Source of the DNA: Alexandriicola marinus
GTDB lineage: Bacteria > Pseudomonadota > Alphaproteobacteria > Rhodobacterales > Rhodobacteraceae
Direction of reading: 5' to 3'
Assembly (NCBI RefSeq): GCF_004000435.1
Contig: NZ_RBVZ01000012.1
Location: forward strand, 593-64,592
DNA: 64,000 bases
Positions 1-64,000 of the stretch are shown one piece after another. The position numbers and the translations under genes were made by a program. Position 1 is the stretch's first letter, and each line of letters opens with the position of its first letter. The notes beneath the pieces were generated by a model. The model searched no databases. It was given only the letters and a program-made list of their open reading frames with translations, and was not told the origin of the DNA.

Positions 1-132
1 TCACATGCGGTGATGTGGGACGTCCAAGGGCCCCAGCCGGTATCGGAAACACGGCCGGATATAAGTGACGAACAGAAGCAAGAAATCGACTTCGATGCGC
101 TCACGCGGATTCGAAAAAGTGACAGTGGATAG
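1..132 (+). CDS. C-terminal fragment of an unrecognised protein (cut by window edge)
   Basis: Frame 1 is open from the first base to a TAG at 130-132 and gives 43 residues. The tail is polar and charged (DISDEQKQEIDFDAL, ending KSDSG) and reads like a genuine C-terminus rather than noise. The gene begins outside the window, so neither its length nor its family can be judged, and I do not recognise it. The following 200 bases up to the cytochrome pseudogene show nothing I can support. Confidence 0.4.
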   Translation, partial: SHAVMWDVQGPQPVSETRPDISDEQKQEIDFDALTRIRKSDSG

Positions 133-339
133 GATTCTCACGCAGCCGCCAGTTCATATTGATGGAAAGGGTCTGCGAGCGTACCGGTCATTTGAGCTGA
201 TGGCAGCGAAGGTCTCGAAGGAGCCCAGAGTGAGCGATGCTGCGCGCTCCACCAATGTCAGTTTTGGTGGTGATCGGCGAAATTGTGTATTTTTGGAAGC
301 ACCGCCAAAAGCTCTACAAAGTGTTCGCGGTGCGCGGTA

Positions 340-886
340 TCACGGGAACCCCGCACGCATGTATGCGATGATTTTCCAGATTTCTTCTTCAGTCAGCGCT
401 TCCCTGAAGGCTGGCATTTCTGTTCCGAAGCGCTGACCGCCCTCAGAAATTGCCCAGAGCAGATACTCGTCTCCCGACATCGGCATCTGAACAAACCATC
501 TAAGGAGAGCCGGAGAAGGCACGAGAGACCGACCGGCCTCACCATCCCCGAGACCCTCGGCTCCATGACAACTTGCGCAGTTCGCTGTGTATAGCGTCTG
601 GCCTTCCGCGATAACTTCAGGCGTCGCGCGAATAGTGCTCCGAGCGCCCCGATGAGCTGCGGGCACGCACTCGTTCATGTAAGTCCAATGTCGTTGCATG
701 CGCTATTGCTGGCCCGGACCCATGTTGCCGTGTCCCCAGCCAGGCATGCGTTCAGACCACATGTGGTTCGGTCCCATTGGCCCGTGACCCCACCCAATCG
801 CCTCGCTGCTGCTGTGCGAAGGCTACAGTAGCAGAGATCATACACACCGCAACCTTACCAAAATAGCGTGATTTATGCTGCTTCAT
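340..886 (-). pseudogene. Small exported c-type cytochrome, disabled by a frameshift and an amber stop
   Basis: The 5' part (ATG at 884-886, preceded by AAGGAGAAGACT on the minus strand) encodes a signal peptide ending ATVAFA. The reading frame then has to shift near 811-820 to continue into a Gly/His/Met-rich stretch (WGHGPMGPNHMWSER), which runs to ...MGPGQQ and meets TAG at 703-705. Past the TAG, in the same frame, the haem domain follows: CASCHG, then PMSGDEYLLWAISEGG and EEEIWKIIAYMRAGF, typical of a mono-haem class I cytochrome. The open frame that starts at 699 has no signal peptide and could not be exported for haem attachment. The pieces join into one plausible cytochrome after one indel and one TAG-to-CAG change. 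A sequencing error could account for one lesion but less easily for both. Confidence 0.75.
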
Positions 887-924
887 AGTCTTCTCCTTAT
901 GGTTTCCGATCAATGAAATTGCCG

Positions 925-1388
925 TCAGGCTGCTTCGTAACTCGTGAACACTTCGGTGTTACCGTCGCGCCGGATCAGAAATACATCGTAGGCTTCACGC
1001 TGATCTTCTGGCCCCATTCCGTGTGATCCATAGGGCATGCCGGGAACGGCGAGACCGACTGCGTCTCGGCGTTCGTCCAGAAGGCGACGAATGTCTGCTG
1101 CGGGCACATGGCCCTCGATCATATAGCCTTCGATCTCGCCTGTGTGGCACGATATCATCTCTTGGGGGATGCCATTGTCCAACTTGTGTCGGACCAGCAG
1201 TGTTCCAAAGCTGCGCTCCTCGGTCACACGGAAGCCTTCAGCCCGAAGAATATCAGCCCAAACCCGGCAACAGCTGCAATTCGGGTCCTTAAGAACGTGG
1301 ATCGACGGAGCTCCCTGCGCAATCGCGGCGAAGGGTGCAATGCTGGTAAGACCTACAGCGGCTATAATAATTTGACGGCGCGTTACAT
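925..1388 (-). pseudogene. DUF411 metal-binding protein with no usable canonical start
   Basis: DUF411 proteins are small exported proteins common in copper loci. Similarity to the intact copy at 13755-14213 runs through the whole domain: DNGIPQEMISCHTGEIEGY, EGHVPAADI, AVGLAVPGMPYGS, EAYDVFLI. The open frame from the ATG at 1225-1227 lacks the N-terminal half. Upstream in the same frame lie a signal-peptide-like segment (RRQIIIAAVGLTSIAPF) and the metal motif CSCC. No ATG, GTG or TTG precedes that segment in frame. An ATG at 1386-1388 sits two bases out of register, so a small indel at the start is the simplest reading. A rare ATT start is possible but less likely. Confidence 0.55.
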
Positions 1389-1443
1389 CAATATCAGTCG
1401 TCCTTTAGCTCTGTCCTAGTCTATTTCATCGCTTAGTGGCTGC

Positions 1444-1800
1444 TTATCTCCCGCGATAGTTGTCGCAGGCCTCAACGCCCCCTGCGACCACATCGAGAAG
1501 TGCGTCCACATCGCTCAACAGCGTTGCGATACGTGCGCTACTGATACGGTAGCGGATGAAGCGCCCATCTCGGTCGCTGTTAACTAGCCCGCACTCCAAC
1601 AAGCATCGCAAGTGGTTGGATACGTTTGGTTGTGATAGTCCCGTACGCTCGACGAGTTCGTGAACAACCAGCGGCTCCCCGCACAGCGCGCCGAGAATAG
1701 ACAAGCGGCTTGGGTCGGCAAAGCCGCGAAATAGTTTTGCGCGTTGTTCAATGGTACCGACCTTGCGGTCCACAACGATCTGCGTCATATCATTGCTCAC
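1444..1800 (-). CDS. ArsR-family metal-sensing repressor, CmtR-like
   Basis: A 118-residue winged-helix repressor. The recognition helix region reads LSQPNVSNHLRCLLECGLV. Cys66 and Cys70 (CLLEC) plus a C-terminal Cys112 (EACDNY) match the CmtR arrangement, where two helix Cys and one C-terminal Cys bind Cd or Pb. The gene is divergent from the CDF pump at 1845, with 44 bases between them. It most likely represses that operon and itself until Cd, Pb or Zn binds. Family is clear; the exact metal is inferred from Cys placement. Confidence 0.85.
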   Translation of the reverse strand: MSNDMTQIVVDRKVGTIEQRAKLFRGFADPSRLSILGALCGEPLVVHELVERTGLSQPNVSNHLRCLLECGLVNSDRDGRFIRYRISSARIATLLSDVDALLDVVAGGVEACDNYRGR

Positions 1801-1844
1801 TGATATATTATCCTTTGATCCACTTTAGCAGGAGAACTGCGATC
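1801..1844. promoter_or_regulatory. Divergent control region of the ArsR regulator and CDF pump
   Basis: This AT-rich gap between two divergent starts holds TGATATATTATCC followed by TTTGATCCAC, an imperfect dyad in the usual place for an ArsR-family operator. AGGAGAA at 1830-1836 is the ribosome site for the CDF gene. The operator call rests on position and composition only. Confidence 0.4.
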
Positions 1845-2699
1845 ATGGCCAACGCTGATAGCACCGGTTCGGCGGCAGATATCCCATCCTTCCGTTACCG
1901 CGTTTCCGGTATGGATTGCGCCAAGGATGCCGCCCAGATCGAGCGGGCGGCGCAATCTGCAGGTATCGCGCCTGACGCCGTGAAAGTGTCTACTGCAACG
2001 CACATAATGACTTTGACAGCTCCCGAAGCGCGCTTGCCGGAAATTGAAAAAGCCGTCGAGACAACAGGGTATGGGTTTGACCGCATCGAGAGCGACGAAG
2101 ATATTCAGCAAGGTGCGGCCCATCAGGACCCTGGCTATCGCCGCGCGCTCTGGATCGTTGTGATCCTGAATGTTGGTTATGGCGTTCTTGAAATGATCGG
2201 CGGGTTCATTGCCGGGTCACAGGCCGTGAAGGCCGACGCGTTGGATTTCATCGGCGACGGCGCAATCACCTTCCTCGGCCTGTTGGCCATCGGCTGGAGC
2301 CTCGCTTGGCGAGCGCGGTCGGCTCTGATCCAGGGCATCTTCCTCGGCCTGCTTGGTCTTGGAGTCTTTGGCACGACCATCATAAGGGCATTCGAGCCGA
2401 CAACCCCAGACGCCACTTTGATGGGGATTCTGGGCCTGATTGCTCTTGTGATAAATGTCATCTCCGTGCTGCCGTTGCTGCGGTACCGCAAGGGCGACGC
2501 GAACATGCGCGCTGTCTGGCTGTTCTCGCGCAACGACGCCATCGGCAACGCCGCAGTCGTTATCGCCGCCGGGCTGGTGGTTTGGCTAGGCAGCGCATGG
2601 CCCGATCTCATCGTAGCCTTCGGGATCGCCGGACTGTTCCTGCACTCGTCATGGGCGATCATCCGCGACGCGCGGGCCGATCTGAAGGCGGTGGCATGA
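1845..2699 (+). CDS. Cation diffusion facilitator with N-terminal heavy-metal-associated domain
   Basis: A metal efflux pump of the inner membrane, exchanging divalent metal (Zn, Cd, Pb or Co) for protons. Residues about 15-75 form an HMA-like fold, but the usual CxxC loop is reduced to GMDCAKD, so only one Cys remains. From about residue 90 there are six membrane segments. The transport-site positions read DALDFIGD and SRNDAIGN rather than the common HxxxD pair, so metal selectivity may differ from CzcD. I chose ATG 1845 because of the AGGAGAA just upstream; longer in-frame starts overlap the divergent regulator. Its stop overlaps the lspA start, so the two are translated together. Confidence 0.85.
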   Translation: MANADSTGSAADIPSFRYRVSGMDCAKDAAQIERAAQSAGIAPDAVKVSTATHIMTLTAPEARLPEIEKAVETTGYGFDRIESDEDIQQGAAHQDPGYRRALWIVVILNVGYGVLEMIGGFIAGSQAVKADALDFIGDGAITFLGLLAIGWSLAWRARSALIQGIFLGLLGLGVFGTTIIRAFEPTTPDATLMGILGLIALVINVISVLPLLRYRKGDANMRAVWLFSRNDAIGNAAVVIAAGLVVWLGSAWPDLIVAFGIAGLFLHSSWAIIRDARADLKAVA

Positions 2700-3205
2700 A
2701 CAGCCGCGTTCTCGGTGGGCTTTGCGCCATCGCCGCGTTTGGTGTTGATCAGGGCACCAAGGCTCTTGCCCTGAACTCCCCGGCGCTTGAGAACGGGGTC
2801 GAGGTTCTGCCCTTTCTCAACCTCGTGCGGGTTTTGAACGATGGGGTCAGCTTCGGTATGCTCGGCGGGGTCGTACCCTGGTGGGGTCTGGTCGCACTTG
2901 CTGCCGTGGTCGTGGCATGGCTGCTGATCTGGCTGTGGAAGGCTCCGGACAGGCTGACAGGTGCGGCGCTCGGTCTGATCATCGGAGGCGCGCTTGGCAA
3001 TATCCTTGACCGTCTGCGCTATCAGGCCGTCCCTGACTTTCTCGACTTCCATTACAGGTCATACCACTGGCCGTCCTTCAACTTGGCTGACGTGGCGATC
3101 TTTTGTGGGGCAGCATTGCTGTTCTGGGACAGCTTTCGCACCTCGAAAGTTAGGCCGGAAAATCGGGAACAAGACAATCGCAAGGGAGATGTCACGGGGG
3201 GATAA
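2696..3205 (+). CDS. lspA: Lipoprotein signal peptidase II (first copy)
   Basis: This aspartic protease removes the signal peptide of diacylglyceryl-modified prolipoproteins at the inner membrane. The 169-residue product has four membrane segments. Both catalytic Asp boxes are visible: VLNDGVSFG and NLADVAIF, along with GGALGNILDRL. The ATG lies inside the CDF stop codon (ATGA), so it is coupled to the metal pump. Metal loci with an lspA are known, for example pbrC of lead resistance, where it is thought to serve a metal-handling lipoprotein. A second lspA is at 15023-15496. Expression is probably controlled by the ArsR protein at 1444. Confidence 0.9.
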   Translation: MNSRVLGGLCAIAAFGVDQGTKALALNSPALENGVEVLPFLNLVRVLNDGVSFGMLGGVVPWWGLVALAAVVVAWLLIWLWKAPDRLTGAALGLIIGGALGNILDRLRYQAVPDFLDFHYRSYHWPSFNLADVAIFCGAALLFWDSFRTSKVRPENREQDNRKGDVTGG

Positions 3206-3242
3206 CAGCTAACAGGCAAAGAACTTTGGGAGGGAATTCGGC

Positions 3243-3764
3243 TTGAGATTTTTGGATTGGATTGACCGTGGCATTCGCGGCATCGGCGTCGTGACTGCGT
3301 GGCTGACAGTTGTTTCGATTGCTGCTTATGGCGCGCTTCAGATGCTGGATCGCAAGCTACAACTTGGCGTGTCGAGCTATTTGCCGGACCTGTCCACGTC
3401 ACTGCTGTTCATCCTAATTTTCTTGACCTTTGGGTATACCTATCTGCGCGACGGTCACGTGCGCGTTGATGTTCTTCGCAGACATTGGTCCGCCCGCCGC
3501 ATTGCTTGGATCGAACTGATTGGCGGCCTTTTTGTCCTTCTGCCGCTCGCCGCCATCCTGACCTACTACGGATGGGACGGTTTGATGCGCACCACGAAAT
3601 ACGCGGAAACCCAGTTGTGGGCACAACGCATCACCGGGGTCATCGGCCCCATCTTGCTGGCTCTTGCCGGGATGATCGTAGCCCTTCGCAACATCGCCTT
3701 TCTGACAGGGAGACGTGCGCAAGGTGCACCGGAACAAGCAAGCGGCCTGCACAATGGTGAATGA
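3243..3764 (+). CDS. TRAP transporter small permease subunit (DctQ type)
   Basis: TRAP transporters import organic acids and related solutes using a Na+ gradient. This 173-residue subunit has four predicted membrane segments (about 13-32, 51-70, 91-112, 132-154) and the typical DLSTSLLFILIFLTFGY and YLRDGHVRVDVL stretches. The start is TTG at 3243, preceded by GGGAGGG. It overlaps the large permease gene by 11 bases. No periplasmic solute-binding DctP gene is on either side, so the substrate cannot be guessed. Confidence 0.85.
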   Translation: MRFLDWIDRGIRGIGVVTAWLTVVSIAAYGALQMLDRKLQLGVSSYLPDLSTSLLFILIFLTFGYTYLRDGHVRVDVLRRHWSARRIAWIELIGGLFVLLPLAAILTYYGWDGLMRTTKYAETQLWAQRITGVIGPILLALAGMIVALRNIAFLTGRRAQGAPEQASGLHNGE

Positions 3765-5127
3765 GGTCCTCACGGTTGCCATGCTTGTCGTGATGGCGAT
3801 TGGGGTTTTCAGTGGCTTTCCGGTGGCGCTGGTGCTCGCGGGGACAGGCTTCTTGGGGTTTGTCGCTGCGGTTTGGGTGGGGATCACTGATTTTCAGCAT
3901 CTGGGGCTGATCTACCTGCGGGCCCGTGGTGTACTGACCAATGAATCAGTCCAATTCACCAGCGTTCCAATGTTGATTTTTCTTGGCCTGATCCTGAATG
4001 CCAGCGGGATTGCCGAAACCATGTTTCGCTTGCTGGGGCGTCTTCTGACAGGCGTTCCCGGTCGCTACGCCATTGCGACTTTGCTGATCGGCCTCGTTCT
4101 TGCGCCCGCCGCCGGGGTGATCGGTGCTTCCGTCATAACTGTGGCGTTGGTGGCCTATGCCCCGATGATGGCGTCGGGCTACGCACCGCGAACCGCAGGA
4201 GGCGCTGTCGCAGCTTCTGGAGCATTGGGTGTCGTGTTCCCGCCAGCCGTGATGCTGTTCTTCATCTCGAACGTGTTCTATCTGCGCATCGGATTGATGT
4301 ATGTGGCCCTCATCGTACCTGTGCTTCTGATGGTCATGGCCTTCGCGGTCTACTTTGCGGTCACCTTGAGAAAAACGGTCGAAATCCCGCTGGACACACC
4401 CAAGACCAATCTTGTGTCAGACCTCTTGTTTGTACTCGCGTCTGTCGCGGTCATCGCATCCATTCCGCTCAGCATCATTCTGGGCTTTGCGACACTAACA
4501 GAGGCGGCTGGAGTAGGGGTTTTTGGCGCGCTTTTGGTTGCTCTGGCGCGAAAGCGTCTGTCTTTCTCGTCGTTAAACTCTGTCACGGTGCAGACAAGCA
4601 CGATGACGTCGATGGTCTTCTTCATCGTACTTGGCGCATCGGTGTTTTCGCTCAGTTTCCACCTCGTTGGTGGACCAAATGTGATCTTCGACTGGATATC
4701 CGCATTCGATCTCACCCGGTGGGAACTGTTGGCCATGCTCCTTGGCGTGATCATCATACTTGGGTTTGTTTTTGACTGGATCGAGGTGCTGCTGGTCTTT
4801 GTACCCGTACTGATGCCGATTATTTCAGAGCTCGACTTCGCAGATCACGTCGGCTCTGCCTACTTTGCACAAATCTGGATCGCTGGCCTGATAGCCTTGG
4901 CGTTGCAGACGTCTTTTCTGACGCCCCCTTTCGGTTATGCCCTGTTCTTTGCCAAGATGGCCGCACCGAAGGGTATCAATCTGTCTGATATCTATCGCGG
5001 AGCGGTACCCCTTGTTGCCATTGAGATTGCATTGATCGCGGCGCTGATCTCGTTTCCTCAGCTTATCACTTGGCTGCCCGAAATGGCCCTTGGGGATGCC
5101 GATGCGCCGCAATTGATACAGCGGTGA
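3754..5127 (+). CDS. TRAP transporter large permease subunit (DctM type)
   Basis: The 457-residue channel subunit of the TRAP system, with about 12 membrane segments. Family stretches include FSGFPVALVLAGTGFLGF near the N-terminus, LAPAAGVIGASVIT and QTSFLTPPFGYALFF near the C-terminus. ATG 3754 is the natural start: it overlaps the end of the small permease, as in other dctQM pairs. The open frame extends further upstream inside dctQ, but that part looks unrelated. The pair follows lspA by 37 bases and may be cotranscribed with the CDF operon. Confidence 0.88.
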   Translation: MVNEVLTVAMLVVMAIGVFSGFPVALVLAGTGFLGFVAAVWVGITDFQHLGLIYLRARGVLTNESVQFTSVPMLIFLGLILNASGIAETMFRLLGRLLTGVPGRYAIATLLIGLVLAPAAGVIGASVITVALVAYAPMMASGYAPRTAGGAVAASGALGVVFPPAVMLFFISNVFYLRIGLMYVALIVPVLLMVMAFAVYFAVTLRKTVEIPLDTPKTNLVSDLLFVLASVAVIASIPLSIILGFATLTEAAGVGVFGALLVALARKRLSFSSLNSVTVQTSTMTSMVFFIVLGASVFSLSFHLVGGPNVIFDWISAFDLTRWELLAMLLGVIIILGFVFDWIEVLLVFVPVLMPIISELDFADHVGSAYFAQIWIAGLIALALQTSFLTPPFGYALFFAKMAAPKGINLSDIYRGAVPLVAIEIALIAALISFPQLITWLPEMALGDADAPQLIQR

Positions 5128-5346
5128 GTGATGTAGCCTGCAGCGGGGGAAAGCATTCCCTTGTGGGTTCTCTAGGTTTAACCGTTTTTTCGGATTGAGC
5201 TGAAGCGGCCACTGGCGCAGCCGCAGCGAAATGGTGCTTAGTCCGCTCTCCGGACAAACGCACCGAAAGCAGCGAAGGGCCGGTATTTGAACAACTCAGC
5301 ACGCTAAAATTCTCGCAGCATGATGGCAAAGCTGTCTTTGTCAGCG

Positions 5347-6042
5347 CTAGTAGTTCACCTGTTCGAAGCCGTAGTTGCCCTCATAGTCACGCCAATCGAC
5401 GAAGACAGATCGGTGATAGATACCCGGGCAATTCTGGCCCCAACGTTCAAGTCCCACATGGGCCTCGGGCAGGGCAGTTATGGAAGATCGCTGCCATGAG
5501 AAATCGCCTTGGGTCCCGTAGGTGCCGAGGACCACGGTCGCGCTTCGGTTACAATCCCCATCGCGCCCGGACTCGTGCTGTCGTGCATACCGTACATCGA
5601 AGACGCGGATGGACCGCACGAAATTGAACTCTGGCCCGCTGATATCGATGTCCGCGCGGTCCTGAACAAGCCGAAGGGTGAAGTCTGTGGGAACGAGATT
5701 ATCTACTGGCAAGGATTGGAGCGGTCGACGGTTGTCGGTCCGGTACAAGGCTTCAATTATGCGGTCAGCGTTGTTTGATTGCCGATCGCTCTCATAGGAC
5801 GCGCCCATGGGACAGCGCCAGATTTGCAGCGGCGGTTCCACTGGCCAAGGCGTAATCCGCCGGATGAACTCGGCGCGGGCTCGGGCGCAAGGGACGGAAG
5901 CGGGCCAGCCGCCAGACAGGCACAAGAGGATCGCGCAATCGATCGGGTAGGTCTGCGCGCGGGCGGGTGCCGGCAGCGAAAAGCTTGTCGCGGCCAAAGC
6001 GACTGCGACCGAGGGGAGGAGCTTCTTGAGTAAATGGCGCAT
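5347..6042 (-). CDS. Exported protein of unknown function, conjugative-plasmid type
   Basis: About 231 residues with a clear signal peptide (MRHLLKKLLPSVAVALAATS ending PARA-QTYP). The mature part starts with TYPIDCAILLCLSGGWPAS and contains RITPWPVEPPLQIWRCPMG. I associate this pattern with hypothetical proteins lying beside mobilisation or type IV secretion genes in Rhodobacteraceae plasmids, but that is from memory. No transfer gene is beside it here. An upstream in-frame ATG at 6076-6078 exists, but MRHLL is a better signal-peptide start. It has the opposite orientation to the TRAP genes and looks like a leftover from an older mobile context. Confidence 0.6.
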   Translation of the reverse strand: MRHLLKKLLPSVAVALAATSFSLPAPARAQTYPIDCAILLCLSGGWPASVPCARARAEFIRRITPWPVEPPLQIWRCPMGASYESDRQSNNADRIIEALYRTDNRRPLQSLPVDNLVPTDFTLRLVQDRADIDISGPEFNFVRSIRVFDVRYARQHESGRDGDCNRSATVVLGTYGTQGDFSWQRSSITALPEAHVGLERWGQNCPGIYHRSVFVDWRDYEGNYGFEQVNY

Positions 6043-6235
6043 ACTGGGGGACCTCCGTGAGAGGAGTTCAGCATACATACGATAATATACTATCGCAACG
6101 CAAAATATAAAGCCGCATAATGAAGTTTATGTTAACCAACTGGCGCCCTGAGCCGCTAAAACATTACGATTTGATAATGCCCCGGCAAGGGCAGTGCCAC
6201 CGTACCAAAGTTACTCCTTTGCGAAAGGAGCGACC

Positions 6236-6562
6236 ATGTTCAGAACTTTCGGATTGCTCTTGGGTCTCGCAACTGCTGTAGTTCTTTTGTTTATGGTTTC
6301 GAACAGATGCTGTCTTCTGCGAAGGCATCTGATTGAAAGCTACTCTACCTTTCACTTGCCCAGGCGATTGCCGCCTTCATTTCCGCCGGGTCGAACTAAC
6401 GGAGTTCTGCCGTGGTCAGCACGTCGGCGAACCTGGTTCCCCACTCCAACAAAGCCCCTTCGCCCACCACAGAGACGCGGCGGAAGTCATTCCTATGGGC
6501 TGTGTCGATTTTCAGATCTTCGAGCAGAGCGGACGGCCCATCGTAGCCTTCGAACCTCGTGA
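6236..6562 (+). CDS. Possible small membrane peptide (low confidence)
   Basis: The ATG at 6236 is preceded by CGAAAGGAGCGACC, a good ribosome site, and the first residues form one hydrophobic helix (LLLGLATAVVLLFMV). After about residue 25 the frame becomes Arg/Pro-rich and runs antisense through the STAS gene, which is not convincing coding sequence. One frame over, translation would stop at about 6340 after a short tail (DAVFCEGI). It may therefore be a roughly 30-residue membrane peptide with a frameshift, or a chance ORF. Nothing else is seen between 6043 and 6236 except AT-rich sequence. Confidence 0.3.
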   Translation: MFRTFGLLLGLATAVVLLFMVSNRCCLLRRHLIESYSTFHLPRRLPPSFPPGRTNGVLPWSARRRTWFPTPTKPLRPPQRRGGSHSYGLCRFSDLRAERTAHRSLRTS

Positions 6563-6707
6563 GATCGAGAACCAGGCCGGGCTTACTTGTCTCTTGCAGG
6601 CGCTCATGAAGCAGGGCGTGCATCCGTTTCAGGTCGCTTTCGCTGAGCTTGCCCTCGCAGGCGAGGCCAATCGTGTCGTCATGAGCTGTCAGTGTCTCGG
6701 TGAACAT
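6396..6707 (-). CDS. SpoIIAA-like (STAS) protein, truncated by an in-frame amber codon
   Basis: SpoIIAA-like small proteins have a STAS-type fold; their role is not well defined. The start is ATG at 6705-6707, inside the end of the CDF gene. The body contains GKLSESDLKRMHALLHERL, GLVLDLTRFEGYDG and GTRFADVLTTAELR. The frame then meets TAG at 6396-6398. Reading through gives FDPAEMKAAIAWASER and a second TAG at 6345-6347. Family members usually continue as AELRYFD, so the TAG sits exactly where a Tyr codon is expected. The protein thus lacks its last 16-17 residues (the final helix) and may be non-functional. Confidence 0.8.
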   Translation of the reverse strand: MFTETLTAHDDTIGLACEGKLSESDLKRMHALLHERLQETSKPGLVLDLTRFEGYDGPSALLEDLKIDTAHRNDFRRVSVVGEGALLEWGTRFADVLTTAELR

Positions 6708-7659
6708 GGTTTTCCTCCTCTTTTTCCGGTTTGCCGTGACCGTAAAGGTCAGCGTTTTCGTGTGCGCGGTCTTCGTGCTCAAATTCCAGACTCGAATGAC
6801 CGATGCTGAAATCGTCCTTCAGCCGGTCCTTGATCGCGGCCTTGATCTTTTCGATTTGACCCCAGCCGTCCGCTGTCAGCACGACGTGGCAGTCCAGAGC
6901 CGCCTCGTGCTCCTGCATCTGCCACAGATGCACGTGATGAACGTCCGCGACACCATCCACACCCCGCATCGCCTGAACGACGGTTTCATTATCGATGTCC
7001 GGTGGACTGCCGAGCATCAGCGTCCGAATCGGACCGCCGATCTCGGTAAATGCGAGGTAGAGGATGTAGAGAGCGATGCCGATGGTGATCGCCGGGTCGA
7101 CCCACCGCATGTTGTAGAGGAGGATGAGCGAGCCGCCGATGATGACCGCCACGGAGGCCAAAGCGTCCGATAGGTTGTGCAGGAAGAGCGCACGGATGTT
7201 CACGCTGCCTTTCTGCATCGAATAGGTTAGCAGCGCCGTCAACGTGTCGACGACCAGTGCCACACCGCCCAGGATCACCACCGTCCAGCCCTGTACCTCT
7301 GGTGGGTCGATCATGCGCATACCACCCTCGTAGATCAGGTAGAAGCCGATCAGGATAAGTGTCGTGTAGTTGATGAGCGCTGCGACGATTTCTACCCGCC
7401 CATAGCCGAAGGTCATGCGCTTGTCCGCCGGGCGGCGAGCGATCTTACGCGCGAAGAAGGCGATCACCAGCGACGCCATGTCCGAGAAATTGTGGAGGGC
7501 ATCCGCGATCAGCGCGAGGCTGCCGGAAAGGATCCCGCCGACGATCTGCGCGACCGTCAGGAGGCCGTTGGCCCAGATGGCGATGGAGACGCGACGATCA
7601 CCGGATTGAGGATCGATGTGGGCGTGGCCGTGATCATGCGGCACGGTTCGTCTCCTCAT
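6679..7659 (-). CDS. Cation diffusion facilitator, CzcD/ZitB type
   Basis: An inner-membrane Zn/Cd/Co-proton antiporter of 326 residues. His-rich termini (HDHGHAHID at the start; EHEDRAHENADLYGHGK near the end) flank six membrane segments. The binding sites are intact: HNFSD (about residues 56-60) and HNLSD in the fifth segment. The C-terminal cytoplasmic dimer domain carries VHHVHLWQMQEHEAALDCHV. The start MRRRTVPHD is preferred because it overlaps the end of the transglutaminase gene, giving coupling. It is the second gene of the operon driven by the MerR-type promoter at 8227-8257. Confidence 0.9.
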   Translation of the reverse strand: MRRRTVPHDHGHAHIDPQSGDRRVSIAIWANGLLTVAQIVGGILSGSLALIADALHNFSDMASLVIAFFARKIARRPADKRMTFGYGRVEIVAALINYTTLILIGFYLIYEGGMRMIDPPEVQGWTVVILGGVALVVDTLTALLTYSMQKGSVNIRALFLHNLSDALASVAVIIGGSLILLYNMRWVDPAITIGIALYILYLAFTEIGGPIRTLMLGSPPDIDNETVVQAMRGVDGVADVHHVHLWQMQEHEAALDCHVVLTADGWGQIEKIKAAIKDRLKDDFSIGHSSLEFEHEDRAHENADLYGHGKPEKEEENHVHRDTDSS

Positions 7660-8197
7660 GGCGGCGGTTCGGCCGATCGAATCCGGGGACCGGCGGCAAG
7701 ATTCCGCGGCGGATGCGGCGAACCCTGGCATTCATCCAGTGACGGATGACGTGGCGATAGAGCAAGTCGCGCACAAATCCGAAGTTCTGGCGGTGATTGA
7801 CCCATCCGTCGCCCAAGTCCACCTCTACCCAGGAGTGGAGGATTTCGGACGGCGCGAGGGGATAGACGAGTTCCGGAACGACGCCTCTCTGAAGCGCCTT
7901 GTGGATTGTGAACCCGTGCAGTCGGCAGCGAACTCCCACGCCACGCAGCAGGGCCATGAGGAGCGTGCCCTTGGTGTTGCACTGCCCGTGGCCATCTGCG
8001 AGGACCTCGGACGCCGGAATGTCGTCGGCGCGGTTGTAGCCGAAGGTAATCTCGTTCCTGACGAAATCGTAGATGGCCCCAATTCGGTCGTCGCTGGGAA
8101 GGTCTGCCCAGCCGCGCTCCTCGATCAGTTTTGCAATTGAGGTCGCGTCAAAATCCAGCAGCCGGGTTTTGGCCAAATGAGGGTCGGCGGGGTTCAC
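7634..8197 (-). CDS. Transglutaminase-like cysteine protease-fold protein
   Basis: The core has the transglutaminase-like triad: GHGQCNTKG (Cys), HSWVEVDLGDGW (His, Asp). This fold covers proteases and peptide-modifying enzymes; the substrate is unknown. GTG at 8195-8197 is chosen over the upstream GTG at 8219-8221 because AGGAGG sits 6 bases before it, whereas the upstream GTG has no ribosome site. The product has 187 residues, no signal peptide, and is probably cytoplasmic. It is the first gene of an operon with a CDF pump and the STAS gene, so its role is presumably linked to Zn/Cd-type stress. Confidence 0.78.
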   Translation of the reverse strand: MNPADPHLAKTRLLDFDATSIAKLIEERGWADLPSDDRIGAIYDFVRNEITFGYNRADDIPASEVLADGHGQCNTKGTLLMALLRGVGVRCRLHGFTIHKALQRGVVPELVYPLAPSEILHSWVEVDLGDGWVNHRQNFGFVRDLLYRHVIRHWMNARVRRIRRGILPPVPGFDRPNRRHEETNRAA

Positions 8198-8226
8198 GGG
8201 ATACCTCCTCGAATCGTTCACGAGAA

Positions 8227-8257
8227 TATGTAGTTGCTACAGTCACTGTAGCTTCAA
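8227..8257 (-). promoter_or_regulatory. MerR-type promoter/operator, CTACAGT-nn-CTGTAG class
   Basis: On the minus strand, TTGAAG and TACATA are separated by 19 bases that hold the dyad CTACAGTGACTGTAG (8237-8251). The overlong spacer with a central dyad is the hallmark of MerR-family activated promoters. It points at the transglutaminase-CDF-STAS operon. The ZntR-like regulator at 8970-9398 carries the same half-sites at its own start. Confidence 0.8.
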
Positions 8258-8266
8258 GCCCCGATT

Positions 8267-8887
8267 TCAGGCCGAGTCCTTGGTTACCTGATCGTCATTG
8301 TGCACCGCCTTGTGGTGTTCACCATGCGCGTCTCTCAGGATTCCGACGCCACCCCAGGCCGCGATGCCGGCGACAATCACGCCCACGACAAGGTCCGGCC
8401 AATTCGTTCCGAGCCAGGCTACGAGCCAGCCTGCGACGACGATTCCGAGATTGGCCGCGAAGTCGTTCCAGCTGAACGTATTCGCCGCTCGGATGTTTAC
8501 GTCTGGATCGCGAAGCCGTGCCAGCAGCCAGACGCAAAGTGCGTTGATGGCCGCCGCTACCAGCGCCATGACAATCATGATCGTGCCAAGAGGATCCGAT
8601 CCGCCGACGTAGCGGCGCCACGCGTCATACAGGATTCCAAGGGCGAAGAGGATCAGCAGGCCGCCCGAAACGTTCGCCGCTCCGCGCTTCCACTTGGCGG
8701 AGCGGGACAGCGCGAAGAGGCTGATCGCGTAGACGAAACTGTCCGACAGATTGTCGAGGCCATTGGCGATAAGCGCGCTTGACTCGCCGAATGCGCCCGA
8801 GGCGAAGAAAGCGACTGCCAGCCCGATGTTGAGACCCAGCACGATCCAGAGTGTGCGTCTTTCCGTTGCGTTTCTCTGCGCCGCCAT
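8267..8887 (-). CDS. Cation transporter of the CDF superfamily (short form)
   Basis: A 206-residue membrane protein with six hydrophobic segments and no C-terminal cytoplasmic domain. The site in segment 2 reads LDNLSDSFVYAISLFALS, and that in segment 5 SWNDFAANLG, similar to the membrane part of the CDF at 1845 (there SRNDAIGN). The C-terminal tail is His-rich (DAHGEHHKAVHNDD). It lies between the MerR promoter at 8227 and the MerR regulator at 9398, all on the same strand, so it may be cotranscribed with the regulator. Divalent metal export is inferred from family and context. Confidence 0.8.
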   Translation of the reverse strand: MAAQRNATERRTLWIVLGLNIGLAVAFFASGAFGESSALIANGLDNLSDSFVYAISLFALSRSAKWKRGAANVSGGLLILFALGILYDAWRRYVGGSDPLGTIMIVMALVAAAINALCVWLLARLRDPDVNIRAANTFSWNDFAANLGIVVAGWLVAWLGTNWPDLVVGVIVAGIAAWGGVGILRDAHGEHHKAVHNDDQVTKDSA

Positions 8888-8969
8888 GCCGGGTATCCAA
8901 ATTAGTGAATTGCCAATGAGTAACTAACACCGGGCTTTTTGCGTTCCGATCAAAGGTCGTCGAAATTGC

Positions 8970-9398
8970 TCAGGCGCCGATCTCTTCATGGTCGGTCAGG
9001 CATTCGGAATGGTCGCGCAGTACCTCGAGCACACGGCAATCAGAAGTCTGTCCGCCGCTGCACTCATGCACCATCCGCTTCAATTCCGTCCGCAGCGCCT
9101 CGAGCCGCGCCAATCGTTGCTCGACCTGTTTGAGTTGCCGACGGGCTATTGCATCCGCCTCAGCGCAGGACTTTCCCGGATGATCGCTGAGATCGAGGAG
9201 CTCACGGATCGCGTCCAACGAGAACCCCAGTTGCCGTGCGTGCCGGACGAATGACAAGCGGTCGAGTTCGGCGTCGCCATAGCGTCGTTGGCCCCCCTCG
9301 GTCCTGCCGGGCTCAGGCATAAGTCCGATCTGCTCGTAATACCGGATGGTCTGCACCTTTGTTCCGGTCTTCTTCGCCAGCGTCCCAATCGTCAGCAT
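8970..9398 (-). CDS. MerR-family regulator, ZntR/CadR/PbrR-like
   Basis: A DNA-distorting activator: N-terminal winged helix (MLTIGTLAKKTGTKVQTIRY), a dimer helix, then a metal loop. Cys78, Cys113, Cys121 and Cys133 are present; the first three match the Zn/Cd/Pb-sensing set of ZntR and CadR, and the extra Cys is CadR/PbrR-like. MLTIG is a more usual start than the ATG 15 bases upstream. It probably controls the CTACAGT-class promoters at 8227, 9417, 9509, 20538 and 21806. The sensed metal is an inference. Confidence 0.88.
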   Translation of the reverse strand: MLTIGTLAKKTGTKVQTIRYYEQIGLMPEPGRTEGGQRRYGDAELDRLSFVRHARQLGFSLDAIRELLDLSDHPGKSCAEADAIARRQLKQVEQRLARLEALRTELKRMVHECSGGQTSDCRVLEVLRDHSECLTDHEEIGA

Positions 9399-9416
9399 TT
9401 CCGCTCCCCACATTAC

Positions 9417-9431
9417 CTACAGTGGGTGTAG
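9417..9431 (-). promoter_or_regulatory. Operator upstream of the ZntR-like regulator gene
   Basis: The sequence CTACAGTGGGTGTAG has the same CTACA/TGTAG arms as the dyad at 8237-8251 and lies 18 bases upstream of the regulator's start, consistent with autoregulation. TAATGT follows it on the minus strand as a possible -10; the -35 is poor. Confidence 0.65.
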
Positions 9432-9508
9432 CTTTATGCGGTGCGCATCACAAGCTTCACCCGAGTTTCACAGATCGGTGATTGTTGGCCGATCGATGAC
9501 AATCACGC

Positions 9509-9539
9509 TTGAACCTACAGTAGCTAGAGGATGTAAACG
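9509..9539 (+). promoter_or_regulatory. MerR-type promoter of the Sco-Dsb-PCu(A)C operon
   Basis: TTGAAC at 9509-9514 is followed by a dyad-like spacer, CCTACAGTAGCTAGAGG (9514-9530), and a weak -10 near TAAACG. It belongs to the CTACAGT class by sequence, although the downstream genes are copper-handling. This would make the Zn/Cd-type regulator, or a relaxed CueR, control a copper operon. Confidence 0.65.
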
Positions 9540-9575
9540 CACACAAAATATAGAATCAGGTTCGGGCGGAGCGGC

Positions 9576-10178
9576 GTGAGGCTTTCAGGTCTTCAGAAGG
9601 TATTGTGGGTGTTGGCGGGCGCGGCGGCGTTCGTTTTCATCTGGCTGTTGCTATGGTCCGACTACCGTGCCGATCTTGCCCGCACCGAGAGTGAACCACC
9701 GTTTCTTGCTGATTTCGAACTGACCGATCATCGCGGCATGGTCCAAACGGACGAAGATTTCGCAGGGCGCTGGATGCTGGTCTTCTTTGGCTTCACCAAT
9801 TGCCCCGACGTCTGTCCGACAACACTGTCCGAAGTCGCGGCCGTGATGGAGGGCCTGGGCGATGAGGCAGCAATGGTTCAGCCGATTTTCATAACGATTG
9901 ATCCGGAGCGGGATACGCCGACTGCACTTGCCGAGTATGTGCCCCTGTTCGACGCAGGGATCATCGGGCTGACCGGTACACCGGAGCAGATCGCCGCGAC
10001 ATCCGAAACCTTTCCGATATTCTTTGAGCGGATCGAGCAGGCGACTGCGCCGGGCGGATACACGATGGGTCACACGTCGCATCTTTTCCTTTTCGACACG
10101 CAAGCAGGCTTCGCGGACTCCTGGCCCTACGGCACGCCCGCCGAAGAGATCCTCGCCGATCTGAGACAGAGGATCTGA
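9576..10178 (+). CDS. Sco1/SenC copper chaperone-thioredoxin (first copy)
   Basis: A membrane-anchored periplasmic protein of 200 residues. One N-terminal helix (about 9-28) is followed by a thioredoxin fold. The copper/redox site is complete: FTNCPDVCPTT (CxxxC) and the distal His in GHTSHLFLF. Sco proteins carry Cu(I) to cytochrome oxidase CuA and also reduce disulfides. The start is GTG 9576. It opens an operon with dsbB- and dsbA-like genes, pcuC, a second sco and further envelope genes, under the promoter at 9509. Confidence 0.9.
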   Translation: MRLSGLQKVLWVLAGAAAFVFIWLLLWSDYRADLARTESEPPFLADFELTDHRGMVQTDEDFAGRWMLVFFGFTNCPDVCPTTLSEVAAVMEGLGDEAAMVQPIFITIDPERDTPTALAEYVPLFDAGIIGLTGTPEQIAATSETFPIFFERIEQATAPGGYTMGHTSHLFLFDTQAGFADSWPYGTPAEEILADLRQRI

Positions 10179-10183
10179 TCGTC

Positions 10184-10606
10184 ATGACCCGACTTTCCGG
10201 AGAGACGGCCCTTGGCCTGGCCTGGATCATCGCGCTCACCGCGTCGCTTGCCGTGCTCTTCATCGGCGAGGTTCTGGGGCAGACACCTTGCGTGCTCTGC
10301 TGGTTCCAGCGTGCCTTCATGTTCCCCTTGGCCATCATCCTCGGGCTTGGGCTGTGGTGGCAGGATCGGCGCGTGGGTCGCTACGGGATCGCGCTGGCTT
10401 TGGGCGGTGCCGCCGTCGCGCTTTGGCACTTGGGCCTCTATGTCGGCGTTATCCCCGAGCGTATCCAGCCCTGCACGGCGACCGGCCCATCCTGTACCGA
10501 CGACAATCAACTGGTCTTCGGCATTCCGATTCCTTTGATGGCGCTCGTCGCCTTCGCGATGATCGGTCTGCTGTCGGCTCTCTCACTGAAGGAAACACAA
10601 AAATGA
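10184..10606 (+). CDS. DsbB-family disulfide bond formation protein (first copy)
   Basis: An inner-membrane quinone reductase that reoxidises a periplasmic DsbA. It has 140 residues and four membrane segments. The two periplasmic Cys pairs are visible: TPCVLCWFQ after helix 1 and PCTATGPSCTDD in the second loop. The next gene, a DsbA-like thioredoxin, overlaps it by four bases (ATGA), which suggests a dedicated partner pair. A second DsbB-like protein is at 31185-31697. Confidence 0.88.
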   Translation: MTRLSGETALGLAWIIALTASLAVLFIGEVLGQTPCVLCWFQRAFMFPLAIILGLGLWWQDRRVGRYGIALALGGAAVALWHLGLYVGVIPERIQPCTATGPSCTDDNQLVFGIPIPLMALVAFAMIGLLSALSLKETQK

Positions 10607-11262
10607 AACGACGCGGCCTCATCCTGTCCGTTCTCGCGCTCGGGGTCGCCGGTTTCGGCGGTGCCGCCTGGTATGCCACCCGCCCCGACCCGATTGCCGC
10701 GTCCGATCCCATCGACCCTGAAATGGCCGACGCGCTGATCCGACCCTATTCCCCGATCCTCGGGCCCGAGGATGCGCCCGTAACCATCGTTGAATTCTTC
10801 GACCCGGCCTGCGAGGCATGCCGCGCTTTCTATCCGGTCGTCGAGGATATCATGGCGGAGCACGGAGACGCGGTGCGCGTTGTAATCCGCTATACGCCTT
10901 TTCACGGCGAGGCGTCGGTAGAAGCGATCCGTGTGCTCGAGGCGGCGCGCATGCAGGACGTGTTTGAACCTGTGCTCGAGGCAGTCTTGCGAGAGCAGCC
11001 CAGATGGGCGTCTCACGGGACCCCGGCACCCGGATTGATCCTTGAGATTGCAGCAAGCGGAGGTCTGGATGTCGAAGCTGCCCGGACACAGATGCTGGCC
11101 CCCGGTGTTGTGGCGGTGCTCAACCAGGACCGCGCCGATGTCGAGACAGTCGGGGTCCGCCAAACGCCCACGTTCTTCGTGAACGGCAAGCCTCTCGATC
11201 CGTTCGGTGAGGCCGAATTGCAGAGGCTGGTGGCAGTGGAAGTTGCGGCAAGCCAAAGCTGA
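10603..11262 (+). CDS. DsbA-family periplasmic thioredoxin (first copy)
   Basis: A 219-residue exported or membrane-anchored oxidoreductase: an N-terminal hydrophobic segment (about 6-25), then EFFDPACEACRAFYP with the CEAC active site, an inserted helical domain, and the cis-Pro loop RQTPTFFVNG. ATG 10603 overlaps the stop of the DsbB-like gene. Oxidation of periplasmic Cys proteins, or protection of them from copper, is the likely job. A second DsbA with CPYC is at 38912-39643. Confidence 0.88.
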   Translation: MKRRGLILSVLALGVAGFGGAAWYATRPDPIAASDPIDPEMADALIRPYSPILGPEDAPVTIVEFFDPACEACRAFYPVVEDIMAEHGDAVRVVIRYTPFHGEASVEAIRVLEAARMQDVFEPVLEAVLREQPRWASHGTPAPGLILEIAASGGLDVEAARTQMLAPGVVAVLNQDRADVETVGVRQTPTFFVNGKPLDPFGEAELQRLVAVEVAASQS

Positions 11263-11284
11263 TTTGCGGAGGCAGGAGAAACGA

Positions 11285-11755
11285 GTGGTGAAGAAGTTGA
11301 GATATACCAATGCATTGGCCGTGCTTTTGACGGTTGCAGGGCTGTCGGCCCCCGCACTGGCCGGTTCGGAGGATGTCGTGGTCGAGAATGCGTGGTCCCG
11401 CGCCTCGATCGGCGTCAACAGGCCAGGTGCCGCCTATATGACCGTGCGCAACACGGGTGAAGACGCCGTTACGCTGACCGGACTTGCGACACCGCTGGCA
11501 ATGATGCCCGAGATCCATGAGTCGAAAACCAACTCCGATGGCGTCAGTTCCATGGCGCCTGCAGGCGAGATCACGATTGAGCCCGGCCAAAGCGTGGCAT
11601 TGGAGCCGGGCGGGTTGCACGCCATGCTCATGAAGCTGCAAGAGCCGATGACCGAAGGCGAGAATTTCCCGCTGACACTGACCTTCTCGGATGGCGGCAA
11701 GGTGACGGTCGAGGTCCCAATCCTCGGAATCGCCGCGCGTGGACCGGAGGGCTGA
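11285..11755 (+). CDS. Periplasmic copper chaperone PCu(A)C
   Basis: About 156 residues with a signal peptide (VLLTVAGLSAPALAGS). The Cu(I) ligands sit in MMPEIHESK...GVSSM and GGLHAMLMKL, the H/M pattern of the family. PCu(A)C delivers Cu(I) to the CuA site of cytochrome oxidase, usually with Sco. Start: two adjacent GTG codons (11285, 11288) follow AGGAG by about six bases; the track's earlier ATG lies within the upstream gene. It is sandwiched between dsbA and the second sco, whose ATG overlaps its stop (TGATG). Confidence 0.9.
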   Translation: MVKKLRYTNALAVLLTVAGLSAPALAGSEDVVVENAWSRASIGVNRPGAAYMTVRNTGEDAVTLTGLATPLAMMPEIHESKTNSDGVSSMAPAGEITIEPGQSVALEPGGLHAMLMKLQEPMTEGENFPLTLTFSDGGKVTVEVPILGIAARGPEG

Positions 11756-12381
11756 TGCAACGTCGGCAGCTCCTTCTATACGGCGCAGCCGGTGCCGGCG
11801 TTCTTGGCCTGACGCTCTTCGTGGGCTGGTGGCGGGTGGACGGGCCCGGTGCGCCTGAACCAAAAGGGCAGCGGCCCCTGCCCCTATCGGCGATGGAGTT
11901 CCGGCTGACCGACCACGAGGAAAATGAGGTAGGGCCTGGCAACCTGATCGGTCGTCCCACAATGGTGTTTTTCGGGTTCACCTACTGCCCGGACGTCTGC
12001 CCGACGACCCTATCGGATATTTCCGGCTGGCTTGAGGAACTGGGCGACGAAGCATCAGAGATGAACGTGGTCTTCATCACGGTCGACCCGGAGCGGGACA
12101 CGGTCGAGGCCATGGCCGAATATGTCGGCTATTTTCATCCGGTCATTCGTGGCTGGACGGGGCCGGAAGACCAAATTGCCCGCGCTGCAGAAGGGTTTCG
12201 TGCCTCATTTGAGCGCGTCCCGACTGAGGGCGGCGGCTATACGATGAACCATACGGCAAGCGTATTCTTGTTCGATGCCGAGGGTGAGCTCGTCACCATG
12301 ATCGACTATCACGAGCAAAGAGAATTCGCGGTGCCGAAGATCCAGCGCGCACTGACAGAAGACGTAGAGGGGGCAACATGA
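11755..12381 (+). CDS. Sco1/SenC copper chaperone (second copy)
   Basis: 208 residues; N-terminal helix (about 8-26) for membrane attachment, then the Sco thioredoxin fold with FTYCPDVCPTT and the distal His in TMNHTASVFLF. It is a clear paralogue of the protein at 9576-10178, not a recent duplicate. It is coupled to pcuC by a one-base overlap and to the peptidase gene by ATGA. Having two Sco proteins in one operon suggests separate copper-delivery and redox jobs, which cannot be assigned from sequence. Confidence 0.9.
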   Translation: MQRRQLLLYGAAGAGVLGLTLFVGWWRVDGPGAPEPKGQRPLPLSAMEFRLTDHEENEVGPGNLIGRPTMVFFGFTYCPDVCPTTLSDISGWLEELGDEASEMNVVFITVDPERDTVEAMAEYVGYFHPVIRGWTGPEDQIARAAEGFRASFERVPTEGGGYTMNHTASVFLFDAEGELVTMIDYHEQREFAVPKIQRALTEDVEGAT

Positions 12382-13751
12382 AGATAAGAACTGTCTTGGC
12401 GGCCGTTGCGGTCGCAGGCGCATTTTCGGTGACCGCCATCGCCATCTCTGGCGTTCTGTCCAAAGAACCGGTGCCCCCTGCGATTGCTGAAGCGACCCTC
12501 TGGACTCCCAATCCGCTTGCGCCGCCTCGGATTACCGAAACCAATTCGGTCCGCCCTACACTCGCCCAGGCGGATATCGCATTCGAGTTCAGACCCCGGC
12601 CGCTCCTGACCGTTTCCCCCGCTGATACCTCCTTGCCATCTATCGAGCCCCCGCTGGTCACCTGGTCGCGGGAGATTGCGTCCGGCGAGACGCTTGATGC
12701 GGTCCTTTCCGATGCGGGGCTGGATGCTTCGGATCGCGCCGAAATCGCCTTGGCGATTGGCACGGAATACGATCTGCGCCGTCTGCGTCCGGGTCACATC
12801 ATTACGGTGGTTTCCACAACGGACGACAACCCGCGTCGTGTAGAGCTCGCCGTCGAAGACGGTGTCCGGATAGAGGCGGTCTTCGGCGAACAGCTTGCCG
12901 CCCGCGTGTTGGACCCGGATCCCGAATTGGTGACTTTCGCCGGCGAGGCGGTGATCGAGAGCTCGATTTTCGCCGCCCTGAACACGGCAGACATCCCCGC
13001 CCGTTTTGCGGTGGACCTGGCGCAGATGCTGGGCGGCACCGTGGATTTCCGTCGTGATCTTGCGGGTGGCGAGACGATGCGCCTCCTTTGGCGCGAGGCC
13101 CGAGACGGGAACAAGAGGATTGGTCAGCCCGAGCTTGCCTTTGCCGCACTGGATATCGATGGCTCGGTCTATGAAATCGTCTGGCCGAACGACGGCAGCG
13201 GCCAAGCGACGATCTATGTCGACGGAGAAGTCCTGCGCGTGTTTGCGCAACCGGTCGAAGGTGCACGGCTGAGTTCTGTGTTCGGGCGCCGCACCCATCC
13301 GGTCTACGGCAATGTACGGATGCACACAGGAGTCGACTTCGCGGCGGCGCGCGGCACGCCGGTACAGGCGACGGCGCCGGGCCGCGTTAGCTTCATCGGC
13401 CGACGCGGTGGGTATGGCCGGGTCGTCGAGATCGCTCATGGCTCCGACACCCTGACGCGCTATGCGCATCTGAGCGCCGTACCGGACGGGCTCACACAAG
13501 GGCAACGCGTGATGGCCGGAGATATGATCGGGCGGGTCGGTGCGACGGGTACCGCGACAGGCCCCAACCTACATTACGAAGTGCTGGTGGACGGTCGCCC
13601 AACCGACCCTCTCTCTGACGACCGATTGGCAGAGGCGGCCGAGCGTGAAGCGGACGACACGGCCGCGCTTGAGCGACTGCGTGAGGCGCGTTCACTTCTT
13701 GCTGAGAGGCTCGCCAGCGAATTTGCACAGACGACAACCGAAAGGCTTTGA
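12378..13751 (+). CDS. M23-family peptidoglycan metallopeptidase (LytM domain)
   Basis: A 457-residue envelope protein: N-terminal membrane segment (about 5-26), a long linker and fold with LysM/OapA-like character (ETLDAVLSDAGLDASDRAE), then the zinc peptidase domain. Zn ligands are seen in VRMHTGVDFAAARGTPV (HxxxD) and GPNLHYEVLVDG (HxH-type second motif). A C-terminal coiled region with many Glu/Arg residues follows. It cuts, or regulates the cutting of, peptide cross-links in the cell wall. It is translationally coupled to the second sco, so it forms part of the metal-induced operon. Confidence 0.88.
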   Translation: MKIRTVLAAVAVAGAFSVTAIAISGVLSKEPVPPAIAEATLWTPNPLAPPRITETNSVRPTLAQADIAFEFRPRPLLTVSPADTSLPSIEPPLVTWSREIASGETLDAVLSDAGLDASDRAEIALAIGTEYDLRRLRPGHIITVVSTTDDNPRRVELAVEDGVRIEAVFGEQLAARVLDPDPELVTFAGEAVIESSIFAALNTADIPARFAVDLAQMLGGTVDFRRDLAGGETMRLLWREARDGNKRIGQPELAFAALDIDGSVYEIVWPNDGSGQATIYVDGEVLRVFAQPVEGARLSSVFGRRTHPVYGNVRMHTGVDFAAARGTPVQATAPGRVSFIGRRGGYGRVVEIAHGSDTLTRYAHLSAVPDGLTQGQRVMAGDMIGRVGATGTATGPNLHYEVLVDGRPTDPLSDDRLAEAAEREADDTAALERLREARSLLAERLASEFAQTTTERL

Positions 13752-13754
13752 TCC

Positions 13755-14213
13755 ATGAAACGATTTACTCCCGCTCTTGCCATCGCATTTGCCTTGCTTC
13801 CTGCGGCGCAGGCCGTCGCAGAGGCGATTCAGATCGACGTCCGGAAGACAAACGGCTGCGGCTGTTGCCTGTCCTGGATGAAGCACCTCGAGGAGAATGG
13901 CTTCGCGCCGATGGGCGAGGACATGTTCGGAGGATCTCTTGTGCGCTTCAAACTCGACAATGGCGTGCCGCAGCGCATGGTCTCCTGCCATACGGCTTTG
14001 GTCGACGGCTATGTGATCGAGGGCCACGTGCCGGCGGCTGACATCCAACGCCTGCTGGAGGACCGGCCAGACGCGGTAGGCCTGGCGGTGCCGGGAATGC
14101 CCTACGGGTCGCCCGGCATGGGACCGGAGGACGACCGGGAGGCTTACGATGTCTTCCTGATCCACGAAGACGGATCGACCGAGGTCTACACCAGCTACTC
14201 GGCTCCTGACTGA
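13755..14213 (+). CDS. DUF411 exported metal-binding protein (intact copy)
   Basis: 152 residues: signal peptide (ALAIAFALLPAAQAVAEA), then the Cys motif KTNGCGCCLSWMKHL and the downstream SCHTALVDGYVIEGHVPA and GLAVPGMPYGSPGMG. DUF411 proteins are common in copper loci and probably bind Cu in the periplasm through the CxCC and CH residues; the precise role is unproven. It lies three bases after the peptidase gene. The damaged copy at 925-1388 aligns with it along the whole length. Confidence 0.88.
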   Translation: MKRFTPALAIAFALLPAAQAVAEAIQIDVRKTNGCGCCLSWMKHLEENGFAPMGEDMFGGSLVRFKLDNGVPQRMVSCHTALVDGYVIEGHVPAADIQRLLEDRPDAVGLAVPGMPYGSPGMGPEDDREAYDVFLIHEDGSTEVYTSYSAPD

Positions 14214-14235
14214 ACTCGCGGCAGAACCTTAACAA

Positions 14236-15018
14236 TTGGAACCCCTCTCCCCCATAGCGCTTGGCTTTCTTGGAAGCCTGGCCGCCGGATCGCTGACCGC
14301 GGTCGGGGCGGTCCCCGTTCTTTTTGGGCGCATCCCGTCCCGGGCCACGCGCGATCTGCTGCTTGGCTTCGCGGCGGGTGTCATGCTCGCGGCTTCGTTC
14401 TTCTCGCTGATCATCCCGGCTCTCGACGCAGCTGAAGGACAGTTCGACAACGGTGCTCTCCCGGCGGCCATCGTATGTGTTGCGATCCTGCTTGGCATGG
14501 GCGCGATCGCTCTGATGAACGAACGGCTACCGCATGAACATTTCAAGACGGGGCGGGAAGGTCCCGACGCCGCATCGCTGCGGCGCGTCTGGCTTTTCAT
14601 CATCGCGATCACTATCCACAATTTTCCCGAAGGGCTTGCCGTCGGCGTCGGGTTCGGGGCTGACGGTTTGTCGGGCGGGTTGCCACTTGCGATCGGTATT
14701 GGATTACAGAATGCCCCCGAAGGTCTGGCGGTGGCGGTTTCGTTGCTCGGCGAGGGCTATTCCAGGCTTCGCGCCTGGGGCATCGCCGCTCTGACCGGTC
14801 TCGTCGAGCCCGTCGGTGGACTTCTCGGCGCAGGGATTATCAGTCTTTCGCAACCGCTGCTGCCCTGGGGTCTCGCCTTCGCAGCAGGTGCGATGCTCTA
14901 CGTCATCAGCCACGAGATCATTCCGGAAACCCACCGATCCGGCCATCAGAACAGGGCGACGCTCGGCCTCGCCGTTGGTCTTGTGATCATGTTGTTCCTC
15001 GACGTCTGGCTGGGATAA
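14236..15018 (+). CDS. ZIP-family divalent metal transporter
   Basis: 260 residues with eight membrane segments. The metal-site helices are clear: ITIHNFPEGLAVGVGFG (TM4) and GLQNAPEGLAVAVSLL (TM5), and HEIIPETH near the C-terminus. ZIP proteins import Zn, Mn or Fe, though some bacterial members can mediate export-like flow. A ZIP importer inside an efflux island is unexpected unless it restores an essential metal. The start is TTG 14236, with no better ATG. It is followed four bases later by lspA. Confidence 0.85.
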   Translation: MEPLSPIALGFLGSLAAGSLTAVGAVPVLFGRIPSRATRDLLLGFAAGVMLAASFFSLIIPALDAAEGQFDNGALPAAIVCVAILLGMGAIALMNERLPHEHFKTGREGPDAASLRRVWLFIIAITIHNFPEGLAVGVGFGADGLSGGLPLAIGIGLQNAPEGLAVAVSLLGEGYSRLRAWGIAALTGLVEPVGGLLGAGIISLSQPLLPWGLAFAAGAMLYVISHEIIPETHRSGHQNRATLGLAVGLVIMLFLDVWLG

Positions 15019-15022
15019 GCTG

Positions 15023-15496
15023 ATGAGAACTTGCCTCTTCGTCGGTCTGCTTGCTGCGCTGATCGCCTTTCTTGTCGATCAGGCAACGAAGGCAATCGTT
15101 GTGTCCAATGCGACTGTTCTTAGTTCCGGCGTATCGGTCTTTCCCGGCTTCAATCTCATCTACCTGCGCAATGACGGAGTGACCTTCGGGCTTCTCGGCG
15201 GCGCGCCGTGGTGGAGCCTTGTCTTACTGGCGCTTGGCATCTGCGTCTGGCTGGCGTTCATGCTGGTCCGTACCAGCAGCCGGGTCGAGGCCATTGCCTA
15301 TGGTGCGATCATCGGCGGTGCACTCGGCAATATTCTGGACCGCCTGCGCTATCGTGCGGTGACGGATTTCCTCGATTTCTACATCGGGACGGCGCACTGG
15401 CCTGCCTTCAACATGGCCGATGTTTTTGTGGTTGGCGGCGTGATGCTGCTGCTCATTGCGCCGTGGGTTGGCGCTCGACTTCAGACCGATTCATGA
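15023..15496 (+). CDS. lspA: Lipoprotein signal peptidase II (second copy)
   Basis: 157 residues, four membrane segments, both catalytic Asp motifs: YLRNDGVTFGLLGG and FNMADVFVVGG, plus GGALGNILDRLRYRAV. It is a close relative of the enzyme at 2696-3205 but not identical. Its stop overlaps the lnt start (ATGA), so cleavage of the lipoprotein signal and N-acylation are made together. Presence in this operon implies that lipoprotein processing is boosted with metal defence. Confidence 0.92.
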   Translation: MRTCLFVGLLAALIAFLVDQATKAIVVSNATVLSSGVSVFPGFNLIYLRNDGVTFGLLGGAPWWSLVLLALGICVWLAFMLVRTSSRVEAIAYGAIIGGALGNILDRLRYRAVTDFLDFYIGTAHWPAFNMADVFVVGGVMLLLIAPWVGARLQTDS

Positions 15497-17064
15497 AGCC
15501 GGGATTGCCGCAGTTCGTTAGTGAGGACCTGAACCTGTTCCAGCGCATGGGTCTTGCCCTTGCTGCCGGCGGATTGACGGTTTTGACTCTTCCGCCGTTT
15601 TCTTGGCTCATCGCGGTCCCTGTCGCCTTCTCCGTGCTCTTTATCGTTCTCCGGAACATCTCAACCTCGCGCGCTTTCCTTGTCGGTTGGGCTTTCGGAC
15701 TGGGCCAATTCGGGATTGGAATTTCCTGGATCGCCGAGAGCTTTTACGTCGATGCCGAACGTTTCGGCGCACTGGCGATTCCGGCGGTCGCGGGTCTGTC
15801 CGCCGGACTTGCCATCTTCCCGGGCATGGCGGCGATGCTTTTTGCCGCCATCATGCAGCGCCGAGCTGTCGGCGGCATTGCGGCGGGCCTGCTGTTTGCA
15901 ACCTGCTGGGTGGCCACGGAATGGCTGCGGGGTCATGTCCTGACAGGGTTTCCCTGGAACCTTGCCGCTTATGCCCTTGTCGACTATGCCGCCCTGCGCC
16001 AACCCGCCGCCTGGGTCGGAAGCTACGGTTTGGGCTTTCTCACGGTCTTCATCGGCATATTGCCAGGTGTGTTGACTGTGGCGGCGCCAAAGAGACGCGC
16101 GCCTGTTCTCGTGCTCTTCGCCGTTGCTGTGGCGGGTTTCTGGGTTGGCGGTGCGCTTCGGTCAGGGCAGGACGTGCCGCCGACAGACGTTGCTTTGCGC
16201 ATCGTCCAAGGCAATGTGCCACAAGTCGAGAAGTGGGTACCGGGCAGCCGCCAGCGAACCTTGGAAAAATACCTGGGCTTGTCCGCGCAACCCGGACGTT
16301 TCGATTTGCTGCTTTGGCCGGAAACGGCCTTCCCCGGCTTTCTGGACGAAGATGCTGCGGCACGCGCGCGGATATCTGCAGCTTTGCCAGACGGCAGGAT
16401 CCTACTGACAGGTGCGCCTGACCGAGTGGAGGGCGATGGGGGAACCAGATATTTCAACACGGTTCAGGCCTATGACGGCAGCGGCGAGGTTCTGACGGGG
16501 TATGCAAAACATCATCTTGTTCCGTTCGGGGAATATGTGCCCCTGAAAGGCTGGCTGCCCATCGAGCGGCTGACCGAAGGGTTGGGCGATTTCACGCCGG
16601 GACCAGGGCCGCGCACGCTGGCGATCCCTGGCGCGCCTCTGGTCGCGGTGGCGATCTGTTACGAGATCATCTTTCCGGGCCACGTGGTCGATGACCTTTT
16701 CCGCCCCGACTGGATATTCAACGCCACAAATGATGCCTGGTTCGGAACCAGCATCGGACCCGAGCAGCACCTCGCCTCCGCGCGGATGCGCGCGGTCGAG
16801 GAGGGACTTCCCGTGGTCCGGGCGGCCAACACTGGGATATCCGCGATCATCGACGCCAATGGAAATGTCGTCGCGCGTCTTGATACCGGGGAAACAGGCA
16901 CCATTGATGCCGGCCTGCCGGGCGCGCGTACTCCAACGCCCTATGCGCGGTTCGGCGACTGGACCTTGTTGGTTCTTGTTTTTGGGTGCTGGGTCTTCGG
17001 CTGGCTGGCCAGTTTGCTCGGACGAGATCCCGATGCGCGGCATTTTGGAACGGAGGTATCCTGA
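15493..17064 (+). CDS. lnt: Apolipoprotein N-acyltransferase
   Basis: 523 residues: about seven N-terminal membrane segments and a nitrilase-like periplasmic domain from about residue 215. The catalytic Glu-Lys-Cys triad is complete: LLWPETAFPGF (E), YAKHHLVPFGEY (K) and VAICYEIIFPG (C). It adds the third acyl chain to outer-membrane lipoproteins after LspA. ATG 15493 lies in the lspA stop; longer upstream frames overlap lspA entirely. Together with lgt at 27284 the island encodes every step of lipoprotein maturation. Confidence 0.92.
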   Translation: MKPGLPQFVSEDLNLFQRMGLALAAGGLTVLTLPPFSWLIAVPVAFSVLFIVLRNISTSRAFLVGWAFGLGQFGIGISWIAESFYVDAERFGALAIPAVAGLSAGLAIFPGMAAMLFAAIMQRRAVGGIAAGLLFATCWVATEWLRGHVLTGFPWNLAAYALVDYAALRQPAAWVGSYGLGFLTVFIGILPGVLTVAAPKRRAPVLVLFAVAVAGFWVGGALRSGQDVPPTDVALRIVQGNVPQVEKWVPGSRQRTLEKYLGLSAQPGRFDLLLWPETAFPGFLDEDAAARARISAALPDGRILLTGAPDRVEGDGGTRYFNTVQAYDGSGEVLTGYAKHHLVPFGEYVPLKGWLPIERLTEGLGDFTPGPGPRTLAIPGAPLVAVAICYEIIFPGHVVDDLFRPDWIFNATNDAWFGTSIGPEQHLASARMRAVEEGLPVVRAANTGISAIIDANGNVVARLDTGETGTIDAGLPGARTPTPYARFGDWTLLVLVFGCWVFGWLASLLGRDPDARHFGTEVS

Positions 17065-17231
17065 TGCTTGTGATCGTGAGCGCTATCGGAGGCGCGATCT
17101 GGGGTGGCTATCTGGCACGACGGAGGAGGGGGAATCACCTGGATATCCTCCAATATGCGGTAGCGTCTGCGATCGCCTTCGGACTTGTCGCCCCGTTTGC
17201 AACCATCGTGCTGTCGCGGGTTCTCGGCTAG
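17064..17231 (+). CDS. Small membrane protein, unknown function
   Basis: 55 residues with two hydrophobic segments (LVIVSAIGGAIWGGYLA and VASAIAFGLVAPFATIVL) split by a basic loop with five Arg (RRRRG). ATG 17064 overlaps the lnt stop (TGATG), which supports translation. I do not recognise the family. It ends the long operon that begins at 9576. Confidence 0.6.
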   Translation: MLVIVSAIGGAIWGGYLARRRRGNHLDILQYAVASAIAFGLVAPFATIVLSRVLG

Positions 17232-17325
17232 CGAGCTTCGAAATTGCGCAAACGTGTCAGCGGCTTGAAGACCTGATAGCTCGAGGTCCCGATAGAGAAT
17301 CGCGCGAATGTGCATCTAGGCGAGC

Positions 17326-17784
17326 TCATTTCTGATTGAGCCGTCGCTCGAACGCCTCCAATGTCGTCCCGCTGACGTGATGCTCGATCCCTTCCGCATC
17401 GCGTTCCGCGGTCTCTTCGTCGATTCCCAGGCTCAGAAGAAAGGCGACGACGACCCTGTGGCGGCGTCGACAGATCTCCGCGAGGTCCTGCCCGGCATCG
17501 GTGAGGAATATCGCGCGGTATGGCTCCCGCCGGACCAGACCAGCAGCCTTGAGCCGCGAGATGTTCTTGGTCACGGTCGGCGGCTTCACGCCAAGCCGCT
17601 CGGCGATCTCGACCGGTCTGGCCTCCCCGCGCGTCTCGATCAGTTCCGCGATCAGTTCGACGTAATCCTCCGCCATCTCGCTTTCATGTGCCTGACGCAC
17701 GGTCGCAAAGCCATCGGCCTGCGCCTCGGGAGCCCGGTCGACCGCTTCGAATGGCTCACGCCCTTGTGATTGTAGCTTTGTCAT
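17326..17784 (-). CDS. mntR: Manganese-responsive regulator MntR (DtxR family)
   Basis: 152 residues. The winged helix lies at about 45-95 (EIAERLGVKPPTVTKNISRL), followed by a dimer/metal domain with EICRRRHRVVVAFLLSLGI and EGIEHHVS, matching MntR metal-binding Glu/His/Cys positions. MTKLQSQ is preferred to the ATG 36 bases upstream, since MntR proteins normally begin close to there. Divergent from a small secreted-protein gene; the palindrome at 17841-17860 is the obvious binding site. It represses Mn uptake or related genes when Mn is high. Confidence 0.87.
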   Translation of the reverse strand: MTKLQSQGREPFEAVDRAPEAQADGFATVRQAHESEMAEDYVELIAELIETRGEARPVEIAERLGVKPPTVTKNISRLKAAGLVRREPYRAIFLTDAGQDLAEICRRRHRVVVAFLLSLGIDEETAERDAEGIEHHVSGTTLEAFERRLNQK

Positions 17785-17813
17785 ACTCGGGACTTTGCAG
17801 CGAAACAGCGGGA

Positions 17814-17860
17814 TTGACAACTTGTTTGCTTCGGGTAGATAAGTTAGCCATGTCTAACTT
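17814..17860 (+). promoter_or_regulatory. Promoter with MntR box
   Basis: TTGACA (17814-17819) and TAGATA/AGATAA (17836-17842) form a strong sigma-70-type promoter. Immediately after it lies AAGTTAGCCATGTCTAACTT (17841-17860), with perfect AAGTTAG/CTAACTT arms, close to known alphaproteobacterial MntR/Mur boxes. Repression by MntR would block initiation of the gene at 17882. Confidence 0.8.
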
Positions 17861-17881
17861 TTTACTTTGGAGGCCGTGGTG

Positions 17882-18157
17882 ATGCGAAATATTATGAGAG
17901 TGCTGCTCGCCACACTCGCAAGTGCGCTCCTCCTGTCCGGACCTGTCGCCGCGACGCCGGCCAAGGAGGCGCCTTGGCTTCCCGAGGCAGCGGCCTACCG
18001 TCTGACGCTCTTTCTTGGAAATCTCGAGCCTCTGCCCTGGGACGACATCGAGACCGCCTGGACGGAACCCTACCGGGGTTCGGAATTCCCTGTCGGGGCG
18101 CTGGCGTGGCTGGACCGCAAAAGCGATATCGAGCTACCGAAACCGCCGGATCAATGA
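17882..18157 (+). CDS. Small exported protein under MntR control, unknown function
   Basis: 91 residues: signal peptide (VLLATLASALLLSGPVAA) and a mature part of about 65 residues with no Cys and many aromatic residues (LEPLPWDDIETAWTEPY). ATG 17882 follows TGGAGG by eight bases; the TTG upstream at 17867 is inside that ribosome site. No family recognised. Its 3' end overlaps the convergent ATPase gene by seven bases. Given the MntR box it may act in manganese or zinc/manganese balance, but that is inference. Confidence 0.65.
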   Translation: MRNIMRVLLATLASALLLSGPVAATPAKEAPWLPEAAAYRLTLFLGNLEPLPWDDIETAWTEPYRGSEFPVGALAWLDRKSDIELPKPPDQ

Positions 18158-20505
18158 CCGTGCGCCAGTGCTCCTTTCGCCATCTGCTCGCCCACCGGTT
18201 CTCCGCCTGAAGGCCCGGCCTCAACCTGATGGCCGTTCAGGAGCCGAAGTGCGTTGGCGACCACCAGCAGAGACACGCCTACATCCGCAGCAATGGCGCC
18301 CCACATTGAGGCCATACCGAACGCGGTCAGCCCGACGAACAGCGCCTTGGTCGCCAGCGATATGCCGATATTCTGGTGGATGATCGTCATGGCACGGCGC
18401 GAATGGCCGATAAGCCAGGGTACCTTGCCGATGTCGTCGGTCATCAGCGCGATGTCGGCCGTCTCGATCGCGGCATCCGATCCGACAGCGCCCATGGCGA
18501 TGGCATAATGCGCCCGCGCCATGGCCGGTGCGTCATTCACACCGTCGCCGATCATCGCCACCATGTCGTGGCTTTCGACGAGTTCCTCAATGGCCGTCAC
18601 CTTGTCTTCTGGCAAAAGTTCGGCGCGCACCTCGTCGATGCCGACTTCGGCTGCCACCGCGCGCGCGGTGCGTTCGTTGTCGCCCGTCAACATCACGATG
18701 GTCTTCACACCCTGCGCATGCAGACGCGCAACGATCCCCTTTGCATCTGGGCGGATGCGGTCGCGAAGCTCCAGTACGCCGGTCACGCCGGTCTCGTCAC
18801 CCACGGCAACGAGGGTGCTCCCTGCCCCTTCGATCCGATCCCGCAGATCCGCCGGAATGGCATTGCCGAACCCCTTCTCTTCGGCGAAGCGATCCGAGCC
18901 GAGCCAGATAGCGCGCCCGTCGGCGCGTCCTTCCAGACCGCGCCCGGGCACGGTACGGGTGTCCTCTGCGGCAGACACGGAAACACCATCGGCTTCGGCG
19001 CGCGAGAGGATGGCGCGTGCCAGCGGGTGTGAAGACCGCGCCTCCAGGCTTGCTGCCAGCGTCATGAGATCGCGTGCGGAAACGCCGACCAGTGGGTGAA
19101 CCGCCGCCACCTCAGGCTCGCCCATGGTGATCGTCCCGGTCTTGTCCATCGCCAGTGCCGTGGTCCGCCCCGGCGCCTCGACATAGGCGCCGCCCTTGAT
19201 GAGCACCCCCGCCCGTGCCGACGCGGTCAGCGCTGCCACGATGGAGACCGGCGTAGAAATGACCAGCGCGCAAGGACATGCGATGACCAGAAGGACCAGA
19301 GCATTGTAGAACCAGTAGTCCCAGGCGCCGCCGAGCAGCAGTGGCGGCACCAGCGCGATGGCGATCGCCAAAGCCATCACGATGGGTGTGTAGATGCGCG
19401 CGAACTTGGCCACCCACTGTTCGACCGGCGCGCGGCGGGCATGGGCATCGCCCACCATGCGAATGATTTTCGCGAGCACCGTGTCCGAGGCGGCCTTCGT
19501 CGCCCGCACCGTCAGTGTGCCCTCGCCGTTGATCGTGCCGGCATAGACCTCGTCGCCTGGTTCCTTGGGCACTAGCGCGCTTTCCCCAGTAATTGGGGCC
19601 TGATCGACGGCCCCTGCCCCGTCCACGACCTCACCGTCGAGGGGGATCCGGTCGCCGCCGCGCACGATAAACCTTGCATTGACTGCCACGGCCGCGGCCG
19701 GAACGTCGGATTCAGATCCGTCGTCGTAAAGAACCCGCGCCGTTGGCGGCGCCAGATCGAGGAGCGCGGAAACCGCATTACGCGCCCGCCCCACGCTCCA
19801 GCTCTCAAGATAAAGCGAAAGCGAGAAGAAGAAGGCGACCGTCGCGGCCTCAAAAAACTCGCCGAGGCCGATGGCGCCCGCGACGGCCACCACCATGAGC
19901 AGGTTCATGTCGGGGCTAAGCCTCCGCGCCGAAGACCAGGCCTTGGGCGCGACAAGCCAGACGCCAAAAAGAATCGCGACGGCGAAGATCCCTGCTTCCA
20001 CCATAGGCATAGGCACCTCGCCATGGCCCGCAAAGAGCCCGAGCGCGCCGCCCATGCCGGTCTCGACAATGTGAAAAAGGAATCCCGCCGCCCAGAAGCC
20101 GCCGCTCAACGAGGTAAAGCGCTTCTGACGTGCCAGATGCGCCGCCTGGTCCTCTGCTGCGTTGTCGGCATCCCATGGCTTGGCGCTCATGCCGGTCGTT
20201 GCGACCAACTGCGTGACTTCGTCGTCTGGTATCCTCTCGGCGCTATCGAGGATGGTCATTCGCCCGTTGATCACGTCGAATGCCAGGTGTTCGGTTCCGC
20301 CCACTTTCGGCCCGACAACCCGGTTCAGGATCGCCACCTCTTCGGCGCAATCGAGCCCGGAGACCTGAAAGCTCCTTCCGCCAGACGGCGCTGGCGCCGT
20401 GGACGCGACGTCCTTGCTGGCGTCGCAACAGGAGTTGCCTCTTGGGTCAGAATGCTCTTGATCACCCGGATGACCGTGATCGTTGCGGTTGCCGTCGGAA
20501 GACAT
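18151..20505 (-). CDS. zntA: Zn/Cd/Pb-exporting P1B-type ATPase
   Basis: 784 residues. A His-rich N-terminus (RNDHGHPGDQEHSD) precedes an HMA domain whose metal loop is SGLDCAEEVA (single Cys). Eight membrane segments follow, with VIACPCALVISTP as the transmembrane site. The cytoplasmic domain has the phosphorylation site AMDKTGTIT, the SSHPLAR His motif and [10 protein letters not shown]. The last helix reads ADVGVSLLVVANALRLL, whose Asp marks the Zn/Cd/Pb subgroup rather than Cu. It lies under the MerR-type promoter at 20538-20568, of the same class as that at 8227. Confidence 0.93.
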   Translation of the reverse strand: MSSDGNRNDHGHPGDQEHSDPRGNSCCDASKDVASTAPAPSGGRSFQVSGLDCAEEVAILNRVVGPKVGGTEHLAFDVINGRMTILDSAERIPDDEVTQLVATTGMSAKPWDADNAAEDQAAHLARQKRFTSLSGGFWAAGFLFHIVETGMGGALGLFAGHGEVPMPMVEAGIFAVAILFGVWLVAPKAWSSARRLSPDMNLLMVVAVAGAIGLGEFFEAATVAFFFSLSLYLESWSVGRARNAVSALLDLAPPTARVLYDDGSESDVPAAAVAVNARFIVRGGDRIPLDGEVVDGAGAVDQAPITGESALVPKEPGDEVYAGTINGEGTLTVRATKAASDTVLAKIIRMVGDAHARRAPVEQWVAKFARIYTPIVMALAIAIALVPPLLLGGAWDYWFYNALVLLVIACPCALVISTPVSIVAALTASARAGVLIKGGAYVEAPGRTTALAMDKTGTITMGEPEVAAVHPLVGVSARDLMTLAASLEARSSHPLARAILSRAEADGVSVSAAEDTRTVPGRGLEGRADGRAIWLGSDRFAEEKGFGNAIPADLRDRIEGAGSTLVAVGDETGVTGVLELRDRIRPDAKGIVARLHAQGVKTIVMLTGDNERTARAVAAEVGIDEVRAELLPEDKVTAIEELVESHDMVAMIGDGVNDAPAMARAHYAIAMGAVGSDAAIETADIALMTDDIGKVPWLIGHSRRAMTIIHQNIGISLATKALFVGLTAFGMASMWGAIAADVGVSLLVVANALRLLNGHQVEAGPSGGEPVGEQMAKGALAHGH

Positions 20506-20537
20506 GGATTGACCTCAGGATTCATTGATTCCACATT

Positions 20538-20568
20538 GACATAGCCCCTACAGTAACTAGAGCTTCAA
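20538..20568 (-). promoter_or_regulatory. MerR-type promoter of the Zn/Cd ATPase
   Basis: On the minus strand TTGAAG and TATGTC are separated by 19 bases containing CTCTAGTTACTGTAGGG, a dyad of the CTACAGT class (plus-strand CCCTACAGTAACTAGAG). It is placed 33 bases before the ATPase start and is a probable target of the ZntR-like regulator at 8970. Confidence 0.8.
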
Positions 20569-20697
20569 GGGCAACAAGTGGATATTCGTCCAGCAAGAAA
20601 GGCGCCCTGCGGAGGCTTGAAGCTAGCCGCCCCCTTGAAACGACGCGGTTGGAGCAACGCTTGCCGGTACGAAGCGATCAGAATGAGTGAGGTAGAC

Positions 20698-20970
20698 ATG
20701 CAGAAACGAAACGCGCCGATTATCGCAGCGACATTGGTGCTTGCTGGCTGCGCGGTGCCAACGCTGGACGACGGCGGCGCTCGCAACGAAGTGGGAAGTG
20801 TTCCCGAGGCCGTCATTGCCCTTGCTGCGCCTGGTCAGGATCTCACCACGGCGCGGCTTCGTCCCGAGGATGGCTGTTATTGGTATGAACACAGCGGTCC
20901 GGTGGAAAACACCTTGGTTCCGCTACGCTCGGCAGGTGGCAACCCCATCTGCACTTCGCGCCAGTCCTGA
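20698..20970 (+). CDS. Small lipoprotein, unknown function
   Basis: 90 residues. ATG 20698 gives a clean lipoprotein signal with lipobox LAGC (IIAATLVLAGCAVPTL); GAGG lies a few bases upstream. The mature part has CYWYEHSGPVENTLVPLRS and a C-terminal Cys, perhaps one disulfide. Reading starts further upstream add a non-signal N-terminus and are unlikely. It is a possible client for the lipoprotein-processing enzymes of the island. Transcription is probably divergent from the ATPase. Confidence 0.65.
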   Translation: MQKRNAPIIAATLVLAGCAVPTLDDGGARNEVGSVPEAVIALAAPGQDLTTARLRPEDGCYWYEHSGPVENTLVPLRSAGGNPICTSRQS

Positions 20971-21017
20971 TCAGTCCATAGATGCGTCAAGCCCACGCGT
21001 AACACATGATGCGCCAG

Positions 21018-21683
21018 TCAACTTCTCGGGGTGACGCTGTCTTCCGCCGAGTACAGGAATGCCGTCGAGCCAATCTCGACGTTGGGATAGAGATCATTGA
21101 TGTGTGCCATGACCATTCGGACGCAGCCGGAACTCGCACGGCCGCCAATGCTTCTTGGATACGGTGTCCCGTGAATCCTTAGATAGGTGTCTCGGTCGCC
21201 GACGAAGAGATAGAGGGCTCGCGATCCGAGCGCGTTTTCAGGTCCGGGTTCCATACCGTCAGCGATATCGGCGTAGAGCTCTGGGTCGCGGTCGATCATG
21301 TTTTGTGTCGGCTGCCAATGCGGCCACCTGACCTTGCGCTTGATCGTATAGGTGCCCGGTTCGTAAAGTTTACCGCGCGCGATCGCCACGCCATAGCGCA
21401 TCGCCGTGCCGCCTTCTTCGATGTGGTAGAGATAGCGCGCAACAGCATCGACATGGATATCACCGGGTACAAGTCCGTCCTTCGCGAGGACCCGCTGTGG
21501 CAGGAAGCGAGGGTGAAGGCCCCAAGGGTTGGACGTGGCCGGGTCGTAGCCGGGAGGTGTAACCTGTGCGTCCCAAGCTGCCTTCTGCGCATCGGTAGGC
21601 CACGTGTCTGCAAGGAGCGGGCTGGATATCGATGCCGAAAACAGCGCGGTGGTCGTCTGGATGAAATGTCGTCTTGTCAGCAT
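21018..21683 (-). CDS. L,D-transpeptidase (YkuD domain), copy 1
   Basis: Forms 3-3 peptidoglycan cross-links, or anchors proteins to the wall. 221 residues: a Tat-like signal (LTRRHFIQTTTALFSASISS), then a YkuD domain with the catalytic motif IHGTPYPRSIGGRASSGCVR (His and the nucleophilic Cys in SSGCVRM). It is a very close paralogue of the enzyme at 30477-31142. The start MLTRRHF matches that paralogue's start. A MerR-type promoter sits upstream at 21806-21836, so this copy appears directly metal-induced. Confidence 0.9.
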   Translation of the reverse strand: MLTRRHFIQTTTALFSASISSPLLADTWPTDAQKAAWDAQVTPPGYDPATSNPWGLHPRFLPQRVLAKDGLVPGDIHVDAVARYLYHIEEGGTAMRYGVAIARGKLYEPGTYTIKRKVRWPHWQPTQNMIDRDPELYADIADGMEPGPENALGSRALYLFVGDRDTYLRIHGTPYPRSIGGRASSGCVRMVMAHINDLYPNVEIGSTAFLYSAEDSVTPRS

Positions 21684-21805
21684 ATAGATTGCTCCGTTCA
21701 CGCATTGGACGGCAAACCGAACCTTACCCCGAACGCAGTGTTGTTCGCCCGGGAAGGAGTGAGGCGTTATTGGCAACTTGCTCCATGGTGCCGTTCTTTG
21801 TCGGT

Positions 21806-21836
21806 GGCTTAACTCCTAAAGCTACTAGAGGTTCAA
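21806..21836 (-). promoter_or_regulatory. MerR-type promoter upstream of L,D-transpeptidase 1
   Basis: On the minus strand TTGAAC and TAAGCC are 19 bases apart, with CTCTAGTAGCTTTAGGAG between them, an imperfect dyad resembling those at 9514 and 20547. The leader to the L,D-transpeptidase start is about 120 bases, longer than at the other sites. Confidence 0.65.
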
Positions 21837-21876
21837 GAAAATTTTCTGTTATCAATAGACGCTGCTACTAATGGAG

Positions 21877-22725
21877 CTATCCGATCCGTCCCAGAACCGG
21901 AAATACGTCGAGCATCCAGTATGACAGCGCGCTCAACTGCCCTGTCATCATCGCCAGCCCCATCAAGATCATCACTATGCCCGCAAGCTGGTGGAGGCGG
22001 CGGCCAACCCGGCCGATGGCCCGCAACCGTCCCGCGATCTGGTCGGTGAATCCGGCCACGATCAGAAACGGTATTCCAAGGCCGGCGGAATAGACGGCAA
22101 GCAGCATGATACCTTCGCCCATCGTGGCACTCGCCGCACTGGCTGTCAGGATCGCGCCGAGGATCGGGCCGATGCACGGAGTCCAGCCGAAACCGAAGGC
22201 AAGACCGAGGACATAGGACGCAGCGGGTTGGCCCCCGGGGATGTTGAGATTGAATCGGAAGTCGCGTTCCATGACCGAAACACGCGCGGCTCCTATCATG
22301 AAGAGCCCGAAGAAAATGATGATGCCGCCCCCAACGAGGTTGAGTTCATACCGCCACCGAAGCAGGGCCTGACCCATTGCAGTCGCGGATGCGCCAAGTC
22401 CCATGAAGATGGTGGAGAAGCCGAGGACAAAACACAGGCTCAGCCAGACCGCGCGCGACGGCGAAGCGCCGACCACCCCGCCCTCAGCGGCTGTGCGCCC
22501 GGTTACGTAGGAGACATAACCTGGCACAAGAGGTAGCACGCAGGGGGACAGAAATGATATCGTGCCGGCTAGGAGGGCGGCGGTGAGGGCGCGCGCCAAG
22601 TGATGTCTTCGTCGACCCAGATCAGCAGGGACCCCCGCTTGCGCAGCGATGCGTTGTAGCTGGACCAGTTGGTCGTACGATAGCGGGCGGGAGATGGGTT
22701 GCTCATGGAATGCGGCTAACAGCAT
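21877..22725 (-). CDS. CcdA-type thiol-reducing membrane protein
   Basis: CcdA passes electrons from cytoplasmic thioredoxin to periplasmic thiol proteins, including those needed for cytochrome c assembly. The six-helix body has both Cys motifs: SFLSPCVLPLVPGYVSY (helix 1) and GFGWTPCIGPILGAIL (helix 4). The first 45 residues from ATG 22723-22725 (LSYDQLVQLQRIAAQAG) are unusual for the family, so the true start may be a TTG near the first helix. It could supply reductant to CcmG at 49010 and the Sco proteins. Confidence 0.85.
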   Translation of the reverse strand: MLLAAFHEQPISRPLSYDQLVQLQRIAAQAGVPADLGRRRHHLARALTAALLAGTISFLSPCVLPLVPGYVSYVTGRTAAEGGVVGASPSRAVWLSLCFVLGFSTIFMGLGASATAMGQALLRWRYELNLVGGGIIIFFGLFMIGAARVSVMERDFRFNLNIPGGQPAASYVLGLAFGFGWTPCIGPILGAILTASAASATMGEGIMLLAVYSAGLGIPFLIVAGFTDQIAGRLRAIGRVGRRLHQLAGIVMILMGLAMMTGQLSALSYWMLDVFPVLGRIG

Positions 22726-22815
22726 GGGTTCGCGAAGGGAATCCTGAGGCGTCAGACTTGTGCAACAACGCCCCGTATCATCGACCTAGTGGTGCCCACA
22801 TGGCAGGCTATTTCA

Positions 22816-23460
22816 ATGGATAGATTTTTCTCTATCAGTATGCCCGCGGCTCAGTTTGTTAGAAATGTCCTGCTGTTCAGCTTCGCTGCATTACTGCCGG
22901 TCCTGTTGTTCTACGTCTTACTGGCTCCGGGCTTTGCTCCGGCTCTTGCTGCCGGCGGACCGGCACTCATGCGCTTACTAAGGCAGGTTGCGACCAACGG
23001 TTTGCCCGTGGTTTTTGCCGTCAACTATGTCAGTTTTTTCCTTTTCGCTATGACAAAGCAACCAAAGGCGGGCTCAAGAGACACGGCGTTTTTCGTGCTG
23101 GTCGATGTCTTGCTCAGAGCCCTTCTCTTTCCAGGTCTCCACGTGCTGATATACGTTCTATCTGCCGACTGGTTCGGGTCATTCGGCGGCAATCGTTCAA
23201 CCGCTTTGGCGGTTGTATCCCCGACTCTTGCGCGTTCGGCGTTTTTCGAGAACATCTCCGGCGTTTACCTCTATGCGACTATGATAAGCGCGTTGCCGCT
23301 CTACGTCTCGGCTTTCGGGCGGTCGGAATTTCTTGGACCGGTTGTACGTCGCTTGCCCATGAACACGGGCGTGATGCTGCTTGCCCTGGCTGCGTTTGCC
23401 TTGTCGGTCGGGCTGATCACGATCGGCGCACAAGGCATCGCATCTCTTCAGGCCAGGTGA
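22816..23460 (+). CDS. Integral membrane protein, unknown function
   Basis: About 214 residues with five or six hydrophobic segments (for example NVLLFSFAALLPVLLFYVLL and VMLLALAAFALSVGLI). No motif I recognise. ATG 22816 is a reasonable start; GTG 22789 would add nine residues. It is convergent with the APC permease gene seven bases beyond its end. No operator of the island's types is seen upstream. Confidence 0.6.
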   Translation: MDRFFSISMPAAQFVRNVLLFSFAALLPVLLFYVLLAPGFAPALAAGGPALMRLLRQVATNGLPVVFAVNYVSFFLFAMTKQPKAGSRDTAFFVLVDVLLRALLFPGLHVLIYVLSADWFGSFGGNRSTALAVVSPTLARSAFFENISGVYLYATMISALPLYVSAFGRSEFLGPVVRRLPMNTGVMLLALAAFALSVGLITIGAQGIASLQAR

Positions 23461-23467
23461 TGGCAGG

Positions 23468-24811
23468 CTAATCACCGTGGGCGTGGGCGTGGGCGGGGGC
23501 GGGGGCGACTTGCGGTGCCACCCATTGCGACAAGTAAACGCGCTCGAAGGCGAACACAGCGATCATCCCGACAGCGGCGTAGAGAACGATCATCGGGTCG
23601 CTTTGAAGCTTCATCACGGTGAAAGCTGCCAGTACTATCGCATCGAGCGCCAGGGCAGTCAAAAGCACGATACCGAAGGCGCCGACGTCTGCTCGACGAT
23701 AGCGGAACACGCCCCAATGTATGATCATGTCCATGACGAGGTAAAAGAAAGCACCGAGGGATGCGATCCGGCCTAAATCAAAGAGCACGGCCAACGTCGC
23801 GGCGATGACGACAGTATAGACCAGGGTGTGGCGTTGGATGGGACCTGGCATACCGAAGTGGCTGTGCGGGATCATTTCCATGTCGGTCAGCATCGCCAGC
23901 ATACGCGACACCGCGAAGACGCTGGCCAGAACGCCGGACGCCGTTGCGACAGCGGCCAGGATCACCGTGAGTATGAAGCCGGTTTGTCCAAGGGCGGGCT
24001 GCGCCGCTTGTGCCAGCGAATAGTCACGCGCTGAGATGATCTCCTCGATCGTGAGACTCGAACCGACCCCGTAGGCGACCAACAGGTAGACGACGACGCA
24101 GATTCCGATAGAGAACATGATCGCTCGGCCAACATTGCGATTTGGTTCAGTGATCTCGGCTCCGCTGTTGGTGATCGTGGTGAATCCCTTGAACGCAAGG
24201 ATGGCCAGCGCCGTAGAGGCGATGAACCCCGTGAGCCCGTAGGATTGTGAGGTCTCGGACGCCGCGGCGAACGCAAAACCACTGGACCACAGGGCCGCGA
24301 TGCCAAACAGAGCTATGCCTCCGATCTTGATCGCGGCCATGATCAACGAGAACAGCCCGACCGAGCGGTTTCCGGCCATGTTCACCAAAAAGGCGAAAAC
24401 GATCACGGCCACAGCCAGAGCGGGGACCAATGGGCCACCTTCGATATCGAAAGGGCGCAGGACATAGGTGGCGAAGGTTCGCGCGACGAGGCTTTCCGCG
24501 ATCACCATGCTGAGCGCCATCAGCAGTGCGGCCCCGCCCGCGATGGCTCCGGGGCCATAGCATTTCTGCAGGATCATGGCGATGCCACCCGAGGACGGCC
24601 ATTTGTTCGACATCCTGATGTAGCTGTAGGCGCTGAAGCTTGTGACGACCGCGCCGGCGATGAATGCAAGCGGGAAAAGCGGGCCGGCGAGCTGCGCGAT
24701 TTGCCCCGTCAACGCAAAGATTCCAGCGCCGATCATCACGCCTGTCCCCATCGCAACGGCTCCGCCCAGACTGATGGAATTTTCGCGGTACGTTTCTTTT
24801 TCGCTCTGCAT
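23468..24811 (-). CDS. APC-family amino acid/polyamine permease
   Basis: 447 residues with about 12 membrane segments. The first helix has the APC signature GGAVAMGTGVMIGAGIFALT, and FKGFTTITNSGAEITEPNR follows in helix 6. The C-terminus is His/Ala-rich (APAHAHAHGD), which is unusual and could bind metal. The ribosome site GGGGG lies shortly before the ATG. Substrate unknown; its place between metal genes and the His tail hint at a role in metal stress, but this is inference. Confidence 0.8.
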   Translation of the reverse strand: MQSEKETYRENSISLGGAVAMGTGVMIGAGIFALTGQIAQLAGPLFPLAFIAGAVVTSFSAYSYIRMSNKWPSSGGIAMILQKCYGPGAIAGGAALLMALSMVIAESLVARTFATYVLRPFDIEGGPLVPALAVAVIVFAFLVNMAGNRSVGLFSLIMAAIKIGGIALFGIAALWSSGFAFAAASETSQSYGLTGFIASTALAILAFKGFTTITNSGAEITEPNRNVGRAIMFSIGICVVVYLLVAYGVGSSLTIEEIISARDYSLAQAAQPALGQTGFILTVILAAVATASGVLASVFAVSRMLAMLTDMEMIPHSHFGMPGPIQRHTLVYTVVIAATLAVLFDLGRIASLGAFFYLVMDMIIHWGVFRYRRADVGAFGIVLLTALALDAIVLAAFTVMKLQSDPMIVLYAAVGMIAVFAFERVYLSQWVAPQVAPAPAHAHAHGD

Positions 24812-24859
24812 AAATGGCCCCCTTTTAATTTTGGTTCATCCGAACGCTGTTGCGCGCTT

Positions 24860-27205
24860 CTAGATACGAACGCCGCGAAGGCGCAGCGAATTGAGCACCA
24901 CCGAGATTGACGACGCGCTCATGGCGAAGGCAGCAAACATCGGACTGATGAGGATGCCAAAGAAGGGAAACAGAACTCCCGCCGCGACCGGCACGCCGGA
25001 GGCGTTGTAGATCAGCGCGAAGAACAGGTTCTGGCGGATGTTGCGCATCGTGGCCCGGGCGAGCCGCCGCGCACGCACGATACCATCAAGGTTGCCCTTG
25101 ACCAGCGTGACGCCCGCGCTTTCGATGGCCACATCGGCGCCGGTGCCCATGGCGATGCCGACATCGGCCTGCGCGAGCGCGGGGGCGTCGTTGACGCCAT
25201 CCCCGGCCATGGCGACCTTGTGGCCCGCCTCTTGCAACTCAAGGATGATCCGCGCCTTGTCCTCCGGCAGCACGTCGGCCCGGATCTCATCGATTCCGAG
25301 CCGCGTGCCGATGGCCTTGGCCGTGCGTTCGTTGTCGCCGGTCGCCATGATGACGCGGAACCCCAGTTCATGCAGATCCTCGATGGCTTCTGGCGTGGTC
25401 TCCTTCACTGGGTCGGCGACAGCAACTAGACCGGCGATCTCGCCATCCAGCACAACGAACATGACCGTCTCGCCTTCGTCGCGGCGGGCATTGGCCTTGG
25501 CGGTCAACGCGCCCGCCTCGAGCCCCAATTCGCGGATCATCGCCAAATTGCCGAGCGCGACCGCTTTGCCGTCAACGACCCCCTTGACGCCCTTGCCAGT
25601 GACCGCCTCGAAGTCCCGTGCCTCGTCCATTTTGACATCTCGCTCCTCCGCACCCCTGACGATCGCTTCGGCCAAGGGGTGCTCCGATCCGCGCTCAAGC
25701 GATGCGGCGAGACGCAAGACCTCGGCTTCGTCGTGGCCGGGTTGCGGGAGTACGTCGACAAGCCGCGGCTTGCCTTCGGTCAACGTGCCGGTCTTGTCGA
25801 CGATCAGGGTATCGACTTTCTCGAACCGCTCCAGCGCCTCGGCGTTCTTGATCAGCACCCCTGCCTGAGCGCCCCGTCCTGTCGCTGTCATGATCGACAT
25901 CGGTGTCGCCAGGCCAAGCGCACAAGGACAGGCGATGATCAGAACCGCCACCGCCGAAATCAATGCGTAGGAAAGCGCAGGCGCGGGCCCCCAGATCGCC
26001 CAGGCGATGAAGGACAGGACCGCGATACCGATGACGGCCGGAACGAAATATCCCGCCACCTTGTCGGCGTATTTCTGGATCGGGGCGCGCGAGCGCTGCG
26101 CGTTCGACACCATCTCGACAATTTGAGCCAGCATCGTGTCGGACCCGACACGCGTCGCCTCCATCACCAGACTGCCGGTGCCATTGATCGTCGCGCCGGT
26201 CAGCGGGTCGCCCTCGGTCTTCTCGACCGGCACGGGTTCACCGGAGATCATGCTTTCGTCGACCGAGGACCGGCCGTCCAGAACCACGCCATCGACCGGC
26301 ACCTTGTCACCGGGCCGCACGCGCAGCCGGTCCCCGACTTGCACGTCCTCCAGCGGGATTTCCTCCTCGGATCCGTCGTCCCGGATGACCCGCGCGGTCT
26401 TTGCCGCCATGTCGAGAAGCGCGCGGATCGCCTTGCCGGTCCCCTCGCGGGCGCGTAGTTCCATCACCTGGCCGAGCAGCACCAGCGTCACGATCACCGC
26501 CGCCGCCTCGAAATAGACGCCGACATGGCCTTCGGAGTCTCGGAACCCATCAGGGAATATGTCCGGTGCGAGAACGGCAACGACGCTGAAGAGCCAGGCG
26601 GCAAGAACGCCCATGCCGATCAGGGAGAACATGTTGAGGTTCAATGTGCGGAACGAAATCCATCCGCGTTCCAGAAACGGCCAGCCGCACCACAAGACCA
26701 CTGGCGTTGCCAGGATCAATTCGATCCATTGTGTGGTGCTTTCGCCAAAAAAAGTCCGGACTGCGGGGAAACCGACGAATGGCCCCATCGTGAGGACAAG
26801 GAGCGGGATCGTCAGGACTGTGCCGACCCAGAACCGCCGTGTGAAATCCACCAGTTCGGGATTTGGACCTTCATCGCCCGGCACACCGGATTCCAGTTCC
26901 AATCCCATACCGCAGATCGGACACGCGCCCGGATCAGGCTGCCGCACCTGAGGGTGCATCGGGCAGGTGAAAATGGGACCATCATGTCCTGTAGGAACCA
27001 GATCATATCGGCCATCGGCCGGCGTGGCACCCGCGTGGTGTTCGTGATGATCATGTGCTGAATGGACCTCGAGCTCCGATTCCGGCACGAGGTGCATCCC
27101 GCATTTCGGACAATTGCCGGGCTCGTCCTGCCGCACCTCAGGGTGCATGGGGCAAACGAATACCGAAGAAGCTGCTGTGGTTTCAGAACTGTCGGGAGTG
27201 CTCAT
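24860..27205 (-). CDS. copA: Copper-exporting P1B ATPase with two N-terminal heavy-metal-binding modules
   Basis: 781 residues. The N-terminus has two CPMHPEV...CPxCGM modules ([20 protein letters not shown] and [10 protein letters not shown]...CPICGMGLE) in place of HMA domains, with a His-rich linker (HDHHEHHAG). The membrane part has [19 protein letters not shown] and [12 protein letters not shown] are the Cu(I) signatures. DKTGT, SEHPLAE and [10 protein letters not shown] are present. The start is ATG 27203-27205 with GGAAAGGA upstream; the TTG at 27263-27265 is the -35 element of its own promoter, so it cannot be the start. Confidence 0.92.
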
Positions 27206-27234
27206 TTTGCGGTCCTTTCCGAGAATGCTTCTCT

Positions 27235-27265
27235 TGCCTAGGGCTTCCATCCGCGGGAGGGTCAA
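27235..27265 (-). promoter_or_regulatory. CueR-type promoter of the copper ATPase at 24860
   Basis: On the minus strand TTGACC and TAGGCA are 19 bases apart with CTCCCGCGGATGGAAG in the spacer. TTGACC plus the CTCC...GGAAG arms match the other CueR-type sites in this window (38547, 38606, 55392). Confidence 0.78.
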
Positions 27266-27283
27266 GAGAGATCAGTACGGCGA

Positions 27284-28204
27284 TTACATTGCGGCTCTGC
27301 GGGGTGGCGCTGTCCGGCCCCGTTCCCGCCGGGCGAACACGATCAACGCCAGCCCGACCAGCGCCATTGGCATGGAGAGCAACTGGCCCATGGTCAAACC
27401 CCACTCACCAAAATGAAGCGCATGGCCGATCGGGTTGTCCGCCGTCACAAATTGTTGGTCCGGTTGCCGGAACATCTCGACGAAACTTCGGGCAAGACCA
27501 TAGCCGGTCAGAAACACGCCAGCCAAGGCACCGGGCATTTTCAGCCAGCCCCGGCCCCAAGCGAGATAAATGAGCAGTATTCCAAGAATGAGCCCCTCCA
27601 ATACCGCCTCGTACAGCTGGGACGGGTGTCGGGCGCAGAGGCCGCTAACCCCTGGGCAGGCCTGCGCGACTTCGCCGGGAAAGATCACCGCCCAGGGAAC
27701 GTCCGTTGGACGCCCCCACAACTCATTGTTGGTGAAGTTCGCCAGCCTTCCAAGAAACAAGCCTGGTGGTGTTGCCAAAGCCAGCAAGTCGCCAGTGCTG
27801 AGCAATGACGCGTTCTGTCTAAGGCAGAACAGCAAGGCCGCGATGACAACTCCCGCGAACCCCCCGTGGAAAGACATGCCGCCTTGCCAGACCATCAGAA
27901 TTTCCAAGGGATTGGCGAGATAATATGCGGGCTGGTAGAACAGTACAAAGCCCAGGCGACCACCAGCAATCACGCCGATGATGATCCACGTCAGAAGATC
28001 TTCGATCTGCGTTCGGTCAAGCGGCGGTCCAGCTGACGTCCAGAGCGCGGGACGGCTTATGGCACTCGAACAAATGCGCCAGCCAATCAGGATACCGAAG
28101 ATATAGGCTAGCGCGTACCAGCGGAGTGCGAATGTGACCCCCCCGATGTCGAAGGAGAAGAGGTCGGTTCCAATATCCGGAAATGGCAATCCCGCTGGCA
28201 GCAC
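27284..28204 (-). CDS. lgt: Prolipoprotein diacylglyceryl transferase
   Basis: Catalyses the first step of lipoprotein maturation, attaching diacylglycerol to the lipobox Cys. 306 residues, seven membrane segments. The family core is present: [17 protein letters not shown] and [17 protein letters not shown], then [13 protein letters not shown]. Here the usual NGELWGR reads NNELWGR, a mild change. It lies directly behind the CueR-type promoter region of the copper ATPase, reading in the same direction as that gene's own strand. With lspA (two copies) and lnt it completes the pathway on the island. Confidence 0.92.
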
Positions 28205-28250
28205 TGGGTGAGTTCCTCATCAGGAATTTACGTGGGGATTAGATGGCATT

Positions 28251-28278
28251 GATCGAGCACCGCTAAAGGCGCTCGATC
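28251..28278 (-). terminator. Hairpin downstream of the DUF302 gene
   Basis: GATCGAGC (28251-28258) and GCTCGATC (28271-28278) form an 8-bp perfect stem with a 12-base loop, between the DUF302 stop and lgt. No clear U-tract follows, so it may be a weak terminator. Confidence 0.45.
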
Positions 28279-28309
28279 TGCGACAGGGCATCCAACGCCC
28301 ATCCCGCCA

Positions 28310-28696
28310 TCACGCGGTGTCGAGGGCGTCCCGAAGGAGATCGCGGACTTCGCCGGCGACCGCGTCCAGGTCTTGGTTCTGCACCGCCTGCATCGAAGCG
28401 ACAGGATCGACCGCGCTGACCTCGGTGTCGCCGTCCAGTTGCCGCAGGATAACATTGCAGGGAAGCATCGCACCGATGCGAGGCTCGATCTCGATGGCTT
28501 TGTGCGCCATGCCCGGATTACAGGCCCCCAAGATGCGGTAAGGCGGCATGTCCGCATCAAGTTTCTTTTTCATCGTCGCTTTGACGTCAATCTCAGTCAG
28601 AACGCCGAAGCCCTTGTCTGCCAAAGCATCCCGAACACGCATCTCTGCGTCATCGATTTTGGTGTCTTTCAGGACGCGATCATAGGTATAGGCCAT
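28310..28696 (-). CDS. DUF302 protein
   Basis: 128 residues, no signal peptide, likely cytoplasmic. The fold is recognisable from VRDALADKGFGVLTEIDVKA, YRILGACNPGMAHKAIEI and GAMLPCNVILRQLDGDT; the Cys in GACNP and LPCN are typical. The role is unknown, but DUF302 genes are often found in sulfur and metal loci. MAYTYDRVL is preferred over the upstream ATG because GGAAAATTCCC precedes it and the family begins there. Confidence 0.8.
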   Translation of the reverse strand: MAYTYDRVLKDTKIDDAEMRVRDALADKGFGVLTEIDVKATMKKKLDADMPPYRILGACNPGMAHKAIEIEPRIGAMLPCNVILRQLDGDTEVSAVDPVASMQAVQNQDLDAVAGEVRDLLRDALDTA

Positions 28697-28805
28697 GGGA
28701 ATTTTCCTTTCCGTGTCTCTATTTGTTGGCATACCGAGGCTAAACGGTTCAGGTCGCGGTTCGGTTCAATGTCCCGACCGCGAATGGTTTTGGGGTTGTG
28801 AGGAC

Positions 28806-28830
28806 GGGTGCCGGAAAAAAACCGGCACCC
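28806..28830 (-). terminator. Terminator hairpin after the EF-hand gene
   Basis: GGGTGCCGG and CCGGCACCC form a perfect 9-bp stem around AAAAAAA. On the minus strand this lies just after the EF-hand stop, with the loop reading TTTTTTT. A strong intrinsic structure, although a trailing U-run is lacking. Confidence 0.6.
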
Positions 28831-28836
28831 ATTGGC

Positions 28837-29445
28837 TCAGTTGTCCTGCATCATGGAGCCGTTGCCCATGCCCTGACCGTTGCCAGGCCGCGCAGGCGCA
28901 TCTGCCATATTCGACCGCATCATCTGCATCCGCTCCATCCTATCGGCAGGAGCGGCCATCTCTTCCGGCGTCACCGCGCCGTCGCCATCGGCATCGAGGT
29001 GTTGGAAGCGATCCACCATCATTTCGCGGATCATCGCGCTGTGGAGAGCTTCAAACTCGGTAATCGAGAGGCTTCCATCCCCGTCGCTGTCAAACTCGGA
29101 AAGCTTGGCCTGCAGCTGCGTGCGCATTTCTTCCGGCGTCGTTGTGCCGTCTCCATCAGTGTCGAACATTTGCATCATGCCGCCAGCCATGCCTGGGCTC
29201 ATCATACCACTGCCCATGCCTTCGCCCATCATGCCTGCGCCCATCATGTTTCCGTGCATGCGCTTCATCATGTCCATCATTCCGCCCATGTTCCCCATCA
29301 TACCGGGACCACCGTTCTGCATCATGCCTGGTCCGCTCTGGGCGCCAAATTGTCCCCCACGCCCGTGGTTGGCGTCCGCGAATGCGGCACCGCCAAGGGC
29401 GGTTGCAGCCAGGGTCATTGCAGCGAGTAAAGTGTTGCGTTTCAT
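28837..29445 (-). CDS. Exported EF-hand protein with Met/Gly-rich copper-binding-like region
   Basis: 202 residues: signal peptide (LLAAMTLAATALGGAAFA), then a region at about 35-90 packed with MM and GMM repeats (GNMMGAGMMGEGMGSGMM), then three EF-hand loops: DTDGDGTTTPEE, DSDGDGSLSITE and DADGDGAVTPEE. Methionine-rich periplasmic segments bind Cu(I); EF hands bind Ca. The tail is again Met-rich. MKRNT is the start (ribosome-like GAGGTGATC upstream). TTTGTATC/TTACAAAT boxes lie upstream at 29526-29576, so it is probably controlled by the two-component system at 51892-54080. Confidence 0.8.
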   Translation of the reverse strand: MKRNTLLAAMTLAATALGGAAFADANHGRGGQFGAQSGPGMMQNGGPGMMGNMGGMMDMMKRMHGNMMGAGMMGEGMGSGMMSPGMAGGMMQMFDTDGDGTTTPEEMRTQLQAKLSEFDSDGDGSLSITEFEALHSAMIREMMVDRFQHLDADGDGAVTPEEMAAPADRMERMQMMRSNMADAPARPGNGQGMGNGSMMQDN

Positions 29446-29525
29446 TTCGATCACCTCGTGTCAGTGTTGCGATACCCAGCATATGGGGGGCACCTGCAGA
29501 TGCGGAATGCCACGCGAGCCGGTGT

Positions 29526-29576
29526 TTTGTATCGCGAGGTCACAAAGGCGGGGTCTGTTACAAATTGCGACAAATC
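29526..29576. promoter_or_regulatory. Putative response-regulator boxes upstream of the EF-hand gene
   Basis: TTTGTATC (29526-29533), TTACAAAT (29558-29565) and CGACAAATC (29568-29576). The first two are inverted and start 32 bases apart, exactly as at 54135/54167 beside the response-regulator gene. The surrounding non-coding stretch 29446-29770 is otherwise AT-rich and shows no further gene I can support; a long plus-strand frame passes through it but lacks coding character. Confidence 0.55.
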
Positions 29577-29770
29577 AATTCGGGGCGAACGCTCCTCTTC
29601 ATCTGAAACATGCGATATCCAGAAAAAAAGGTGTCGAGGATCCGTATACCAACCGAAACCGAACCCATGTTTCGGTAGAGGTGAAATCCGGAAGAGTTGA
29701 TGTCGAGATTGCTAGAGGCCCTGAATATCCCGAAAATTCAATCATTCAACCCATGGCAGGAGGCTGCAGG

Positions 29771-30400
29771 GTGCTCTTTTTGAACCGCATTTTCTCAGTT
29801 CTAACCTTGGTAATTTTGGCGGGGTGCGGTGCAGGAAACGACATGCGCCCGGATGCTTCAGCCGAAGTCATCAGTAGCGCATCCTACCGTCACGATGGAC
29901 CGGCCGCGCTGACGTTGTACACCATGATCAACAACAGGTCCGGGGCGGGTGCGCATAGCAGCGTCATGATTAATGGGTCGCAGCGTGTTATCTTCGATCC
30001 GGCAGGAACGGTCCGGCTGAGCGCTGTACCGGAACGGGGAGATGTGCTTTATGGCATTACTCCACAAGTGGCCGATTTTTATGCGCGGGCTCATGCTCGC
30101 GAGACCTACCATGTCGTCATACAAGAGATCGATGTGTCTCCCGAAGTCGCGGAGCAGGCTTTGCGCCTTGCAATTGCCAGCGGCCCAGCCGCTTCCGGTT
30201 TTTGTAGTGCCAGTACCTCCGCGGTACTCAGACAATTACCAGGATTTGAATCCATCGGACGCACATTTTTTCCAAAGCGCCTGATGGCGGATTTTGGCAA
30301 GTTGCCGGGCGTGCGAACCACAAAGCTGTTCGAGAACGATGAGGACGACAAATCCGTAGCGATCGCACAGTTCGAAAGTTCACTTGCGACACAGCCGTGA
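29771..30400 (+). CDS. Lipoprotein with possible papain-like (permuted NlpC/P60) fold
   Basis: 209 residues from GTG 29771, six bases after AGGAGG; the frame is open much further upstream but that part is antisense to the EF-hand gene. Lipobox LAGC (VLTLVILAGCGAG). The body has ALTLYTMINNRSGAGAHSSV, VPERGDVLYGITP and GFCSASTSAVL. A His before a Cys fits a permuted papain-like hydrolase, but I infer this only from spacing. The family is common, and unassigned, in Rhodobacteraceae. It is a further lipoprotein client in the island. Confidence 0.65.
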   Translation: MLFLNRIFSVLTLVILAGCGAGNDMRPDASAEVISSASYRHDGPAALTLYTMINNRSGAGAHSSVMINGSQRVIFDPAGTVRLSAVPERGDVLYGITPQVADFYARAHARETYHVVIQEIDVSPEVAEQALRLAIASGPAASGFCSASTSAVLRQLPGFESIGRTFFPKRLMADFGKLPGVRTTKLFENDEDDKSVAIAQFESSLATQP

Positions 30401-30476
30401 GTGTTCGTCCAACAATTCATTGGAAGATGTCCCTGCACGACGCAGTCCTCGGCGTGTGAGCCAAAGATGCAATAGG

Positions 30477-31142
30477 TTAGCTTCGAGCGGTAACGCTGTC
30501 TTCGGCCGAGTAAAGGAACGCCGTCGATCCGACAGCGACATTCGGATAGAGATCATTGATGTGGGCCATCACCATGCGCACGCATCCCGAACTGGCCCGG
30601 CCGCCAATGCTGCGAGGGCTCGGCGTTCCGTGAATTCGAAGGTACGTATCCCGATCTCCGACGAATAGATACAAAGCCCTGCTGCCCAAGGCATTGTTGG
30701 GGCCGGGCTCCATACCGTCGGCAAACCGCTCGTAAGCCTCCGGATCGCGTTCGATCATTGACTGCGTTGGCGTCCAGTGCGGCCATTCGACCTTTCGGCG
30801 GATCGTATAGGTGCCGGGTTCATAGAGATCGCCCTTGGCAATCGCCACCCCGTATCGCATCGCGGTGCCACCTTCCTCGATATGGTACAGATAGCGCGCG
30901 ATCGCATCGACGTGAATGTCACCCGGGCGCAAACCGTCATTCGCCAAAACGCGTTGCGGCAGCAGCCTGGGATGCAGCCCCCATGGGTTGGTTGTTGCCG
31001 GGTCATAGTTGGCGGGCGTGATCTGCGCATCCCAAGCTGCTTTTTCGGCTGTTGACGGCCAGGTCTTAGCGAATGCTGGCGAACTCAGAGACGCTGAAAA
31101 CAGCGAGCCGGAAAGTGCAAGGAAGTGTCGTCTTGTAACCAT
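30477..31142 (-). CDS. L,D-transpeptidase (YkuD domain), copy 2
   Basis: 221 residues and nearly collinear with the enzyme at 21018-21683: signal VTRRHFLALSGSLFSASLSS, body LYHIEEGGTAMRYGVAIA, active site IHGTPSPRSIGGRASSGCVR, tail YSAEDSVTARS. The nucleophile is Cys in SSGCVRM. Differences are scattered, so the duplication is not recent. The gene precedes nothing on its strand for 80 bases and lies downstream of the DsbB-like gene at 31185, with which it may be cotranscribed. Confidence 0.9.
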   Translation of the reverse strand: MVTRRHFLALSGSLFSASLSSPAFAKTWPSTAEKAAWDAQITPANYDPATTNPWGLHPRLLPQRVLANDGLRPGDIHVDAIARYLYHIEEGGTAMRYGVAIAKGDLYEPGTYTIRRKVEWPHWTPTQSMIERDPEAYERFADGMEPGPNNALGSRALYLFVGDRDTYLRIHGTPSPRSIGGRASSGCVRMVMAHINDLYPNVAVGSTAFLYSAEDSVTARS

Positions 31143-31184
31143 GAAGCGAAGCCCTTTGTTTGTTTTCGATGAATGCGGGACGAT

Positions 31185-31697
31185 TCAAGAAACGTCCGCG
31201 ACCCCATGCCACCGAACCTTTTGATGTCTTGCGATCGCGACCAACCAGAGGCAAGCAAGGACACCGCTTAGGATCGCGTTCCAACTGGCCATGGACAACG
31301 TCAGAAATTCCCAGACAACCTCACTGCACAGAACAAGATTGGACGTATTTGAACTGGCAGAGGGCAGCAATTCCGATACCGACATTTGGGAAACATCGAG
31401 GCCGGATCCCGTGCAAGAAGTCGGTCCCTCCCACCAGCCGCGCTCGACACCGGTATGAAACACTCCCAACGCGGATGTGCTGAGTACCGACAGGGCACCG
31501 ATTATCAGGATTGGCAAAATCGGCAGAGCAAAGAGCAACAGAGCGCCCATTCCAATGGCGATTGCGTGTGGGTAGCGTTGCCAGATGCACATTGCGCACG
31601 GCGCGTACCCAAGAGCCTGGAAAACGAAGGCCCCCAACAGCAAGGCGGCTGATCCTGCCGCCGCAGTCATGCCGAGAGATTTTGGTGTCAGGGTCAA
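31185..31697 (-). CDS. DsbB-family disulfide bond formation protein (second copy)
   Basis: 170 residues, four membrane segments. Cys pairs: YAPCAMCIWQRYPH after helix 1 and TSCTGSG...LVLCSEVVW in the long second loop; LSMASWNAILS is typical of alphaproteobacterial DsbB. It would reoxidise a periplasmic DsbA, perhaps that at 38912. The response-regulator-type box at 31782-31800 is 85 bases upstream. Followed on the same strand by L,D-transpeptidase 2. Confidence 0.87.
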   Translation of the reverse strand: MTLTPKSLGMTAAAGSAALLLGAFVFQALGYAPCAMCIWQRYPHAIAIGMGALLLFALPILPILIIGALSVLSTSALGVFHTGVERGWWEGPTSCTGSGLDVSQMSVSELLPSASSNTSNLVLCSEVVWEFLTLSMASWNAILSGVLACLWLVAIARHQKVRWHGVADVS

Positions 31698-31781
31698 TGA
31701 ACGCTCCCATTGGCAGTCGATGGACCTGTTTCTCGCTTGTCAGGTTACGTAGACGGCGAAAGGCCTGTTATCATTCAGAGA

Positions 31782-31800
31782 TTTGTAACGGTATGTATCC
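31782..31800 (-). promoter_or_regulatory. Putative response-regulator box upstream of dsbB-like gene
   Basis: On the minus strand GGATACATACCGTTACAAA carries two half-sites (GATACATA and GTTACAAA) about one helical turn apart, resembling the boxes at 29526, 44572 and 54135. It sits between the multicopper oxidase stop and the DsbB-like start. Confidence 0.45.
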
Positions 31801-31810
31801 GTCTCGACCC

Positions 31811-33115
31811 TCAGCCGACTCTGATCCACGTTGCCATACCGTCGGCTTGGTGGCTCAACATGTGGCAATGCAGCATCCACGATCCCGGATTGTCCAGGAC
31901 GACGAGAATATCCCGCGTCTCGCCGGTATCCAGATAGGTCGAGTCCCGGTATGGACCGGCTTCACCCGCCGCATCGAGTTCCCAGAAATGGTGGCCATGC
32001 AGATGCATGACGTGTGGGAACCCGGTTTCGTTGCGGATCGAAATGCGCGCGGTCGTCCCCTGCGCGGCGGATAGGAAAGGCCTTCGAGGCAGGCCGGATA
32101 CGTCATTGAGCGCCCATGTCCCTGTGCCGTTATGGGACGCGCTTCCCGCACCTCCCTGGAGCACCAGCTCCGCGGTTTGGCCGGGGTCTTTCGGGGCGGG
32201 CATTCGGTTGGCGGGCAATGCGGTGATGGGCGCTTTCGCGGGCTCACGGGAACCGGAAACAGCGATTTCGCCAAGGCTCAACGTCTGTTCTCCAAAGCTG
32301 TCGTCGAATCTAATAGGCCCGGTCGCATCACCAATCACATCGCATCTTTGCCCCGGAGCGAGAAGGATCGGTTCGAGCGTCCGAGGATGCGCCAGAGGCA
32401 TGCCATCCAGTGCAACGATCTTGCCTATCAAACCATCCAGGCCGACACGGTACACCCTGTCGATAGAGGGATTTATGAGACGCAGTCGCAGACGGTCGCC
32501 TCGTTTCACAGTCTTGCCGGTTCCATTGAAAACAAGTGCCGTGACCGTATTGCCGATACGGCCCTCGGTTGCGAAGTGGGCCGGGTTGAACGCTTCGTCG
32601 TACTGCCCGGACTGATCTAGCAAGACATCGAAGAACTGAACAACGATGTCATGGTCGACAGCCGGCGCATTTTGCTCCTCGACGATGAAGGCGCCGAAAA
32701 GACCGCGGCTGACCTGATCGTAAGACAGGTAATGCGAGTGATACCAATACGTGCCGGCATCCGGGACGCCGAATTGATAACGATACGAGTCGCCCGGAAT
32801 GACCACATCCTGAGTGAGGACGTTGACACCATCCATCCGATTTGGAACCCGCAACCCATGCCAGTGAACGAGAGCGCCCTCCTCCAATCGGTTATCGAGG
32901 GTAATGCGGGCGGTTTGTCCTTGTCGCATTCTGACTTCTGGGCCCGGCAGACCACCGTTGAAGCCCAACATCGACACGTCGTACCCAGCAAGGTGCGCCT
33001 TGATCGATTGGGGCGCGAGGATCAACTCGTGTGTCGCTGCTGGCAAGCGGGTACCAGCCAGCGCAACGGTCATCCCGCCAAGGAAAGACCTCCGGCTCAA
33101 AGACAATTCCGTCAC
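31811..33115 (-). CDS. Multicopper oxidase (first copy)
   Basis: 434 residues with a Tat signal (SRRSFLGGMTVALAG). All four copper motifs are intact: HWHGL, WYHSHYLSYD, HVMHLHGHHF and MLHCHMLSHQADGM, the last giving the type-1 Cys and axial Met. Probable role: periplasmic Cu(I) or phenol-type oxidation with O2, as in CueO, but there is no long Met-rich insert. It is the last of a minus-strand group with an L,D-transpeptidase upstream (33199 is downstream in coordinates but upstream in transcription). Confidence 0.9.
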   Translation of the reverse strand: MTELSLSRRSFLGGMTVALAGTRLPAATHELILAPQSIKAHLAGYDVSMLGFNGGLPGPEVRMRQGQTARITLDNRLEEGALVHWHGLRVPNRMDGVNVLTQDVVIPGDSYRYQFGVPDAGTYWYHSHYLSYDQVSRGLFGAFIVEEQNAPAVDHDIVVQFFDVLLDQSGQYDEAFNPAHFATEGRIGNTVTALVFNGTGKTVKRGDRLRLRLINPSIDRVYRVGLDGLIGKIVALDGMPLAHPRTLEPILLAPGQRCDVIGDATGPIRFDDSFGEQTLSLGEIAVSGSREPAKAPITALPANRMPAPKDPGQTAELVLQGGAGSASHNGTGTWALNDVSGLPRRPFLSAAQGTTARISIRNETGFPHVMHLHGHHFWELDAAGEAGPYRDSTYLDTGETRDILVVLDNPGSWMLHCHMLSHQADGMATWIRVG

Positions 33116-33198
33116 CTCATGAATGATAGACTGGCTTTCGCCAACTGCCGCACTTGTGCCATTTCCGGAAGAGGAACTTCAAGGCGACAGAACACTCC

Positions 33199-33780
33199 TC
33201 ACGCCGTTGTCACTTTGGGATACAGGAAGACGCGGGCGCCGATTTCAACGCGTTCGTACAGATCCTTCACATGTTCATTCGTCAACCGCGCGCATCCATT
33301 CGACACGGCAGACCCAATTGTCTCCGGGGCGTTCGTTCCATGAATGCGAAGAAAGGTATCGCGTCCCTCGGCATCGTAGAGATAGAGCGCGCGGGCCCCG
33401 AGCGGGTTGTTTGGCCCGCCTTTCAGTCCATCCTTGTACTTTGCGTATTTGCGTGGCTCGCGCCGGATCATGGCGTTCGTTGGCCGCCACCATGGCCATT
33501 TGGCCTTGCGCGCTACCGTGAACTCTCCGGGTTCGTACAAACCTTTGCGCCCTACCCCGACCCCGTAGCGGATCGCCATCCCGTCCTCGAGCATGAAATA
33601 AAGGAAAAAATCGTCGGGAACGACGTGGACATCGCCTTTAACCCAGTCACCACGACGGGTGTTTACCAATTGTGGTTCGAACCGTTCGGGCAATTTGACT
33701 TTGTGGGCCCAGGCAGTTGTGGGCAGAAAGCAACCCATCGCTCCGGCACAAATCAATTCTCGTCTCGTGAAATTCTGCAT
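33199..33780 (-). CDS. L,D-transpeptidase (YkuD domain), copy 3
   Basis: 193 residues with a signal peptide (TRRELICAGAMGCFLPTTAWA). Catalytic motif IHGTNAPETIGSAVSNGCAR (Cys in SNGCARL). It is distant from copies 1 and 2 and closer to general periplasmic YkuD enzymes (YGVGVGRKGLYEPGEFTVAR). MQNFTRREL is a better start than the ATG 48 bases upstream, having AGGAGATCGCGCC before it. It lies just before the multicopper oxidase gene on the same strand. Confidence 0.88.
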   Translation of the reverse strand: MQNFTRRELICAGAMGCFLPTTAWAHKVKLPERFEPQLVNTRRGDWVKGDVHVVPDDFFLYFMLEDGMAIRYGVGVGRKGLYEPGEFTVARKAKWPWWRPTNAMIRREPRKYAKYKDGLKGGPNNPLGARALYLYDAEGRDTFLRIHGTNAPETIGSAVSNGCARLTNEHVKDLYERVEIGARVFLYPKVTTA

Positions 33781-33897
33781 GGCGCGATCTCCTCGGACCC
33801 ATGAAAATTCAGTGCGCGTCAGGGGCAAAGAAAAGAAGCCGTGAACCGGGGCAAACGACGCGCCTTTGTTGCCTTGAAACTACGAAAATTCGTGCTT

Positions 33898-33928
33898 TTG
33901 GAACTCTCCAGCGCTGGAATGTTGTTGT
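33898..33928 (+). promoter_or_regulatory. CueR-type promoter of the DUF305-glutaredoxin genes
   Basis: TTGGAA (33898-33903), then a perfect dyad CCAGCGCTGG (33908-33917) and a weak -10 (TTGTTG region) at MerR spacing. The dyad matches the CCAG/CTGG arms of the CueR-type class. Confidence 0.6.
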
Positions 33929-33959
33929 TTTACAGAGAACTGCAAGGAGGTGACTGGAA

Positions 33960-34796
33960 ATGCACTACTCACGATTCTTTATGATGATCGGAACATCGAC
34001 CGTGGTCATGTTCGTTCTGATGTACCTGAACACCTATCTTTGGGGCCATATCTTCTTTTCGGAGACACGCCTTTACATGGCCATCCTGATGGGGGCGACC
34101 ATGGCCGTGATCATGTTGGCGTACATGTTGTCCATGTATCAGAACACCAAAGCCAACATCGCGATTTTCGTTGGCGCAATAGTCCTTTTCGCGGCGAGCC
34201 TCTGGCTGGTTCGCGGGCAATTCACGGTACAGGACAGGTCCTACATGCGCGCCATGATCCCGCACCACTCGATCGCCATCATGACGTCGACTCGTGCCGA
34301 GATCACCGACCCGCGCGTCCGGGGGCTCGCAGACGACATTATCTATGCGCAGGACAAGGAAATCGCCGAAATGCGCTACCTTATTGCTGACATTGGAGCA
34401 AACGGCGAAGCATCGGCCACGCGAAGCGAAACGCCGGCGCAGGTTGTGGATGCGCAACAGGCGCTTCAAACGGAGGTCGTGTCGAAGGTCGATCCTGAGT
34501 TTCTGACGGAAGACGAAATCGCTGCGGTGTTCCCGAATGGCGGAAATTGCCGCTTTGCTTACACCTCGGACAGTCCGGCTGTACTGGTGACTGGTGAAAC
34601 CGGCGAAGGGTCTGCCGCCGCAATGAAGATCAGCGGTGATCTGGTGCGCCTGAATGCGCAGGGCGAAAATGCATTTTCTGAAGGCCCGCTGTCGGCCGAG
34701 ATCGCAGAGACGAACGGTGACCTGACCGATCTGATCGTCAGCGCGGGAACCGACTACGAAGCCGGGTTCCGTGGTCAACTTACGTGCAGCGGATAA
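33960..34796 (+). CDS. Membrane-anchored DUF305 protein with extra periplasmic domain
   Basis: 278 residues. Three N-terminal helices (about 5-25, 35-56, 63-84) are followed by a DUF305 core: RAMIPHHSIAIMTSTRAEI, YAQDKEIAEMRYLI. The HH and Met residues are likely copper ligands. From about residue 165 a further domain of unknown family contains GGNCRFAYTSDSPAVLVTG and ends with LTCSG, with two Cys. GGAGG precedes the ATG. Copper-inducible expression is suggested by the upstream dyad. Confidence 0.82.
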   Translation: MHYSRFFMMIGTSTVVMFVLMYLNTYLWGHIFFSETRLYMAILMGATMAVIMLAYMLSMYQNTKANIAIFVGAIVLFAASLWLVRGQFTVQDRSYMRAMIPHHSIAIMTSTRAEITDPRVRGLADDIIYAQDKEIAEMRYLIADIGANGEASATRSETPAQVVDAQQALQTEVVSKVDPEFLTEDEIAAVFPNGGNCRFAYTSDSPAVLVTGETGEGSAAAMKISGDLVRLNAQGENAFSEGPLSAEIAETNGDLTDLIVSAGTDYEAGFRGQLTCSG

Positions 34797-34808
34797 GGAG
34801 GAAAGGAC

Positions 34809-35573
34809 ATGCCCCGCGACACAGACAGTAAATCCGCGCAGCTTTATCGCATGGTCATGCCGGGCCATGTCTGCCCCTACGGTCTGAAATCGAAAGACCT
34901 GCTGGAGCGGCAAGGCTTCGAGGTGGAAGACCATCCGCTTGACACCCGTGAAGACACCGATGCTTTCATGGAGAAGCACGGGGTCGAGACGACGCCGCAG
35001 ACTTTCATCGGGGACGAACGGATCGGCGGTTACGATGATCTCAGGGTGTTTTTCGACATTGACCCACCCGAGGAAGAGCAAAGCGACACGACCTACCAGC
35101 CGGTCATCGCGATCTTTTCCGTTGCCGCGCTGTTGGCATTGGGCCTGTCTTGGCACCAGTACGGATCGATCCTTACCTTGCGGGGGTTCGAATGGTTCAT
35201 TTCGCTGTCCATGACCATTCTCGCGATCCAGAAATTGCAGGATGTCGAAGGGTTTTCGACGATGTTCCTCAACTACGATCTGCTGGCGCGCAAATGGGTG
35301 CGATACGGCAAGGTCTACCCGTTCGGCGAAGCGTTGGCAGGTGTCCTGATGACTGCCGGCGCGCTGCTGTGGCTCTCGGCGCCTGTCGCCCTGTTTATCG
35401 GCACGGTCGGCGCTGTCAGCGTGTTCAAGGCTGTTTATATCGACAAGAGAGAGCTGAAATGCGCCTGCGTCGGCGGTGACAGTTCCGTCCCGCTGGGGTT
35501 CATTTCGCTGACGGAAAACCTGATGATGATCTTCATGGGTATCTGGATGCCGGTCCGCGCGATCTGGTTCTGA
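34809..35573 (+). CDS. Glutaredoxin fused to a MauE/DoxX-like membrane domain
   Basis: 254 residues. The N-terminal 85 residues are a glutaredoxin with active site CPYG (22-25) and the GSH-pocket TTPQTFI and GGYDDL. Four membrane segments follow (about 97-115, 122-140, 172-190, 195-213), with FEWFISLSMTILAIQKLQDV and ELKCACVGGDSSVPLGF, which carries a CAC motif facing one side. The fusion could pass electrons from glutathione into or across the membrane to a periplasmic thiol. It follows the DUF305 gene by 12 bases with GGAGG, forming an operon. Confidence 0.85.
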   Translation: MPRDTDSKSAQLYRMVMPGHVCPYGLKSKDLLERQGFEVEDHPLDTREDTDAFMEKHGVETTPQTFIGDERIGGYDDLRVFFDIDPPEEEQSDTTYQPVIAIFSVAALLALGLSWHQYGSILTLRGFEWFISLSMTILAIQKLQDVEGFSTMFLNYDLLARKWVRYGKVYPFGEALAGVLMTAGALLWLSAPVALFIGTVGAVSVFKAVYIDKRELKCACVGGDSSVPLGFISLTENLMMIFMGIWMPVRAIWF

Positions 35574-35594
35574 GGTACAGCCCCTTCTTGCCTG

Positions 35595-35993
35595 TCACTT
35601 GGCCAACCGCTCCGGCGACAGATCCTCGATGATGGGGCAGTCGGGCCGGTGATCCCCGGCACATTTTTCCACCAGTTCGGCGAGCGTCGCGCGCATGGAT
35701 TGCAGTTTCGCGATCTTTTCCTCGATCTGGCGCAGATGGTCTTCCGCAACCGCCTTCACTTGCATGCTTTCGCGGTTTTCATCCTCGTAGAGCGACAGGA
35801 GCGTCCTGCAATCTTCGATGGTGAACCCCAAGGCCCGTGCGCGACCCAGAAACGCCAGCTTGTGAATGTGGCTCTCGGTGAACGCGCGGTAGCCGTTCTC
35901 GCTAAGGTTCGGGCGGATCAGGCCGATGTCCTCGTAGTAGCGGATTGTTTTTGGGGGCACACCCGATTGTCGGGCAACGTCTCCGATGTTCAT
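35595..35993 (-). CDS. cueR: Cu(I)-responsive MerR-family regulator CueR
   Basis: 132 residues: winged helix (NIGDVARQSGVPPKTIRYYE), long dimer helix, and the Cu(I) loop CAGDHRPDCP, Cys111 and Cys119. This two-Cys loop is diagnostic of CueR/HmrR. It lies directly before copA on the same strand. It should recognise the CCAG-nn-CTGG dyads in TTGACC promoters at 27235, 33898, 38547, 38606, 44589 and 55392. Confidence 0.93.
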   Translation of the reverse strand: MNIGDVARQSGVPPKTIRYYEDIGLIRPNLSENGYRAFTESHIHKLAFLGRARALGFTIEDCRTLLSLYEDENRESMQVKAVAEDHLRQIEEKIAKLQSMRATLAELVEKCAGDHRPDCPIIEDLSPERLAK

Positions 35994-36005
35994 GTCGAAC
36001 CTCCG

Positions 36006-38516
36006 TTATTCTGCTGGAGCAGGAGTGGCGGCTGCCAGCTCTGCCGGGATTGCGCGCTGCTCGTCCATCGCAGGCGCGATGCGCCGCAGCCGCAGGGCAT
36101 TGGTCAGGACAAACACCGAGGACAACGCCATCGCACCCGCCGCAAGGATTGGTGACAGGAGCAACCCAAAGGCGGGATAAAGCACCCCGGCAGCGACCGG
36201 AATAAGTGCCACGTTGTAGGCAAAGGCCCAGAACAGGTTCTGCCGGATGTTGCGCATGGTCCGCCGCGATACTTCGAAGGCGTTCACCACGCCGCGCAAA
36301 TCGCCCGACATCAGGACGACATCCGCAGATTCGATGGCCACATCGGTGCCGGTTCCAATGGCGATGCCCACATCGGCATGCGCCAGCGCCGGGGCGTCGT
36401 TGATCCCGTCGCCGACAAAGGCGATGCGCTTGTTCCCTTGGCGCAAACTGTCGAGCGCCGCAACCTTGCCGTCCGGCAGGACGCCGGCGATGACGTGGTC
36501 GATACCGGTTTCGCGGGCGATGGCTTCGGCGGTTTCGCGTTTGTCGCCGGTGATCATCGCAACCGCAAGACCCTTTTCGTGCAGCGCTGCGATGGCTGCG
36601 CGGCTTGCCGGTTTGACCGGATCGGCCACGCCGATCACGGCGGCGACACGCCCATCTATGGCAGCGTAAAGCGCCGTGCGACCCTTGCTTGCGATCTTCG
36701 TTTCCTCTGGAGCCAATGCCGAGACGTCAATGCCTTCGCGCGCCATGTAGCGGTCGGCCCCAACCAACACCTCCACGTCTTCGACCACGGCGCGCACGCC
36801 GTAACCTGTGACCGATTGAAAGCCTTCGGCCGCCACAAGAGGTGCGCCCTCGGCCCGCGCGGCCCGCACGATGGCGTCCGCGACAGGATGCTCGGAGAGC
36901 GACTCCACGGCAGCGATCTTCGAGAGCGTTGTTGGGCGATCGAACCCTTCCGCCAGCACAAGGTCAGTCAGTGCGGGTCGCCCCTCGGTCACCGTGCCTG
37001 TTTTGTCGAGGGCGACCACATCAACGGAATCAAGTTGCTGCAAGGCGTCACCTTTACGGAACAGGACACCCATTTCCGCAGCACGTCCCGTCCCGACCAT
37101 GATCGAGGTCGGCGTCGCAAGCCCCATCGCGCAGGGGCACGCGATGATGAGCACCGACACACCGGCGACCAGCGCCATCGTCAGGGCCGGATCAGGCCCG
37201 AAAAACAGCCAGACCAGCACGGTCGCCGCCGCGATCGCCATCACGGCAGGCACGAACCACAAGGTGATCCGGTCGACCAATCCCTGGATCGGCAGTTTGG
37301 CGCCCTGGGCCTCTTCGACCATGCGAATAATCTGCGCCAGGGTCGTGTCGGCGCCGACCCGCGTGGCGAGGAACTGCAGGCTTCCGGCGCCGTTGACCGT
37401 CCCGCCGGTCACCGTATCTCCGGCACCTTTTTCAGCGGGGATCGGCTCGCCTGTCAGCATGCTTTCGTCGACGCGGCTGGTCCCCTCGATGACCTCGCCA
37501 TCGACCGCGATGCGTTCACCAGGGCGCACGATGACGATGTCACCCTGAACCAGCGCATCGATCTCGATCTCGACGCTTTCTCCGTCCCGCATCACGCGTG
37601 CAGTCCGCGCCTGAAGCCCTAATAGCTTCTGGATGGCCGCGCCCGTTCTCCCCTTGGCGCGCGCTTCAAGAAACCGCCCCAGAAGGATCAGAACGACGAT
37701 GACCGCTGCCGCCTCGAAATAGACGGTGCGCAGCGTGTCAGGCAGGACCGACGGTACGAATGTCGCAACCACGGAATAAAGGTAAGCCGCCCCGGTGCCG
37801 ACCGCGACGAGGCTGTTCATGTCGGGGGCACCCCGGAACAAGGCCGGGAAACCCTTGGTGTAAAACGTCCGGCCCGGGCCGAAGAGAACGATTGTCGTCA
37901 GCACGAACTGAAGAAGCCAACTCGTCTGCTGGCCAATCGTGGTCTCGATCAGCATATGAACGGCCGGAATGACGTGGCCACCCATTTCGATCAGGAAGAC
38001 CGGCAAGGCGAGGATGGCCGCAAAGGTGACCCGTTTGGCAAGCGCCTGAGCCTCTTCCTCCTTGCGCGCAACTCTGTCGTCACCGGCCTGGGCCGTTGCC
38101 ACGGTTGCTGGATACCCTGCCGCGCCGCTTGATTCGATCAGATCGGATGTCGTGACAAGACCTTCGACGTAAACGACCGTCGCCGTCTCTGAGGCGAGGT
38201 TGACGTTCACCTCGACCACCCCGGGCACCGCGGCAAGCGCCTTATCGACCCGCCCGACGCAAGAGGCACAGGACATCGCTGCAATCGTGAGTTCGGCCCT
38301 GGCCTTCCGCGCGGGGTAGCCCAGCTCGCGAAGGGATTCGATGATGTCGGGAATGCGCTTGAGCGCGTCCACGCTCATGCGAGCAGTTTCCGAGGCAAGG
38401 TTCACCGACACATCCTCTACGCCGTCGATTGCATTCAATGCGCGATCGACCCTGCCAACGCAGGACGCGCATGACATGCCTTCGATCGGCAGGCTGATCT
38501 GTTTGGGTTCGGGCAT
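36006..38516 (-). CDS. copA: Cu(I)-exporting P1B ATPase with two HMA domains
   Basis: 836 residues. Two N-terminal HMA domains with intact [11 protein letters not shown] and [11 protein letters not shown] loops. Eight membrane segments with [21 protein letters not shown] and AMALSS complete the Cu(I) site. [20 protein letters not shown] and [10 protein letters not shown] are the catalytic motifs. ATG 38514-38516 is chosen because AGGTGA precedes it; the ATG at 38535-38537 is only ten bases from the promoter's -10 and lacks a ribosome site. It exports Cu(I) to the periplasm, with CopZ as the likely cytoplasmic donor. Confidence 0.95.
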
Positions 38517-38546
38517 ATGTGTCACCTGTTTTTCCATTCGAAGTGG

Positions 38547-38577
38547 AATATGAGGCTTCCAGTTACTGGAGGGTCAA
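38547..38577 (-). promoter_or_regulatory. CueR promoter of copA
   Basis: On the minus strand TTGACC and CATATT are 19 bases apart, with CTCCAGTAACTGGAAG in the spacer. CCAGTAACTGG is a near-perfect dyad and is the best match in the window to known CueR operators. Confidence 0.88.
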
Positions 38578-38605
38578 TGGGAGGGCGCCAAATAAATTTC
38601 TTCAC

Positions 38606-38636
38606 TTGACCTTCCAGCGGGGGGAAGCCCCATGTC
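38606..38636 (+). promoter_or_regulatory. CueR promoter of copZ
   Basis: TTGACC (38606-38611), 19-base spacer TTCCAGCGGGGGGAAGCCC, then CATGTC. The left arm CTTCCAG is perfect and the right arm is degenerate. Together with 38547 it makes a divergent pair of CueR promoters about 30 bases apart. Confidence 0.78.
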
Positions 38637-38668
38637 ACCGATAGAAATCAGATCAAGGAGTGGTTCCG

Positions 38669-38869
38669 ATGAAGTTCAGCGTTCCGGACATGAGCTGTGG
38701 GCATTGCACCGCAGCAATCGAAAGCGCGGTGAAGAGCGCAGATCCGAATGCAGGCGTAGAATGTGACCTTTCTGCCCGACAGGTGCATGTCGACAGCGTG
38801 TTACCAGCCGATCAGGTCCAAGCGATCATTCGGGATGCGGGCTACAACGTGGAACCTGCGGCCGCTTGA
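38669..38869 (+). CDS. copZ: Copper chaperone CopZ
   Basis: 66 residues, a single HMA domain: MKFSVPDMSCGHCTAAIESA with the CxxC loop, ending VQAIIRDAGYNVEPA. It carries Cu(I) in the cytoplasm, probably to the divergent copA. AAGGAG lies ten bases upstream of the ATG at 38669. Confidence 0.92.
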   Translation: MKFSVPDMSCGHCTAAIESAVKSADPNAGVECDLSARQVHVDSVLPADQVQAIIRDAGYNVEPAAA

Positions 38870-38875
38870 TGCAGT

Positions 38876-38904
38876 GCCTGGACCACCCAAGGGTGGTCCG
38901 GGCA
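38876..38904. terminator. Bidirectional hairpin between copZ and dsbA
   Basis: GCCTGGACCACCC and GGGTGGTCCGGGC pair over 13 positions (one T-G wobble) around an AA loop, in the 42-base gap between two convergent genes. It probably ends transcripts from both sides. Confidence 0.7.
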
Positions 38905-38911
38905 CAGAATT

Positions 38912-39643
38912 TCAGTCTTCGACTTTGCGGGCTTCCTCGACCAAGTCGGCAAGCTGCGCCTTTTCGACGAAGCCCGGGACCAGTGCATCCCCGATCACGA
39001 AAGACGGCGTGCCGTTAAAGCCCAGAGCTTGGGTCAGTTGCATGGAGGTCGCAATGTGCTCTTCGACCTCGGGGGCCTCCATGTCCTTGCGCAACTGCGC
39101 GATATCCAGGCCGATCTCCTCGGCCACGCGCAGCACGGAGGCCTCTTCCGCGCGGCCTTCCAGCCCCATCATTGCCCAGTGAAACTCTTCGTATTTGTCC
39201 TGCTTGCGCGCTGCCAAGGCCGCTTTCGCGGCAAACACCGATCCGTCTCCGAGAATGGGCCATTCACGATAGACGAGGCGAATGTTGGGATCGTCTTCGA
39301 TCAAAGCCCGCACCTCGGGTTTGACCCGCCGACAATAGGGACAGTTGTAGTCGAAGAATTCCACAACAGTGACGTCCCCTTCCAGGTTGCCGAGAACCGG
39401 CGCATTCGGATCGTTCTCGATTAGATCGCGCTGGTCATTCAGAACTTGGGCCTGACTGAGCTCCTGCGCTTGCGCCTGCCTTTGTTCGAGGATCGCCACG
39501 GCCTCCATGACAATCTCCGGGTTCTCGCGGATTGCCTCGAGCACAAGTTCCTTGACCCGGGACTCTGACAGTTCGTCCGCGAGTGCCGGTATCGGAAGCA
39601 AGGCAGCTATCGCGACCGTCGTGAAGGCTTGTCTGAAACGCAT
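38912..39643 (-). CDS. DsbA/ScsC-like periplasmic thiol oxidoreductase (second copy)
   Basis: 243 residues: signal peptide (TTVAIAALLPIPALA), a helical N-terminal extension of about 60 residues (ENPEIVMEAVAILEQRQAQ), and a DsbA domain with FFDYNCPYCRRVKPE (CPYC) and cis-Pro FNGTPSFVIG. The extension resembles ScsC-type oligomerising arms linked to copper tolerance. It may oxidise or isomerise disulfides; partners are a DsbB (31185) or the DsbD/ScsB (45234). Two bases separate it from the cytochrome gene upstream. Confidence 0.88.
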   Translation of the reverse strand: MRFRQAFTTVAIAALLPIPALADELSESRVKELVLEAIRENPEIVMEAVAILEQRQAQAQELSQAQVLNDQRDLIENDPNAPVLGNLEGDVTVVEFFDYNCPYCRRVKPEVRALIEDDPNIRLVYREWPILGDGSVFAAKAALAARKQDKYEEFHWAMMGLEGRAEEASVLRVAEEIGLDIAQLRKDMEAPEVEEHIATSMQLTQALGFNGTPSFVIGDALVPGFVEKAQLADLVEEARKVED

Positions 39644-39644
39644 T

Positions 39645-40127
39645 TTAGTTCTCTCCCCGTTGTTCGTCGGCTTCTGTCCGCGCGGCCTGGACTTCGCGGA
39701 TGCGGTCTGGCCAGGTGGACCGGATGAAGGCCAGGATGTTGTGAATTTGCTGGTCGGTCAGCACGTCTGCGAAACCGGGCATGCCACTGTCGAATTCGAC
39801 GCCCTGACGCGCCAGAAGCGCCGCACCCCCCAGTTTTGTGTAATCGAAGAGCAGGCTGTCAGGATGATGCCAGGTGTGACCCGTCTCATCATGTGGTGGT
39901 GCTGGCAGGCGCCCATCCGCGCCGGGCGTTCGCCATTCCGGCTGGCCTTCCAGACCCGCGCCATGACAAGACGCACAGTTTTCTGCGTAGAGCAACGCGC
40001 CTTCTTCGATGTCGTAGCTCTCCGCCCTGGACGCGCTGCCGACATCCGAGGATGCACTGGTCGAGAGCCAATACGTGAAGGCGGCTGCTGCGACAGTGAT
40101 CGGAAGGGACCAAACGAGATATCTCAT
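39645..40127 (-). CDS. Mono-haem c-type cytochrome
   Basis: 160 residues. An N-terminal hydrophobic segment (WSLPITVAAAAFTYWL) serves as anchor or signal. One haem site: YAENCASCHGAGLEG. The axial Met is likely in FDSGMPGFADVLTD, and IHNILAFIRSTWP is the usual C-terminal helix. The ATG overlaps the multicopper oxidase stop (ATGA), so the two are coupled and may be redox partners. A second haem motif is absent. Confidence 0.88.
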   Translation of the reverse strand: MRYLVWSLPITVAAAAFTYWLSTSASSDVGSASRAESYDIEEGALLYAENCASCHGAGLEGQPEWRTPGADGRLPAPPHDETGHTWHHPDSLLFDYTKLGGAALLARQGVEFDSGMPGFADVLTDQQIHNILAFIRSTWPDRIREVQAARTEADEQRGEN

Positions 40128-41518
40128 GTGACCCGTATCCAGGTTGTCATGCCAGATGCGGCGTGGCTGAGCATGTGGCAATGGAACAGCCACTTGCCGG
40201 GATTGTCTGCCGTAAAGGCGATCTCCCGGGACTCGTTGCCGGCCAACAGGATCGTGTCCCGCATCGGCCCGAACGCGCCGTCGGGGCGCAGCTCGCGGAA
40301 ATGCATCCCGTGCAGGTGCATCGCATGTGGGAAAACGGTCTGGTTCTCGATCTTCAGGCGCACCGGCTCGTTCAGGGATAGATCGGCCAGTGGCGTGTAG
40401 GTCATTTCGGCGACATCATTCAGGGCCCAGAATTTGCCCGCTTGGGCAAGCTGACGGAATCCAAGACGTTCCCCGCCAAGCAATGCGGACTGCATTCGCC
40501 CCATTGCCCCGCCGGACATGACCAGTCGCAAATCACGCGCATCGGCAAGGTCCGGGGCGTGTGCCGCGGGGTTCGGCGGCAACGGCAGTGGCTTGCCTCT
40601 TGGTACTGAACTGGCTGTGCCGTTGACCAGAAAACTCACCAACGGGGTCAATTGATCATCATCGCCGATGCGAAGCAATTGGGCGGTGCCGCCTTCGTCT
40701 TCGGTCACATCCACAATTAAGTCGACGCGCTGTGCCGGGCCGAGGATCAACTCGCCGTCAACCGACTGGGGTTGGCCGGTTGGCATTCCATCCACGGCCA
40801 CCGTCCAGCCACTGAATCCAGAGAGCCTCAGCGGGAAAATTCGAGCGCTTGCTGCGTTGATGATCCGCAAGCGAATGCGCTCGTTGCGCTGCGCGGGCAA
40901 GGTCAGGTCATAGCGCCCGTTGGTCGTGATAAAGTTGCCGGTACGTCCACCGTGGCTCATCATCATGGGCTGTTCGAAATTGTCGAACAGCTGCCCGCTC
41001 TCAGGGTCGAGCAACCAGTCCTCCAGAACGATGACTTCCTCGCGGTCGATGTCCGGTCCATCGACCTCTTCGACGATCAAGGCACCGCGCAGACCACGCG
41101 CGACTTGCTCGTATGAGCGATTATGCGCGTGATACCAATAGGTGCCCGCGTCCGGTACGACGAAGTCGTAGTCAAAGGTTCCACCCGGCGCTACGGCCTC
41201 TTGGGTCAGCCCTGAAACGCCATCCATCGCGTTGTCGATCCGGATTCCGTGCCAGTGAACCGAACTGGGATCGGGTACCTCGTTGCGAAACCTGCGACGC
41301 ACCCGATCGCCTTGTGTGACCCTGATTTCCGGGGCCGGAACGAGGCCGTCATAGCCCCAGATCTCTGTTTCCGGGTAGGTGTCCGGAAGAAGCTGTCGAC
41401 GTGCAACCTTGGCAATCAGGTCCTCGAACGGGGTCGCGGCAAAAGCCGACTGCGGGATGGCCGCCGCGCAGGCCGCCAGTGTTGCATGGCGCAAGAAATC
41501 CCGACGTGTTTGTCTCAT
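40124..41518 (-). CDS. Multicopper oxidase (second copy)
   Basis: 464 residues; a Tat signal (TRRDFLRHATLAACAAAI). Copper motifs are all intact: HWHGIRID, WYHAHNRSYE, HAMHLHGMHF and FHCHMLSHAASGM. The second motif is HAH rather than HSH. About 95 residues between domains contain a Met-rich bit (MSGGAMGRMQSALLGG). Coupling to a cytochrome c gene downstream and a di-haem cytochrome upstream suggests electron exchange with the respiratory chain. It resembles, but is clearly distinct from, the copy at 31811. Confidence 0.9.
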   Translation of the reverse strand: MRQTRRDFLRHATLAACAAAIPQSAFAATPFEDLIAKVARRQLLPDTYPETEIWGYDGLVPAPEIRVTQGDRVRRRFRNEVPDPSSVHWHGIRIDNAMDGVSGLTQEAVAPGGTFDYDFVVPDAGTYWYHAHNRSYEQVARGLRGALIVEEVDGPDIDREEVIVLEDWLLDPESGQLFDNFEQPMMMSHGGRTGNFITTNGRYDLTLPAQRNERIRLRIINAASARIFPLRLSGFSGWTVAVDGMPTGQPQSVDGELILGPAQRVDLIVDVTEDEGGTAQLLRIGDDDQLTPLVSFLVNGTASSVPRGKPLPLPPNPAAHAPDLADARDLRLVMSGGAMGRMQSALLGGERLGFRQLAQAGKFWALNDVAEMTYTPLADLSLNEPVRLKIENQTVFPHAMHLHGMHFRELRPDGAFGPMRDTILLAGNESREIAFTADNPGKWLFHCHMLSHAASGMTTWIRVT

Positions 41519-41534
41519 TTCGATCCTCGAGAAA

Positions 41535-41555
41535 GCGGGGGCGTGTTGCCCCCGC
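41535..41555 (-). terminator. Hairpin in the leader of the second multicopper oxidase
   Basis: GCGGGGGC and GCCCCCGC form a perfect 8-bp stem around GTGTT, between the di-haem cytochrome stop and the oxidase start. Without a U-run it is more likely an attenuator or mRNA-processing element than a full stop. Confidence 0.45.
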
Positions 41556-41561
41556 GTGGTG

Positions 41562-42479
41562 TTAGTTCGACGCGGGGTTCTCCGCCTCGACCGTGTCCTT
41601 GTTCAGCAGGAAAAGCGCCATCGCTTCGCGATCGACAGGTGTCAGAAACCGAGTTCCCTCGCGAACCACTTCCGCCATGCTGCCGCCGAAAGCATCGCCC
41701 GAAGGGGTGATGCCGGTCTGGAGCGCATAAGCGAGGTTTGAAACCGTCCAGTCATTTTTGACCAGGTCTTTTGGCCGTATCGCGGGGGCCTTGCTGCCAC
41801 CGGGAAGCTGGGCGTTGCCTGCAAAGGAAGCACCGATATCGCGGCCTCCCGCAAGATTGCGCGGCGTATGGCAGGCTCCGCAATGTGCCGCACCGCGCAC
41901 CAATTCCCGTCCTCGATTCCATGCGTCGCTTCGCCCTTCAATCGGTTCGGTATCCGGATCGTAGAAGAACGCCGCTCGCCAGAGCTTCAGCCCCCATCGT
42001 TGGTCGAATGGGAAGCTGACATCATTTTCTGGTGCAGGCTCGTCCACGGGCGGCACGGTTTGAAACGCCGCCCAGAGGTCAGCGATATCCTGATCAGAAA
42101 AATCCGCATAGAAGGTGTACGGGAAAGACGGATAGTACGGCGTTCCATCGGGGCCGATGCCTTGCCGCACGGCTTTTGCGAACTGTTCTGCCGTCCATTC
42201 GCCCATGCCATGTTCCGGGTCTGTCGTCAGGTTGGGCGGGTAGAACGTTCCGAACGGGGTTTCGAGCGGCGCCCCTCCGGCAAGTGGTGCGCCGCCCGCT
42301 TCAAAATTGGTATGACAGGCAATGCACCCACTGGCGCGCGCCAGATATGCGCCCCGGTCGACATTGCCCTCTATTGCAATCGGAGTCACTGCACTGCCGA
42401 CAGGCCATGCAATCACGACGCCGAGGCTGGCCGCGCCCAGCACGGCGGCCCCGCTGACGAGTGTCAAGAACCGGCGCAT
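41562..42479 (-). CDS. Di-haem c-type cytochrome
   Basis: 305 residues, signal/anchor at the N-terminus (VSGAAVLGAASLGVVIAWP). Two haem sites: SGCIACHTNFEAGG and AHCGACHTPRNLAGG. The arrangement, with FGTFYPPNLTTDPEHG, resembles the cytochrome subunit of membrane alcohol/gluconate dehydrogenases and of other gene clusters. It can take electrons from a periplasmic oxidase and hand them to the quinone/oxidase chain; the donor is unknown. Two bases follow c556 upstream. Confidence 0.88.
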   Translation of the reverse strand: MRRFLTLVSGAAVLGAASLGVVIAWPVGSAVTPIAIEGNVDRGAYLARASGCIACHTNFEAGGAPLAGGAPLETPFGTFYPPNLTTDPEHGMGEWTAEQFAKAVRQGIGPDGTPYYPSFPYTFYADFSDQDIADLWAAFQTVPPVDEPAPENDVSFPFDQRWGLKLWRAAFFYDPDTEPIEGRSDAWNRGRELVRGAAHCGACHTPRNLAGGRDIGASFAGNAQLPGGSKAPAIRPKDLVKNDWTVSNLAYALQTGITPSGDAFGGSMAEVVREGTRFLTPVDREAMALFLLNKDTVEAENPASN

Positions 42480-42481
42480 GG

Positions 42482-43075
42482 TCAGTCTTCTTCCGCCCGG
42501 AAGCGTTCATGGCATGCGGAACAGACCTGGGTCGTCATCGCGAATGCTGCGTCGGCGGGCATTTCGGCAATGGCGGCCGCATCCATCATGTCGCCTCGGC
42601 CCATCATCGTGCTCCCGCCCATCATGGTTGTATCGCCTCCCATCATTGACCCGCCGCCCATCATCGAGGCGCCATCCATGGAGGTATTGCCGCTCATGCC
42701 GCCCAATCCATTGTCGGCTGCGCGTTCCAGGCCCTCAGAGTATTCTTCCAGCTGACTTGCCAATGCCGCGAAGCGCTCCCAGTCGGTCCACACCTCGTCC
42801 TTGGCTTCCGAGGGCATGCCCCCTGTGCCCTCTGGGAACAGCTTTGTCATGCTCTCACCGGCGTGCTGCTGGAACAGGCGCGCGGCATCGCGCACTGTTT
42901 CTGCGTCATAGGCCGTTTCGCCCCGCATCATCGGGGCCACGGTCTTGACCGCCTTCCCCATTGCAAGCATGGCATCCATGCGCTCTTTCACGATGCCGGT
43001 GGCACCGCTATGCGCGAATGCCGTGACCGCAGTACCTGCAATCAACACTGCCGCTACGATAGTCGTCTTTTTCAT
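42482..43075 (-). CDS. Cytochrome c556/c' with a Met-rich insert
   Basis: 197 residues. Signal peptide (VAAVLIAGTAVTAFA), then a four-helix bundle of the c' type (RMDAMLAMGKAVKTVAPMM) and the C-terminal haem site VCSACHERFR. Between helices 3 and 4 an insert of about 40 residues is full of MMGG repeats (MSGNTSMDGASMMGG and GDTTMMGGSTMMGRGDMM). The insert is not part of the standard fold and resembles Cu(I)-binding Met clusters. This would join haem electron transfer with copper binding in one protein. Confidence 0.87.
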   Translation of the reverse strand: MKKTTIVAAVLIAGTAVTAFAHSGATGIVKERMDAMLAMGKAVKTVAPMMRGETAYDAETVRDAARLFQQHAGESMTKLFPEGTGGMPSEAKDEVWTDWERFAALASQLEEYSEGLERAADNGLGGMSGNTSMDGASMMGGGSMMGGDTTMMGGSTMMGRGDMMDAAAIAEMPADAAFAMTTQVCSACHERFRAEED

Positions 43076-43118
43076 GTCTTCGATCCTTCTTTGGGTCTGC
43101 TTTTCGAGCGATGTGAAA

Positions 43119-43445
43119 TCAGACCCACCGTCGGGGCGGTGGAGGATCGCTGATCGGGCGCAATTCGGTTCGTTGGATCGCGCCGTCTTGCATGACGGCT
43201 TTCAGAAAAGAAGGCTCGTACGCCATGTTCGGCTGAAGCAATAACGCTGCCGGGACAGAACAATCGAGGCCTGGATGGCAGTGGCCAGAGGCCTCGGTCG
43301 ATGGCCCTGCGTCTTCGTGACCATGGTATTCCTGCCCCAACGACGTTTCACCATGATATACCGGCGCCTCTGGCACCCCGAGTACTACAAGGAAAAGGCC
43401 GAAAACGGCCGACAGAATCCATCGGTTCGTCTTCGACCAACGCAT
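43119..43445 (-). CDS. Small exported His-containing protein, unknown function
   Basis: 108 residues: an N-terminal hydrophobic segment (WILSAVFGLFLVVLGV), then a His-rich part (QEYHGHEDAGPSTE, SGHCHPGLDCSVPAALLLQP) with two Cys. The ligand set suggests metal binding, but no family is recognised. Its ATG overlaps the preceding cytochrome stop (TGATG), supporting translation in the long operon. Confidence 0.6.
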   Translation of the reverse strand: MRWSKTNRWILSAVFGLFLVVLGVPEAPVYHGETSLGQEYHGHEDAGPSTEASGHCHPGLDCSVPAALLLQPNMAYEPSFLKAVMQDGAIQRTELRPISDPPPPRRWV

Positions 43446-43903
43446 CAGTTGATCCCGTTGGCCCGCTGCAATTCGCGGACATAGGCGGCCACCATCTTGA
43501 CGTCTCCTTGGGTCAATCCCTCGATCTTAGGCATATTACCGAAATTCCAGTGATGTGCACGGACGCCGTTTTGAGCTGCCAGAACAAAAGCCATGTCCGA
43601 ATGGTGGCTCGGTTCGTAGATCTTGTGCACGAGAGGCGGCGCAACACCGTTGCGACCGGCGGCATTTTCGCCGTGACACTCGGAACATTTTGCCTCGAAT
43701 ATGTTCTTCCCAAGCGCCGCCTGCTGCGATAGTGCGTCAGGCAGCTGGACCTGGACGATCGGATCGCCTTCGGCAATCTCGCTTGTGTCAGGTGGCGTCA
43801 TGGAGTGGCCAACCGCTAAATCTTCGGCTCCAACGAACTGCCAAACGGCAAAACCCCCGCCGATAACAAAAACGGCACCAATCAGCGCAGTTAATTTGTC
43901 CAT
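43445..43903 (-). CDS. Mono-haem c-type cytochrome
   Basis: 152 residues from ATG 43901-43903; the open frame reaches further upstream into the L,D-transpeptidase gene but without family character. Signal/anchor LTALIGAVFVIGGGFAVWQF. Haem site AKCSECHGENAAG. Axial Met likely in GNMPKIEGLTQGDVKMVA. The C-terminus ends VRELQRANGI. It belongs to the run of genes coding for cytochromes and multicopper oxidase. Confidence 0.87.
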   Translation of the reverse strand: MDKLTALIGAVFVIGGGFAVWQFVGAEDLAVGHSMTPPDTSEIAEGDPIVQVQLPDALSQQAALGKNIFEAKCSECHGENAAGRNGVAPPLVHKIYEPSHHSDMAFVLAAQNGVRAHHWNFGNMPKIEGLTQGDVKMVAAYVRELQRANGIN

Positions 43904-43931
43904 GCCTGTATCTTCCGCCTTGCCCGTTGGG

Positions 43932-44492
43932 TCAGATGAGTTTGACTTGAGTGCCGACAGGCGCTCGCTCGTAGACTTCCTCGATCTGTTCGTTGAACAA
44001 ACCGATGCAGCCGTTTGACGACCGGCGGCCGATCTTGCGCGTGTCCTGTGTCCCGTGAATACGGTAGTACTGCCACGACAGGTACAGTGCGCGAGTACCC
44101 AAGGGGTTGTCCGGATCACCCCCCTCGATACGTGCCGGCCATTCCGGATTGCGTTCCCGCATGGAGGGCGTCGGCGCCCAACTGGGGTTTTTGCGTTTTT
44201 CCACCACTTCAGTGTAACCGCGTTTGGTGAGTTCGTCGGTCAGCGGAACGGATGTCGGGTAAATCCGCATCTCGCCGTCCGCTGTCCAGTGCTGTAGCGC
44301 CATCGTCACGGTGTCTGAGATGATGATCCCTTTGCCGAGCGTGTCGAAATGGTCTTGCCAGTCATGAACTCGGAAAGAAGAAATGTTGCGGCGAATGGTT
44401 TCGGCTCGAACCACGCTTGGTGCAACCAAAGCGACAGCCGCATACCCCAACAGGCTTCGTCGATTGATCTTGTTGTTTCGCGATGTCGTCAT
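43932..44492 (-). CDS. L,D-transpeptidase (YkuD domain), copy 4
   Basis: 186 residues with a twin-Arg-like signal (NRRSLLGYAAVALVAPSVV). Active site YRIHGTQDTRKIGRRSSNGC, with the nucleophile Cys in SSNGCIGLF. It carries LSDTVT-type strands and NNKINRR at the start. It differs from copies 1-3, belonging to the short ErfK-like group (GTRALYLSWQYYRIHG). First gene of the minus-strand run 44492 to 38912. Confidence 0.88.
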   Translation of the reverse strand: MTTSRNNKINRRSLLGYAAVALVAPSVVRAETIRRNISSFRVHDWQDHFDTLGKGIIISDTVTMALQHWTADGEMRIYPTSVPLTDELTKRGYTEVVEKRKNPSWAPTPSMRERNPEWPARIEGGDPDNPLGTRALYLSWQYYRIHGTQDTRKIGRRSSNGCIGLFNEQIEEVYERAPVGTQVKLI

Positions 44493-44571
44493 GACACACT
44501 CCTAGCCTACGGTTTGTACATGTCTTTTACGGGAGACCCGGCATCAGGCAACCTGACAAGGCCGCGAGAAG

Positions 44572-44619
44572 TGTATCCATTTGTATCCTTGACCTTACCC
44601 TGCTGGAGGGTCGCAAATG
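44572..44619 (+). promoter_or_regulatory. Combined response-regulator box and CueR-type promoter
   Basis: TGTATCCATTTGTATCC (44572-44588) has two TGTATCC half-sites ten bases apart. It abuts TTGACC (44589-44594), a 19-base spacer TTACCCTGCTGGAGGGTCG and CAAATG, a CueR-type promoter for 44648. The minus-strand gene at 44492 reads away from the same region, so both systems may meet here. Confidence 0.65.
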
Positions 44620-44647
44620 ACGCCAGGAACGAGACAAAGAGGGTGTC

Positions 44648-44950
44648 ATGGACGACGAAAATCCCAAGAATAAGCCGATTACAGACAGGCTCATGCATTA
44701 CGGAATGATGGCGTGTTGCATTGTGATGCTGTTGCCCGTGATCGGTTTTTTTCTCGCTGGCGGAACGCTTGCGGGTATGTGGGGCAATGCATCGGCTTTC
44801 GCCCCGCTCCTGTTGTGCGTTGGAGCGCATCTTGTGATGCATAGATTCATGGGGAAATCGTGCCATTCCGACAAGGCAAACGATACTATCGAGGAAGCGC
44901 CCGAGCCCATAAGTTCCGTGATTCCTAGCGTCGCCCGCAACAGGCAGTGA
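44648..44950 (+). CDS. DUF2933-type small membrane protein
   Basis: 100 residues; two hydrophobic segments (GMMACCIVMLLPVIGFFLAG and ASAFAPLLLCVGAHLVMHRF) with CC, His and Met residues in or near them. The pattern fits DUF2933-like proteins often seen with copper genes. CueR-type promoter directly upstream. Function unknown; a metal-binding membrane peptide is plausible. Confidence 0.65.
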   Translation: MDDENPKNKPITDRLMHYGMMACCIVMLLPVIGFFLAGGTLAGMWGNASAFAPLLLCVGAHLVMHRFMGKSCHSDKANDTIEEAPEPISSVIPSVARNRQ

Positions 44951-44951
44951 T

Positions 44952-45176
44952 GTGCGAGGGAAAGCAAAGGTATTCGTATTGCTGTTGATGGTTACATTAC
45001 TTGGAGGTTGCGCGGGAAGCCTTGCAGACTGCCTAGATCTGAAGGCTATCGTGTCCACGAAGCAAGCGTCAGACCTTCTGCCGGATGGGTGTCGAACCCT
45101 TTCATCTTCTGCGACTGGCGTTGCGCGAATTGTCTGTGCGGACGGTCGTCAGGGTTTTGCCACAGGTGGACTTTGA
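44952..45176 (+). CDS. Small lipoprotein, unknown function
   Basis: 74 residues from GTG 44952, two bases after the DUF2933 stop. Lipobox LGGC (VLLLMVTLLGGCAGSL). The mature part has four further Cys and no recognised domain (LKAIVSTKQASDLLPDG, IVCADGRQGF). Cotranscription with 44648 is likely, which would place a third lipoprotein under copper control. Confidence 0.6.
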   Translation: MRGKAKVFVLLLMVTLLGGCAGSLADCLDLKAIVSTKQASDLLPDGCRTLSSSATGVARIVCADGRQGFATGGL

Positions 45177-45233
45177 CGCAATTTCCGCCGTCCTGGCGAA
45201 ATCTGCGGAAAATATGGGAAGGAAGCAGGTATC

Positions 45234-47363
45234 TTGATCGATTGCCTTTTGATCCTGCGACGGGTTTTGCTTATTCCCTTCGTGCTCCTGGCCGTTGTCT
45301 CTGGAAGTGTCGCGGCAGCAACCTCTGCTGAATACCAGAGCGCGCCACTCACCGCGCATCTCATTAGTGTACAGGACGGCGTTCCCGAGAACACACAGAC
45401 TCTGTCAGCCGGGCTTCACCTTCAACTGAACGAAAACTGGAAGACCTATTGGCGGTCGGCGGGCGAGGTGGGAATACCGCCTTCGGTCGAATGGAGCGGT
45501 TCCGAAAACGTCGCAGATGTCGAATTCATGTGGCCCGCCCCGACGCGCTTCACCGCCTTCGGCATCGAAAATTTTGGTTATGCGGGTGAAGTCGTCTTTC
45601 CGCTGCGCATAACGCTCAAAGATCCCGGCGCACCTGTGACTCTTTCCGCGCAGGTCAAACTGCTGGTGTGCTCCAATGTCTGTGTCCCGGAAGAGTTTGA
45701 CCTGTCACTTCGCCTCGGACGGGGCAACGTCATCGACAGCACTTCGGCTGGGCTGATCGGTACGTTTTCCGAGCGCGTCCCCGAAGGGGCCAAGACGAGC
45801 GGCGTCAGCGAGGCAAATGCCTTCATCGACGAAGACCTCACGGAGTTGATCGTCAGCCTTCGCGTCGATGAACCACTCCAGTCGCCGGATGTGTTTCCCG
45901 AACTGGGTATGGGTGTTGCGCTTGGCAAACCCGATATCCGTTTGGGAGAAGAGGATCGTTTGCTTTGGGCGCGCTTGCCGATCCTCTCGTCGAATACGGA
46001 TGTGACAGTGGCTCCGTCGATTACCGTCACCGACGGCGAGAACCGGGCCTTCACGATCATCGCGGATCGCGTGGCGCAAGGAATAGCACCACCCTTTGAA
46101 CTGGCCGCCACGACACCGGACATGATGGAACTGATCTGGATTGCCGCGATCGCGCTGCTGGGCGGATTGATCCTGAATGTGATGCCCTGCGTGCTGCCGG
46201 TGCTGTCCATCAAGGTGTCGTCTGTGCTCAAACACACCGATCACGACACAACCCGTGTCCGGTTCGGTTTCGTCGCTGCCAGCGCCGGCATCATGACGTT
46301 CATGTGGGGTCTGGCGCTCGTCCTCTGGGCGCTCCAGACGGCAGGCCTCAGCGTCGGGTGGGGTTTGCAGTTTCAAAGCCCGCTGTTTCTTGCGGCGATG
46401 ATCGCTGTCCTGCTCGTCTTTTCGGCAAATCTGTTCGGAGCGTTCGAGTTCGCCCTTCCACACGGCATGCAGACGCGGCTTGCAGGGGCCGGAGGACGCA
46501 ACGGGTATTCCGCCGACTTTTTCACTGGCATGTTCGGTGCCGTCATGGCGACGCCTTGTTCGGCACCGTTCCTCGGCACCGCGGTGGCCTTTGCTTTGGC
46601 CGGGCGTGGCGTGGACATCCTCATCGTCTTTACGAGCCTCGGGCTCGGCCTCGCCCTGCCCTATCTCGTCATCGCCGCGTTCCCGCGTCTGGTCGCATTC
46701 ATGCCCAAGCCTGGTCGATGGATGCTGATCATCAAAAGCGTCATGGGGGTTTTGTTGCTTGCAACCGCCGTGTGGCTGTTCTGGGTGCTCGACGGTGTCG
46801 CCGGGCTTGCGTCTGTCATCGCGGTCGCGGCGTTGTCCGGTCTCGCCGTTCTGATACTATCTCTCCCGAATGTGCAGTCCCAATTCAGGTGGTCTATTGC
46901 CATAGCCAGCCTTGTCCTGGCCATTGCCGCAGGTCCTCTCTTGCAGCAATCAGCACCTGCGCGTTCGACGCCGCAGTTGGCAATGGCTTGGATCGCATTT
47001 GATCGTTCGGAAATAGCGAAACGCGTGTCCGCAGGAGAGGTCGTTTTTGTCGATGTGACCGCTGACTGGTGTCTGACTTGCAAAGCGAACAAGACACTTA
47101 TCATCGATCGGGAGCCAGTCCGGAGCGCGCTTGAAGCGCCTGGAGTCACGGCGATGCAGGCAGATTGGACACGCCCGGACACGCGCATTTCCCGCTACCT
47201 TGAGAGTTTCGGCAGATACGGCATCCCCTTCAATGCCGTCTACGGACCATCGGCACCGAACGGCATTGTGCTGTCCGAATTGCTAAAAACCGAGGACGTG
47301 ATGAACGCCTTGGCGCAAGCCAGTGGTCGGGATGTTTCCGCAAAGGTTGCCGGACAGGAGTGA
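45234..47363 (+). CDS. dsbD: Thiol-disulfide interchange protein DsbD/ScsB
   Basis: 709 residues. An N-terminal periplasmic domain with VCSNVCVPEEF (CxxxC), a membrane domain of eight segments with MPCVLPVLSIKV and ATPCSAPFLGTAV, and a C-terminal thioredoxin with DWCLTCKANK. It moves reducing power from cytoplasmic thioredoxin to periplasmic proteins. The large N-terminal part is like ScsB, linked to copper tolerance. The start is TTG 45234 after GGAAGGA. Confidence 0.9.
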   Translation: MIDCLLILRRVLLIPFVLLAVVSGSVAAATSAEYQSAPLTAHLISVQDGVPENTQTLSAGLHLQLNENWKTYWRSAGEVGIPPSVEWSGSENVADVEFMWPAPTRFTAFGIENFGYAGEVVFPLRITLKDPGAPVTLSAQVKLLVCSNVCVPEEFDLSLRLGRGNVIDSTSAGLIGTFSERVPEGAKTSGVSEANAFIDEDLTELIVSLRVDEPLQSPDVFPELGMGVALGKPDIRLGEEDRLLWARLPILSSNTDVTVAPSITVTDGENRAFTIIADRVAQGIAPPFELAATTPDMMELIWIAAIALLGGLILNVMPCVLPVLSIKVSSVLKHTDHDTTRVRFGFVAASAGIMTFMWGLALVLWALQTAGLSVGWGLQFQSPLFLAAMIAVLLVFSANLFGAFEFALPHGMQTRLAGAGGRNGYSADFFTGMFGAVMATPCSAPFLGTAVAFALAGRGVDILIVFTSLGLGLALPYLVIAAFPRLVAFMPKPGRWMLIIKSVMGVLLLATAVWLFWVLDGVAGLASVIAVAALSGLAVLILSLPNVQSQFRWSIAIASLVLAIAAGPLLQQSAPARSTPQLAMAWIAFDRSEIAKRVSAGEVVFVDVTADWCLTCKANKTLIIDREPVRSALEAPGVTAMQADWTRPDTRISRYLESFGRYGIPFNAVYGPSAPNGIVLSELLKTEDVMNALAQASGRDVSAKVAGQE

Positions 47364-47364
47364 C

Positions 47365-47388
47365 CTGCTCGACCGGGACACCGAGCAG
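47365..47388. terminator. Hairpin between dsbD and ccmI
   Basis: CTGCTCG and CGAGCAG form a 7-bp stem with a 10-base loop in the 28-base gap between two convergent genes. Probably a shared weak terminator. Confidence 0.45.
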
Positions 47389-47391
47389 TAG

Positions 47392-48543
47392 TCAGCCGCC
47401 GAGCCGCTCAAGCGCGGCACGGACCGCCGCACGCCGAGGATCACTGGCGGGCTGCTGCTCCAACAGCGCTTCAGCCTTGCGGTAGGCCTCAACGGCGCGA
47501 TCGGGCTCCTGAAGGACGGTATAGGCATTTGCCAGCCGCATCCAACCATCCAGATCGTCCGGTTCATCCTCAAGACGCTCGGCCAGCCGCGAGACCATCG
47601 ATCGGATGAACTCCGCGCGATCCGCGTCATTCATCTCCGACGCCGCCGCGACATCTGCGGCACTCGGGCCTGGTTGCGACGTCGGCCCGCTGGGTAGATT
47701 GACGACCGGAAGGTCAGCTGCCGCTGCAATCCGGTTGATCTGCGCTGCATAGGTCTCCATCCAGGGAACGTAAGCCTCTTCCTGATTCAGTCGTGAAACA
47801 AGCAGATCGTAGGCCTTACGCGTCTCTTCTTGCTGAAAGTAATACAGAGACTCGAAGTAGGTTGCCGCAGGATTGGATGGGTCAAGGTCCAAAGCGCGAT
47901 CAATGGCCAATTTCGCCCGTGGAATAACAACGCCGTCATTGGCAACCGCGACAGCCTCTGCCAGCATGGAGAATGTCGCGGAGGTGGCATCCTCCCGTTC
48001 GGCAACGACTTCGAAGGCTTCGACGGCATCGGCTGCTCTGCCCATGCGCTGATAGGTCTGGCCCAACAGCATCCACCCTTCGCTAGGGCCGCCGGTCGGA
48101 TCGGATACAAGCCTTTCGCGAAGTTGTATTGCCAGCGCCGTCACTTCATCAGTCTGTGCCCGCTCCTCTGCACGGGCAGCGAAGGCCATTGAAGGAACCT
48201 CCGGCGATCCCATCGTCAGATAGTAGCCCGCGGCAATAACCGGCGCGAGGACCGCCGCGACAACGAGAGTGACTCTGCCACCATTACGGGATGATCCGGC
48301 TTTTTCTTCCGAATTGCGGGTCGTCGCGAGGATCCGTTTCTTGATCTCGAGTCTGGCCGCTTGAGCTTCCTGTTCAGAAATCAAACCGCGGTCCATGTCT
48401 CGTTGGATTTCCCGCATCTGATCGGCGAGGATCGCCGGTACCGCATCCCCTCTGGTGAGAGTGTTCGATTTGGACAGCAGCAGCGGGTAGAGGACAATTC
48501 CGATTGCGACCAGCGTCAAAAGAACGAAAATACCCCAGATCAT
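47392..48543 (-). CDS. ccmI: Cytochrome c biogenesis factor CcmI
   Basis: 383 residues. Two N-terminal membrane segments (FVLLTLVAIGIVLYPLLL and VTLVVAAVLAPVIAAGYYL) separated by a coiled loop with EIQRDMDRGLISEQEAQAAR, then TPR-like repeats (EGWMLLGQTYQRMGRAADAV, DGWMRLANAYTVLQEPDRAV). CcmI escorts apocytochrome c to CcmF/H. Last gene of the operon RR-HK-SHOCT-ccmF-ccmG-ccmH-ccmI; its ATG overlaps the ccmH stop. Confidence 0.9.
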   Translation of the reverse strand: MIWGIFVLLTLVAIGIVLYPLLLSKSNTLTRGDAVPAILADQMREIQRDMDRGLISEQEAQAARLEIKKRILATTRNSEEKAGSSRNGGRVTLVVAAVLAPVIAAGYYLTMGSPEVPSMAFAARAEERAQTDEVTALAIQLRERLVSDPTGGPSEGWMLLGQTYQRMGRAADAVEAFEVVAEREDATSATFSMLAEAVAVANDGVVIPRAKLAIDRALDLDPSNPAATYFESLYYFQQEETRKAYDLLVSRLNQEEAYVPWMETYAAQINRIAAAADLPVVNLPSGPTSQPGPSAADVAAASEMNDADRAEFIRSMVSRLAERLEDEPDDLDGWMRLANAYTVLQEPDRAVEAYRKAEALLEQQPASDPRRAAVRAALERLGG

Positions 48544-49013
48544 GACGCATCCCTCGCTTCGTTTTGCCTGAGAATTTCGGACACGGTGTTCTCATCCTCC
48601 GAGCCCAAGTCTTCAAATGCCTCTTGCTTTCGCCGACTCATCAGTAGCCCGCCACCAACGAAAACCCCGATCAGAACGAAAGCGATCGGAGCGAACCAAA
48701 GCGCGTAGGTCGCAGGCTCCAGAGGCGGTTTCAGCAGCACGTAATCCCCGTACCGCGCCCGTATGTATTCGATCACCTCCGCGTCGCTGTCTCCAACGAC
48801 CAGGCGCTCGCGTACGAGCAGACGCAAGTCCCGCGCCACACCCGCGTTCGAACTGTCGATGTCCTGGTTCTGACAGACGACGCATCGTAGATCCTTGGAA
48901 ATCTCCCGCGCACGCTGTTCCAATACCGGGTCGGTCAGCATTTCGTCTGGTTCGACCGCATTGGCGGCAAAGGGAAAGAGCCCGATGCAAAACGCGAAAA
49001 TCAACTGTCTCAT
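48540..49013 (-). CDS. ccmH: Cytochrome c maturation protein CcmH
   Basis: 157 residues from ATG 49011-49013: signal peptide (LIFAFCIGLFPFAANA), the thioredox motif LRCVVCQNQDI, one membrane segment (YALWFAPIAFVLIGVFVG). It reduces the CxxCH disulfide of apocytochrome c before haem attachment. The upstream part of the open frame lies in ccmG and is not coding. Overlaps ccmG and ccmI by four bases each. Confidence 0.92.
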   Translation of the reverse strand: MRQLIFAFCIGLFPFAANAVEPDEMLTDPVLEQRAREISKDLRCVVCQNQDIDSSNAGVARDLRLLVRERLVVGDSDAEVIEYIRARYGDYVLLKPPLEPATYALWFAPIAFVLIGVFVGGGLLMSRRKQEAFEDLGSEDENTVSEILRQNEARDAS

Positions 49014-49576
49014 GATGCTGCTCCCTTTGGCAGTGCGCCTGCCTGCTTCAGGGCTTGCGTGAACCGTTCGACGGCGTCCGGACCCACGACCGGCCCGACA
49101 TAGCGAAACAGAACAGTACCATCGCCATCGACGATGAAGGTTTCCGGCACGCCTGAAAGGCCCCATTCGATCCCTGTCCGGCCTGAAAGGTCGGACCCGA
49201 TCCGTTCGTAGGGATTGCCGAGGTCATTGAGCCACTTCACGGCATCTTCTGGTTTGTCTTTGTAGTTGATGCCGAACAACCGCATGCCCTCGCGTTCGAC
49301 AAAGCGTGTCAACACGGCATGTTCCGCGCGGCAGGGCACGCACCAGGACGCAAAGACATTGACCACGACCGGTCGTTCGTTGCCTACAAGATCGCTTCGG
49401 GCCAGGCCGGGTGTCTCCAACCCCGGCACGGGATCGAGGTCGAACGCCGGGGCCGGTTGCGAGATCAGGACGGAAGGGATCTCGTTGGGATCCCGGTCGG
49501 GATTGAGCCCCCAGAGAAAAAAACCCCCGAATATGACCGCCGCAATAAACGGCAGCCCGGCAATGAGACGTTTCAT
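49010..49576 (-). CDS. ccmG: Thiol-disulfide oxidoreductase CcmG/DsbE
   Basis: 188 residues with an N-terminal anchor (LPFIAAVIFGGFFLWGL), the thioredoxin motif FASWCVPCRAEH and the family loop SGVPETFIVDGDGTV. It keeps CcmH or apocytochrome reduced and is fed by CcdA or DsbD, both in this window. Lies nine bases after ccmF. Confidence 0.92.
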   Translation of the reverse strand: MKRLIAGLPFIAAVIFGGFFLWGLNPDRDPNEIPSVLISQPAPAFDLDPVPGLETPGLARSDLVGNERPVVVNVFASWCVPCRAEHAVLTRFVEREGMRLFGINYKDKPEDAVKWLNDLGNPYERIGSDLSGRTGIEWGLSGVPETFIVDGDGTVLFRYVGPVVGPDAVERFTQALKQAGALPKGAAS

Positions 49577-49584
49577 CTTCTCTC

Positions 49585-51585
49585 CTACTCGGCAGGAACA
49601 GCATCGCTGGCTGGCTGTTTGGCGCGGCGCGGCGCCCCGACCCTCAAACGGCGATCCGACAAAGACAAACAGCCACCGATCACCAGCAGGATCGAGCCGA
49701 TCCAGATCAGGTTGACGAGCGGTTCATAGAGGATCCGAAGGGTCCATGCTCCGGCGTTGTTCACTTGATCGGAGGCTGGCGTTGCAATCGACGTATAGAG
49801 ATCACCCGCCAATGTAGAGCGGATGGCCGACTCCGTCGTCTGGCTTTCCGCGACCGGGTAATACCGGCGTTCTGGGAAAAGCGTCGTGACCAGCTCGCCA
49901 TCCCGACGGACCACAAGGGTGCCGCGATCCGCGATGTAGTTCGGCCCTTGAACCTGTGTGGCCCCTTCGAAGGTGATGTCGAACCCCGCGATCGTGACTT
50001 CGGTCCCGGGGGCGGCAAAGACGATCTCCTCACTCTTCCATCCGGTCGAGCCGATCATCCCCATCATCAACACAGCGACGCCGGCATGGGCGAGTGTCAT
50101 ACCGTGAGAGGCGCGTGGCAGATTGCGCGCGCGTCTCGCGCTCTCTGCAAGGGGAACCTCGAACAGGCGGATGCGTAGCGCCCATTCCCGTAGGGTTGCA
50201 AAAAGCAGCCACGCTGCGCCAAGGATGGCAAGATAGGCCATGATCGGCCCACCGTTCAGAAGATACCATGCGGCCAAAACTGCGATGAACGCCAGAACGA
50301 CCACGAACCGAATGCGATCGAGCAACCCGGCGATATCAGCCCGCTTCCACGACAGGAATGGACCAAGACCCATGAACACGACCAGCGCCAGCATCATCGG
50401 AATGAAAGCCGCATTGAAGAAAGGTGGACCCACCGAGATCTTGTCCCCCGTGATAGCCTCGAGGATCAGCGGATAAAGCGTCCCGAACAGGACCGTTCCC
50501 GTAGCGGCGGCCAGAATGAGGTTGTTCACGAGCAGCCCGGCCTCGCGGCTGATCGGGCGAAACAGACCACCCGGCTCCATTTCGGGCGCCCGCCAGGCGT
50601 AGAGCGCCAGCGACCCACCGATGGACACGGCCAGCAGACCCAGAATGTAAAGCCCGCGCTCTGGATCGACGGCGAAGGCATGCACGGATGTAAGCAGGCC
50701 TGACCGGACGATGAACGTCCCGAGCAGCGAAAGCGAGAAAGTCAGGATGGCAAGTAGGATGGTCCAGCTTTTGAACGCGTCGCGCTTTTCGGTGACGATG
50801 GCGGAATGCAGCAGCGCCGTGCCCAGAAGCCAGGGCATGAAGCTCACGTTCTCGACCGGGTCCCAGAACCACCAGCCGCCCCAGCCCAGTTCATAATAGG
50901 CCCACCACGATCCAAGAGCGATACCTGCCGTAAGGCTGACCCACGCGGCCAATGTCCACGGGCGGACCCATCTGGCCCAGGCCGGATCGACGCGCCCTTC
51001 CAGAAGAGCCGCAACGGCAAAGGAAAACACGATGGAGAAGCCGACATACCCGAAATACAAGAGCGGCGGGTGCATGGCGAGACCCATGTCCTGAAGCAAC
51101 GGGTTGAGGTCATTGCCGTCGAGCGGCGGCGGAAACACCCGCTCGAAGGGGTTCGACGTCAGCAGCAGGAAGGACAGGAAGCCGACGCTGATCCACGCCT
51201 GCACCGACAAGGTGCGCGCCTTGGTCTCGGCGGGGATGTTCGATCCGAACCAGGCGACGCCCGCGCCGAACACCGCGAGTATCAGGATCCAGAGCAGCAG
51301 CGAACCCTCATGGCTGCCCCAGGTCCCGGCCACCTTGTAGAGCATTGGCTTGAGCGAATGGGAGTTCTCGACGACGTTCCTGACGGTAAAATCGCTGACG
51401 ATGAAAGCCTGCATCAGCGCTGCGAAGGCGATGGCCACAAACAGCACTTGTCCTATTGCCGTCGCCTGGGCGGATTTCATCCAGACGGCATTTCTACGCG
51501 ACGCACCTGCAATCGGTAGAACACTCTGAACAAGCGCAAGCGCCAGTGCGAGGGCCAGTGCGAAGTGACCAATTTCCGGGACCAT
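49585..51585 (-). CDS. ccmF: Haem lyase subunit CcmF
   Basis: 666 residues, about 15 membrane segments. The haem-handling WWD-type motif is present (ELGWGGWWFWDPVENVSFMP) with AGTWGSHEGSLLLWILIL near the N-terminus. It joins haem to apocytochrome c with CcmH. The haem-export genes ccmABCDE are not in the window, so these must come from the main chromosome, or are lost. Confidence 0.92.
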   Translation of the reverse strand: MVPEIGHFALALALALALVQSVLPIAGASRRNAVWMKSAQATAIGQVLFVAIAFAALMQAFIVSDFTVRNVVENSHSLKPMLYKVAGTWGSHEGSLLLWILILAVFGAGVAWFGSNIPAETKARTLSVQAWISVGFLSFLLLTSNPFERVFPPPLDGNDLNPLLQDMGLAMHPPLLYFGYVGFSIVFSFAVAALLEGRVDPAWARWVRPWTLAAWVSLTAGIALGSWWAYYELGWGGWWFWDPVENVSFMPWLLGTALLHSAIVTEKRDAFKSWTILLAILTFSLSLLGTFIVRSGLLTSVHAFAVDPERGLYILGLLAVSIGGSLALYAWRAPEMEPGGLFRPISREAGLLVNNLILAAATGTVLFGTLYPLILEAITGDKISVGPPFFNAAFIPMMLALVVFMGLGPFLSWKRADIAGLLDRIRFVVVLAFIAVLAAWYLLNGGPIMAYLAILGAAWLLFATLREWALRIRLFEVPLAESARRARNLPRASHGMTLAHAGVAVLMMGMIGSTGWKSEEIVFAAPGTEVTIAGFDITFEGATQVQGPNYIADRGTLVVRRDGELVTTLFPERRYYPVAESQTTESAIRSTLAGDLYTSIATPASDQVNNAGAWTLRILYEPLVNLIWIGSILLVIGGCLSLSDRRLRVGAPRRAKQPASDAVPAE

Positions 51586-51650
51586 GGCGTTCTTTCCTAT
51601 TCAGCGTCGGTGGGCGTCGCGTCGGACGGCTTTGGCGTCCGCGGCGGGGT

Positions 51651-51956
51651 CTATTCGTCGAGCGTTGCTTTGCGGCGACGGAACTCTTCTTCGTCGATTT
51701 CCCCATTTGCAAAGCGGCGCCTGAGCGCTTCCTGCGCGTCCGAGTCCGGGGGACGGGTGCCATTGTCCCGCAGCCTGAACACCAGAAACACCACCAATGC
51801 GATCAGCGCACCCCAGAAGGCGAGCATCATGAAGCCGCCCATAAAGCCATAGCCACTGCCCCACATGTGCCCCGTCCAGGAGCCTGGTCCATCAGCCTGC
51901 GCCATGCTGGCGGGCAAGCTGGCCAGCAACGGCAGGATCAACGCGTTCAGTTTCAT
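51651..51956 (-). CDS. SHOCT-domain membrane protein
   Basis: 101 residues: signal peptide (LILPLLASLPASMAQA), a Gly/Met/aromatic segment (GSGYGFMGGFMM), one membrane helix (FWGALIALVVFLVFRL) and a C-terminal SHOCT motif (ALRRRFANGEIDEEEFRRR). Similar proteins often accompany copper genes. The first 65 bases overlap the end of the histidine kinase gene, an unusually long overlap for the region. Confidence 0.8.
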   Translation of the reverse strand: MKLNALILPLLASLPASMAQADGPGSWTGHMWGSGYGFMGGFMMLAFWGALIALVVFLVFRLRDNGTRPPDSDAQEALRRRFANGEIDEEEFRRRKATLDE

Positions 51957-53361
51957 CTGTTTCTCCTTCGATCAGTTCGGTTTCATCCAACGGGATGGTG
52001 ACAACAGCGCGCAAACCCGCGCTGTTCTGATTGACCAGCTGGATATCGCCGCCATGGGATTGGACGATTGTCCTCGCGATTGAGAGCCCAAGCCCATAAC
52101 CGCCCGTTTCCAGAGACCTCGATTGCTCGAGGCGATAGAACGGATCGAAGACCTTTTCCAACTGGTCGACGGGAATGCCGGGCCCATTGTCATCGATGTT
52201 GAGTACGAGGTTCGAACCGTGGGTCGCCCAGCTGACTTTTGCGGCACCACCGTAGCGAACGGCGTTCTCAAGCAAGTTCCTCAGTGCCCTTCGGAACGCG
52301 TTGGGTCGAAGCCGCACGGCAACATCATCACTCGGGGCAAAGGTGCAGTGTGCCGCCATATCGCTGCACAAGCTGTCCAGAAAATTGCGCAGATCGACCA
52401 CTTCGGCACCTTCGGATCCGGTAAGGCCGCGTGCAAAGGTGAGCGTCGCTTCGACCATACTCTGCATCTCTTCGACCGATGCGATGAGGCTGTCCCGCGT
52501 CTCTTCTTCGTCAACCAGCTCCGCGCGGACACGCATGGCAGTCAACGGCGAGCGTAAATCGTGGCCAAGGGCTGCGAGCATACGTGTACGATCACTGACA
52601 AACCGGGTCAGCCGTCGTTGCATGCGGTTGAATGCGACGGTCAGATCTCTGACCTCGGTCGGCCCTGTGACCGCCAATTCGCCCACATCTTCGCCCCGGC
52701 CAAGATGGTCCGCGGCCTTCGACAGGTGCCGCAAAGGACGCGTCAGGCGCGTCATTACAAACCAGAAGATCGCCACCAGAAGCAGTCCGGCGGAAATCCC
52801 GAAGGTCAGCATCGAATAGAAAGGCCATTGGATCGGCGGTCGCTCGAACCGCGTTCCGACATTCAGCCAACGCGCTCCCTTGATGGCGATGGACAGGTTC
52901 ATTTCAACCGCTGTCAACTCTCCGCGCATCATCGCGAGATGCATTTCTGTCATCTCGTCCGAGAGATTGGGAAGAGGCCGCAACTCGCCCTCGACCTCGT
53001 GCAATTCAACGCGAATATCCCGGCTGTAGCTGTCATCCATCAGGGCGCGTATGCGCGCTTCCACGATGCCGCCGTCCGAATGACCGGTGTGATCCACGAT
53101 CGGAGCGTCCGACAGATCGAACCGGATCAGAGGCGAATTTGCCGCGCGAAGGATCGAGTCCTGCAGATCCAGCGGGGCCTCTTCGATCAACCGCGCGACA
53201 TTCGCTGCGCGACCCGCGGCCTCGAATCCTAAAGCTGCACGGATCGCAAGGCTGCGCTCGTCGGCGAACAGGAACAGGCTGATCACCTGGGCCACGACAA
53301 GTGCCGCGACCACAAGCAGGATCAATTGGCCGCTCAGAGATCTCATCGCACGGCGCATCAC
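51892..53361 (-). CDS. Sensor histidine kinase of an OmpR-type two-component system
   Basis: 489 residues: helix 1 (about 11-32), a periplasmic sensing domain of about 150 residues, helix 2 (about 184-204), HAMP, then HisKA with ALGHDLRSPLTAMRV (His267), N box NLLENAVRYG, DNGPGIP and GGYGLGLS. The periplasmic part has several His and Met residues (HTGHSDGGI, EMTEMHLAMMRGE), a sign of metal sensing. The ATG overlaps the response-regulator stop. Copper or silver is the likely signal by context. Confidence 0.88.
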   Translation of the reverse strand: MMRRAMRSLSGQLILLVVAALVVAQVISLFLFADERSLAIRAALGFEAAGRAANVARLIEEAPLDLQDSILRAANSPLIRFDLSDAPIVDHTGHSDGGIVEARIRALMDDSYSRDIRVELHEVEGELRPLPNLSDEMTEMHLAMMRGELTAVEMNLSIAIKGARWLNVGTRFERPPIQWPFYSMLTFGISAGLLLVAIFWFVMTRLTRPLRHLSKAADHLGRGEDVGELAVTGPTEVRDLTVAFNRMQRRLTRFVSDRTRMLAALGHDLRSPLTAMRVRAELVDEEETRDSLIASVEEMQSMVEATLTFARGLTGSEGAEVVDLRNFLDSLCSDMAAHCTFAPSDDVAVRLRPNAFRRALRNLLENAVRYGGAAKVSWATHGSNLVLNIDDNGPGIPVDQLEKVFDPFYRLEQSRSLETGGYGLGLSIARTIVQSHGGDIQLVNQNSAGLRAVVTIPLDETELIEGETDETERVDPAVAGQLARQHGAG

Positions 53362-54080
53362 GGCGCATCCTCGACATCGGCAGCCAGACAGTATCCGCCG
53401 TTCCGCACCGTTTTGATGACACTGGGCCTAAGTACATCCGGCTCGATTTTGCGGCGGAGACGGCTGATCTGATTGTCGATGGTGCGATCCATCGGGCCTG
53501 CCGTCCGACCAGCGGTCAGGTCAAGCAACTGGTCACGGCTGAGCACCATCCTCGCGCGTTCCAGCAGGACCGCCAGCAATTTGAACTCGGAGGTCGTCAA
53601 TGGGGTCTCGGTGGTGGACTCGTCAATCAGCACCTGCCGGTCGGTATCCAGTATCCAGTGCGCAAAAGAGACTTTCCTCCCAGCGAGGCTTCCGGCCACA
53701 GGTTCGTCGCGGTTGCTTCTCCGAAGAACCGACTTGATGCGGGCGAGCAGTTCTCGTGGATTGAACGGCTTGGCGAGATAATCGTCCGCACCGATTTCCA
53801 GACCCACGATCCGGTCCGTTTCCTCACCAAGCGCCGTCAGCATGATGATCGGAAGATCACCCTCTGGCGCAAGTCTGCGGCAAACCGACAAACCGTCCTC
53901 GCCCGGCATCATGACATCGAGCACGAGGAGGTCGAAGTGACCAGTGGCCAGCTTGGCATCCATCTCCACGGCATCCCTGGCGACGGTCGTGCGCATTCCG
54001 TTCTTCTCCAGGAAGCGCGCGACGCTTTCGCGTATCTGAGCGTGGTCGTCCACGATAAGGATATGAGGTGGCGGTCCCAT
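53358..54080 (-). CDS. OmpR/PhoB-type response regulator
   Basis: 240 residues. Receiver domain with phospho-acceptor Asp55 (LLVLDVMMPGEDG) and Lys104 (YLAKPFNPREL), then a winged-helix DNA-binding domain (PLTTSEFKLLAVLLERARM and QISRLRRKIEPD). First gene of the operon that also holds the kinase and ccm genes, so cytochrome c maturation falls under it. Candidate binding boxes: 54135-54175 (its own promoter), 29526-29576, 31782-31800, 44572-44588. Confidence 0.9.
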   Translation of the reverse strand: MGPPPHILIVDDHAQIRESVARFLEKNGMRTTVARDAVEMDAKLATGHFDLLVLDVMMPGEDGLSVCRRLAPEGDLPIIMLTALGEETDRIVGLEIGADDYLAKPFNPRELLARIKSVLRRSNRDEPVAGSLAGRKVSFAHWILDTDRQVLIDESTTETPLTTSEFKLLAVLLERARMVLSRDQLLDLTAGRTAGPMDRTIDNQISRLRRKIEPDVLRPSVIKTVRNGGYCLAADVEDAP

Positions 54081-54134
54081 GGCGTCCTTCCTAGATCATC
54101 GTTGCATTCTGTTTCATGGGCAGAATTGTAGCCG

Positions 54135-54175
54135 TTTGTATCAGGTCAGTCCCTTGCTACAGATGGATACAAATC
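54135..54175. promoter_or_regulatory. Putative response-regulator boxes at its own divergent promoter
   Basis: TTTGTATC (54135-54142) and GATACAAATC (54166-54175) are inverted copies in the gap between the response regulator and the rhodanese gene. Half-site starts (TTTGTATC and ATACAAAT) are 32 bases apart, the same as at 29526/29558. Confidence 0.6.
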
Positions 54176-54268
54176 TGTGCCTGCACCGTGTCGTGCTCCC
54201 GGGTAGCGTCGCGCGTATGTTATGTGACCTTTGGGATCGCAACCGATCAAAGGATGAGGTTTTCGAAT

Positions 54269-54742
54269 ATGGCTCTTGATTTGAACCGGCGCCGTTTCGT
54301 TCTGGGTGCTCATATGACGGTGCTGACCGTCGCGGCGTCACCGCTGTTGGCGCAGAGCCGATCTGTCTGGTCGGCAGAGAATGCCTTTGACGCGCTTCTA
54401 TCGGATACGGCGCGGATCATCGATGTCAGAACGCACAAAGAGTGGCAAGAAACCGGCGTAGGTGCTGGTGTATGGCCGATAAGCATGCACGCGTCCGGTT
54501 TTCCGGACCGATTGTTCAGGGCCAAGGAACTGAGCGGTGATCGCACTGTTGGACTGATCTGCGCCACTGGCGGACGCTCCGCATCGCTGCTTCGAGCGTT
54601 GAGACAAGCTGGTTATTCGGGCTACGCCGATATCTCGGAAGGGATGTTGGGATCAGGCGAAGGGCCTGGCTGGATCGCATCGAACTTGCCGACCGTTCCG
54701 GTGGATGTCGCCCTGAACGGGTTGCCCCCCGCGTTGGCCTGA
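54269..54742 (+). CDS. Exported rhodanese-like protein
   Basis: 157 residues from ATG 54269; a twin-Arg signal (NRRRFVLGAHMTVLTVAASP). Rhodanese fold with active loop CATGGRSASLLR and ARIIDVRTHKEWQETGVG. Usually a sulfurtransferase acting on persulfide sulfur. In the periplasm it could supply or remove sulfur near metal sites. AAGGATGAGG precedes the start. It is divergent from the response-regulator operon. Confidence 0.8.
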   Translation: MALDLNRRRFVLGAHMTVLTVAASPLLAQSRSVWSAENAFDALLSDTARIIDVRTHKEWQETGVGAGVWPISMHASGFPDRLFRAKELSGDRTVGLICATGGRSASLLRALRQAGYSGYADISEGMLGSGEGPGWIASNLPTVPVDVALNGLPPALA

Positions 54743-54830
54743 CCAGTGAAGAATCAATTGGTCCCGTTGTGCTAAAAGCCTGATGTATGGTCAAATTGAC
54801 CTGTTTGAACAGGAAGACGGGTTTGGGTGT

Positions 54831-55268
54831 ATGACCGAGTTGATGGCTATGTTTGTCGGAATATGCGCGGCGATCGTGATGGGAATTGTCCATCATTATG
54901 CGTTGTCGGGCATTCTGAAGTTTTCCCCGCAGCGGTCGGATGGCTCCGGCTTTCGGATCATCCTGACGTTTTCCACGTTGCTGTTGCTGCATGTCTTGGA
55001 ACTTGTGACGCTCGCCGTGTTCAACACGATGGTGGTGGCAAGCGTTCTGCCGCAATCGTTCAGCAACAGCCCTCCGATGTTTCAGGATGTTCTCTATGTT
55101 ACGGGCATCTCGTTCTCGACCCTTGGCTATTCGTCCATAGAGGTGGTCGGACCCTTTCGACTATTGCTGATGCTGCAATCGCTTTTGGGCTTCATGTTGC
55201 TGACCTGGTCAGCGACGTTTCTTTACTCAGCCTGCCAGCAAGTCTGGCAGAAGGCGAAAGATGACTGA
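54831..55268 (+). CDS. Two-pore-helix ion-channel-like membrane protein
   Basis: 145 residues from ATG 54831 (an in-frame ATG at 54783 would add 16). Three hydrophobic segments; the pore-loop stretch VTGISFSTLGYSSIEVVGP resembles the filter of Ion_trans_2 potassium channels (TxGYG), here TLGYS. The last helix is LLLMLQSLLGFMLLTWSATF. It may conduct K+ or Na+; role in metal stress unclear. Confidence 0.6.
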   Translation: MTELMAMFVGICAAIVMGIVHHYALSGILKFSPQRSDGSGFRIILTFSTLLLLHVLELVTLAVFNTMVVASVLPQSFSNSPPMFQDVLYVTGISFSTLGYSSIEVVGPFRLLLMLQSLLGFMLLTWSATFLYSACQQVWQKAKDD

Positions 55269-55391
55269 AAATCGCCACGCGCGTCGGACATGAGCTTGGC
55301 GTCAGCGTCAAATACGTCCTGATATCGGTCCTTTGACCTCACCGTGGAACGGTTGAGTGAGCGCTGCGTTGCGCGCGTGGATGAATAGCCC

Positions 55392-55422
55392 TTGACCTTC
55401 CAGTTGCTGGAATCCCTAGGTA
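55392..55422 (+). promoter_or_regulatory. CueR promoter of a membrane-protein operon
   Basis: TTGACC (55392-55397), spacer TTCCAGTTGCTGGAATCCC (19 bases), then TAGGTA. The dyad TTCCAGTTGCTGGAA is perfect, one of the best CueR-type operators in the window. It reads into 55430. Confidence 0.88.
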
Positions 55423-55429
55423 CAAAGCC

Positions 55430-55879
55430 ATGGCACAGATTTTCGAAAAGACAGGCGATCACGTATCGCACCATCGACACGGGGATATCTTGAAATCTCC
55501 CGTATGGGTTGGCGTGTTGCTTGTCGTTCTCACATTGCCGGCTCACCTTTTTTTGGATGAGCAAAGCTCGATAGCTCTTGCTTCGATCACGCTTGCTTTG
55601 ATTGGCGGTGCCTATATCGGCTTTGGCGCTGCGGACGGCAGAGCGCGCGTGTTCTGGGCAGAGCTCGCGGTCGCCCTTTTGTTCGGCTTAGCAGCGTTCC
55701 TGGGGCTGATATGGCAGTGGGCCTTCCTCCCCTTGGGCTTGGCCCTTCACGCCCTTTGGGACATGTCACACCACAATTCTTATCGTCTCGCCCGGATTCC
55801 GAACTGGTATATTCCATTCTGCGTGGCCTTTGACCTTTTGGCAGCGACGTTCTTCGTTCTGCTCTATGCCGTGTTTTGA
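55430..55879 (+). CDS. Copper-promoted membrane protein, unknown function
   Basis: 149 residues: a His-rich N-terminus (GDHVSHHRHGDIL) and four hydrophobic segments (PVWVGVLLVVLTLPAHLF, AELAVALLFGLAAFLGLI and so on) with WALHALWDMSHHNSYRL-like His in the third loop (ALWDMSHHNSY). No family recognised. It is preceded by the perfect CueR promoter at 55392 and followed three bases later by the VTT gene. Confidence 0.65.
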   Translation: MAQIFEKTGDHVSHHRHGDILKSPVWVGVLLVVLTLPAHLFLDEQSSIALASITLALIGGAYIGFGAADGRARVFWAELAVALLFGLAAFLGLIWQWAFLPLGLALHALWDMSHHNSYRLARIPNWYIPFCVAFDLLAATFFVLLYAVF

Positions 55880-55882
55880 TCC

Positions 55883-56545
55883 ATGATGATGCGCATCCTT
55901 CTTATGGCGGTGTTCCTGATGGGAGTCGTCGCATTGGCCTTCCCGGACGTCCTTGGCGTTGACATTCGCCTGCCGGATCGCGCGGAAATTGACCGCTGGA
56001 TCGAGGCGGCAGGTCTTGCCGGACCAATTGTCATCGTGGCGCTCATGACAATCGCTATTGTCGCAAGCCCCCTGCCCTCGGCGCCAATCGCACTCGCCGC
56101 CGGAGCGGCTTATGGACACACGTACGGGACGCTCTTCGTCGTTCTAGGTGCGGAACTCGGTGCGCTTGCCGCCTTTGGTCTGGCCCGCGGCTTGGGTCGT
56201 CCCTTCGTTGAGCGTCATCTCGGTCAGAAGATTAACGCAGGCCTGTTCGGGTCCCAGAACACTCTGACCTTCCTGGTCTTCGGCAGTCGCCTGCTGCCGT
56301 TTCTGTCCTTCGATATGATCAGTTACGCCGCAGGTCTGAGCAAGCTGCATCTTTGGAGGTTCGCGCTGGCCACGATGGCCGGGATTATTCCAGCGAGTTT
56401 CTTGCTCGCTCACATGGGCAGCCAGGCGATGAACGGCGATGCCCGCACTGCCACATGGACCGCACTTGCGCTGGGTGGCTTTACCGGCCTGTCGGTTCTC
56501 TTCGCCGCGACGCGAAAGACCGGTACGAAACGGAAGGAGAGCTGA
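55883..56545 (+). CDS. VTT/TVP38-family membrane protein
   Basis: 220 residues with five to six membrane segments. VTT hallmarks: VASPLPSAPIALAAGAAYGH, GAELGALAAFGLARGLGRP and FGSRLLPFLSFDMISYAAG. These proteins act in membrane lipid/transport functions and are often seen in metal (selenite, mercury) loci. Cotranscribed with 55430 and the CDF fragment. Confidence 0.82.
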   Translation: MMMRILLMAVFLMGVVALAFPDVLGVDIRLPDRAEIDRWIEAAGLAGPIVIVALMTIAIVASPLPSAPIALAAGAAYGHTYGTLFVVLGAELGALAAFGLARGLGRPFVERHLGQKINAGLFGSQNTLTFLVFGSRLLPFLSFDMISYAAGLSKLHLWRFALATMAGIIPASFLLAHMGSQAMNGDARTATWTALALGGFTGLSVLFAATRKTGTKRKES

Positions 56546-56546
56546 T

Positions 56547-56893
56547 ATGGCCAGTCATTCCCACGCCGGGCATATGCCGAGTTCCGGCAAGGCCCTTGTG
56601 ATTTCGGCCTGGCTCACCGGCGTCTACTTCGTGATTGAACTGGCCGTCGGGCTCTGGACTGGCTCGATTGCCGTCCTGTCGGATGCGTTTCACACCCTGT
56701 CGGCGGTTGGCGGCGTTCTGGTGGCCATCATCGCGCAGCGCATTGCGCGCCGCCCGGCGGATTCGGCGCGGAGTTTCGGCTGGTACCGCGCCGAGATCAT
56801 CGGGGCACTGGTGAATGGCGGCTTTCTTCTCGGTATGGCGCTTCTGGTGATCTGGATGGGCGCGATGCGGCTCGGGAATCCGATTCACCTGGT
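56547..56893 (+). pseudogene. Cation diffusion facilitator, 3' part lost at an insertion
   Basis: The first about 115 residues of a CzcD-like pump: HSHAGHMPSSG, then LSDAFHTLSAVGG (site helix 2), RRPADSARSFGWYRAEIIGA. At NPIHL the CDF sequence stops at 56893, where the ISL3 terminal repeat begins. The missing helices 4-6 and C-terminal domain are not found beyond the element's far end (60112), where merA lies. Insertion was followed by deletion, or recombined. Spacing of one base from the VTT stop shows it belonged to this copper-promoted operon. Confidence 0.85.
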
Positions 56894-56934
56894 GTCGCGT
56901 TGCCCTTTAATCGGCTCTGCCTCAATCTGTGTGG
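56894..56934 (+). repeat. Left inverted repeat of the ISL3 element
   Basis: Matches the opposite strand of 60071-60111: GTCGCG, GGCTCTGCCTCA and TGTGTGG are shared with few differences. Confidence 0.8.
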
Positions 56935-58456
56935 TGGAACGGTAGCATTCTCGCCCGCAACAATTCTGGACCGGCTCGGCCGTACATGGCGCGTTTGAGG
57001 GTCTTCAGGCGATTGATCTGACCTTCTGCTTGGCCGTTGCTCCAGGGCATCTCGATGGCGTTTTTGACGGCTTCGTAGTCCCGGTTCACTGTGCGGGCAA
57101 AGCGCACGATGGGCGCCAGGTCGGTTTCGATCGCGTCGTCGATCCATGCAGGGAGCGGGTCTGCCACGCGGCCGCGCAGGATACCATTGAACCGCATGGC
57201 GAGGCTGCGCATCGATACGAAGGCGGGAGAGCGGGTCTTGAGCGCATCGACTTTACGCGCCTGATCCGAGGTGAGCTTGCCGCGCGGTTTGATGCACAGC
57301 GCGGCCGCGATGACCGGGGAGATCGCGTGCCCCGTTTCCGGGTCCCGAACCGGCTCCAGGATCTTGTGTTCTACCTTGGGATCGCTCGCTTGCTGTTCGG
57401 CTCTGCGCCAACCCGCCAGCGGCCGCTGCAAATGCGACTGGCTCCCCTCGTAACCACGCTCTTGGATCAGACTGAAAAGGGCGCTGCCAGTTCGAATGCC
57501 CTCCTTCCAGCTTTGGCTCAGGAACTCTTCAAAATACCATGGCGAACTCGGCTTCAAAGCGGCCCGCCTGCGGTCCGGTGGTGTTTCGAACTGCAGCCAT
57601 TTCGCGATGCTGCGACGCGGAAACCCTGTTCGCCGCCCGATCTCGCTGCAGGAAAGTCCCTGATTTCGGAGCGCATGGATGGTGGTGAAAATCTCTTCCC
57701 GGGACGTCCTGTGCGCAAGGCGGGACTTCAGAAGGCTTCCGGCTGCGGTGATGTTGTCGGCGTCGGACAGCAGCGCCCTGCCGGTGGCACGGCCGTGAAG
57801 GTTCATCTGTTCCTCAATGGCCTGCCGCAGGTTTTGCACGATATGGAACCGGTCGGCGACCTGCTTTGCCTGCGGTGCCCCTTGCCGGGCAGCCTTGGCG
57901 TAGAGACCGCACCGATCTCTGCTGATCACTTCCACCTCGGGGTGTCGCTTTAGTCAGTTGGTGCAGGTGACGACATCTCGATCCTCGAGGATGTCGATGA
58001 CCACGCGACGCTCCAGATCCACGATGATCGTGCCGTAGGTTTGCGATTTCCGCCAGCTCCAATCGTCGATCCCGATGATTGTCGGCGCCTCGGTGGTGCC
58101 TTGAGCACACCTTTTCAGCTGCCTGAGCACCGTGTCATCGCTGACCCCAAGGCCCAAACGATGCAACAACCGCTCCGCAGGCCGTCCGCCTGTCGCATGC
58201 CCAAGATGGCCGACAATCTCCCCTACACGCGAAGTACGACGTGCAAATGGACGCGCAATCGAGCTGATCTGGTCCGAGAAAGTCCGGCGCGGGCAAGCAG
58301 GCGCCAAACATCGCCAACGGCAAACTGCGAGATCAACCGTTACCGCGTCTCCATGCGCGGGATAATCCTGCAGCCACCGACGCCGCCAGCCATGACGTCG
58401 GCGTGAATGCAATCCACAGTCTGGGCAAATGCCGTTGGGTGCCAAGACGCCAGATA

Positions 58457-59941
58457 GTTCGCCCTGAACAACTCCCAAGCACCTGACTTTGCTTGCTGAT
58501 CTGATGAAATTGATGGCGTGGAATCGCAGGCTTTCGTAAGCTGCGTCTTGAAACCTTGCGATTTCCGGAGCCGTGATGAAGCCTCGTCCCCGCGCTGAAG
58601 AGCAGGACGACCTCCTGCGTCCCCGCCTGACCGACATGATCGATCTGCGCCACGAACTGGCGAAACTGGCGGAGCTGATCGACTGGGAGTTCTTCGAGCG
58701 GGAGTGGGCCGGGTTTTTCCCCTCCTCCGTGGGAAGGCCAGCAACGCCGCCGCGGCTCATCGCAGGGCTTCTCTATCTCCAGCACGCCTTCGACCTGTCG
58801 GACGAGGCTGTCGTCGCCCGCTGGGTAGAGAACCCGTATTACCAGCACTTCTGCGGCGAGATCTTTTTCCAGCACCGCCCGCCGATCGACCCGTCCTCAC
58901 TCACCCGCTGGCGCAAGCGCATCGGCGAAGAGGGCGTCGAATGGCTGCTGACCAAGACCATCGAGGCTGGCCGCGCCTCAGGAACGGTTGAGGAGAAGAG
59001 CTTGGAGCGGGTGTCGGTCGACACGACGGTCATGGAGAAGAACATTGCGCATCCGACCGACGCCCGGCTCTACGAGACGGCGCGGCAGAAGCTGGTGGCG
59101 CTGTCTGCCGAGGCCGGCATCGAGCTTCGCCAGAGCTACGCGCGCCTGGCGCCGCGCCTGGCGATCAAGGTCGGACGTTATGCCCACGCTCGCCAGTTCA
59201 AGCGGATGCGCAAGGCGCTGCGGACGCTGAAAGGCTACACGGGCCGCGTCATGCGTGACCTGCGCCGCCAGCTCGACAGCGTGCCGGCAGGCCCGCTACG
59301 GGAGCGTATTCTCGACATGCTGGTTCTGACTTCGCGGCTGCTGCGCCAGCAGCCGAAGGACAAGGGCAAGATCTTCAGCCTGCACGAGCCGGAGGTAGAC
59401 TGCATCTCCAAGGGCAAGGCGAGGGTGCGCTACGAGTTCGGGACCAAGGTCACTGTCGCCGCCACCATCGACGAGGGCTTCATCGTCGGCATGCGGGCGC
59501 TGCCCGGCAACCCCTATGACGGCCACACCCTCGCCGAGGCCCTCGAGCAAGTCGAGGTGTTGACCGACCACCGCCCGGCTCTCGCGCTCGTCGACCGCGG
59601 CTACCGCGGGCACGGCGTCGAGACGACGCGGGTGCTGATCAGCGGCACTCGGAAAGGGATGACGCCAACACTGACCAAGCTCCTGCGTCGCCGCAGCGCC
59701 ATCGAGCCGGAGATCGGCCACATGAAAACCGACGGGCGGCTGACGCGCTGTCCGCTCATGGGCACCACCGGCGACGCGCTCTTCGCCGTCCTCTGCGCCT
59801 GCGGCCACAACATCCGTAAGATCCTCGCCCACCTCAGGGCGCTTTTGGCGCTCTTAATCCGCACCATTCTCAGCGCGTTCGCAGCGGGACACCCTCACGG
59901 AAACCGAGCTGTCGCCGTCTGAGCGAATTGTTCAGGGCGGA
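58457..59941 (+). mobile_element. IS5/IS1182-type insertion sequence inside the ISL3 transposase
   Basis: Ends carry inward CGCCCTGAACAA (58460-58471 and, on the opposite strand, 59928-59939). The target repeat CCAGATA flanks it at 58450-58456 and 59942-59948. Its transposase is intact. It is therefore a later event than the ISL3 insertion and may still be mobile. Confidence 0.82.
58573..59922 (+). CDS. IS5/IS1182-type DDE transposase
   Basis: 449 residues. N-terminal DUF772-like (YLQHAFDLSDEAVVARWVEN and SSLTRWRKRIGEEGVEW), then the DDE core: VSVDTTVMEKNIAHPTD (D), LALVDRGYRGHG (D) and IEPEIGHMKTDGRLTR (E). The start may be GTG 58573 or ATG 58576. Complete and in one frame, so probably active. 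Confidence 0.88.
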   Translation: MMKPRPRAEEQDDLLRPRLTDMIDLRHELAKLAELIDWEFFEREWAGFFPSSVGRPATPPRLIAGLLYLQHAFDLSDEAVVARWVENPYYQHFCGEIFFQHRPPIDPSSLTRWRKRIGEEGVEWLLTKTIEAGRASGTVEEKSLERVSVDTTVMEKNIAHPTDARLYETARQKLVALSAEAGIELRQSYARLAPRLAIKVGRYAHARQFKRMRKALRTLKGYTGRVMRDLRRQLDSVPAGPLRERILDMLVLTSRLLRQQPKDKGKIFSLHEPEVDCISKGKARVRYEFGTKVTVAATIDEGFIVGMRALPGNPYDGHTLAEALEQVEVLTDHRPALALVDRGYRGHGVETTRVLISGTRKGMTPTLTKLLRRRSAIEPEIGHMKTDGRLTRCPLMGTTGDALFAVLCACGHNIRKILAHLRALLALLIRTILSAFAAGHPHGNRAVAV

Positions 59942-60070
59942 CCAGATACAATCCACCCGCCGGATTCACTTCGTTCAACGCTTTGAACTGCAACATCGCT
60001 GCCCGGCGACCAGTGCTTCTTCGAACTCACAACTATCCCTCCTGAATTTTCCAGTTTCAGGATAGTTGCG

Positions 60071-60111
60071 CCACACAAAGTGAGGCAGAGCCCAATTAAG
60101 GGCTACGCGAC
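60071..60111 (-). repeat. Right inverted repeat of the ISL3 element
   Basis: Pairs with 56894-56934 as above. It lies upstream of the transposase start at 60028-60030. Confidence 0.8.
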
Positions 60112-60171
60112 GCGATCAACGCACCGGGAAGTGTCGACAGAAGATCGGTCCTTTCCTTCAGCACCATGGCA

Positions 60172-61629
60172 TTACCCCGCGCAGCAGCTGAGTTTGGCCA
60201 CATCCTTGTCGAAAGTCTGGGCCGCAAGTTTCAGCCCTTCAACCGTGGTCAGATATGGGAAAATCGTTTCGCCGAGGGCCTTGGAGGTCATGCCGAACTT
60301 GAGCGCCATTGCCAGCGTCTGGATCGTGTCCGAGCCTTCGGGCGCCACGATCTGGCCGCCCAGCAGGCGGTCGGTCTTGGCGTCGGCCACCAGCTTGATC
60401 ACGCCGCGGGTGTTGCGGGCCGCGGCGGCGCGCGGGACGTTGTCGAGCGTGATCACGCTGATCTTGACCTCGTGCCCCGCCGCCTTGGCCCCAGCCTCTG
60501 AAACGCCGACACCGGCCACTTGCGGGTCGGTGAACACGACCCATGGCATCGCCGCATTCTCATAGCGCATTGGCTCCAGTCCAAGGGCATTGTTGATTGC
60601 CACCTTGGCACCGTAGGCGGCCATGTAGACGAACTGGTCACGGTCGGTGACATCGCCCGCCGCCCAGACGCCGGCCCGCGTCGTGGCCATGTCAGGACCG
60701 ACCTTGATCGAGCCGCGCGCGTCGGTCTCTATCCCGAGGTCTTCCAACCCGAGGTTCTCGGAATTGGCCACCCGTCCGGTGGTCACAACCAGCCGTTCGG
60801 CGGACAAAACCTCGGTCTTTCCATCGCGTTCGACAGTCAGAATGACGCCGCCCGCAGCTTTCGCGGCCGAGACGTAAGCAAGACCGGTCTCGACCGCGAT
60901 GCCTTCGGTCTTCAGCGCTTGCGTCAGCGCCTGGGCCACCTCCGGCTCGGCGCCGGGCAGAAGGCGCGAGCGGGTCACAAGCGTGACTTTCACCCCCAGC
61001 CTTGAGGCCATCTGCGCCAACTCGCAGCCGATATAGCCGCCGCCCAGCACAATGATGCTTTCGGGCCGGTCGGGCAGGGTCAGCAGACCGGTGGAATCGA
61101 GGGTCTCCACGGTGTCGATGCCTTTGATGGCAGGTTGATGGGGGCGCGAGCCGGTGGCGATCAGGATGCGCGGGGCGGATATCACCCGCCCGCCGACAGC
61201 GACGCCACCCTCGACCAATCGCGCCGGGCCGTCCTCGATATAGGTGACGTTCTCATAGGCGGGCAGCAGGTCGATATATTTCTTGTGCCGCATCTCCGCG
61301 ACCAGATCGGTCGTGCCTTTCACAACGGCTGGCCAATCCACCGCATGTTCGCAGGACGCAATGCCCGGGAACCGGGCAGCGGACGCGCCACCATGGGCCG
61401 CCTCTGCGGCGCGGATCATCGCCTTGGACGGAACGCAGCCGACGTTCACGCAGGTGCCGCCGATGGTGCCGTGCCCGACAAGCGCCACCCGCTTTCCGGC
61501 TTCAGCTGCAGTGATCGAAGCCGAGAACCCGGCAGAGCCCGCACCGACGACGATCAGGTCATAACTGTCGGCGCCGACATCCTTCGAAGAGCAGCAATCA
61601 TGTTCCTTGACGGTTTGATCCATTTTCAT
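60172..61629 (-). CDS. merA: Mercuric reductase
   Basis: Reduces Hg(II) to volatile Hg(0) with NADPH; a cytoplasmic FAD flavoenzyme of 485 residues. FAD motif VVGAGSAGFSASI, redox pair GTCVNVGC (Cys60, Cys65), NADPH motif VLGGGYIGCELAQ, and the C-terminal vicinal pair LSCCAG that takes up Hg. No N-terminal HMA domain, only a short KEHDCCSSK stretch. It is the last gene of the mer operon and lies next to the ISL3 end. Confidence 0.93.
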   Translation of the reverse strand: MKMDQTVKEHDCCSSKDVGADSYDLIVVGAGSAGFSASITAAEAGKRVALVGHGTIGGTCVNVGCVPSKAMIRAAEAAHGGASAARFPGIASCEHAVDWPAVVKGTTDLVAEMRHKKYIDLLPAYENVTYIEDGPARLVEGGVAVGGRVISAPRILIATGSRPHQPAIKGIDTVETLDSTGLLTLPDRPESIIVLGGGYIGCELAQMASRLGVKVTLVTRSRLLPGAEPEVAQALTQALKTEGIAVETGLAYVSAAKAAGGVILTVERDGKTEVLSAERLVVTTGRVANSENLGLEDLGIETDARGSIKVGPDMATTRAGVWAAGDVTDRDQFVYMAAYGAKVAINNALGLEPMRYENAAMPWVVFTDPQVAGVGVSEAGAKAAGHEVKISVITLDNVPRAAAARNTRGVIKLVADAKTDRLLGGQIVAPEGSDTIQTLAMALKFGMTSKALGETIFPYLTTVEGLKLAAQTFDKDVAKLSCCAG

Positions 61630-61680
61630 TTCCTTTACTTGAACCGGGCGCCACCATCTTGGCGGCGGTCAAATTTCAAT

Positions 61681-63030
61681 TCACACCATCGACCCGATGT
61701 CGGAGGCGTAACTGGGATAAGCGAAAATCATCGCCTTGATCTGATTTGCGGTCTGCCCGGCACCCATGGCCATGGCGAAAAGATTGATCTGCTCCTCGGC
61801 TCCTGGTCCGATCAGGTGCGCGCCGAGTATTTGCCCGCTGCCCCGTTCGACAAGAACCTTGAATCCGGTGTGTTTCGCGCCGACGCGCAGCGACGAATAC
61901 CAGCCCTCCGTCTTCTCGAAATGCACATCGAACTTCAGCCCCTGCTCCCTGGCCGCCGCTTCCGACAAGCCCACGGTAGCAACCATGGGCAGGGTGAAGA
62001 CCACTGACGGGATCGGCGGATACTTGATCTCCCGCGCGTCCTTGCCGCCCAGAATGTTCTTCCCCGCGATGCGTCCCTCTGCCGCCGAGACCGGGGTCAG
62101 ATTCAACCCGCTATCAGCGCAGTCGCCGGCCGCGAAAATGGCCGGGTTGGTGGCGCGCATCGCGTCGCTCACCTTGATGCCACGGCGTGAGTATTCGACT
62201 CCAGCGGTCTCGAGGTTCAGCCCGTCTATGTTGGGCACGCGGCCGGTGCCATGCACCACCAGATCGCAAGTGATCGTTTCGGTGCCGTCGTGACGTTCCA
62301 CGGTGACCACGACTTCGTCGCCCTGTTTCTCGATCTTCGCCACCTTCGCTTTGGTGCGCAGATCGACGCCCAGCTCTGCGGTCGCCTCGACCAGCATCGC
62401 GACCAGATCGGGATCAAAGTTGCCCAGGGGGCGGTCCATCATCTCCAGCACGGTCACCTCGCGCGCGCCCGCGCGCTTGGCCACATGGGCGAATTCCATC
62501 GCGATGAACCCGCCGCCGACAAAGGCGATGCGGTCGGGACGCTCGGGCAGTTCCAGGAAATCGGTCGAGGTGGCGAGATACTCCTCGCCCGGGATGTTCA
62601 GCGTCATCGGTCGGGCACCGGTGGCGATGTGGAAATGCTTCGCCCTCAGGGTCTCGCCGTTCAACTCGATCGCATCGGGGCCGGTAAACCGTACCTCTCC
62701 GTGCAAGACGTCGATCCCGGCCTTTTCCAGCCCGGCCTCGATGCGCGGTGGCATCGCGTCGGTGAAGCTGCGCTTGAAGGCGATCATGTCGGACCAGTTG
62801 ACCGAAGGCTGCGCCTCCAGCCCCTTGCCCTTCATGTTTTCCGCCCACTCGACGCCCTCGGTGACGGCGATCAGCATCTTCTTGGGATCGCAACCGCGCA
62901 GGGCGCAGGTGCCGCCATGGGGCTCGCTGTCGATGCTGGCGACGCTCCAGCCGGCATTCGCCGCCATCCGGGCGACGCCATTGCCACCGGTTCCACCGCC
63001 GATCACGATAAGGTCGTAGCTCTTCGTCAT
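61681..63030 (-). CDS. FAD-dependent pyridine nucleotide-disulfide oxidoreductase
   Basis: 449 residues in the MerA/glutathione-reductase family: VIGGGTGGNGVARMA, redox pair GGTCALRGC (Cys42, Cys47), second Rossmann FVGGGFIAMEFAH, ATP-like interface. It lacks the C-terminal CC of MerA, so it does not simply repeat mercuric reduction. Its place between merF and merA suggests an accessory thiol-reducing role. Same-frame spacing of about 50 bases to merA. Confidence 0.85.
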   Translation of the reverse strand: MTKSYDLIVIGGGTGGNGVARMAANAGWSVASIDSEPHGGTCALRGCDPKKMLIAVTEGVEWAENMKGKGLEAQPSVNWSDMIAFKRSFTDAMPPRIEAGLEKAGIDVLHGEVRFTGPDAIELNGETLRAKHFHIATGARPMTLNIPGEEYLATSTDFLELPERPDRIAFVGGGFIAMEFAHVAKRAGAREVTVLEMMDRPLGNFDPDLVAMLVEATAELGVDLRTKAKVAKIEKQGDEVVVTVERHDGTETITCDLVVHGTGRVPNIDGLNLETAGVEYSRRGIKVSDAMRATNPAIFAAGDCADSGLNLTPVSAAEGRIAGKNILGGKDAREIKYPPIPSVVFTLPMVATVGLSEAAAREQGLKFDVHFEKTEGWYSSLRVGAKHTGFKVLVERGSGQILGAHLIGPGAEEQINLFAMAMGAGQTANQIKAMIFAYPSYASDIGSMV

Positions 63031-63093
63031 AAGGTTTTTCTCTTCAATGCTTTGTCTGAGGCGCTATTTGGATGGATGTCAGCCCAGTTTCCC

Positions 63094-63324
63094 TCAGGAC
63101 GCCGAGCCGCGCGCGTTCTTGCGCCAGAGCGCGTAAATGGTCAGCAGGATAAAGATGCCCAGTGCCGGAAACAGCACGAGGTCGAGATATCCGACGACGG
63201 CGGCCAGGCCGACCGCGCCGAAGAGGATCACCAAAATGGGCGTAAAGCAGCAGAGCGCCACAATGATGGTGCCGATGATGCCCACTTTCAAAAGGCCGTT
63301 CGAAGATGTGTCGTCTGAAGGCAT
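63094..63324 (-). CDS. merF: Mercury transporter MerF
   Basis: 76 residues from ATG 63322-63324; an alternative ATG at 63342 adds six. Two membrane helices: GIIGTIIVALCCFTPILV, with the vicinal CC used to take up Hg(II), and LDLVLFPALGIFILLTIYAL. A second Cys pair of MerF is not seen in the loop. It imports Hg(II) for MerA. Confidence 0.85.
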   Translation of the reverse strand: MPSDDTSSNGLLKVGIIGTIIVALCCFTPILVILFGAVGLAAVVGYLDLVLFPALGIFILLTIYALWRKNARGSAS

Positions 63325-63421
63325 CGTAATTTGTTTCCTCATGTCTGGTGCATCAATTGCGTGGTGCCACCGGATCCGGGATCGACCCGAACAGCCCAAA
63401 GACCTGTGCCGGTGCGTTGCT

Positions 63422-63724
63422 CTACTCGGCCGCGAAATCGGCCGGGCGGTGGATACTCTCACCGGCGGCCCGGGTTTTGGTGCAAGTCTCATCCGGTGCG
63501 CCATCGACACCTGCTGATCCCCTGCGCCTGATCTCGCGAACAACCAGCGCCGCGCCAATTGCCGCGACGACAGCGGCTATTCCGCCGAGCCCCATCAACC
63601 ACCCGCCAATCCCGCCGAGAATGGTGGCTAGGATGACGCCACCGCCGCCGCAGCAGATCACCATGATCGGCGCGGCAATGATGAAGGCCAGAAGCCCGCC
63701 CAAATGTTTGTCATCCATGGCCAT
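63422..63724 (-). CDS. Small membrane protein of the mercury operon
   Basis: 100 residues from ATG 63722-63724. Two hydrophobic helices: AFIIAAPIMVICCGGGGVIL with a vicinal CC, and GIAAVVAAIGAALVV, then a basic, Cys-containing tail (DETCTKTRAAGES). The CC in helix 1 is like MerT/MerF, but the protein is neither by length or motif. Likely a mercury transporter variant. Confidence 0.7.
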   Translation of the reverse strand: MAMDDKHLGGLLAFIIAAPIMVICCGGGGVILATILGGIGGWLMGLGGIAAVVAAIGAALVVREIRRRGSAGVDGAPDETCTKTRAAGESIHRPADFAAE

Positions 63725-63740
63725 ACCCGTCCTTCCGTGC

Positions 63741-64000
63741 TCAGGACTCCCCCGCCTGGAGCACCTCGGCCGGATAGCCATTGGCCAGAACCGCCTCGAT
63801 GATCATGTCTGGGTTGGCCGCCTGATCGTCGAAGGCCACGACGTAAGTGCCCGTGCCAAACTCCTCGCCTTCCTGGAAGTCGACGATTTCGACCGTGGGC
63901 ACGCCGCGCATCGCCGCCGCGACGGTGAACGAGCAGGTCGGGCATGTCAGTTCGGCGACACCGACATTGATGCGCTGTTCTTCGGCACTGGCGGGCATTG
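63741..64000 (-). CDS. merP: MerP-like mercury-binding protein (5' end outside window)
   Basis: An HMA-like domain with LTCPTCSFTVAAAMRG (CxxC) and the tail EAVLANGYPAEVLQAG. The first visible residues PASAEEQRINVGV look like a signal-peptide cleavage region (ASA-EEQ), so the true start is probably beyond base 64000 and the ATG at 63996-63998 is internal. It would pass Hg(II) to the membrane transporters. merR and merT, if present, lie outside. Confidence 0.75.
   Translation of the reverse strand, partial: MPASAEEQRINVGVAELTCPTCSFTVAAAMRGVPTVEIVDFQEGEEFGTGTYVVAFDDQAANPDMIIEAVLANGYPAEVLQAGES

Follow-up and report, generated by a model that had tools for sequence, protein, structure and literature searches.

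The analyzed window, a 64,000-nucleotide stretch of Alexandriicola marinus DNA, contains an operon of eleven genes located on one strand (positions 9576-17231), as established by gene calls and a check of the protein families. Judged by its sequence, this operon appears to be one arm of a regulon responding to divalent metals (Zn/Cd/Pb), not a copper-delivery system, and toxic metals resembling zinc apparently induce it. Such a reading is based on the presence of a divergently transcribed CadR-like regulator and of similar operators at the CDF/transglutaminase, P-type ATPase and L,D-transpeptidase genes. The operon structure is real, and the operon is mobile and found in marine bacteria. At the level of DNA and protein comparison, the operon structure, its conserved order and operator, and the same operator type at the efflux genes were demonstrated. 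The operon and its predicted regulon are well supported; the metal hardening of some of the encoded enzymes is an inference. Features of the region are summarized in Table 1.

Table 1. Genes and putative operators in the analyzed region; positions are those of the window
Feature	Position	Strand	Basis
CDF efflux protein and transglutaminase-like protein, same regulon	6679..8221	-	Pfam; operator 8237-8257
MerR-type operator of CDF/transglutaminase genes	8237..8257	-	pattern scan
CadR-like MerR-family regulator, divergent from operon	8970..9413	-	Pfam MerR; alignment to CadR 6jgv
MerR-type operator/promoter of operon, 19-base spacer	9509..9538	+	pattern with 0 mismatches
Sco1, SCO1/SenC family	9576..10178	+	Pfam
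DsbB-like protein	10184..10606	+	Pfam
DsbA-like thioredoxin	10603..11262	+	Pfam
PCu(A)C copper chaperone	11285 or 11288..11755	+	Pfam, queried from 11288
Sco2, SCO1/SenC family	11755..12381	+	Pfam
M23 peptidase, Asn397 at the LytM H291-type His position	12378..13751	+	Pfam; alignment to 6muk and 3slu; residue counts
DUF411 protein, relative of 6wis	13755..14213	+	Pfam; PDB match
ZIP metal transporter, TTG start	14236..15018	+	Pfam; under ZupT cut-off
LspA without host-type Cys-Cys pair	15023..15496	+	TIGR00077 above cut-off
Lnt, E-K-C residues kept	15493..17064	+	TIGR00546 above cut-off
55-residue membrane peptide	17064..17231	+	no Pfam match; conserved
Cation P-type ATPase, same regulon	18151..20505	-	Pfam; operator 20548-20568
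MerR-type operator of ATPase	20548..20568	-	pattern scan
L,D-transpeptidase (YkuD), probably same regulon	21018..21776	-	Pfam; operator 21816-21836
MerR-type operator of L,D-transpeptidase	21816..21836	-	pattern with 2 mismatches

The genes of the operon are tightly coupled: five of its ten junctions are overlaps (of 4, 1, 4, 4 and 1 bases) and the other five are gaps of 5, 22, 3, 22 and 4 bases. The first-pass annotation described ten or eleven genes, most overlapping by one to four bases; its genes, families and coupling were borne out, but with overlaps at only half of the junctions "most" is slightly overstated. It also named a single visible promoter, of a "class A" left undefined there, which we take to be the MerR-type site upstream of sco1. 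Indeed, this is the one MerR-type promoter/operator found upstream, and a sigma-70 scan of positions 9400-17400 revealed no promoter-like sites (1.9 in shuffled sequences). Terminator-like sites in the same scan were at chance level (7 versus 7.6 expected). The same gene order was found across Rhodobacteraceae as well as in three further families of Alphaproteobacteria, so it is not unique to this strain, and the dereplicated loci retain both the order and the exact overlaps. The operator of the operon is conserved in 26 dereplicated regions, and in the pairs computed dN was well under dS for all eleven genes. The view of the locus as one functional unit therefore holds: order, tight junctions and the single upstream MerR-type operator have been kept over wide divergence. 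The gene of the 55-residue peptide, with dN < dS, is kept in 15 cluster representatives.

Relatives belonging to the same operon family are present on plasmid pRLO149_83 of R. litoralis and in D. shibae. The authors who described them report a set of metal-resistance genes along with tolerance measurements for Zn and Cu, but the envelope genes are not discussed in the available part of the paper, in which the word "lipoprotein" occurs 0 times (PMC3141670). In a literature search that lay mostly outside subscription papers, no title or abstract beginning treats the operon as a unit.

The putative regulator contains the MerR DNA-binding and dimerization domains (Pfam), and its residues Cys83, Cys118 and Cys126 are aligned opposite Cys77, Cys112 and Cys119 of CadR, which are the three metal-site cysteines of that protein. 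None of the NCBIfam equivalog cut-offs was reached (CueR 122.1/147.4, ZntR 121.2/143 and CadR-PbrR 108/151.45 bits), and for this reason the protein was named CadR-like and not CadR. The MerR-type site of the operon is conserved, as are the similar sites preceding the CDF, ATPase and L,D-transpeptidase genes, and none of 90 matches lies within a mapped gene. The SSGC motif of the L,D-transpeptidase was dropped as an unusual feature, since it is common. A 2018 study by Peters reportedly concerns copper and L,D-transpeptidases.

Second copies of lipoprotein enzymes adjoin metal-resistance genes on this mobile DNA. The operon LspA is a stand-alone A8 peptidase of 157 residues (TIGR00077, 112.8 bits versus a cut-off of 73.95) with both catalytic Asp residues invariant in the alignment, and the operon Lnt (TIGR00546, 302.3 bits versus 132.9) has catalytic Glu, Lys and Cys residues that are invariant in 30 alignment rows. 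The accessory Lnt proteins occupy one side of a branch with an SH-aLRT support of 100, and further Lnt and LspA copies were present in all 15 operon genomes searched. Both operon proteins are distinct paralogues, forming separate lineages that coexist with the host copies. A Cys-Cys pair located between the catalytic Asp residues occurs in 34 of 37 housekeeping LspA proteins of Rhodobacteraceae and in none of the 18 operon copies. Its absence from the operon enzyme, given that in most hosts it lies in the active-site region, may represent metal hardening, although the difference could be lineage history. The pair was found in none of 60 LspA proteins of other alphaproteobacterial families, and three operon hosts outside Rhodobacteraceae have LspA without it; being a Rhodobacteraceae trait, the pair cannot explain the existence of the operon in general. 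A corresponding reduction of Cys content in the accessory Lnt relative to host Lnt was sought in the alignment and does not exist. In E. coli, lipoprotein maturation is blocked by copper (PMC6538781). The copper-lipoprotein evidence points at the Lgt step, and the operon carries no Lgt.

The M23 protein has retained its zinc ligands (H316, D320 and H399; His, Asp, His) in all 124 operon-linked proteins. Of its catalytic His pair (LytM H260 and H291), H364 is kept and the second residue is Asn397 in 124/124 proteins, while all 23 comparison proteins have His there. Because of this replacement we refer to it, in comparison with M23 endopeptidases of the ShyA/NMB0315/MepM type, as an M23-fold protein and only a putative endopeptidase. 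In LytU the two catalytic His residues bind an inhibitory second zinc (PMC5519744), so the His-to-Asn change, by which one ligand of a possible site of this kind would be lost, may be a form of metal hardening that could make the enzyme harder to poison. According to the same source, however, LytM at a 5-fold zinc excess loses only 16% of its activity, second-zinc inhibition is unique to LytU, and both catalytic His residues are essential in LytM (PMC5519744); for these reasons Asn397 may instead inactivate the protein. If so, it would be a metal-binding or regulatory LytM-type factor devoid of hydrolysis, and the operon would be about metal handling and amidase control, not hardened enzymes. 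The invariance of Asn is in line with such a pseudo-enzyme. Degenerate factors like EnvC have lost their zinc ligands and catalytic His, whereas here none of the 124 proteins deviates at the three zinc ligands or at the remaining catalytic His. We consider the pseudo-enzyme model unlikely. No link is claimed to the M23 gene that copper/silver islands of enterobacteria carry, for which many Klebsiella plasmid records showed less than 60% identity, because the enterobacterial rows displayed at E 1e-20 are mepM.

We propose that a MerR-type regulator controls a mobile regulon for resistance to divalent metals (Zn, Cd and possibly Pb), and that the operon serves as its envelope-maintenance arm and supplies spare, partly metal-tolerant enzymes, a proposal that could equally well prove right or wrong. 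Soft metals would activate the CadR-like regulator, which would induce the efflux genes and the operon together. The pumps would push metal into the periplasm, where periplasmic and membrane enzymes using thiols, histidines or zinc would be the exposed targets. From the operon the cell would then obtain further Sco and PCu(A)C proteins for copper-site assembly of cytochrome oxidase, DsbA/DsbB for disulfide formation, M23 for peptidoglycan cutting, and LspA and Lnt for lipoprotein maturation, as well as the DUF411 protein and the ZIP transporter; these enzyme versions may be metal-tolerant. A more specific form of the proposal, resistance by target replacement, in which the regulon pumps metal out and also swaps in metal-hardened envelope enzymes (a zinc-proof M23, with Asn at one ligand position of the inhibitory second-zinc site, and an LspA lacking the thiol pair to which the host enzyme would owe its vulnerability), is possible but doubtful.

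Copper, the organizing theme of the first-pass annotation, found no support as the trigger. In favor of a plain copper-homeostasis operon, induced by Cu for copper delivery and tolerance, Sco, PCu(A)C and DUF411 are copper-linked families (6wis being the copper protein CopG), a copper ATPase, a multicopper oxidase and Lgt are encoded nearby, and the marginally best NCBIfam score of the regulator, although below cut-off, is that for CueR. The divalent-metal appearance of this regulator would then have to be misleading. Against this stand its three CadR-type Cys residues and the operator type shared with the CDF and cation ATPase genes, with putative CueR-like sites lying elsewhere, at 38557 and 55392. 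Moreover, R. litoralis shows higher zinc tolerance and lower copper tolerance than its sister species (PMC3141670), and altogether we find the copper-homeostasis explanation quite improbable. It is also rather unlikely that, instead of replacing poisoned host enzymes, DsbA/DsbB, LspA and Lnt are dedicated to the maturation of metal-binding proteins or lipoproteins encoded in this mobile region itself. Several Cys-containing periplasmic proteins (Sco1, Sco2 and DUF411) could need DsbA/DsbB, but no dedicated lipoprotein was recognized in the window by a strict lipobox scan, a crude method by which some lipoproteins can be missed. Of its two candidates, one clearly has no signal sequence and the other, a 74-residue ORF (44952-45176), is outside the mobile region.

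The proposed envelope-maintenance arm resembles several known systems. The lit2/lgt2 copper operon of Listeria and Enterococcus (PMC8275575, citing Armbruster 2019) is likewise a mobile metal-induced operon (induction being putative in our case) with second lipoprotein-modifying enzymes adjoining metal-resistance genes, but it is Gram-positive, copper-induced and encodes Lit2 and Lgt2. The operon described here encodes LspA and Lnt alongside Sco, Dsb and M23 proteins, and its regulator is of the divalent-metal type. In the pbr lead-resistance operon of Cupriavidus, a MerR-type regulator acts with a long-spacer promoter. This regulator type with such a promoter, a P-type ATPase and an LspA-like protein are common to both systems (pbr as cited in PMC3668242), but among the operon proteins Pfam searches found no phosphatase beside or fused to LspA, and an eleven-gene envelope operon is present instead. 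In Mesorhizobium, Zn induces an LspA gene and a CcdA gene located near a cadA-type ATPase, with the CcdA gene responding to Cd as well; the Sco-Dsb-M23-Lnt order is not reported in the available part of that paper (PMC3668242). Its authors liken the Zn-induced LspA to PbrC, which would suit a pbr-like trapping of metal as phosphate outside the cell by LspA and a phosphatase. With a stand-alone LspA, and phosphatase families absent from the ten operon proteins and the 55-residue peptide (Pfam), such precipitation is extremely unlikely here.

The usual explanations for metal resistance are efflux, sequestration and oxidation. The operon yields a conserved membrane peptide, whose gene is not annotated in pDSHI03. 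M23 N397 and the LspA Cys-Cys pair provide single-residue predictions that are testable in vitro. If the proposed explanation is true, resistance would also be achieved by providing substitutes for the targets that metals poison, a principle known from some antibiotic resistances. The operon would then name the envelope steps struck by zinc-like metals: the maturation of lipoproteins, the formation of disulfides, the assembly of copper sites in the oxidase and the cutting of the wall.

Eleven genes follow one another on the + strand in what strong evidence indicates to be an operon. The first ten matched the Pfam families SCO1-SenC (Sco1), DsbB, DsbA-like thioredoxin, PCu(A)C, SCO1-SenC (Sco2), M23, DUF411, ZIP, LspA and Lnt, while the terminal 55-residue peptide (p55) had no Pfam match. 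This agrees with the ten or eleven coupled genes of the first-pass annotation, whose further statement that most overlap by one to four bases holds for five of the ten junctions (4, 1, 4, 4 and 1 bases); the remaining five are gapped (5, 22, 3, 22 and 4 bases). A promoter scan of positions 9400-17400 found no sigma-70-like sites, and terminator-like sites were not in excess there.

A strong M23 match (E ≤ 1e-85) was present in 37 of 295 drawn Rhodobacteraceae genomes; in two of these (G006 and G047) the locus taken (L068 and L065, respectively) carries M23 without operon neighbours. In a class-wide draw of 385 alphaproteobacterial genomes, six passed an M23 threshold of E 1e-60, i.e. the window's own and five from three other families. 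The loci examined comprised 40 from the family, the top-scoring 80 of 353 in named genomes and 5 from outside the family, and the resulting 126 M23-bearing sequences (window included) formed 35 clusters at 90% M23 identity. The same gene order, proposed earlier as a check, was recovered in other genomes: adjacency was kept for Sco1-DsbB in 23 clusters, DsbB-DsbA in 25, DsbA-PCu(A)C in 23, PCu(A)C-Sco2 in 27, Sco2-M23 in 29, M23-DUF411 in 24, DUF411-ZIP in 17, ZIP-LspA in 20, LspA-Lnt in 16 and Lnt-p55 in 14. M23 stands alone in three clusters (L065, L066 and L068). Overlaps were retained wherever measured for DsbB-DsbA (23/23), LspA-Lnt (9/9), Lnt-p55 (14/14) and Sco2-M23 (19/19; one value, -1374, is a matching artefact). 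ZIP, DUF411, LspA or Lnt is missing from some loci, and an L,D-transpeptidase (LDT) gene follows M23 in three (L057, L073 and L075). For all eleven genes dN was well below dS in computable pairs, some with saturated dS. The p55 gene is conserved. The operon was also present in a metagenome-assembled genome labelled Porticoccus, a gammaproteobacterium (L131; M23 identity 82%), through either transfer or a binning error.

The operon region is plasmid-like. The surrounding 17.8 kb matched 187 plasmid records, and in 16 of these the match covered 80% or more of the query; near-identical copies occur on plasmids of Dinoroseobacter, Salipiger, Sagittula, Actibacterium and Phaeobacter. Flanking genes encode CDF efflux proteins, a MerR protein, MntR, a cation P-type ATPase, L,D-transpeptidases, a CcdA/DsbD-like protein, a copper ATPase, Lgt, a second DsbB and a multicopper oxidase; on plasmid pDSHI03, type IV secretion genes lie approximately 3 kb beyond the far side of the first metal gene.

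Features of the window discussed in the text
Feature	Position	Strand	Remarks
Second metal cluster	925-3205		DUF411, ArsR-type regulator, CDF gene, then a second accessory LspA (54% identity to operon LspA; 4-base overlap here as well)
Operator	8237		upstream of transglutaminase/CDF genes
Operator	9509-9538		upstream of operon
Operon	9576-17231	+	eleven genes
MntR-type regulator	17326-17860		TTAGCCATGTCTAA, dyad-like, lies upstream; a 96-residue ORF, conserved and lacking Pfam matches, comes next
Operator	20548		upstream of ATPase
Operator	21816		upstream of LDT
Plasmid-type Lgt	27284-28204		adjoins copper ATPase; 61% identity to host Lgt
Operator	38557-38577		presumed CueR-like, TTGACC...CCAGT..CTGGAA
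Operator	55392-55412		presumed CueR-like, same type

A shared MerR regulon is strongly supported. Because the operator pattern TTGANNNTANAGTNNCTANAG was composed from PbrR/CadR sites and the window itself, its counts describe conservation, not independent discovery: at up to three mismatches it had nine matches in the window versus 0.93 in shuffles (none of 100 reached nine), some of which represent a single dyad read on both strands or in different registers, and the distinct sites are the six tabulated. At up to two mismatches, 40 loci gave 90 matches, of which 70 lie within 300 bases upstream of a same-strand mapped gene (24 Sco1, 21 transglutaminase, 10 ATPase, 15 others) and 20 have no such downstream gene; none was counted inside a mapped gene. 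In 26 dereplicated regions reaching from the divergent regulator to the next mapped gene, the best match had 0-2 mismatches in 17, three in three and four in six, and 520 mononucleotide shuffles never gave fewer than four. No such operator was found upstream of the plasmid-type Lgt. The CueR-type sites suggest a separate copper regulon in the window.

Aligned to CadR, the divergent regulator retains the three CadR Cys; it scores below every curated equivalog cut-off, CueR being marginally best. The assignment of Zn/Cd/Pb rather than Cu as the trigger rests on this arrangement of Cys, on the efflux genes nearby and on a comparison with R. litoralis, which bears a relative of the operon on a plasmid. 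That strain is described as growing at zinc up to 0.08 mM and inhibited by 0.04 mM copper (PMC3141670), a comparison confounded by other metal genes of the same plasmid.

Further copies are encoded in the window's own genome: one of Lnt (39% identity), two of LspA (54% and 39%) and one of Lgt (61%). All 15 operon genomes searched contain two or more Lnt, and likewise two or more LspA, above the family cut-off. The operon locus of one genome (G048, L063) lacks LspA. With the plasmid-type Lgt, the operon LspA and Lnt make up a full lipoprotein maturation set within one region. A single branch (SH-aLRT 100) separates 16 accessory from 14 housekeeping Lnt rows, with catalytic residues invariant across both. 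In the LspA tree, accessory, CDF-linked (behind a CDF gene) and housekeeping copies each occupy one side of a branch (SH-aLRT 84, 67 and 100, respectively).

An SCCG motif between the two catalytic Asp was found in 34 of 37 family housekeeping LspA (10/10, 5/5 and 19/22; e.g. L003, L223-L231, L292-L296 and L303-L325, with L314 excluded for lack of the motif region and L287 and L311, the same gene, counted once), including those of all 15 operon hosts examined. It was absent from 18 operon LspA (15 tree rows plus L302, L326 and L328), from six CDF-linked LspA (L301 of G045 was placed in no group) and from 60 LspA of other alphaproteobacterial families (57 drawn loci, after exclusion of two without motif, and the own LspA of hosts G505, G379 and G609). 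With 34/37 against 0/60, the Cys-Cys pair is a trait of the host family, and the operon LspA has the ordinary form.

Alignment of the operon M23 with structures 6muk and 3slu covered some 350 residues. Four of five active-site residues are invariant in every group. The equivalent of LytM H291 is Asn397 in 124/124 operon-linked M23 (123 from the clustered set plus R. litoralis; related sequences, not 124 independent events), and His in 3/3 non-operon homologues and 20/20 other family M23. These 20 controls were hand-picked from the family match list with an H-x-H motif required for alignment; an independent look at them allowing any residue gave His in all. According to the LytU report (PMC5519744), the two catalytic His of LytU hold an inhibitory second zinc with submicromolar affinity, an effect its authors call unique to LytU; LytM lost only 16% of its activity at 5-fold zinc excess, and both its catalytic His are called essential; therefore Asn397 could mean either zinc tolerance or loss of hydrolysis.

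Metal hardening of the operon M23 and LspA may be inferred from these residues and is testable. The most economical link among the operon parts is that they supply spare envelope enzymes. This reading is backed by the published effect of copper on lipoprotein maturation in E. coli (PMC6538781), by the induction in Mesorhizobium of an LspA gene by Zn and a CcdA gene by Zn/Cd (PMC3668242), and by the precedent of lit2/lgt2 (PMC8275575).
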